Positions 1 through 40,146 of a stretch of DNA of 40,146 nucleotides are shown here, one piece after another. A program made the translations under genes and the position numbers. This DNA comes from Ectocarpus siliculosus (lineage: Eukaryota > Sar > Phaeophyceae > Ectocarpales > Ectocarpaceae): the NCBI GenBank assembly GCA_000310025.1, contig FN649741.1, positions 6,148,690 to 6,188,835 on the forward strand, read 5' to 3'. The notes beneath the pieces were generated by a model that worked only from the letters and a program-made list of their open reading frames with translations, was not told the origin of the DNA and did no database searches. Each line of letters opens with the position of its first letter. Positions within the stretch are counted from its first letter, which is position 1.

Positions 1-1185
1 GAGGCATCGGCGCTTCGGGGGGCGGGGGGCGGGGATATACCCTTGAATCCCCGGGTTTTCCGCCGAGGCGACGGTGCTTCGGCGTCCCGTTCTCGCATGG
101 TGTGCATCACTGCTGGCGCTGCTGGCTCTCTCTGTGGAGCTGTGGAGACCCCCGAGAGTTGGCGGACACCCCGCACACTACAGGGTCATCATCGCAATCT
201 TCGCATGCATACATACCTAAGTTGGAAGCGACGCGCTGCGAAGCTCGTTGTTAGTAAACTCGATCGACTTCATAAGTCGGGAGGGAAGGGATTGCTGTAC
301 AACCCTTCTCGCCATAACAATATCTCAGGCAGGAACCGCAGGAGGGGGTCCAACCCCCCCCTCCTATGTGATGACCCCGGTTAGGTCGTCTAGCTAGTAG
401 AAGTGGAGGTTAGGGGCCAGAGGGGCAGACGACAGAGTCCAATGATGGGAGAAAAAAAAAAAAAAAACAGGGGCAGCCGCTATAGCCTACCAGTCGCCCG
501 TCCGTGTGGCCGATTGGCTGAGTCACATGTAACCCTACAAGAAGACCAAGGCTACGAGTAGATTTGCGAGACTAGGTATGTTCCCTGTTGTGCAGTGCTA
601 TAGATAGAGGAGGCGGCAAGGGCAAGCTTGCAAGGCAGGTGGTTCAATGTGAAAGCTGGTCAATGACCTGTTCCAATTGAATGGACTGATATCGAGCTTT
701 TTGATCGATTCTACTATTTACTGCTAATACTGCTGTGCTGTACTACTGTAACTACTGTACTTTCTTCGTACTACTTGTTGTACGCGAACTAAATAGGCTG
801 CTTGTTTCCGTGTGTTCCTGTAAGTAGCACGGCTGGGTGATGAGTGTGGGCCGGCATCGATGACGAGGAGGTAGATGATGCAGAACCGGGAAACGAGAGT
901 GAGGCACGTTTACTATAGCCATCCATCTATGCAGCCTCATGGTAATTTTTCGACGATTCATGGTAACTTTTCGAATCTCTTCCCCCTCCGGGAGGGGGGG
1001 GGGGTGGCCTATGTGTCCGGATTTTTTTTCGCACAGACCCTTGGTTTGGGCAATGCATTGTACCATGTGCATTTTGTCCGGGATTTCAGAAGTGAACACT
1101 CAAGCACACTTCGTAATCGCTTGGGGAATACTTTTTGACAAATGGGACAGATCAGATCCCTACAGATCGAGCTAGCTCTTTTGAA
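1..1185. other. Non-coding flank, no gene recognised
   Basis: No open frame here resembles a known protein, and I see no convincing exon with splice borders. The stretch begins with runs of G (about 18-35), has an A tract at about 454-467 and a G run near 1000. Open frames at 43-384 and 752-1175 lack recognisable domains and overlap one another on both strands, as expected of chance frames. Confidence 0.5.
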
Positions 1186-1199
1186 GGGTATGTCCCTGT

Positions 1200-1616
1200 T
1201 GATCGGTAGGACATAGGTGATCGATGTAAGATTTCCCGAGGTGATCTGAAGGACATAGATGATCGGGGTATGTTCGCCCCATGGTGATCTGGAGGACATA
1301 GGTGATCCGGGTATGTTTGCTCGAGGTGAACTGAAGGACGTAAATGATTGGGGTATGTTTGCTCGAGGTGATCTGGAGGACATGGGTGATCGGGGTATGT
1401 TTGCTCGAGGTGATCTGAAGGACATAAGTGATCGGGGTATGTTTGTCAGAGGTGACCTGAAGGACATAGATGATCGGGGTATGTTTGCGAGAGGTGATCT
1501 GAAGGACATAGGTGATCGGGGTATGTTTGGTCGATCGTGATCTGAAGGACATATCATACATATATGATCGGGGTATGCTTGCTACATGGCGACCTGTAGG
1601 ACATGGGTGACCTAGC
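1200..1616. repeat. Minisatellite, 42-bp period, about 8-9 copies
   Basis: A tandem array is directly visible. Each unit is about 42 bp and contains the steps GTGATCTGAAGGACATAG and then GATCGGGGTATGTTTG. Copies differ at a few positions each; the first copy and the last two are the most diverged, and one has an insertion near 1547-1562. Because 42 is a multiple of three, the array stays open in several frames. On the plus strand (1259-1540) it would read as a 14-residue repeat of the type GDLKDIGDRGMFAR. On the minus strand it would read as a repeat containing HTPITYVLQ. No flanking exon or domain supports translation, so I call it a non-coding minisatellite. Confidence 0.85.
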
Positions 1617-2079
1617 TCAGGATCTGTCCTGTGCGTACTTTTGTGAACATAATCATACGAGTTTTCACAGCTAACAAACCCCAGCGCACACAGAGAGTAC
1701 TTGAAGTGCGGCTGATCAACTCTCTGTACACCTTGCTGAGCGTTGTCGCCATAGGTCAGGTGCTGTTGCCGAACGTTAATGTTTCGGTAGGTCGCACAAG
1801 ATGCAAGATACCACGCCCTCTCAGCCGATTTTCAAAGCCCGATTACGTATTCTGCAGCAAAAGCAACAACGGTGCCGACAATGGCGGCATTCGAACCGCC
1901 TCTTTCGTCGAGAGGCTTTCCGAACACGTATTGGAGTTTTGCATCCTCTTCGTCGTGATGTAAGCGGGCTTTGCTAATCGGTATCTACATGGCTGCGGAT
2001 CTTAATGTCAAGTCACTTGAAAAATGGTTCCACTTCCTCTTCAGTCGCATCCATCTGGGTGTGTACGCACAAATAAGAT

Positions 2080-3081
2080 ATGTGCATTGCTGTTCAGAGC
2101 GCGAGGCCTGCTGCAAGCGGGAAATTCCCAAGACTCAAAAGGCCTCACACGACTGGAGCAGTGGCGTGTGGCATCCGCACAATGACTTGCGGGAACTCCT
2201 TTGGATGTCACAAGAGAGCTTCAGCTCGCCCTACGACCGAGTTCCGGTACCTCGGTGGCCTCGTCAACGAACATGGCGACCTCACCCGGGAGATCAGCTA
2301 CAGGAGCAGAGGAGCGTGGGCGTGCCTCAGGCGATATGGCCAGGAGCTCTTCGACAGACCGAAAGCGCCATTCCGACTCAAGATCCGCCTCCTCCAGGCG
2401 GAGGCGATGGAGGCACTGCTGTACGGCTGCATGACATGGTCACCACTCAGCGGCCACTATCAGACGCTGCGGTCGACACACCACCGACTGCTCCTTCGAG
2501 TTATCGGGTACAAGCGCAAGAAAGACACCTACCGGCAGCTCTCGTACGCCCAGACGCTGAAGAGGGTCGAATGCCAGAGCGTTGAAGCCACGATCCGACA
2601 ACGACGCCTACTGTTCGCGGGAGCACTGGCAAGGCAGCCGGACGGGCGACTCCCGAAACGACTGATGCTCGGCGAGCTGGCGGGGGGGGAGAAGCCACGT
2701 AGGGGGGGACAGGAACAGAACTGGCCGAAGTGTGTGCTCGACGACCTGAAGGCCTTCGGGGCCGACCACGGATCTACGAAAACCGACCCAAGTTGTCTCG
2801 GAATTCCCGTACCGAAAGACACGGCACCGAAGTCAAGGTGGACGGAAGCCGCGAAGGTGGAGGGGGGAGTACCCTGGCATGCGGCGGTGCTGCAGGGAGC
2901 TGAGAGGTTCATGACCTCCTGGCACGAGAAGGAAGAAGAGGCCAGCCGACAACGAGCGCTCAAACGAAACCACAAGCCAACAACCAATGGGGCGGGAGGG
3001 GGGCAGGAGACGGACGAGACGGCGAGGGAAGAAAGCAAACGAGAAGAGACGGACCGAGTGGCACGACACGTGCTGGATTGA
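2080..3081 (+). mobile_element. 5'-truncated LINE (non-LTR retrotransposon) reverse-transcriptase C-terminal fragment
   Basis: One plus-strand frame is open to a stop at 3079-3081. From about 2239 it matches the region downstream of the catalytic domain in LINE ORF2 proteins. It has an FRYLGG motif, then a stretch ending in LLYGCMTW (family pattern LLYGxExW), then LRVIGYKRKKD (family pattern RRILGIxWxD), the RQRRLLFAGALAR segment (family pattern RRLRWxGHVxR) and a LPKRLMLGELAGG segment. The polymerase core with its YxDD box and the endonuclease domain are missing, so this is a 5'-truncated copy, the usual result of incomplete target-primed reverse transcription. The frame has no ATG of its own at the left end. 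The last 100 residues are Glu/Arg/Lys-rich. Downstream there is a T-rich tract rather than an A tail, and I see no target-site duplication. Confidence 0.8.
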
Positions 3082-3279
3082 ATTTCTTTTCGCCAATTCC
3101 CCCCCCCCCAACGCTGCACCATTGCACCAACCCCCCAGTAGTAGTGATTTCGTACCACTACAATGTATCGCTGGTTGGTGGCCATGTTTGCGTGTCTGCT
3201 TGTTCGTTAGTGGTCTCTCCACCGTGTGCCTTGTTCTGCCTCATACTTCCTGTTATTTTCGGCCTGGTCCCTCTTTGTC

Positions 3280-3415
3280 CTCGCCCTTTTTTTCATTTTT
3301 TCATTTTATTTTCATTTATTTTCTGTTCTCCTTACGGTTTCCATTTTTATTTTTTCTCCTTTTTTTCTCTTTTGTCCTTTTTTTTTTCTCTCTTTTTTTC
3401 TCTCTTTTTCTGTGC
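3280..3415. repeat. T-rich low-complexity tract
   Basis: About 130 bases are almost entirely T with scattered C, directly downstream of the LINE fragment. The pyrimidine strand is the same strand as the LINE sense. It may belong to the element's 3' end or to an independent low-complexity region; the sequence does not decide. Confidence 0.6.
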
Positions 3416-3688
3416 CAGATGGACTTGTCTCTGCTTGCGTTGTGAAGTACCAAGATGGAACCAAGGGAGTGTGCCTCTTTCTCTCCGGCCCATGATAGAT
3501 AGTGACTGCTAATCTCAGTTGATACCCCGCATAGCGTGAAGAGGGAGCGGAGGATCCCAGAATATCTGTCGTTGATTTCTATTGACTTGCGGACCCCTCG
3601 GGGCCAGTTTATTTGAGTGTACCTTTTTAGGGTAAGTTAACCTGTGACCACGGGAATCGACCGCGTCGAGTGTTGGATCAGTACGGAC

Positions 3689-3745
3689 ATACGAAGGTAC
3701 TGGGTAGAGAGAGATCGGAACGGTTTTTAATGTGAAGACAACAAC
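3689..3745 (-). repeat. Dispersed repeat, copy 1 (second copy inverted at about 19776-19830)
   Basis: Read on the minus strand, this segment goes from a GTT-rich run through CTTCACATTAAAAACCGTTC to TACCCAGTACC. Almost the same sequence occurs on the plus strand at about 19776-19830, inside intron 17 of the synthetase gene, with a few substitutions and a 2-bp gap. Two separated copies in opposite orientation suggest the end of an interspersed element. I cannot define its full length. Confidence 0.6.
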
Positions 3746-4084
3746 AACAACAAAGCCAGGAAAAAGCACAGCCGTAGACCACGGCACGGTGAAGCAGGAC
3801 AGTAGCAGCAGTCGACCTACGAGCAAGATTGCTGCCTGTATTGTGGCTAATCGGATAAAAGGTAAAGGTATCCAGTGGAAAAAACTTGAACCAACATACC
3901 AGTGCTATATATCGGTAGTCCACTTTGCAGCGGTCTGGTGTGCCTCTGCTGAAGCAGCTGCTGCTGCTGCTGTGTCCTCTTGAACGACGTTGCGCCCTCT
4001 GCTGCGATCGAGAAAATCTCCGCTTCATGTCCGTTCAAAATCGTCTACCCCTTCACGATCAGTGTTGCTTTGCTGTCAGCTTAC

Positions 4085-4256
4085 CTTTGGCCACAGGTGC
4101 TTGCGCAGCGGCGGGAACCCCGCCCTTTTGCTTGCCCCCCCCCCCCTTCTTCCCCGTAGCAGCAGCAGCAGCCTTCGCAGCCGGAGCAGCAGCTTCCGAC
4201 ATGACGACGTCCGCAGGTTTCACAGCAGCAGCAGCAGCAGCAGCAGCGTCCGCCAT
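4085..4256 (-). CDS. Probable first coding exon of an unidentified gene, Ala/Lys-rich N-terminus
   Basis: On the minus strand an ATG at 4256 lies in a good start context (G at -3, G at +4). It opens 57 codons followed by a strong splice donor, GTAAGC, at 4084-4079, so the exon would end in phase 1. The predicted N-terminus begins MADAAAAAAAAVKPADVVMS. It continues as an Ala-rich linker with a basic, Gly-rich patch (GKKGGGGKQKGG), partly encoded by a CAG/GCA microsatellite at about 4222-4248. Such low-complexity basic N-termini occur on many cytosolic and nuclear proteins, so no function follows. The gene would run leftwards, divergently from the synthetase. I could not find a convincing second exon between here and the left edge, so the gene either has long introns or continues outside the window. 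The plus-strand frame opposite is the poly-Ala/Ser shadow of the same microsatellite. Confidence 0.4.
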
Positions 4257-5444
4257 TGCTCTATTGGTTGAGTCTCCCGAAGGTGTCGCCGCGATCTCCA
4301 GCACGCTGAACTTGGCGGTGCCAGACACGCAGAGGCCGGTGACGAGATCGGAAGGAGACTCGTGGACCCACGTTGCCATGTGCTCTCGACCCACGCTGCC
4401 TGTTCCGTATGGACCGCACATCTCCGTGCGTGTTTTTTGGTGAGGGGGGACGCAGAATAAAGTTTGGTACCAAGTTGAGCTGTTTGCGCGCCTCCGCGCT
4501 GAACACTCCTGGAGACACAGCCTTGCTTCGCGCCAGCCCCAACACACCTTACGCTGCTCCCTCACAGGGCAAGGGCGGCCTTAGTTTAAGAGCTGCGAGA
4601 CGATCTCGCTATGGCGGATGATGAACAACCCACGGAGGTGTGTTGCGAGTCGCTTCAACAACCAGACTGCTGTGTACCGTAGTAGTTTCCGACTGATGAT
4701 GTTCTCGTGTGCGTTGAACGAACGGCGGAGGGCAGGAGGCGCGCCTGGACGACGTTGGGATATGTACGCTGCGTCGTGTGCCGGGCCGGGGCAATAGATG
4801 CCCAAGGTCTGCTCTAGGTGTACTGGTTTGGTTGCTTCACCCCTTTGTCGTTTTGTGGCGTCTGTCGTTTTGCCGCTGGCATTGGGTATTGGTGTTTTTT
4901 GTTGCTGACCTTGCGCACCTCGGTTCTTGGCTCACAGCGGCCCTCGGCCTTCTGGAAGACAATGGACATGCAGGCGGATTGCATTGCTTACCTTTGCGAT
5001 GGCCCTTAGGTTCACGTTTGGAACGTGCAGTTGTTGGTGCGTGCACCTTGCTTGACGGATTCGCTGAAAGGCGCTTGTTGGGCGAAACTTCAAAAAGTCA
5101 TACACCTCGCCGCCACCCCAAGGTTACCCGACGACCCCATTTTGTTCGTGCTTGTACAACTCCTGTTGTACGCAGAGGCTAACTCTACAATATCCGAGGG
5201 CGTTGTGCTTGCCGTGTAGTAGTGTAGGCGCTAAGCGATGGCTTTACTCAATCCGCCGGAATTGAACCAAGAACCATCTACGACATCCCTCTCCCCACGT
5301 CTACCTCAGCAGCACTTCGGCCGATTGATTGCCTGCAGCTATTTAGCGTCCTTTGAACGGTTGTGGTGCCTGCCTAACCCCTGTTCTGCTTTCCCCTTAC
5401 CGTGAAAACAACCCCCCCGTTGGATTCGACAGGGACAAGCGTTC
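4257..5444. promoter_or_regulatory. Divergent intergenic region upstream of the synthetase
   Basis: This stretch separates the minus-strand exon starting at 4256 from the synthetase start at 5445. It should hold both promoters and the 5' leaders if both genes are real. I see no clear TATA box or other named element. The frame of the synthetase start is closed by a TGA at 5403-5405, so the coding region does not extend further upstream in that exon. Confidence 0.3.
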
Positions 5445-8400
5445 ATGAAGGATATAGTGGGTGCGATGGACTTCCCCGCCGAAGAAGAGCTTGTCGCGGT
5501 GAGCTACAACAGCTTGCTGGCCCGTCCCCCCCGCTGTGGTTCATTACTACTGTATGTCGAGAGTAAAACTGACGATTGTGTGTGGCGGCTGTACATAAAT
5601 AGTAGCGGAAACTAAGCAGTAAATTATATTAGTAGGAAATTGCCCTTGATTTGTCCATTCGTGGTGGTGTACCGTGCAATCGCTGCAAACGCACAACATT
5701 AAAATTAATGTGTTGTCGAACAGGCGCTTTGCCTGCCAACAGGCTTGACGAGGAGGCCTGCCACCTCGGCACTCCCGCAGCGGCGATCTCGGCTCCCTGC
5801 CTTGACTGACATCACAAGAAGACTCCACCTCGCACGCTAGCACATCTCTCTAGCTGTACGGCGGTAGCTGTTCTGGTGCACCCTGCTCGTTGACGACTGT
5901 GCGGAGTGCCGCTCTAGTCAACAACCGACATCCTCACGTCGCCCTCCCCCCCCCCTGCCGACGCTGGTCGCCGTGCTCCCTTCGTTGCGCATTTTTACCT
6001 GACCGATCATCTCTCTTTGGTCGTGTTGTGGCTACGTGACGTTCGACGGACAAGCTCAGGCGTCCTGGGAGGAAAACGACACGTTCAAGGAGACTCTCCG
6101 GCTCAGCGAGGGCAGGCCCGACTTCACCTTTTATGATGGTCCGCCCTTTGCGACCGGTCTCCCTCACTACGGCCACATCCTTGCGGGTAAGAGAGAAGAG
6201 GCATGTGTCGTAGGGTAAGGTAACTCAGCCCAATATAAGGTTGGAAGAGCGTGCCGCAGAGGGCTGTGAGGGTTTTACCACGAGAACCAACAATCGACGA
6301 TGTTCGTGCTGCACTCGGGGTGGTTGCGAAGAGTTGGAAAGGGCGGTCACCTAACACGCAGCAGTCGACTATCGCGCCGCATCTTTGCTTCCTCTGCAAT
6401 CGGTTCTTTCAGCTTATATCCCCGCCTTTCGCTCACTCCCCCGCTGTCCCGCTCTACGCTGCTCCCTCCCTCTGTGGCATCAGGCACGATCAAGGATGCG
6501 GTCACCCGGTATGCCCACCAGTCGGGGCACCACGTCTCGCGCAGGGCAGGGTGGGACTGCCACGGCCTCCCTGTGGAGTACGAGATAGACCAGTCTCTCG
6601 GGATCAAGCACCGCGACCAGGTGTGTGTTGTGTGTGTTTGACGTGTGTGTATCGCCGGGAGACGGCTCCGGTTGATTGTCGGCGTGCTTTCGAAGATTCA
6701 GCGCCCTCCACTTGGGAACGATATTTTCGTTCACCTGATTCTAAGATGCGACACGTTGCCTGCCGACATATTTCTTTCGTTTGCGCTGCCGTTTTGGTGC
6801 CGGCCGCACTTGATGGCACCTCGGCTAGAAGCAACCTGGTTGGACGATACTAATGACGCTGGTGCTGTTGTTTCTTCCCTTGGCCAATTTCATAGGTCCT
6901 CGAGATGGGCATCGAGACGTACAACAAGCACTGCAGGAGCATCGTGACTCGGTACTCGAAGGAGTGGGAGCGCACGATCAAGCGCCTGGGGCGATGGATC
7001 GACTTCGAGAACGACTACAAGACCATGGTGAGCGAGCGGGACATCAAGCCGTGTTGGGTGTTGGCTTTGTGTGTCTGTGTCATCTGCCGTTCCCACCTGT
7101 TTTTTCTGTCTTTCCTCATTGCATGAAACAACTGGTCCACACACGCACACCCTTGGACGTACACCGTTGCCGCACCATGAGACTCAGTGGCCCGTTCGAC
7201 AGCCGTTCAATCGGTCGCATTGAAACTGCTTGCGGTCCGGCATTCAGTTCGAAATAATCGCACTACATACGTGGTGCCGACAACTGATTCTTGCAAAACC
7301 CTCCCTGCTCCAGGACCCCTGGTTCATGGAGAGCGTGTGGTGGGTGTTCAAGAGCCTGGTGGAGAAGAACCTGGTGTACCGAGGGTACAAGGTGATGCCG
7401 TTCTCCACGGCCTGCGCGACCCCGCTCAGCAACTTCGAGGCCGGCCTTAACTACAAGGACGTCCAGGACCCCGCGGTGGTTGTGGCCTTCCCTCTCAAGG
7501 ACGATCCCGAGGTTAGTGTTTGGGTCATCGGGTCGTTGTCCGCGGTGTAGCGACGGTGGTGCGTTCGTTGCTCGATGGTGCATTTCGAAGTCTTCTTTTT
7601 CGCCGAAGGCAATGCAAGCAATTTTTGGCCACTTCGCCCAACAAAACATTTCGTCAAAACACAAGTGTATTTAAGATTTTTTTCGCCGATTCTGCGTTGT
7701 TTAGCCCCGCTCTTGTGCACTACAGCAGTAACAAAAGTGGAAGTGAACCGTTGTTGATTGAAAGGTAGATATCAACCGTAGTACATCCTGATGCTGTTAT
7801 TTGTTGTAGTTGTCCTCTACGCCACCCTTTGTCGACAACGCTGTTTTACGGACGAGGCTTGAGCGGTGCCGCCGCGTTTTGCCTAGGCGCGCTGCCCGTT
7901 GTTTTTCGGTGTATGTATCTGCACTGCAGATACGTAATTTGGTTGCGATATTTGCTTGCGCCCTTCATCTGAGTATACCATGGCGTATTTGCGACCGATC
8001 TCGATGGTGCTGCCACCGCGTAGTGGAGATATACAACCAAGGACTCGCGCCTGCATATGGCACCCAAAGGATTCAATAGATTTATCGCCATGGACCGCCT
8101 TTCTTGCCGGTTCGTAGAAGACGTACGTTTGTCTCGGAAGCAAACAAAACAGCCGGCCGCCTATTAGAGTCACTGCCTCGCCCGTAAAGCCCCGGGGCGG
8201 CCGTGTGCTTAGCCCCGGGGAAATGGCGTTTGCGGCGCACAAGGCGGCCAAAAGCAACCCGTGGATTGGGAACGAACGCCACTCATACTGGCTTTGTTTT
8301 TCCAAGACACGGGTGGGCGACATCTAAAGCACGCTCGAGGAGGCCTTTCGCGAGGCCTCGGGTCTCGGGATGTGTAAACCACGCCCGACATTTCTTCTTT

Positions 8401-11400
8401 TCTTGGGGTGGATACGAATAGTGCGTTTTCTGGCTGTTCGATCTGATATTGGCCATGCTGTTTGACATTGTTTTGAGAAACTGTGTGTTCCCAGTGCAGG
8501 ATGTCGATTCCGGAAGTGTGGTAGAAAAGTGTATTTGTTGTTGCGCACGAGTTGCTTTATCGACCTGCTCACCAATGTACACACCGCTCGAGACTGTTGT
8601 CACCTGCTCAGTCCCACGTGGACGATAAGTCCTCATGTTGTCGGTGCAATTCAAGCGTAGCGGTGACACGTTGGTGACGATATCATTGGTTATTGGCTTT
8701 GCCTCGACATCTCGTCAGGTAAGCCTGCTTGCCTGGACGACCACACCTTGGACCCTCCCGTCCAACCTGGCCCTTTGCGTCAACAAGGCCTTCGACTACG
8801 TCAAGCTAAGGTACAACGAAACTGACAGTTTGGGACTTTTCGTGCATTTGCGTGCCTAAGGTACAGCTTGGTCCAATGACGTCACTTGTTGCCCATATGA
8901 CTGCGTTCTAAAACTGAAAATATATCAATACCCAAAACAAAACACATGAACTGTGTTGTTCACAAGAAAAAACGTTCCGATATCTGCCGCACCTCCTCCT
9001 CCCCCCCCACACAATTAGTTTGTTTTGGAAAATGCTTGAAATATTCCAAGTGAAATGTTCTTAGGGACTGACCGTGCGAGATTGTGCCCCATTCGAAGGG
9101 ATGTCCCCCACAATGACCTGGATACTCCCCTGCTATGTGTGTTCCACTGGCGTTCAGTGTTCACGAGAGATGACCCACAAAAGTCCTTGCGATAAATTAA
9201 TATACCGTTGTCCGTCGTAAGTTGTCGTTTCGTTGCGCATCAACCGTGTTTTCGGCTTGACTGCTTTAGTTGCTGGTTTCCTCCACCCGGAGATTATCTT
9301 GTCGGTGTTGAATATGGACACGGCGGCCGCCTATTAGAGTCACTGCCTCGCCCGAAAAGCCCCGGGGCGGCTGTGTGCTTAGCCCCGGGGAAATGGCGTT
9401 TGCGGCGCACAAGGCGGCCAAAAGCAACCTGTGGATTGGGGAGAACGCCACTCATACTGGCGGTTTTTCCATGAAACGGGTGGGTGACATCTAAAGCACG
9501 CTCGAGGAGGTCTTTCACGAGGCCTCGGGTCTCGGGATGTGTAAACCACGCCCGACATTTTTTCTGATGTCCCGCTTTGTTCAGTCCAACTGCTTCAGTT
9601 TGGTGTCTAGAAGAAAGGGAAAATTACTGGTGTGCGTAGTCTTTCTGCCCCCCTTGGCTTTGGTTGGAGTAAGAAGCGACGTGCGTTGTTGCTGATTTAT
9701 GGGCTGTCTTTTTTTGAAGCCGTTACTGTTCCTCTTTTTGCTCAACGTCGTCTTGCGAATTTGTATTCATGGACAGCAACCCTTTGTTTTGTTGGAGCAG
9801 GACGTCTGTGTCTCTGATTTCCCTTGCAATCCGCGCTGGTGTCCGCAGTCTCCTCTCCGGCTAACATTTTTACCCTGACAAGTTTGACGGTGAATCAATG
9901 CCGGACGCCGCCGTCATCATGTATGGGTGACATCTAAAGCACGCTCGAGGAGGTCTTTCACGAGGCCTCGGGTCTCGGGATGTGTAAACCACGCCCGACA
10001 TTTTTTCTGATGTCCCGCTTTGTTCAGTCCAACTGCTTCAGTTTGGTGTCTAGAAGAAAGGGAAAATTACTGGTGTGCGTAGTCTTTCTGCCCCCCTTGG
10101 CTTTGGTTGGAGTAAGAAGCGACGTGCGTTGTTGCTGATTTATGGGCTGTCTTTTTTTGAAGCCGTTACTGTTCCTCTTTTTGCTCAACGTCGTCTTGCG
10201 AATTTGTATTCATGGACAGCAACCCTTTGTTTTGTTGGAGCAGGACGTCTGTGTCTCTGATTTCCCTTGCAATCCGCGCTGGTGTCCGCAGTCTCCTCTC
10301 CGGCTAACATTTTTACCCTGACAAGTTTGACGGTGAATCAATGCCGGACGCCGCCGTCATCATGTATGAATATTTTGGAGACAAGGTTGCTTGGCTCATG
10401 TACGGTGAAGCAAAAAAATCAACTCATCCAGAACCTATTCCCCATCACTTTCGTCACCAAGTGGGTGTGATCGGAGAATCATCGTGCCCATTCTTTTGCG
10501 AGGAACTTGTGCATTGGACTGTTACATGTGTCTTTTGATCGTCGTGTTGTGAGATTAGACCCGACCCCACCTTTCTGTCCTTCCTTCAATGTCATGTCCG
10601 ACGCTTGAAAGGGACGTCAAGAGCGGGAAGGTGTACTACTGCGGAGCGGACCGTCTTGTTCAGTTGTACCCTATCATGGCCACGAAGAAGTACAAGCCGG
10701 CCATGAAGGCGGAGCTAATGGAGGGTAAGCCAAAATTGTGTTGCTCGTCGTTTCTTGCCAATGGATAATGAAATGTTATCACGCGGGTGGGTTATGTTTT
10801 TATCACCTGCCATATGTCCACACGGCGTGCTTTGTTGTGGGTATGCATATATATAAGAAAAAGTCTCGGTTTTGGGGAGGCGTTTTTCAAGATGACCATA
10901 CAAACACTATGACCATACACTCGTCTTCTAAGCATGTTGAACAAGCGCATGCGCGCACAATCGGAGAGCCGAGAAACGGCATAAAACAATGATTCAACGA
11001 AATTGAGGGATGAAGGAGTATCTAGGAGAGACGATGAAACGGCGCGATGATGACGTTTATTCCCATAATTCATTCGCAGTGAAACCGCCGACGCTCACGC
11101 GCCCCGCCGGGCTGTGTTCGAGCCTGGGGCACCAAACTTCCTTGGATGTCTGAGCGCCTTCGTCGTATCCTACTTGCGACCCTTCTTTACTCCGATCCAC
11201 CCTCTTATGTCTACTGGCCCCCCTCATCGACGGGGTTGTACCTTACTTGAACCTTTGTCTAGCTTTTACTCAGAAACTCTAAAACGCCCGTCGAATCGTT
11301 GTGTGCAGCGTTGTTGTTGAGTTTGGAGGGATTATACGGCCAACATTTGGCAATGGCTGCACAAGAGAACCAGTGATTCTTTTTTTTCCCGTGGCCGTCA

Positions 11401-14400
11401 ATGTGAAAGGCAACGGGCGCCATTTATTGGAACCAACACAATAATGTTATCTCCAGCTGTAGTACGACATATTTGAACCACGACTCCGCCGTGGGCAGAT
11501 TTCCGCTTGCGCGAAAAACTGTAGCATATATTTGTTGTATAAAGCATTTTGGATTCCACGTGCCCCCTTCACCTCCGTTGGGCGTGGGGGCTAAGCTGAT
11601 AGCGAAGGCAAGAAGAGAGCGGTGATGAGAAAACTACACTTCCAACTAACCACCGAAGTCAAGCGGGAGCCTGCTGCCCCGAAATCAGCGCGCAGAAATG
11701 TGCGTTTCTGGACAGCGGTCTCCTCGAATGAAGGATCCTATGTTAACCAGACTCTGAGCTCTCTTCCTCTTGTTGTTCATGCGAAAGCGTCTTTGAAGTG
11801 TCGTGGCTGATCCACCCCATGGTTTTTCTCTCTCTTTGGCTTCGATTTGTCTCCTATTTTCAAAGGTGTATGTTGTCTTGACAACGGTTTCGCTTGTATT
11901 CAAGTACGGTATTGGGTAGTTTGGGTGTGTTGATGATTGGTCGCACGGCTCATCTCCGTATGTAAATGATTTACTTGCGGTCTGCATACATACGCTTGGC
12001 GCATTGATGACGTTTATTCCCATAATTCATTCGCAGTGAAACCGCCGACGCTCACGCGCCCCGCCGGGCTGTGTTCGAGCTTGGGGCACCAAACTTCCTT
12101 GGATGTCTGAGCGCCGCAGCCGTTGTGGCACCGCTGTAGTTACATATGGTAGTTCGCTACAGTCACGAGGTGTAAATTTCTTTGGAAGTGTGTGCTGCAA
12201 GTAGAGGACTTGGTGAATGCCGCGTTGAATCATGGGGCAGAAATTGGCGCTTTGCATATGGGGATGGTTTTAAGGCAAATGGTTGACACCAGAGTTATCG
12301 GACAGCTGTTTTTCGTTTGTTGAAGGTTTTTTTTTCCTGCGGGTTACATAATTGCCGGATGGCCGACTGATGAAATATGCCACTCACTCGAGCGCAAATT
12401 GGAGTTTCATAGAGAACATGCCGGATACTGGCACTGGTCTATTTTTGGCCGCCAAGTTCTGGTCGGTCCCTGCACAACAGGGAGCGGGATGGTACGTTGA
12501 TGTGGTAGCGGGGGCGGTTCGTATAAGTCCGTGCCCTGCTTCATTCGCGTACTGTGGCAACTATTGTGGGATTTGGGTAGAACGCGGTACTCTATACCTT
12601 ACCTGAGCTTTTTCGAACAGGACCAATTTGAAGGGCTGGTCGCCCCCCCCCCAACTTGTTATCATCGTGTGGGGTTCCGTGGAATCACAGAGCTGGGTAC
12701 CGTCAAGGGTTCGGAGCTGGTGGGCCTGAAGTACGAGCCGATGTTCAAGTTCTTCGCGGACCGAGAGCAGTCGTTCGTGGTCTGCGAAGACAACTACGTG
12801 ACCAACGAGAGCGGTACGGGTATCGTGCATCAGGTGTGTGGTGGTGAGCGTTTTGTGATGGGAAGAAGACGACACACTCCGATAGATGTGCCTCGGAGTC
12901 TCGCTTCTGGTTGCCGTGTTCTTGAAGTTTTTTTTTTATGGAGTCCAGATATCTCCAGTGTTGCTTGGAGGTCAGGTGGCCACGCTCTGGTTGGTGTGGA
13001 CAGATCGAGCTGTGTGAGAGTGGGATACAGTACTCGAGGAATTCTCATGAACGGTCGGAAGCTCTGTAGGCCGTGCAAAGAGCGGTGTGCGCGCACCCGA
13101 ACATGAGAAGGATGGTGTCACCCAAGGCGCATTAATTGTTTTTGTGAACTTTCTTTTGGTTTGTCGTTTAAGGTGTTTTTGTTGTTGTACGCTTCACCTA
13201 AGCTGATCAGCAAATCATAAGGTGCTGACGGCTTGAGGCACAGGGGAGACGGAGAAAACGAACAGAATGAGGAAAACCACTCACAATGGAAAAGGCTTGA
13301 TTCTTCACCATGAGAGCCAACTGGCTGTAGGTTCTCTGACTGTTTCACGTTTCGTAGGGAGATCATGTTGTACTGCAGTTTAAGGATGGGAAATTGTGTA
13401 TTGTTGTACGCTGAGGCTCTTGACATATGTTGCCTGTGTTTGGAATAGTCGGTACGTGGCTTGGCGAGAGGAGAGTTCACGCAGAATGAGGAAAACCACT
13501 CACAATGGAAAAGGCTTGATTCTTCACCATGAGAGCCAACTGGCTGTAGGTTCTCTGACTGTGTTTGTCGCTCCGTGTGCATGTCGCACTCGTTCACGTA
13601 CAAGTGATCGTTTGATTATGTTCCGGTTGCATATCCGAACAGGCGGTTGGATGCGAAACCTTTGTCGTGTAGATTTAAAGATGTTGGTGGGAAGTAGAGG
13701 TGTGAATCAAAGTGAAGCAAGGTGTCGTTGTTTGGCCCTTGCGCCGTTCAGCGGTGGTGGAACGTGGAGTGCCCGTGTTGCTTTTGGTGGCGTGTTGGTG
13801 AGAGTTCTCGGCGTCCCCCTCACCGGTGTATGGTAACGCTTTCATTGGACGCGCACAAGTACAATTAAATTAATCCCTGGTTTTGGACACAAAATATTAA
13901 TGCCTGTCTATTCTCCCGGGGTTGAACGCTCACCACGCCAAACTTGAAGCCGGCTAGGCTCAGCAGCAGGTGGTATCCCCCAACTTTGATGGTCGTACCT
14001 TTGGATGGAGTCCCCCATCGTTCATGGACGTATATATGCTGTCATCATACGTAGGCATGTATCTAATGCTTCTTTGTTTATCACTCGGTTGGTATATCAA
14101 GCTTGTGCCAACTCGCCCCGTTGGCCTTCCTCACGCCATCGTGTTACATCCACTGATCCAGCCAGACCGGCCTCACGGTCGCTACGATTTTGCATGCGGG
14201 TTCTTTTTTTTTGTGTGTTTGTGGTTTCTTTGCCCTGCGGGCTTGTCTTGCTCACGACCCCCTACGCGTCCCACGCCCTTTTCTCCGCTGTTTACGTGTT
14301 TTGTTGTTGTGTGCACGTTATCGTTATCGTTATCGCTATCGCTATCTTAGTCACCGGCATTCGGTGAGGATGACTATCGTGTCTGTTTGGCACACGGCGT

Positions 14401-17400
14401 CATCGCCAAGGGCGAAGAGATCCCGTGCCCCGTTGACTCGAACGGGTGAGCCATCAATACCAGCCGTATGCTCCCCCCCCTCGCCCTTTTTCTGCTTTTC
14501 GTGGGTGTTGGCCGCCTTCATTTTCTTCTTTTTTGGGTGTTGGCCGCCTCTTTGTTCTTTTCCTGCTCGGTGTTGGCGAGTGGCTGCTGCAGATCTGATG
14601 TCGAGCGAAATGAAAACAACTGAGATGAGTCTGTTGTCATGTGATTTTGGGGTGGTGACCGACGGAGGCATCTGTGTCATGTTGTTCGTTTATTGTTTAT
14701 GCTTGTTGGTGTTTTTTTTTTGGGTGCGGTTGTGGTCTTAGCTGTGGCGTTTTCCCGCGTCCGCTGTCCAGCCGATAACTGATGTACGCCAATCCGCCGC
14801 AGTCCGATACACGTGCCTTTGTCTCCCCGACGTGGTGCTGTCGCCACACCTCCGACGCTCTTTTTACTCGGTCCGGAGTTGCTGATGTGCCAACCCCGAT
14901 GCTTTCCCGAATGGGCCCTCATGGTTCATTTATTCCCCACGGTCTTTCGGCCCACAGGTTGTTCACGTCTGAGGTGGGGGAGTATGCGGGTCAGTACGTG
15001 AAGACGGCGGACAAGGCCCTGTGCGACGAGATCAAGGCTAACGGCAGGCTTGTCTCCAAGGACAGTTGCACGCACAGGTATGTACGTAGCTTCGTTTGTA
15101 GGTGTGCGTGGTGGAAGGCGCCTCTTGGTGGCTTGTGCTGTGGGTGAAGTAAGATAAGATACCCCCCCCCCCCCCCCTGGACCTGTTTTTTGAAGCCTGA
15201 TTCCCGTGCATCACGATGACGAACTGTGGCTGAATAGTGATGTATGATCGTCAACGTCGAGAGCTTTTTAAGAATGTATGACATGGTTTGATGTTGGTAT
15301 CCTCGTCAATGTTGATTTATTAAGCTTTGAAATATCTGTCCAGGGGTTTGCGGTATCTTCCGTCATGACACCTCCTACGGTTAGCCCGTGTATCGGTGGT
15401 GCTGCCGGTGGCCGTGACGACTGGGATTCCCCGGGTGTTGGTGATAATTGACCCCGCGCTTGCGCTGTTGGAGACGACTGGGATTTTTCGTTTTGCGTTC
15501 GTATACGAGGGGCCACGAACGAGGCTCTTTAAGTAGATTTGGTAGACGTCGGAAACGGTTTCGTGTTTGGACCCTGAAACGTTGCCTTGCTTGTGTGCTG
15601 AAACCTCGTGCCGTTGCTGTTGTCACCATTTGTCTGCCCGACGGCTGGTTTTCCCAATTTTTCGTTACGCTGAAACTTACCCTCCGGTTGTTTCTTCGCT
15701 TTTTTGCCCCCCCCGCAGCTATCCCTTCTGCTGGAGGTCGGACACCCCTCTCATCTACAAGGCGGTACCTTCCTGGTTCGTGGGCGTCGAATCCATCCGC
15801 GACAAGCTTCTCAAGGCCAACGCCGAGACGTACTGGGTGCCCGCCTTCGTGAACGAAAAACGCTTCCAAAACTGGTGAGTGGCAGTATATGAAGTAGCTC
15901 TGCGATAGTTGCGCGCGGAACCTGCCAGTGCGCGAAGCACGTTGCTTTGCAGCGTTTTTTTGCGCGAACGACATTTTTGCCTGATGAGTCATGACGACAT
16001 GCCGTCAATACTAACGTACTTTTCAAATTGGCCTTAGGCCCAGTGATGATGACTCTTTTAACATGACCACCGAGTTTCTGTTTTTTACATGTGGAAATTT
16101 CAAGAGACACCTGTGTTTCTGAGGGCCAAAGGATTTTTTGCGAGTTTCCGTGTCCGCAAGAGTTTTTTCCCTTTTGTTGAGATCGGCAGCGCTCCGCGTG
16201 GGTTTTTTCCCACCTCGGTGACTGACTGTCTCTTTCACGCTCTGATTGCCAGTCTCTTTTTTTGTTTCGCGTTGTCATACCGTTTGATGTCCTGTCGTTG
16301 TTTCTCGCTTTTCTTGACAATGAAAGACTCACCTGTACGCTCCGCACATCCCCCTATGCCCAACACTTGGTTTTTTTGTTACCAATTGTCTTTTTGTTAC
16401 CAATTGTCTTGTTCTTGGTAGTCTTGTGACGCTCCCTTGTATGTGTTCGGACATGACACCTGTCTGTTTTTTTGTCGTGATGCTCACAATTTTTGTTTTG
16501 TGTCCGCGTCGACAGCGGGGTGGGTTTGAAAACCAAACTGAACACCCACATGTTTGTTTGCGACACAGGCTCGAAGGTGCGAAGGATTGGGCGGTGTCAC
16601 GGAATCGATTCTGGGGGACCCCGATGCCCATGTGGGTTAGCGAGGACGGCGAAGAGATGGTGGCCGTGGGCTCCATCGCCGAGCTCAAGGAGCTCTCCGG
16701 GGTAGAGGTGAATCAGATTGGGGCGGCATCAGTTTTTTTTCCTTCGTAGAATTTCTTCCTCCTTACTCCACAAAGAGTAATTGCGGGAGGGGGTGGGGGG
16801 AGCGTCCTCGTGTGTTGCATGCCTTAGTTGAAGATCTAGTGAGGGGTGGGGGTCTCGGGAAGGTACTCGTGTTTTGCGTGCCTTAGCGGTTTGGCCTCGT
16901 GATTATGCGTCGTCGCCAGGGAGGGAGAGCGGGCTGTCATTTGGCGCGACCATGGGGTGGTTTGACCCGCCGAAGTGGTGTTTCATTTTACCCTTTTTTT
17001 TTTTGGGGGCGACCCGCTTCGGCCAGGGAAGTCACTTTCGTGTTGTTTCAGCCCCCCCCCCCCGTTTGTGACCTCGCCCTGCTCTCTCGTTTTCACGCCA
17101 ACGTCTTTACCCCTGGCTGATGTGGTTGTGGTGTGCACGCACTTGGATCCGTATTTCGGCAACAAACGCAGGTGACCGACCTCCACAGAGAATCGGTGGA
17201 TCACATCACGATTCCGTCCAAGCAGGGCAAGGGTGACCTCAAGCGAGTCGAAGAGGTGAGCGAAGGGTGCGCTGCTTTTATTGGCTGTGTGGCAGGAGAT
17301 TTCTGGGTGCAATTGTTTCGTAGTCCGCTCTTTGCATGTACGTATGCGGTCGTTTCCACGGTGGCGTTCGTCTTGTGTTGTTGTTGTTCAGGCTGTTTGA

Positions 17401-20400
17401 TAAGAACTTTGTTCTATGATATTGTACCTCTTGTCGCAGCTTTGTTGAACACGTGCAGGTAGCTTGATGGCAATCGGGGATTCGTGTACAGAATTGGTGT
17501 ACCGTGGTGTGAAATTCGAATATCTTACTTGTGCTGTCAATGATGTGACTGGCGTACTTGCCTACACCCTCCCTGCGTTTTCCCGACTTGTCCTATCGAG
17601 CTTTTGCACGTCGCGATATATTGGGCCCTCAAGACTGAAAAATTCAAGTGTTTCCAATGTCAAGAACCAACACACCCACCCACGCTAATAATCTCTCCTC
17701 TCCTCTCCTTGTCTCATCGGCCGCTGCTGCGATATTCCAGGTGTTCGACTGCTGGTTCGAGTCGGGGTCGATGCCGTACGCTCAGCTGCATTACCCTTTC
17801 GAAAACAAGGACAAGTTCGAGAAAAACTTCCCCGCAGACTTTATCGCCGAGGGGCTTGATCAGGTGTGTGAGCTCACTCTGTCGGGGTGGTATGTATGTA
17901 GCGTTTTGTCCACGGCAGGTGTGGCATGACTATGTGGGTGCTGTAAGCCGTTGTAGTGCGCGGGATTCCGGAACCACTCTGATTGTTGCTTCCTGTGCAT
18001 ATCGCGTGTGATCACAGGAAGATTGTTTTTCTACCTTCGATGAAGTAAAGCCAACAAGAGCCAATACACGGACTAAGGTCGGCAACGGCCACTACAAACA
18101 AGTGGGAGGCGTTCTTCCTTATCTCAGTACATGCGGTGGCATTGTGCCTCTTTCGGTGCTTTACGTGCTCTATCTTGTGTGTCACGGCTGGCTTTGCTAT
18201 TCAGACTCGCGGTTGGTTCTACACCCTGACGGTGCTCGGCGCGGCCCTTTTCGACAAGCCGGCCTTCAAGAACCTGATCGTGAACGGCCTGGTGTTAGCC
18301 TCCGACGGGAAGAAGATGAGCAAACGCCTCAAGAACTACCCCGGTGAGCAAAGTCTTCAAGAAATACCCGGACAAACAGAAATGACCTCGGCGATGAGTC
18401 GGCCCCAGTAGTACGCGGACAAAGCGGAAACGAATGAGAGGGAGGGCCATGCGTGATATAAACATGGACGCCTTAAGCAAAGATTTTCTCCGGAGAAGCA
18501 AAACTCTAGAGACGGGGGGAAGGTGTGTGATGATCACGGTCTCACCTTTTGTTGCGGACAAGGTACGCTTGGTTAGGTGACGCGCGACGAAAATGGGGTT
18601 GCACTGTTGACGCTCACAGAGTTATCGTGGCAATTCCACGACAAAACGGCATGCGTTACACAAGTCTCCCATCATCACCCCACTGCTGGGCAACATCTCC
18701 CCCCGCCCCGCGATGTCCTCCACGGAACCCCTTCTCGCACAGTATCTTCTTACATGACCCCACTACTTGCCAACACCCCCCCTCCCCGTGATTGCCCTCC
18801 ACGGAACCCCCATCGGTGGCGGCAGACCCAATGAAGGTGATCGACTCCCACGGCGCGGACGCCCTCCGGCTGTACCTCATCAACTCCCCCGTTGTGAGGG
18901 CGGAATCCCTCAAATTTAAGGAGGAGGGGGTGCAGGCGACCGTGCGTGAGGTACTGCTGCCGTGGTTCAACGCCTTCCGGTTCTTCGTACAGCAGGTACG
19001 CTACTATTTAGTATCACTTTTTATCACCAGACCATTTAGTAAACTCTGCTAGGTATACTGTACTTGGAGGAAGTGGAAACATTGACGAAAATGGGTTCAA
19101 GTGCAATCTGCTAGAGTTGGCGTTCATTTTGATCTCTCGGACAAGCTGTGCGTGTCCTGGGAGGCGGGGGGGGGGTCTCACCCGGTCGCCTCGGGAGGTG
19201 ATGTTTCCATTCCACAACCTCTGTCTGGGTGAAGGTTGGAAGAATGAAATGCGCTTTTCACACCTCTGTATGGTTTCTATTCTAGTACCTGGGTCATCTT
19301 CGGGAGAATGTGTCGCGTGTCTCATTTGGTGTAGGTGTCGTAGCGCGTCACTCGCTGCTCCAACGTCGTGTTATTCTTTTTGGTTTTTGCAGGCCCGTCG
19401 GCTGGAGATGACGTGTGGCGATCGGTTCGTTCCCAATCCCGAGGCGGCCGCGAAGTCGACCAACGTCATGGACAACTGGATCCAAGCCACACTTCAGGGA
19501 CTGGTACAGGTGTGTACTGTAGCCAGTCGTGTTTTGTTGAGGACCGTCGCAGCCGTCTTTTTTATGGGCGCTGTGACACGAAATAGCTGTTGTTGACACG
19601 CTGGGCACCGGGAGGGGGTTGTGTTTTGAGACTCTGCTTTTTCCCGATTGTCTTTTTATTGCTTGAGCGTTGTGACGTTCACAGACTGGTGCAGGAAGGG
19701 AGATGTGTGTTTTGAAACCTGTCGCAGGTTGCGTATTTTTTGCGCCTGTTTTTGGTGGCTTTCGGCTAATGTTGTTGGTGTTGTTTTCTTCACATTAAAA
19801 ACTGTTCCAATCTCTCTACCCAGTACCTATGTTGCTCAATTAACTCCATATCCTGTGTATTGTCCTTCTTTTTGTTTCGTCGTTTGCCTCAGTTTGTTCA
19901 CACAGAAATGAAGGCGTACCGGCTCTACACGGTCGTCCCTCGACTGGTGGAGTTCATCGAGCAGCTTACGAACTGGTACGTCCGCCTCAACCGGAACCGC
20001 CTTAAGGGCGCGGAGGGGGCTGAGAGCGCCACGGCAGGTGAGAGCAAGAAGCGGATGGATGTCTTGGACAGTTTCATTGAACAGTTGTTGGACTGCAGAC
20101 TGACGGCATCAGGATGCTTTAGGATGAGTGACGTGGGCAAGGTTGAAGAATGACGGTGAAGAAATAATCAGAATCGTTGAGGAGGGCTGTCCTTCGGGAG
20201 TGGAGTCGCTCTGGGAGACACGGTTCCTGATGCAGAGGCGGATCACCCGTAGTCGCGAGGACATGTTAAGACATGGATGGGGTTAACTATTTCGGGCGCA
20301 GTCCTTTTCGATATGAGGGTGACTGGTGAACGTTCTGCTTTACTTTTATCGTTCTTTTGGCTGGCTGGGCTGTCTTCATTTTTTCATCAACAATTAGGAT

Positions 20401-23400
20401 GAAAGAAAATCAAAGCAACAGCATGGAGTTAATGATCGAATGCCTGCACTTTGAACCCCGTACTTGCTTGAGCTCCACCCCTTGAGTCCTTTCTTTCTCG
20501 TCGGTCGTTTATTAGACCAGCCAACCACAGACTTGACAGATCAGGTTCCAAGTCGACGGGCGGCGCGTCTGGCTTGGTGTTTGCCGATGAAGATTTGCTC
20601 ACAAATATGACTTCTGTGACACTCGGAACGCCGCTGATAACGGCTCTCTGTCGAGAATCTAAGCATACGATCTGAGGCTAGCAATAACAAGCAAGCAGGT
20701 TTTTCGCGTGACATCGATTTCTGACGTGATGAATTTCCTGCGTTGACGGAACAAACACCGCTAAGTGGTTGCCTTTTATGACATAATTATTTGTCTGAAT
20801 TACTGTAGTTGTTTTTCTTGGTCTAATTGGTTGTCTGTTTATGGCAAAATTATTTGTTTTTGTCGGTGCAGTTCAATCTGAACCTTCTTTTTGCGGATTC
20901 ATGGCAGTTTGGTGATGATGTTGACGCTTAGGCCCGCCAGTAGTGTTACTGTAGTTGTGGACGAGGCACGTGAGGAGGAGAGCGGCGAGACTCCTTTTCT
21001 TTTTTTCATGTTTTGCGTCACAAGCTCGTAAGTGGACACCTGCGTGAGGGGTGGGCGCGGCTGTTGCCGGTGATGATTTGCACACAAAAATGACTTCTGT
21101 GACACTCGGAACTCCGCTGATAACGGACCACTGTCGAGAACGTACGCAAATGATCTGAGGCCTGCAGCCAAGTGGCTTGTGCTGCTGTCGAATCAAGAAC
21201 CAGTGCTCGTCCCTAAACCCGTCGACCGTTGTTGTTTCCTAGAATCTGGCCTCATTGAAGAAAATACCGAAAGAGCTCAAGGGCGTACATTGGTTTGCGT
21301 GCCGTATCTGGCCGTTTTGTGTTGGTAGTGCACGTTGATTTGCGCGCAATTGTTTTTGGTAGAAGTCTTGCAGCAGCAAGACGACACTGGTCAGTGATGA
21401 TTTGCTCGCACACATGACTTCTGCGACACTCGGAACGCCGCTGATAACGGCTCTCTGTCGAGAATTCAAGCACTTCAATCTGAGGCCGTTGTGTGCCTTT
21501 TATTTCTAGTTGTCAGTACAGCAGTTTGTCAGATTGTCGCGTCGTTAATGACACGTGCGCGTTTTCACATGCAGCACAGGGTTTGGTGTGCTCTTGTGGT
21601 GCCTTCATGTCGTTTTGGTTATGTCGTGTGAACTTCAGTGTGAACAGCACGACCGCACACCCACACGTCGAGCTGTTTCGGGTCTCTGCGCTGACTTCAA
21701 CAACTACCTTTAGATGCTTTTGTTCCCAACACCAGCTGACATCACTGGTATAGTAATTCAGTGTTTTGGCTCAAGCAAAGTCAACACAAGCCCACTTTCC
21801 AGCCGTTTTCCCTCCACTCACTGAAAAGGCGTGGTGCACATCCCTTTCGACTGTGCTTGTACCTTGAACGGGTAGTATTTCCGTGAGATAATGTATGCTT
21901 TCTAAAAAATACTTGGAAGAAGGCCTACGACCTGTTTGCGTACCCATTTTCCTGTTCACGTACACTCCCCCTCCCCCTGTTTTCTTTTCCTCCCCTTCTC
22001 CTCAGGACTGTTTTGTATGTACGAGGTGCTGTCGACGATGTCGGTCCTTATGGCCCCCATCACCCCCTTCTTCTCGGAGTACACCTACCGCCACCTTCGT
22101 GAGTGCCACCCGGACAAGGACGGCGGCAAGGACGTAGCCGAGGATGCTCCCGGCCGCGCGAGCTCGGTGCACATGCTCATGATGCCGGAGGTTGACGAGT
22201 CGAGGTAAGAGCTGCAAGTTGCAGACGATGATGCTTTAGGGTTGTGTTGTTGTTTACACGCTTTTTGGTTGGGGCAGCTCGGTGCACGTGCTTATGACGA
22301 GAGCTGCAAGGAGATGGTGTGATGTTGACAATTTTTGCACGCCCGGAATACGTACGTACGTAGCTAGTCTATCTACAGCTAATCTATGCCGAATACAGTG
22401 GGATCCGAGCGTTCGCTGTTTTCGTTTGCCCTTTCGGGTTGTGTGTGGGTAGGACTCTTGAGTGTTTTGTTGGGGCAAGGTGAGGCGTTGGGGCTTGATG
22501 CCAATAGACAAAGGTCTTCGGGTTGTGTGTGATATTGCTGTTTGGAATGCGTCTCGGAAAAGCCAGGCGTTAATTTTTTCCCGACGGTACCCTCGGAGGG
22601 TGTTGGGTGACGTGTTTGATCATGTCCATGACGAGCACCCAAGGCAGTGGACGCTTTTTTTTTGGTTCGTTGTGCAGTTCGTTGGCCGCGACCAGAGTCT
22701 TGTTCTTCGTGACCAACTACTGTATGATCTCAGCATGGCTTGTCCGTTAACTCCCCCCCGCACCACACACATTTTATATTCCGCGGCGCCCCCGTTAATA
22801 TGACAGGCTCGACCCCCAGGCGGAGTCGGACATGCGAGCGATGCAGACGGTCATTGACCTTGGCCGCTCTGCCCGTGAGAAGCGGGGCATATCTCTCAAG
22901 ACACCGGTCAAGGGTATCACGGTGGTGTGCAAGGACGAGGGCACCCTGAAGGCCCTGGAGAAGCTGCAGGGCTACGTGAAGGGCGAGCTTAACGCATGGG
23001 AGGTGAGGATGGTGATAATTACCCCAGAAAGTAAAGTGCTTCACAAAGAGGGGAAGATGAGGGATTTATTGGGGGCTAATGTTCGAGTTGGAAGCGACGG
23101 CGGATTGACTGTGTATCGAAGCTAGGTGTGGTCGTTGGGAGCATGACGCAGGACCCTGCATGATTGCATCAGCTTTTAGAACCTACTCTTGTCTCATCTG
23201 TGAGTCGTGTGGGTATACCCACCCAGTCTTGATTGGGCATCGTTAAGTGCCCCGAAGGTTGACGCGCTGCAAGGCAAGATCATCCTGACTCGGATTCGCT
23301 ATGTAGAAGCCGAAGAGCAACTACATCACCTTTCCCTTCGTTTTTTCTTCTCGTTTGGCAAAAAAAAAAGGTTGTGCTGGAAGCGGACGAGAAGTCGTGG

Positions 23401-25413
23401 TGCACGCTAACGGCAGAGGCCAACAACAAGGTCCTCGGCAAGCGGCTAGGGAAGGCCCTCGATGGGGTGAAGAAGGCCTTGGTCAAGCTCGACACGGCCG
23501 CGCTCTGGCCACTTCTCGAGGTAAGGAAGGGACCTCCGCTGCTGCCTGCCTCTCTTGTGTGTAGCGATCGGTGCCTTCGTCCTGCTCACGGGAAAAAGCA
23601 AGCATGACGTGGCGTTGGTTGCAGGTGATGCCTCGTAGCGGTGTATTTGGCCGTGTCGAAGTTGTTGCGTGTGGGTTTAATCGCATCTGTTTTGCAGCCC
23701 CTTACAAAAGTTGATTTGTATTTTGTCCATTTTCCGGGACATCTCACGATTTTTTCTTTCGGGGGAATACTCCCCGTCGCCGTCTGCGTTTTTACCAGTG
23801 TTGTGTTGTTTTTGTCGCCGTATGCATTCGCGCTCTCATCATTAAATGCTTTACTGTGTGTGCATTGGTCCATGTCTTATCTTGTGAATGTTTGGTACGT
23901 TTTCAGGGGGGCACCGTAGAAGTGGCGGGACATACCCTCTCCGCCGACGACCTGATGCTGAAGAGAGGGTTCAAGGGAGACACGAGCGTCTTCCAGGCCG
24001 CCGTGTCGGAGGACGGGAAGGTGATGGTGGTCCTCGACACGCGCAAGGACGAGAAGGTCTTGTCGCAGAAACTCGCTCGAGAGATCGTCAGCCGCATCCA
24101 GAAGCTCAGGAAGAAGTCCGGCCTCCAAGTCGGCGAAACAGTGGAGGTGTGTACTTGAAGTTTTCTTGGTTGGAATGGCATTCCCCCTTGACCCCTGTTG
24201 TCGTTATTGGCGTTTATATGTACCCTTTCCAGTCTCCCCTCAGCACCGCCTATGGTTTCGTGTGTGTCCCTACACGTTTATACTACGTGTATCTGGAGGG
24301 TAAGAGAGGGCATCGACGAAGGCGACGTGCACGCTGGTACCCCGTGTAGTGGAATCAGACGGACAACTTCTGTGTGCACATTGTGTCTTATTCTGTGATC
24401 GTCTTGACTGCTGTGTGCACATCGTGTGTCATTCTGTGATCGTCTTGTGGGTATGGCGAGAGATGTTCACGCAACAGGACAGACTGGTTATGTGCATCTC
24501 CTGGACATAATACTTTGCATCCACGCGGACCACCCCGTAACAAGTGTGTCGTCATTTTCCCTCATTCGCATCGGTTGACCCGCTTCTTTTTTTCTGCTTT
24601 CGCAGGTGTTCTTCCAGGACGACACCAAGGACGGCGTCGCGGGGGCAGCGGTGGCCGCCAACGCCGCTCTCGTCGCGGACGCCGTTCGATGTATGCCGCT
24701 GCCGGCCTCGAGGATGCCGGAGCACGCCGTCCCGCTGGGGCACGAGAGATTCTGCGCGTGCGGGGGGGACGACGGCAAGGGAGAAGAGGCCGCCGCCGAC
24801 CAGGAGCCTGATTTCACGGTGTTCTTGACACGGCCCTGCTTGTCGGTGGACCACGTGCGTTTTGTCGTGTTCCTCGGCTACTCTCGCGCTCACGTGTTTT
24901 GCTGAAGCTCTGCCCTAGTGGCCCTTTGCGTTTTTGTGGGGAGAACAAAAGTGTTTTTATTTTTGTTGTACGCGAGTCTTGCTGTCCTGGCTGTGTGGAG
25001 GCGTGAGATTTTCTCTGAAATCTGCTGCTTGCGTTTCATTTCACTTGCTGCGCTCGAGGAATTGTGGCTACCATCTACACAAGAGAACGTGAGTCACCCG
25101 TTCGGCGCGATTCGCGTGGCCTTTCACCTCACCCACCTCTTGCATCAAACAACCAACCCTAACCCTGGTCACCCCACACCTCCCGCAGGAGGCGATGGAC
25201 GCAAAGTGCGTCGCTGCGAAGGTTGATCCGGCCGTCGCGAGGCAGCTGCTGGCATCGCTCGACTACGACCGCGTTCGACGAGAAGGGAACGCCACGACGG
25301 TTTTGACAGTCGGAGAGGCGTGCGTGACGGTGGATCTCGGGGCGGACTACTTCCTCGACGCGCGAGAGGCCCTGCGGAAGCGATGTCCGGAGGACATGAA
25401 ATGGGCGTTGTGA
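5445..25413 (+). CDS. Isoleucyl-tRNA synthetase, cytosolic eukaryotic type (24 exons)
   Basis: It charges tRNA-Ile with isoleucine using ATP (EC 6.1.1.5) in the cytosol; no transit peptide is visible. Exons: 5445-5498, 6060-6186, 6484-6620, 6896-7027, 7314-7511, 8719-8810, 10612-10724, 12691-12833, 14351-14445, 14958-15077, 15719-15874, 16569-16707, 17172-17255, 17741-17863, 18205-18343, 18826-18995, 19393-19509, 19893-20037, 22006-22204, 22807-23002, 23371-23520, 23907-24146, 24606-24854, 25189-25413 (stop TGA). All introns are GT-AG, and the joined frame is open for 1180 codons, between the yeast (1072) and human (1262) enzymes. Class I signatures are PHYGH (HIGH box, residues about 53-57) and KMSKR (about 608-612). 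The editing domain has [11 protein letters not shown] (about 222-232) and GTGIVHQ (about 326-332). Two in-frame starts exist: 5445 is the first ATG, while 5466 has the better context and would remove 7 residues. The donor of exon 23 could instead be at 24846. About 82 percent of the span is intron. Confidence 0.95.
6060..7511 (+). other. Synthetase exons 2-5: Rossmann catalytic half with HIGH motif
   Basis: Exon 2 carries [18 protein letters not shown], the ATP-binding HIGH box in its eukaryotic HYGH form, preceded by the [10 protein letters not shown] strand. Exon 3 continues with [17 protein letters not shown] and [13 protein letters not shown]. Exon 4 has the conserved [15 protein letters not shown] segment, and exon 5 has [10 protein letters not shown] and [15 protein letters not shown]. 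These blocks follow the order known for eukaryotic IleRS. Introns 2 to 4 are short (297, 275 and 286 bp), and the Gly codon at the exon 2/3 junction is split after its first base. Confidence 0.93.
8155..8394. repeat. Dispersed repeat in intron 5 (paired with 9325-9562)
   Basis: About 240 bp starting GGCCGCCTATTAGAGTCACT and ending near ACCACGCCCGACATTT recur in intron 6 at 9325-9562 with scattered substitutions and a few indels. I see no terminal inverted repeats and no coding capacity. Its 3' third occurs a third time inside the tandem duplication at about 9924-10007. It looks like a short non-autonomous element or a segmental copy. Confidence 0.8.
9325..9562. repeat. Dispersed repeat in intron 6 (paired with 8155-8394)
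   Basis: This is the second copy of the element in intron 5, in the same orientation about 1.17 kb downstream, with exon 6 between the two. Differences include GTAAAG versus GAAAAG near the start and loss of a few bases around 9436-9475. Confidence 0.8.
9481..10368. repeat. Tandem duplication, unit 443 bp, two copies
   Basis: Positions 9481-9923 and 9924-10366 appear identical base for base on reading, for example ORF 9632-9817 versus 10075-10260, an offset of 443. Both copies start TGGGTGACATCTAAAGC and end CGTCATCATGTA, with a 2-base TG overlap at the junction. The duplication lies wholly within intron 6 and does not affect coding. Apparent identity means it is either very recent or an assembly artefact. 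Confidence 0.9.
11048..11158. repeat. 111-bp direct repeat, left copy, in intron 7
   Basis: The segment TGATGACGTTTATTCCCATA to CTGAGCGCC is repeated at 12005-12115 with a single C/T difference (11124 versus 12081). The copies lie 957 bp apart and bracket 846 bp of unrelated sequence. The arrangement is like short terminal direct repeats, but no primer-binding site, polypurine tract or clear target duplication is visible. Confidence 0.85.
12005..12115. repeat. 111-bp direct repeat, right copy, in intron 7
   Basis: Near-identical partner of 11048-11158 in the same orientation. The following bases (GCAGCC) differ from those after the left copy (TTCGTC), which marks the repeat end sharply. Confidence 0.85.
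13263..13343. repeat. 81-bp direct repeat, left copy, in intron 8
   Basis: The segment from CAGAATGAGGAAAACCACTC to GTAGGTTCTCTGACTGT recurs at 13482-13562 with no difference that I can see. The copies are 219 bp apart. Confidence 0.85.
13482..13562. repeat. 81-bp direct repeat, right copy, in intron 8
   Basis: Identical partner of 13263-13343 in the same orientation. Flanks differ on both sides, so the unit is well bounded. Confidence 0.85.
14316..14347. repeat. CGTTAT/CGCTAT hexamer microsatellite beside the exon 9 acceptor
   Basis: Five to six copies of a CGTTAT-like hexamer run directly into the TTAG acceptor of exon 9 (exon start 14351), so the repeat forms the pyrimidine-rich region in front of the splice site. 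Confidence 0.7.
16569..18343 (+). other. Synthetase exons 12-15: second half of catalytic domain with KMSKS motif
   Basis: Exon 12 has [19 protein letters not shown]. Exon 13 has [13 protein letters not shown], and exon 14 has [13 protein letters not shown] and [11 protein letters not shown]. Exon 15 begins [16 protein letters not shown] and ends with [21 protein letters not shown], where KMSKR is the flexible ATP-stabilising loop. Exons 13 and 14 are phase 0 at both ends. Exon 15 ends after the first base of an Asp codon that is completed in exon 16. Confidence 0.93.
18673..18809. repeat. Imperfect direct duplication at the 3' end of intron 15
   Basis: The segment 18673-18731 (CATCACCCCACTGCTGGGCA to CTCCACGGAACCCC) is repeated imperfectly at 18752-18809 (CATGACCCCACTACTTGCCA to CTCCACGGAACCCC). 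The second copy lies about 16 bases before the acceptor of exon 16 and is C-rich, so it supplies the pyrimidine tract. Confidence 0.65.
19776..19830 (+). repeat. Dispersed repeat, copy 2, in intron 17
   Basis: Inverted partner of 3689-3745, with TTCTTCACATTAAAAACTGT followed by TACCCAGTACC. It shows that intron 17 contains part of an interspersed repeat that also occurs upstream of the gene. Confidence 0.6.
20581..20677. repeat. Three-copy intronic repeat, copy A (intron 18)
   Basis: The unit is about 90-97 bp. It contains ATGACTTCTGTGACACTCGG, then CCGCTGATAACGG, CTGTCGAGAA and a terminal TCTGAGG. Copies B (about 21064-21160) and C (about 21394-21485) lie further along the same intron in the same orientation. 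Identity is high but not complete, which implies older copies than the 443-bp duplication. Confidence 0.8.
21064..21160. repeat. Three-copy intronic repeat, copy B (intron 18)
   Basis: It differs from copy A mainly at GATAACGGACCACTG (A has GATAACGGCTCTCTG) and in the variable 12 bases before the shared TCTGAGG end. The start shares TTGCCG with copy A. Confidence 0.8.
21394..21485. repeat. Three-copy intronic repeat, copy C (intron 18)
   Basis: It shares TGATGATTTGC with copy B and GATAACGGCTCTCTG with copy A, and ends in TCTGAGG. The mosaic of shared differences suggests that the three copies arose from each other within the intron. Confidence 0.8.
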
Positions 25414-27676
25414 TTGAAGAAATTGCGGGAGATGGGGCGTGATGCTTCGTACTAGTTGTGTTACCGTAGAGTAGCTCACTCACCCAGCCGTGTGTTCGCT
25501 GCCTTAGCACGTGTGAGATCTCGTCTATCGGTTTTTCCTGTCGTGCGGTTCGGACGCGGCTACGCGGACGAGGGTGCGCGATGGCTGTGTTTCGTCTCTC
25601 GGTGGACGTGCGAGGGGTGCCGGTGTTGTCCATCCAGTCATTTTCACCAGCTCGCGAGTATGGTTTGTACACATGCATGTGCGACGGTGGTGTATTGTTT
25701 CTGGCGTTGCTACCGCCGTTGTTGAAGATTGTTTTTTGGTGTTGCAGGTATATCATTTGGGTGTGTGGGTAGATGTAATAGTGAGCTGTGGCGGCAGGCA
25801 CCATTCCCAGCCGGAGTTGGCCTGACAAAGCGCTTCCACAATCGGTCATGATCGCTGCAACGGCTGGCTTGTCCGTTGCGCATATTGAAGACGATCTTTC
25901 ATCCAGGCCAGAATTGTAGCCTCGCAGCCCCGCGTTTCGTCTAGACATGAGAGGCAGGGGATATCACCGCACATCGCCATCAACCAAGTACATGCGCGCA
26001 ACATCGTATGCCAGGGGCTTCGCAGAATGATGCCTCACACCCTGCTGAAAGGCGCAGAATACGCGACGTGTCCTGATTCCACATTATAGAGGTTGAGGAG
26101 AGTTCGCCTCCATCGAAACATTTCGGCTGCAGTCAAGGGCGCCCTGAGAGCAATTTCCACCCTTCGCTCGGGCGCACCCCCCTTTTGTTCGGGAATTGTC
26201 CGGCGACTCTTAGTACAACGTTTCTAAAGGGGGACCAACCGTGCTCACGTCCGCGTGTGGTACGAGAGTGGATCCTCTCCCTCGCCAACACCCAGTCATG
26301 ATCACCGCACGTGTAGTACATGCCGTAATGTTTTTCGGTCACTGCGGCTGGGGGTCAATACCAAGGTGTCTTGGGACGAGGGTTTCGGAAACCAACATAC
26401 TCGGAGCGTTCGGCTGCTTTCGAAAATAATAACCGAAAGGAGGGCAGCCAGCAACACAACATCGGATGACAGGAACCGACCGGGCTGGCTTGCGCCAAAA
26501 AAAAAACGGTACACACATAGTTTCCGCACGGAGGAGCGCGATTCGGGCTTCGGGCTTTCTCCAGCGTTTCAAACCCATGCACTGGACTACAAAGTATTGT
26601 TCGGTTGGGAAATAACGCAAATCACGTATCGGATATATCGGCTCATGCACAAGAGAAAGCGATCATCAAGCAGCCACGACACGAACGAACCAAGAAAAGA
26701 AGGAAATCAGGCCGGAATGACATGGAGCACCATTACCTCGCCTCCTCCGTGATAAACGGTGTGGGCACTACACTTCACGACTACTTCAATAGCAGCTGCT
26801 AGCCCAAACTTGGCTAGGCAAACAAGGAAATACTCGACGGCGGCGACTCCGTGCTTTGGGGGAACCGAAACGAACACGTACACACCTATGACGTATGTTC
26901 TACTACTTGACGGTACGCGCAACAAATTTACCCCTCCCTCCACATCACCACATTAATTACATGCAAAGAGGCGACAGACGGTTTCTTCGTGGCACAGAAA
27001 TACCTCCTCCGTACGTCGGAAAAAGCAAAACAAACTGCTACATGCTCCTACGTTGCGCTTTGCAGCAGGCAAGCCGACCCTACCACCAACTCCTTGTGTG
27101 ATGTTGGTGAGAAAGAAAGTTCCCGCACAACAGCGATCAGTGAAAGGGACCGAACGCACGCTTGTTTCTGAATCCAATCTGGGTCAGGTCGCGAGGTCAA
27201 ACATTTATTTCCGTTTTTTACATGTTGCAGCTATCGTCTAGGAGCAGGAGCAGCCACTTCATCATGACGACGATAAGGGTTCCTATTCTCCACCGTTCGA
27301 TCGCAAAATTCGGATATAAATAAATGTTGTCCTGCAAGCGACAAGAAGGACTGATGAAGCAACAACCACGCCAAGAATCGAGAGAAAATAAGTAAAACGG
27401 GATTGGGCCGGCATCACACGAGCGTCATCACCTCCGTGTTGAATGGAGGGCATTGCTAAACAAAGGCGCAAAATAGGCCGCCACAAGGAAAACTTCTTAC
27501 AACATCTTCTTTGGTCCACAGTGCAGAGCCCCCATGCACTTCCTAAGAAAGTCGCAAAACTTGTGATTGAGTGTCTAAATGTTTACAGAACGTACAAAAT
27601 TGGTAGCGCAAGGCTCTCTTGGGGATGAAAGAAAACGGAAAACAAAACCGGATGCGGTGGTTTCGGCGGGCACTTG
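25414..27676. other. Convergent intergenic spacer, no gene recognised
   Basis: This spacer lies between the 3' ends of the synthetase (+) and the secreted-protein gene (-) and must hold both 3' untranslated regions. I see no AATAAA close behind the synthetase stop. A plus-strand AATAAA lies at about 27319 and is not placed to serve either gene. Open frames here (for example 26255-26752) have no ATG at their left end and no recognisable domain. Confidence 0.5.
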
Positions 27677-28837
27677 CTAAAATATGTCCTCAGCCTTGAC
27701 GCCCCAGACGAAATCCCCTCTTCGGGACACTTCGATCCCCTCCTCGGTCACTTGGAGTTCGTAGCTAGGGTCGGTTCTCCGAAAGCCAAAATATGATGGC
27801 CCCTTCTTGCGCAGAACGACGGTGCCGTCGACCGATACCTCCTGTGAGGTGAATATTGTAGGGGGTACCGAACACGAACAAGACGGTTGATAAGGGGAAG
27901 TGTTCGGGGACATGGTTCTCTGTAGGTAGTGTTGGCGGGGGAGAAGTTCTTCGTTTTCCTATGATTCCTTCTGCCGCTGCGTCTGACTTCTACCACCGAA
28001 CGTGCTCAAAGCAGAGAAGGGGAGCGCACCGACCAACGGAGGGGGGATACGCTAGTTACCAGGCGCGAGGGGGGAGGGGGCATATGGTGAGATGAATCGA
28101 GAAAAAGAGGCAAGAACTCCGCCCGTTTGGACCAACTCATAGTCATGAGGAACCATCCCGACCAACATCTAGCTAACGAACCCTGACACTCCAGCTATAA
28201 GGCTCTTGCTTTCCTCCAACGCACCAAGATACCCTTGCTGGTGAGCTTCAGCGTGGCCTCCCCCAGGTGGGCCTCCGCGCGGTCCCGTGCTCGCCGGTGG
28301 AGGAAGCCGCGCTTCCCAAACGGCAAGAAGCCCATAAAGGTGGACATCTTGGACTTTTTAAGTGTCCGACCCTCACGCAAAGCATTCTTCTTCACCAACC
28401 TCCGCAGGATGATTTCGGAACGAAAGTCCTCGGCCTTGGCCATCAGTCGCTCGTTGGCAGCGAGGAGGGTCAGCCGCTTCTGCGGGAGGGAACCCGTTGC
28501 CCGCCCTTCCTCATCCCGGGGCACCCTTCCGGTGGAGGTTGCGAACACTACGGAGCCATCGGCGGGCGCGGCGTAAACCATCTCTGTCTTCCGCGGGCTC
28601 AGCAGTTTGCCGAACAATACCTCCCCGACCCTCAAGACTGTGTCCTTGTGGAACTGCTGGTCGGGCGGGGAGTACGAGTTGCCGTTACCGTTGCCGTTAC
28701 CGTTGCCGTTGCCGTTGTCGCTACCGTTGCCGTTGCCGTTGCTGTTGCCGTTGCCGTTGCCGTTATCGTTGCGGTCGTTGTTGTTGTTGTTGTGGCTGTT
28801 GTGACCGTTGTGATTGTTGTTGTGGCTGTTCTGGCCG

Positions 28838-28884
<47 letters not shown>

Positions 28885-29379
28885 GCTGGCGTTACCGTGG
28901 CCGTTGTTGTTGTCGCTGGTACCGTCGCGGTTGTTGTCGCGCTTGCCTTGCTTCGTCTTCACCGTCCACGAGTTCGGAACTGGCACTGGTGCCTCGCCCG
29001 CTCCAGACGAAGTCTTACCGGAACCAGCGGTGGCAGTGGTAGTGGTGTGCGCAGAAATGGCATTGGCGCCAGCGGTGGTATCCTCGCCGTCGCCGTCGGT
29101 AGAGGCAGCTGCAGCAGCAGTAGCGGAAGAAGGCGCGCTATTGGGGGCGGTGGGTGACGCGGACGTGACGTCGGCGATTTCTGGTTTCGCAGCAGAAACG
29201 GGAATGACGCTGGCGTCAGCGGTGGCCTCGTGGTAGTTGCCGTCCGAGGCAGCAGCAGAAGGAGTGGGGGGAAAAGGCGGGCTTTCGAGGGCGGTGGGGT
29301 ACGCGGACGTGGCGTCGGTGATTGCTGGTTGAGCCGCAGAAACGGGAATGGCGTTGGCGGCAGCGGTAGTCTTGTCGTT

Positions 29380-29421
<42 letters not shown>

Positions 29422-32400
29422 GTGGAAAGGCATGCTGGCCGGGGCGGTGGGTGACGCGGCCGTGGCGTCGGCGATTTCTGGTTGGGTGGCAGAAACGGGA
29501 GTGACGTTGGCGCCAGCGGTGGTTGTGTCGCCATCATTGTCGTTAGGAGCGGCAGCAGTGGAAGGTGCATTTTGCTGGGCGGTCTGAGAGAAGTGCTTCT
29601 CGTCGGTTACTGGTTCGGCGGCGACGTCAAGCTCGGAGTTGCGCTCGATGTTGCTCTTTGCACGGTGGATGGCCAGCTTGCGCCTCAGCTCGGGGTCGTT
29701 GGAAATCTCTGTCTCGGCAGGGTCGGCCTCGCTCTAAAGTTTCTTGGATTTGCGCGGTACGTGGAGGGGGGGGGTGTGCAGGATAGAGAGAGATAGACAC
29801 AGGGGGAGAGAGCGTGGGGATGGCAAGTCAGCGCCTTTGTCGTGCAAACAGCCGTATTATAGATATATGCATGCAAGCAGTGGCAAGTTTCTTTCAACAT
29901 TTTCTTGTCGAGGGAGCGGGCACACCACAAGGTGGTGGCCGTGGCGGAGGTGAGAACCTTGCCGTTCGAAACTGGATCTGGATTCTCCTATTGGACAAAT
30001 TTCTTAGAACAAGTTACATGGAGGAACGCCATGTACTTGGATGGGATCGCCGCCTTCCGAAGACGGGACAGACTGTATCGTAATCGCTACCATATTTCTT
30101 TGGATAAACGTTGACAGAGACGGCCCTCCTCGCGAAATACTGCATACTGCAACAGCTAGAAGTTCATCAGGGCCTCCCCGCCCAATGAGCGAGCTTGAGA
30201 AAGAGGATACTCTCGAAACTCAACCCCGACGTGCCTCTCCCTAAGAAAATGTAAGAAATCAATGCTTGTACCTTGTCGGCCGCAGCAGGGTCGGCAACGA
30301 CGACCGACGTTGCCGTGTACCGCATGACCGCCTTCGCCGACCTCACAGAGCCTTGACTTTCGAGAGAGACGACACCGTGATCATCCACCTGTGCATGTGA
30401 GACGACCAAGACAGTAGCAGGAGCAGCAGCAGGATCAGCGGCAGGAGAGGTAACTGATCATGTCGTTCTCGTTGCTAATGACGACGATGTAGTCTATATG
30501 TTTACACAAGGATATAGCAAGAAACATCTCTACCCTCGAGTTGTTTCAAGATGGCGCTTGTGCATGTGTTAGCCGTGACAACACGCAGCGGGTGCACACT
30601 TAAAATACGCACATCGTCACGGAGCCAAATCTGCCGGGGCGACATGTTTTTCTAATGCGAAGATAACCACAATAAACAATAAATAGTCTTGTAATTGGGG
30701 CAAATCAGGTTTTTGCAAGCCCTGTGCGACACTCCAATCTATCTTGGCAGGAGGGGGGGCTACTCAAGGCAGCGCTGGAACACATGGCGGCGTCTTTGGC
30801 ATGTTTTACATTCATTCATCCTGCTTCATGCTCACCAGAAGTCCATGGAGGTGTTCCGGGAGCCACTTGGTCACCTCGAACACGACGCTACCATGCACCC
30901 GAAGGATGGGTTGTTGCATCTTCTGTCCAAGGGTTATTGAAATACGGCAACAAACGGCAGTGCGGTGTCATAGACCACTAGCTGCCTGACAGGAATTTCA
31001 AGAAGGAAGCACCTACCGGAGAAAACGAAAGACTTAAAAACCTAAGCTGTCGCTATGTAGGGTACAGTAGTTCGTACGTAGACTCCAAAGCAAACGATGT
31101 GGGATGGATGTGGTACCAACTGCTGTTGTTGGATTGATAGGTTTCTTCACCCTGATGTGCGATGTGCATTACTGTACTGACCTCGCCCCTCATGTACACG
31201 GTAGGCGCGCGGACCGTGAGTTGTGCCGCAGGGTGCACCACCAGGGTGAGGCCCGTCGTGTCCAATGACGCGTGAGACTTGACGACCGTGTTGCCCGTGA
31301 TGGCAATCGTCTGGGTGTACATCAAAGCGAGGTTAACAATGAGGAGGGAGGACCACGCCCTGTGGATAAGATCATTACTGTACATTCTCTGCACGGCAAT
31401 ATGAGGTCGGTTCGGACAAGCGAACGCCCCCTTGAAACATGCATTGAAGAGATCATGAGATCGACTCCCGGCAGAATAACTTTTTTTCCAAAATAGCATT
31501 TTTTTGTCACCAAAAAATATTTCTTCCCGTTGTCCCGTCGTGTCTGTTCTTCCAAGTGTCTCATTTTCGCCGCCCTGACGTTTTGATCCCGGTCAAGAGC
31601 AAAGATATAGGATCAACAATTGAAAACGGCGGTCAACTGATAGCTTAAGTCGTCATGATTACAAAGCAAAAAAAAAACGGGAAAAACTCTATTTCTCTTC
31701 CTACCCTTCTATTTTCATGTACTCCCCAAACAAACCCAAAAACAATTACTTAAATTATTTAAATCAAACACCCCTATATTTATTTGTTTTTTTGTGGCCG
31801 TACGGGAGAAAAAAACATAATAAAAATTCCTTGTGACAAAATTCGCTTGCGACCATGATTGCCGGAGTTAATTTTCTCAAAAGAGGGAGTGGCACAAGAA
31901 TATCCCCGAGTTTCCCTATCGGAGCGTTTATCCGGTCCGAGCATGCAAAAAAAAAAATCTTAAAAGGAACACCTGACCACCTAAACTACGAACCGACCTT
32001 CCTTATATTCCCGGATTTCCCAACCGACCTTATATTATTGCCCTGCAGAGGGAGTAGACAACATAATGATACAAAACATATACAATGCTAAGACAATAAT
32101 GTATGAAGACAGGTCTGCTAGTCTACAGGAGGAGCGTGGAGTGAGCGTTGGCGAGATTGCAAAAATTTATCGAGAAAGCAAAACAATGTATAATGTATCG
32201 CGCTTACAATACTAGTAATAATAACATAGTATGCATAACATGTCAAATGTTATATTTTCCTTCATTGTTAGCATTGTTCATGCTGCCCGACGCGACCGAC
32301 CCCAAACAAACTCGCATTACAGTAGACACCTGACCGAGAGGAATATGCCATTTCTTGAAATAAAATAATCGTCCCATCCAACAACCAACTGAACATTCGC

Positions 32401-33261
32401 GCGCGTTAAGACAATCAAGATGGTACGTACGTCCAACGGTCACCAACATGTTGAAACAGAGCAAGGGGTGGCAGCGGTGTGAAAACCTTGGACGGCATGC
32501 GAAGTGGCGGACATACCTCCTGCTACTGGGGGATATAGGGAGGGATGGATCCATGATGATAGCAAAACATATGGATAAATGGTGGTATGATCGATCTCCG
32601 CCAGAGTACGATGAATGTCAGCGGATCCGGCCGATGCGGCAACGGGTTGATGCGGCAACGGGTTGATGCGGCAACGGGTTGATTCTGTGGTCTCATTTGT
32701 TGTTTTTCGAAAGCGTCATCATATGTTTCGAATAGGGTGTCGAGCAAACCCGTTGTGTTTCGAACCAAAGAATGTGTATCCTGCCTGCGCTCGGGCAGCT
32801 ACAGTAAAGACGCAGCAGGATCTTTATTGTGGGGGCGCTTCGCAACCAACCAACGGAGTCTGGGAGATCTATGTATGTAGGAATCGGGGAGATCTATGTA
32901 TGTAGATGAGACAACCACGGTTCAAAGAAGGGCAATGCACACACACGCGCTTTTTTCTGTCTCGAAAATGCTCCCCAAGTTTCTGCACCACTGACTGTTG
33001 TTGTAGCTGTTGAGGTTGGCCTCGCTAAGGCTTCAGGGTTCAGAGGACATGTTTTCGCCGAGGGTTCAACGAAGATCTCACCTTGGGGGTTTCGATGCAG
33101 TCGATGGGGCCCAGGATGGTGAGGGTCGTCCCGGCCAAGGTAGCCTCGGTCGGGATGTCCGCACAGGTGCTGACCCAGGTGGGCCCGTCGCCGAAGGGAC
33201 GCGCTAGGATGCCCGGCATGGCGCAGGCGAGGATGGTGAGAAGAACCTTGGGGAAAATCAT
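27677..33261 (-). CDS. Secreted low-complexity protein of unknown function (5 exons)
   Basis: Reconstructed exons on the minus strand are 33261-33082, 31310-31182, 30388-30272, 29733-28225 and 27841-27677 (stop). All four introns are GT-AG and phase 0, giving 699 residues. The start at 33261 is the first ATG of its frame. Residues 1-20 (MIFPKVLLTILACAMPGILA) form a typical signal peptide. Residues about 21-140 show alternating hydrophobic, beta-like segments such as GTTLTILGPIDCIETPK, TIAITGNTVVKS and GLTLVVHPAAQLTV. Residues about 200-380 are Ala/Ser/Thr/Pro-rich with imperfect repeats of about 50 residues around the motif PVSAxxPEIADxTxASPTA. Residues about 424-441 are poly-Asn, followed by Asn/His and Gly/Asn repeats to about 494. 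Residues about 500-699 have basic and beta-rich segments. The last exon rests on a GTGCGT donor after SKGIL; retaining that intron stops at 28195 instead. I recognise no family; an extracellular or cell-wall protein is inferred only from the signal peptide and composition. Confidence 0.7.
28195..28224 (-). other. Alternative C-terminus if the last intron is retained
   Basis: If the donor at 28224 is not used, exon 4 runs on for nine more codons (VRWRKARAL) and ends at TAG 28197-28195, giving a protein of about 512 residues from the exon 4 start, or about 654 in total. The spliced form is preferred because the next exon continues in phase 0 with a similar alternating beta pattern (EVSVDGTVVLRKKG) and has a good acceptor (CACCTCACAG). 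Confidence 0.45.
28678..28770 (-). repeat. GNN microsatellite encoding Gly-Asn repeats
   Basis: Runs of CCGTTG/CCGTTA on the plus strand read as alternating Gly and Asn (with some Ser and Asp) on the coding minus strand. They are part of exon 4 of the secreted-protein gene and are likely to vary in length. Confidence 0.8.
28837..28885 (-). repeat. (GTT)n microsatellite encoding poly-Asn
   Basis: About 16 uninterrupted GTT units on the plus strand are AAC codons on the minus strand, giving a homopolymeric Asn run in exon 4. Shorter GTT clusters at 28781-28831 extend the Asn-rich segment with His and Gly interruptions. Confidence 0.9.
29060..29560 (-). repeat. Imperfect coding tandem repeats of about 150 bp in exon 4
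   Basis: On the coding strand, three to four units share the pattern Thr/Ala-rich spacer, PVSA, QPEIADAT or KPEIADVT, then ASPTAP or AYPTAL. They are visible at about 29540-29430, 29370-29280, 29220-29130 and, partly, 29080-29030. They expand the Ala/Ser/Thr-rich stalk-like region of the secreted protein. Confidence 0.7.
29381..29420 (-). repeat. (GCA)n microsatellite encoding poly-Ala
   Basis: Thirteen uninterrupted GCA units on the plus strand read TGC on the other strand, but in the coding frame they give GCT codons for Ala. The run lies in exon 4 just after an internal Met (29433) that a gene finder might wrongly take as the start. Confidence 0.85.
31640..32330. other. AT-rich part of intron 1 of the secreted-protein gene
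   Basis: Within the 1771-bp first intron (33081-31311), this stretch is clearly richer in A and T than the rest of the window, with many A and T runs (for example near 31665, 31785 and 31950). No exon or recognisable element is visible. Confidence 0.5.
32633..32680. repeat. 16-bp tandem repeat, three copies
   Basis: Three identical units of GATGCGGCAACGGGTT lie head to tail in intron 1 of the secreted-protein gene. A related duplication, GGGGAGATCTATGTATGTAG, occurs twice nearby at about 32864-32904, the first copy having one base fewer G. Confidence 0.9.
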
Positions 33262-34509
33262 TCTTGGATCTTGTGCAGGGAATTGACCGCTGCCTGTTCG
33301 GCTAGGGTCAGTCTCAGTCTCAAGACACAGGTGTGCTCTGTAGGTGCGATGGGTGGTTGTGCGCACGGCAGGGATCACCCCAGAGAAGAGTTAGAATTTG
33401 GCGTCCGATCACGTCTGCTTTGACGGGTAATCCCCCTGTAGCACGGGTTCGGAGAGATTGCGTGTTCTGTCGCTGAAATGTTGCTGCTGCGGACTCTCAA
33501 CAAATAGATAGTCAGACCGTCCGTGCAGAAATTTCTACATAAACGTTGGAGCTCTCACAGATGCCGTTGCCAGCTTTAGGTGGCGATGTACCTAGCTCGG
33601 TGAATGGAATTCGCATGCGCGCGTTGAATGTAGGCAACATCAGGTACCGTATCGTCATCATCTATAGTCTTGTCCCTTAGTTCTCCGTTGGCGCAGCACC
33701 TCCTGATCTCTGAGGAAAGTGCGGAGGAATCACGACACCAGCTTCCAAAATGTCTTCCGCCCACCAACGATCCAACGGGTACGAATGCGGTCTCCTGCCT
33801 GGTTTATATCTTAATGAACAGGATTTTTTACTTGCTGATGAACAACACCCCGGCTGCCCGGCTGCCGCTCCTAGATGGAGCCAGACTATGGCATAGGCAT
33901 GAATAATTGGATCAACACTTACTCGCTATTCGCTGGACTTTCATTCACCAGAGAGAGGGCGTGATCACAGTCATTCGGTGGTCCAACGGCATATTGGGGG
34001 CGGGGGGCACCCACTGAAACACCAAACCGCCAAGCATCCAACATTATTGTGGTCTGGTCGAAAACGAACAACAACGCGGGCAACATGAAAACAGATGTTG
34101 GCCCGGTTTAGTGTCAATGAGTATCATCATAGAGAGGCATCTGTTTGCGCACACGATTTTGCGAGGGGACCAAAGTGGGGAGGGTAATCCCTGAGTTTCG
34201 CTTCTCCGCAGCTCGAATATTGAAACTAGCTAGACCGTAGGCACAAGGGTACGTATGGATATTGCGAGCGATCTGTTAGCGACCTTAGTTTGTCATGCTT
34301 TGTTTGTCATACATCTATCTATGGGGTGAGGAGAATCGATATTTACTTGTAGTAGGCAAATCCACTGGGTAGGCGGTCATGGTTTTAGCGGTCTCGCAAG
34401 AGGTGAGTACTGTTACGCGTCGTCACTGTTATCATGCTGTATGTCGCGAATACCCCTCTGCATCTGTCTTGGGTTGATGTTCTGAATTTTCAATGATAGT
34501 CTAACCCGT

Positions 34510-34680
34510 TCAACTCCCGATCCACCGTATGTACTTGTTCGTAATGGAGAGCGAAGTTGTATTTGGCAATGTCCTGTCGACCAAGGGCGAGCGGGATTGG
34601 CACGAAAATTGACCGTGATAAACCACCAAACCGCCGTCGTCGTAGTAGTTGGTGGTGTCCTCGATGAAGGCAATATCCAT
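34510..34680 (-). CDS. Small ORF, 56 residues, unrecognised
   Basis: An ATG at 34680 opens a frame beginning MDIAFIEDTTNYYDDGGLVV and ending KYIRWIGS before TGA at 34512-34510. Its composition is more protein-like than that of other frames in this spacer (acidic start, GGLVVYHG), but no family is evident and an in-frame stop lies just upstream. It may be a decayed gene or transposon fragment, or chance. Confidence 0.18.
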   Translation of the reverse strand: MDIAFIEDTTNYYDDGGLVVYHGQFSCQSRSPLVDRTLPNTTSLSITNKYIRWIGS

Positions 34681-34863
34681 TATCAATAGGTGTCAGGTAA
34701 AACCAGACTTGTTTATGATGTTATGGGCTTGGCAACAAGTATTGGTTGGAAGTTGTGGACGAAATAAGTGGAGACCGCAACCTTTACCACACACCACTCC
34801 GTCCGTGGCTGGTTACGTCTCTTCATGGAACATGCGAAGAAGAAGCAAAGCAGTTCATTCCCA

Positions 34864-34927
34864 TTCAAGTTGTAGATCAACAGAATGAATATGTGTTCAA
34901 GTTGTAGATCAACAGAATGAATATGTG
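34864..34927. repeat. 32-bp tandem repeat, two copies plus a partial third
   Basis: Two identical units of TTCAAGTTGTAGATCAACAG followed by AATGAATATGTG lie end to end, followed by a partial third unit (TAGATCAACA) to about 34938. Confidence 0.85.
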
Positions 34928-37900
34928 TAGATCAACATAATTAATATTCCATGAATACCAGAACCCATCCCGCGTCCAGACGGTGTGCAGCGTTGCATTT
35001 TTGTCTACTCATGAGCGATTGTATTACGACCGTTTCTGGAATTGATACGTTTCGCTTCTTCCATCTACCTATGAAAGATGAATTGGAGAATTCCGTGGAC
35101 ACCGAGACACCTTGGGTTGAGCGATTTCCGCAGAGGGTTCCAAATTGAGTGACTGTCAGTCATGGAAGCTTGTAGAAGTTGGAATCGAGTCCCACGGGAG
35201 AGAAGCAGAAGGCTTCCGTATCAAGTGAGTCACTGCTTGCTATCGCGTGGGCAGTTCCCTTGACTCCGATGGAAGTAACGCCAGGGTTCTGTCATGGCAG
35301 CAGAACAGGCGCTCTAATGCTGAGATCTGGTCGACTTTTCGGTAGACTGGGGAGGGCTAGGGCATGTCTCAAAGATACCCGAATCATTGCGGAACCCCCG
35401 CATGGTTCCGCTCCCACGTACCTTGGCATGGCCAAATTCGCATGAACAGGAACGCTGCCAACTGCTGAGAGCATCCACTTGTGACCCAGTCTGTGAGTCG
35501 GTGCATGTGTCGCTAGATCTCGTTAGATCTTACATACATAGAATCCCTTAATTAGATCCTACTGGGCTAGATTCGGACATGGACCGAGACCTCCCTTGTT
35601 AGCCCGTCTTGCCCCAAATGCTAGCTCAACCCCCTGAACTAACCGAAACTAAGCGAAAACTACCCAAGTTGTTGTTACTTTTACGAATGAGTGAACCACC
35701 TTAATCGAAGGCGCGAAGACGTATGTGACAGTTCCACGGAGGAGGAAGCTGAACACACTTCTCATTGTCTATGCGAATCGTGATTCTGGCTGACATCTCC
35801 CACCGGATGAAAGCTGCGCTTGACCACATGGAAGGAAGCTGGACATTGGTGTCGTTGCAAATTTCGATTCTGGCTTACATTACCCAACGGGTGGGAAGTG
35901 TTTTCGGCCAATCATAATCGAGCGGCACCAACGTTGACCACGAGGAACTGGCGCACTTGTCTGTGATTTCACAGAAAACTAGGAAGGGATCTCCCACCAC
36001 AGCAGTCAGTTTCTTCCACAAACTTCTTCTCTTACGCGGGAGCACGCTCTTGGTGGAACCACGTCCCCGCCCTGTACACCACGGCCAGGCGGCGTGAATA
36101 AGTCCGCAGGGCTACCCAAATGAATGAATCCTCCCGGGATTTATTGAACAATTCCAGAATACTTCACTCTGGGCCCACGTTCGAAGTCACAACCCAAGCA
36201 TCCGCAAAGCTGTGAAATTTCCACTGAACCACCGGTCACTGGAGCGAGTTGTTGCAGTCCAACAAACACACGAACAATGCTTCAGCTTCGACCGTGGACA
36301 CGGTAGCATATTTTCTGCCAATGAGGAACATAAATGCCTTGTTGGGCGGACGTGTGACGCGCACTGAAGAATGCCGTCTCGCTTCTATTCCAGTTCCTGG
36401 ATAGACCGACCTTATGCCAGCTGCACGTCGTCCTCTCTAAAGCGTTTCAAGCTTGTGGCTACGCCGAACTTCGCTCGCCGCCAAACCTAGCCATTGCCCG
36501 CCCTCCCCCCTGCCATATAATGCGGCCTCCATGCTAGCTTCTGTAGTATACCTACTTCACCGAACACATTTTCCGACCGCAAGCAAGAAGTTCGTTTCAC
36601 CTCGCCTCGGCTAGGTTTCATGTTATGTCTGTGCTTACAACCTCCAAGGCGTTCACCGCCCTCCTCCTGGGAAAACGGTATTCCTCCCATCCCGGCGCCC
36701 AGCTACTGCTCCCTCCCACTACCTCATTCATTATTCATTCACCATCGACGGTTTTGCTGCGCCAATCATCCGGGTTCACCCGAGCACCACCCCTATCCCA
36801 CCCTATCCCCGACGGCGCCATCTTCCCACCAACCGAGCTCCTCGCTTCCCCAATGCTTTGCCACCTACCGTGCAATTCATTCCAACCCAGTGGTGTGGTT
36901 GCATTCGATATAGCAGAGCACCATTGTAGCAGTCATAAGGCATGCTAGTCACCAGCGTAAAGTTGTACTAGATATCATCGGGGGGGGAGTGAAAAAATAT
37001 TTGTTCACGCTACTCTAGTCCCTACCCAGTGGAGAGAGAGACCCTGAAACTGTCTGTGGTACTTGAATACGACATCCTCTCTGGAAACGGTTAGTGTGTG
37101 TGGGGCGTATGATGTTGGGGTCCAATTCCGGAGGCCTTCGGAGAGCTCCCAAACGTGTTCAGCGTGTTCACATTCAGCCAACGGGTTTCTGTCGCCATCG
37201 TGGTAGGTCCTGGGCTAACATAGTCCCCATGCGTAACAAAACTTCACGCTTCAGTGAGAAGGCGCAGAGGAGCAGAAACATTCCGTTCGTGGTGAAGTGG
37301 TATAGTTCATGCGTCATGGGGAATAAGAAGATGGGGTGCTGAAGCTGAGACGAGTTGGAGTGAAAAATGCATTTGTATAGCTCACACAAACAACAGCATG
37401 GATCAACTCATATAGATGGTAGTGAAAACGTATGGGAAACAATGGCCTATGAGGCATGGAGTGATAGCTTATGTGCTCACGCGGTACATGGTAAATGTTG
37501 TCTTAAAGATAGTTCATACGAAGCACTACAGGCGGCATGCACACGGAACATACCCATGAGAAGAATCGATCGTCGGCGAAAACACTACTCACACCAATTC
37601 ACACGGCCGCACGGCCGGAACAGGGAGGATTCAGTGGGAGGCGATGTACATATCTACCGACGGTATAAAGCCGAATTCGCCGCGGAGTGACCTACCAGGT
37701 AAACAAACATTTTCGCCGGGGAGTGACTAGCTCACCGTCTTGTGACATGCAACGTTTCTTTCGAAAGCGACAGATATTTTTTTCTGATATGAATTTGGTT
37801 CTTGTTTTGTTGACCAGGAAACCGTGATTCCGGCAGTGAATGGAAGGTAGGGTATTGCGGATTTTCGAATCGATTCACTATGAAAAATATAGTAAGGGGC

Positions 37901-39011
37901 TCGAGGGAATCGGGTCTATGCTCAGGACCTTGTGTCTGTTGCTCTTCTAAATCGAGGTTTTGAACGGAACATCGCCCACCAAAGTCGATTGTTCAATATT
38001 GAGTGATCTCAGCTCGCACCCCCCGCACTTTATGAATATTGTTGTGTCGACAATGTTTTTTGCTCGTTGCAGGGAGGTTTAAACGTTCATTTGATTCTTC
38101 CAACTCATTTTCCGCTCGCTCAAAGCGCTCACCCGACGTGTACCACTCCGGGATCGAAGTTCGAACTGGAGCTCCCTCGAAACGCGGCCTAGGCTCGGCT
38201 CAACATGGCCACAATATTACGATCCAGATCGGCAGCAAATCTGTACGCATCACACCTCGAAGAATTTGAGTGGAAATGCTCTTCCTTGCACCGCGACCTC
38301 GAACGAACTCAACCAAGGACTTATCACTCTGCGATAGTCCAGCAGCGTTAACAGCCTTCCGCAAATTGATCAGTCACTGGTTTTGAAGACAACGTAAAGA
38401 TCTTCAGCCCTGATCCCCAATCAAATCAAAGTGTTTCACTGGGCGTATTGCCGCTAAAGGGCTCTCAAGCAACATCGAACAAGCACTGATTCATTACTGT
38501 GGAATTGTATTGGAGAACAACTGCAAGAGGACATTCACCGTTGGGCACACAAAAACGTTCATGGGGCTCGTTTCATTCCACCACGCACAACAGCACCGCC
38601 TCCAACATCCTGCCAAAAACGTGCATATCCAGAAATAAATGATGCCACGTAAAGCTGCGGGGGACTCCTTCATTCCACAAGACATGTGGTGGACAGACCC
38701 AAAGCAACAAGCGTACAACCGAGGATCCCTGAACTATTGTTTGTTGCGACGCCTGCGTGTCACTTCCCCATCACCCTTTTTTCGGTTCTTTTCTATCACG
38801 CTTTGAAACGCCGATCTCTACGGTACATATGGGGATGTTGCGTCACGAGGAATGCACTTTTTCATTTTTCACCTCACCAATAGTGCTCGATTCCAACGAC
38901 AATTGAACGATGGAAACCCGGTTCCCATACCCTTCCCTCTCTTCGAACCCGTTCTGCTTCCTTCCTTCCCGTGCGCACCTATCCCACCACCAAGTTCTGC
39001 CCTCCCCCACC

Positions 39012-39180
39012 ATGGCCGCCGCCACTGCTGACAAGCGGTGGACCAGGCAAGAGTTCGATATTCGCGGGAACTACGGCGGAAAAAAGATCCAATTGTCAGA
39101 AGGCTCAGAGACCAAGCAAGCGAGGAAGAGACCTCTCTTTCTCTGTCCCTTTCGGATTTCGAAAGTACTCGCACGACCCC
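39012..39180 (+). CDS. Possible first exon of a plus-strand gene
   Basis: An ATG in excellent context (CCACCATGGCC), downstream of a CT-rich stretch, opens a frame beginning MAAATADKRWTRQEFDIRGN. It continues with a Lys/Gln/Glu-rich segment and then a less convincing tail to a stop at 39182-39184. A GTAACA donor at 39181 would end the exon in phase 1. I could not connect it to a second exon. It competes with the minus-strand open frame to the right, so it may be spurious. Confidence 0.25.
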
Positions 39181-39357
39181 GGTAACAGCGCACGCTCAGC
39201 CCTCCGCAGCCGGCATCACCTTCAACCGCCGCGAGGAGGAATCAAACACGGGCTGGACGAAGCCCCCCCCCCTCCCCTACCACTCTCGAAAAAGGCCACA
39301 ACACGGCACCCCCGGGACGCGAACGACGCTTTCTCCCTACTGTCTGTTGGCCCTGCC

Positions 39358-40146
39358 TCAAGGCCGGACGCAATCTGCGACACTGAGACCACGCCCGCTC
39401 GCCGCAGCCGCGCCGGGAAAAAGCTCTTCCCTCGTCGTCAACGCCCCCGCGTTCGTGCTCTCGCGAGCCCCTCCGCCTCTCGCCGGCTCCGCGTCCGAGG
39501 GCGGCGCGCCGCCGTTGGTAACGCTCGCCATGCTATCGACGATCCTGCCGCTCGCACCCTGCTGGCGCGAATCGGCGAGCGAGACAGCGCGACACCGGAG
39601 AGACGCTCCCGAGAAGGATCGAAACGACGCAGGACCGTCCGTCGACGACGTGGCACCCGCGTAACGGAACGACACTAGGCCTGTCGCGAACGGATCATCC
39701 CCGTTCCCAGCCACCGCCGTCGCCACCTCCTCTGCGCGGCCGGCGACCCGGCACGGGGGTCGCGGGAAGCATATCTGATCGTTGCTGTTTCTCCCGGTCA
39801 CCGCCCGCCTAACCCCGCGCGGGCTCACGGCGGCGGCGCCTTCGCCGCCGCCGCCGCCGCCGCATCCGTCTGGCAGGGCAGGGACTCTACTATTCGATAT
39901 CGCGAACACCTGCTCGCGACGATCCTGGTGATGCTGCAGGCTTCGTCTCCTCGGTGTTGCGTTGGTTTTCTTCATAACCTCGGCTCCCGGCAAGCACAGC
40001 AACGGCGCCGGCAAGGCGGCAACCTGGGGCCCCCACCCCTCGCCGGTGCCGAGCGCGCTGGCGAAGCCGAGCGGCTTGACTTCTAACGACACGGCCGGCG
40101 GGGGCGCGCCGCTGCAGCCGCCCCAACCGCCGCCGCCACAGCAGCT
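39358..40146 (-). CDS. Open frame running off the right edge, probable 3' exon of an unidentified gene
   Basis: A minus-strand frame is open from the window edge to TGA at 39360-39358, about 262 codons with no ATG near the edge, so an exon entering from outside is likely. Codons are G-rich at position 1 and GC-rich at position 3, as expected of real coding sequence. The product is Ala/Gly/Ser/Arg-rich with a Gly run (from the GCC repeat at about 39840-39862) and no recognised domain. The opposite plus frame shares the same wobble positions but has stops at 39662, about 39777 and about 39928. High GC alone could also keep this frame open. Confidence 0.4.
   Translation of the reverse strand, partial: SCCGGGGWGGCSGAPPPAVSLEVKPLGFASALGTGEGWGPQVAALPAPLLCLPGAEVMKKTNATPRRRSLQHHQDRREQVFAISNSRVPALPDGCGGGGGGEGAAAVSPRGVRRAVTGRNSNDQICFPRPPCRVAGRAEEVATAVAGNGDDPFATGLVSFRYAGATSSTDGPASFRSFSGASLRCRAVSLADSRQQGASGRIVDSMASVTNGGAPPSDAEPARGGGARESTNAGALTTREELFPGAAAASGRGLSVADCVRP
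39829..39862. repeat. GGC/GCC repeat with hairpin potential
   Basis: A GGC triplet run (GGCGGCGGCG) is followed, after CCTTCG, by a longer GCC run, so the two can pair into a GC-only stem with a small loop. On the minus frame it encodes Gly-Gly-Gly. Confidence 0.7.

Follow-up and report, generated by a model that had tools for sequence, protein, structure and literature searches.

Arabinogalactan proteins are at least half proline, alanine, serine and threonine over the mature protein and carry many AP, SP and TP pairs. A further kind are the orphan secreted proteins with asparagine-rich tracts, in which a signal peptide is combined with a simple-repeat linker and no family can be assigned. 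In the brown algae themselves, each leucine-rich repeat of the ROCO genes is encoded by a 72-bp, phase-2 exon of its own, and these exons are shuffled (PMC11378527); B-type lectin domains have also been reported in brown algal PR-1 proteins (PMC12879055).

The locus analysed here lies on the minus strand, between positions 33261 and 27677, of a 40,146-nt stretch of Ectocarpus siliculosus DNA (‘the window’, to whose positions all coordinates refer). A split gene at this place is well supported as real, and it is very probably one for a secreted protein that lacks recognisable relatives in the collections searched, eukaryotic genomes and proteomes not being among them. Tentatively, we favour a six- or five-exon, phase-0 gene for a secreted protein of 728 or 699 residues that may serve as a matrix or surface tether with a basic C-terminal region. 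As in the ROCO genes, the exons are symmetrical and can be gained or lost without a frameshift; there, however, as PMC11378527 describes, they are tandem 72-bp, phase-2 repeats of a known domain, whereas here they are phase 0, unlike each other in length and sequence, and of no family. With the orphan secreted proteins the gene shares its signal peptide, its simple-repeat linker and its lack of a family, and we found no feature that distinguishes it from them. The GC content of 52.4% and the mean introns of this gene (680 bp) and of a control gene in the same window (792 bp) are near the values for brown algae in Table 1 of PMC6418280 (GC 54-56%, mean introns 530-740 bp); other eukaryotes may be compatible with them as well.

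The first-pass annotation had described five minus-strand exons, all joined in phase 0, and most of this description holds: the exons at 33261-33082, 31310-31182, 30388-30272, 29733-28225 and 27841-27677 are GT/AG-bounded, each is a multiple of three in length, and their 60+43+39+503+54 = 699 codons add up to the residue numbering that was given. The set of exons is less settled, since a possible sixth, at 30922-30836 (29 codons, phase 0), may have been overlooked—its inclusion keeps the frame and lengthens the protein from 699 to 728 residues—and some exon edges are open. Numbered with this candidate as exon 3, the gene reads as follows.

33082-33261, minus strand: exon 1; start codon, signal-peptide-like residues 1-20, beginning of the N-terminal region
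31182-31310, minus strand: exon 2; 43 codons, phase 0, valine/threonine-rich
30836-30922, minus strand: possible exon 3; 29 codons, phase 0, absent from the 699-residue form and could be optional
30272-30388, minus strand: exon 4; 39 codons, phase 0
28225-29733, minus strand: exon 5; 503 codons, phase 0
27677-27841, minus strand: exon 6; 54 codons plus stop, phase 0, with predicted strands

As a control we used the multi-exon gene for a cytosolic isoleucyl-tRNA synthetase on the plus strand of the same window (6033-24149), pieces of which, picked by composition and joined, match 9w01_B (‘Isoleucine--tRNA ligase, cytoplasmic’) at E 6.4e-160. Its structure comes from a custom spliced aligner, which fitted 5501-26500 to a profile built from six bacterial synthetases; within the aligned span, 6033-24149, it places 19 introns, 11 of them in phase 0, three in phase 1 and five in phase 2. 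Two doubtful introns, at 7545 and 8811, were left out of both splice training and phase count, leaving 17, whilst the codon table and intron background were trained on the whole aligned gene.

Under this synthetase-trained model, exons 1 to 6 score 30.3, 18.6, 8.6, 10.8, 153.0 and 15.2 bits in the stated frame, and all six are negative in both other minus frames: exon 1, at +30.3 bits, gives -52.6 and -12.0 there, and exon 5, at +153, gives -274 and -337. In a second composition test, for which the remaining exons of the gene itself served as training set and all six frames were read, the named minus frame is best for six of seven pieces, with exon 3 at 1.1 bits versus 3.8 in a plus-strand frame; its scores for exons 3 and 6 are matched at 7% and 5% of other places, respectively. 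Of the two, the synthetase model (minus frames only) is preferred. For background we took 49,604 bases in six stretches, on both strands, in which some of the high scorers lie opposite real exons (that at 33095-33236 on the plus strand, for example, is opposite exon 1). No initial exon candidate in them reaches the level of exon 1; of the internal candidates, three reach that of exon 2, 55 that of exon 3 (one per 902 control bases) and 17 that of exon 4, and of the terminal candidates six reach that of exon 6. Exons 1, 2 and 5 are strong, exons 4 and 6 moderate, and exon 3 is near background.

The splice sites are weaker than those of the synthetase. Among 309 GT sites in the region, the donors of exons 1 to 5 rank 9, 5, 1, 34 and 42, and among 287 acceptors those of exons 2 to 6 rank 38, 268, 22, 185 and 57; the scores run from 2.4 to 9.3 for donors and from -5.1 to 4.7 for acceptors, against donors of at least 9.4 in 16 of 19 and acceptors of at least 4.4 in 18 of 19 synthetase introns, a comparison that flatters the synthetase as the training gene. 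For exons 2, 3, 4 and 6 the best single-scored acceptors (31359, 30887, 30356 and 27776) differ from those named.

Chains of exons were assembled with an exon-based finder that returns one gene by construction and leaves phase free, with a 30-nt minimum and intron costs of 12 to 20; it supersedes an earlier version in which introns were too cheap, so that the gene region broke up into 12 to 35 exons and the controls into 27 to 37. At costs 16 and 18 the finder returns exons 1, 2, 4, 5 and 6, joined throughout in phase 0, thereby bearing out the five-exon chain of the first-pass annotation, except that it splits exon 5 by excising 29421-28957. Exon 4 is lost at cost 20. At costs 12 and 14 a small extra exon (33020-32989) appears and exon 2 starts at acceptor 31359, a phase-2 join, in place of the 31310 chosen at 16 to 20; acceptors 30388 and 27841 are retained wherever exons 4 and 6 are used. 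Exon 3 goes unused at costs 14 to 20 and is taken up only at 12, in shortened form (30874-30836); its donor ranks first and its codon score is +8.6 bits, but its acceptor is near the bottom of the ranking. Taken together, a single gene having exactly the joins listed above is likely.

At six times the length of the longest synthetase exon (range 84-253 nt), exon 5 is unusually long. It runs from an acidic stretch through 48-codon Ala/Pro/Ser/Thr repeats, poly-Ala, poly-Asn and Gly/Asn to a basic C-terminal part, and contains the following.

29102-29522, minus strand: tandem repeat, period 144, 2.9 copies, inside exon 5 (Tandem Repeats Finder)
29380-29418, minus strand: perfect triplet run of 13 units, poly-Ala codons; (AGC)13 on the plus strand
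28837-28884, minus strand: perfect triplet run of 16 units, poly-Asn codons; (GTT)16 on the plus strand
28678-28772, minus strand: hexamer array coding Gly/Asn; period 6, 15.8 copies, 82% matches
28225-28677, minus strand: non-repetitive C-terminal part of exon 5, which with exon 6 forms the basic region 524-728

The poly-Asn and Gly/Asn tracts announced by the first-pass annotation are therefore present, as the (GTT)16 run and the period-6 array. By part, the Asn/Gly stretch contributes 79.6 bits and the non-repetitive ends 36.8 (29733-29422) and 56.9 (28225-28677), and it is what lies between, 29421-28957, that raises doubt. This stretch scores -20.3 bits and is excised as a phase-0 intron at all five finder costs, and the 144-bp copies differ from one another at 15, 23 and 17 first, second and third codon positions (three pairs of 33 codons summed); with no excess at third positions, the array carries no sign of selection at the level of protein and cannot count as independent evidence that the stretch codes, although such a substitution test neither proves nor refutes coding. 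One may accordingly read the repeats and poly-Ala as an intron of a single gene, leaving the protein without tandem repeats and with a less unusually long exon 5. We regard this as unlikely: nearly all of the deficit sits in one GCT run (29421-29380, -20.1 bits, as compared with -0.3 for 29379-28957), the candidate donor (-1.3) and acceptor (+1.3) are both weak, and the stretch is open across 155 codons with a length that is a multiple of three. Because of the GCT run and the weak sites we have retained it as exon, with a flag. Coding of the tandem repeats, as first proposed, is in consequence likely but unproven: the repeats are there, in an open frame, and in-frame low-complexity DNA is no proof of coding. 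Nor need the locus hold one gene only. Exons 1-4 might form a gene for a small secreted protein, and exons 5-6, perhaps starting at an ATG at 29433, a separate gene with low-complexity sequence and the basic C-terminus; the acceptor of the exon 4-5 join is weak (185 of 287), an initial exon from 29433 to 28225 would score 119.4 bits, and the finder run does not weigh this option, since it yields one gene by construction. The frame is nevertheless maintained over the exon 4-5 join, and exon 5 is coding-like upstream of that ATG, in the 29733-29422 part, so that a division into two genes seems doubtful to us and the single gene is kept in what follows.

The all-phase-0 structure, on which the first-pass annotation had put weight as allowing exon shuffling or skipping, is unremarkable, as more than half of the control gene's usable introns (10 of 17) are of that phase, the commonest there. 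At that rate four junctions would all be phase 0 with a chance of ~0.12 and five of five with ~0.07, values that rest on one gene, a small sample, and leave unaccounted the frame-keeping choice of sites in the first pass; nothing here calls for a special cause, and the literature search returned nothing on point about Ectocarpus intron phase. The suggestion of shuffling fares no better. Skipping in frame is possible in principle, all internal exons being symmetrical, and exon 3, with its best donor and poor acceptor, would fit optional use. A tblastn search of the window, for which exons 1 to 4, exon 6 and both non-repetitive ends of exon 5 (but not its low-complexity middle) served as queries, found no second copy of any exon, the best match outside the gene having E 0.11; the gene is single-copy within the window, and none of the exon pieces compared is a copy of another, so nothing shows shuffling. 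That the protein owes diversity to exon shuffling or skipping, in the manner of the brown algal ROCO or NB-ARC-TPR candidate immune receptors, is for these reasons a most improbable reading: the ROCO case involves tandem copies of one repeat exon, 72 bp long and in phase 2, whereas the internal exons here measure 129, 87, 117 and 1509 nt and show no mutual similarity in the parts compared by tblastn. We have therefore set aside a ROCO-type exon-shuffling receptor. A milder version, in which optional use of exon 3 and length changes in poly-Ala and poly-Asn would give a lineage-restricted surface protein several forms, tethers of varied reach and strand content, also strikes us as quite unlikely. 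Variation in repeat length between individuals, which had been anticipated, is in itself plausible from the DNA, and (AGC)13 and (GTT)16 would be the likeliest sites of change.

Turning to the protein of the single gene (numbered in the 728-residue form), residues 1-20 resemble a signal peptide, in agreement with the first-pass annotation: the N-terminus is hydrophobic, with a preceding positive residue (K), and its best 12-residue hydropathy is 2.14. The hydropathy of residues 2-22 is equalled in 23 of the 591 open ATG 25-mers of the window, eight of them with K/R at positions 2-7, its own start included. Residues 21-171 are valine/threonine-rich and, judged by eye, strand-like. Thereafter come acidic segments (172-223, pI 4.8; 224-432, pI 4.1), an Asn/Gly-rich segment (433-522) and the basic region 524-728, with a pI of 10.1, 38 K+R versus 26 D+E and a net charge of ~+12 that is concentrated in an 82-residue stretch. 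There are three N-glycosylation sequons and three cysteines, one of the latter within the signal peptide. Single-sequence structure prediction was poor for the C-terminal piece of exon 5 (mean pLDDT 44.7); for exon 6 alone (54 residues) the mean is 65.5, rising to ~82 over residues 31-50, with strands predicted at 27-32, 35-40 and 43-49 (exon numbering), and a Foldseek search of the PDB with this model gave 231 matches at E <= 10, of which 0 at E <= 0.001.

That the protein belongs to no recognised family, as first stated, is upheld for Pfam, NCBIfam, PHROGs and PDB sequences. In Pfam the sole entry listed, PF10262, has E 0.12 and is below its cut-off; NCBIfam and PHROGs gave no family, and among PDB sequences the best E was 0.65. 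Residues 21-171, taken as a parallel beta-helix candidate, matched nothing in Pfam or NCBIfam and no PDB sequence better than E 2. No relative was found among viral contigs, searched with residues 1-171 and with the C-terminal part of exon 5, or in the genomes of bacteria and archaea, searched with the C-terminal region alone. Since these searches lacked eukaryotic genomes and proteomes, the gene may well have relatives there. The literature search found nothing that combines Ectocarpus, signal peptide and asparagine-rich, and nothing on this protein. Comparison with arabinogalactan-protein-like or P,A,S,T-rich matrix proteins shows a partial likeness: the signal-peptide-like start and a 208-residue linker stretch with 65% Pro/Ala/Ser/Thr are alike, whereas the figure for the 708 mature residues is 37.6%, AP, SP and TP pairs are few (8, 5 and 3), and the non-repetitive ends are large. 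An arabinogalactan protein was rejected on these counts.

A more specific proposal would see in the C-terminal region a bulb-type (B-type) lectin domain that has diverged, and in the whole protein a mannose-binding lectin that is secreted. By eye, a loose strand pattern, L-x-L..DG-x-V-x-V..G-x-x-V, can be read three times in this region, and we scored it with a profile started from one seed sequence and widened in three rounds to 187 motif-bearing domains; of these, only the seed ORF was compared with Pfam, where it matches PF01453 with E 5.4e-4 and 20.9 bits, below the cut-off of 32.4. Shuffled sequence reached the score of the region in 6 of 1,000 cases (528 of them giving a score at all) and that of the version lacking the basic insert in 0 of 1,000 (658 giving a score), compared with 225 of 1,000 for the N-terminal region as control. 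Real sequence is less kind to the idea: the 1.6 bits of the region are equalled by 33 of 1,636 unrelated real segments, and the 4.7 bits without the insert by 19 of 3,076, whilst every one of the 140 ORFs called by the profile reaches 24.7 or more. Moreover, the aligned stretches are short and differ in register from the pattern seen by eye, and a Pfam match is absent. PF01453 was dropped because equal-length controls from real proteins often scored as well, even though the region beats its shuffles, and we hold the lectin reading to be very unlikely.

This returns us to the tether, which we prefer tentatively. A signal peptide would direct the protein out of the cell, where an N-terminal region of ~150 residues and the basic C-terminal region of ~205 residues, both with strand-like stretches, would be held apart by a long, probably disordered linker acting as a flexible spacer. 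From its charge and from the architecture of the protein, the C-terminal region may attach to acidic polysaccharides in the cell wall or matrix; the wall polymers of brown algae are alginates and fucans, and we infer that these would be the ones contacted. The N-terminal region would meet another partner, the protein thus behaving as a tether or matrix component, with no special role for exon phase (phase 0 being a common class) or for the repeats, which would be drifting linker.

In favour of this reading are the coding scores, which for all six exons are positive in the stated frame and below zero in both remaining minus frames; the recovery of the five-exon chain, barring the split of exon 5, by the free-phase finder at costs 16 and 18; the absence of any control initial exon to match exon 1 in 49,604 bases; the hydrophobic N-terminus and the charge pattern (pI 4.1 for 224-432, 10.1 for 524-728); and the composition of the linker, 65% Pro/Ala/Ser/Thr over 208 residues, together with the three sequons. 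It is weakened by the want of a homologue, by splice sites weaker than the synthetase's, by exons 3 and 4 being weak alone and exons 2, 3, 4 and 6 having better single acceptors, and by the repeat region not being coding-like, the great length of exon 5 and a useless model for its C-terminal piece. If real and expressed, the gene joins the secreted proteins with low-complexity linkers that seem to be specific to one lineage, and supplies a candidate matrix binder. Its all-phase-0 exons are near the ordinary output of this genome; in-frame exons and stretchy repeats are ordinary and alone show no new mechanism.

Elsewhere in the window, in which neither a tRNA nor, at gathering score, any Rfam family was found, two coding-like pieces (24603-24857 and 25162-25374) may extend the synthetase gene. 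The long, doubtful synthetase intron 8811-12580 contains a perfect tandem duplication (9481-10368, plus strand) with a 443-bp unit, or 445 bp by blastn, and 9324-9565 has a relative, 94% identical, at 8154-8398. Another synthetase intron carries three dispersed copies of a ~95-bp element (20581-20678, 21064-21161 and 21395-21486), 82-89% alike. Near the window end, at 39394-40122 on the minus strand, lies a GC-rich, coding-like stretch of 243 codons without a Pfam match, in which plus frames also score. A 334-codon open frame on the plus strand (2077-3081), also without a Pfam match, resembles by eye the C-terminal part of a LINE-type reverse transcriptase, and 1200-1553 is a minisatellite with 8.4 copies of a 42-bp unit.
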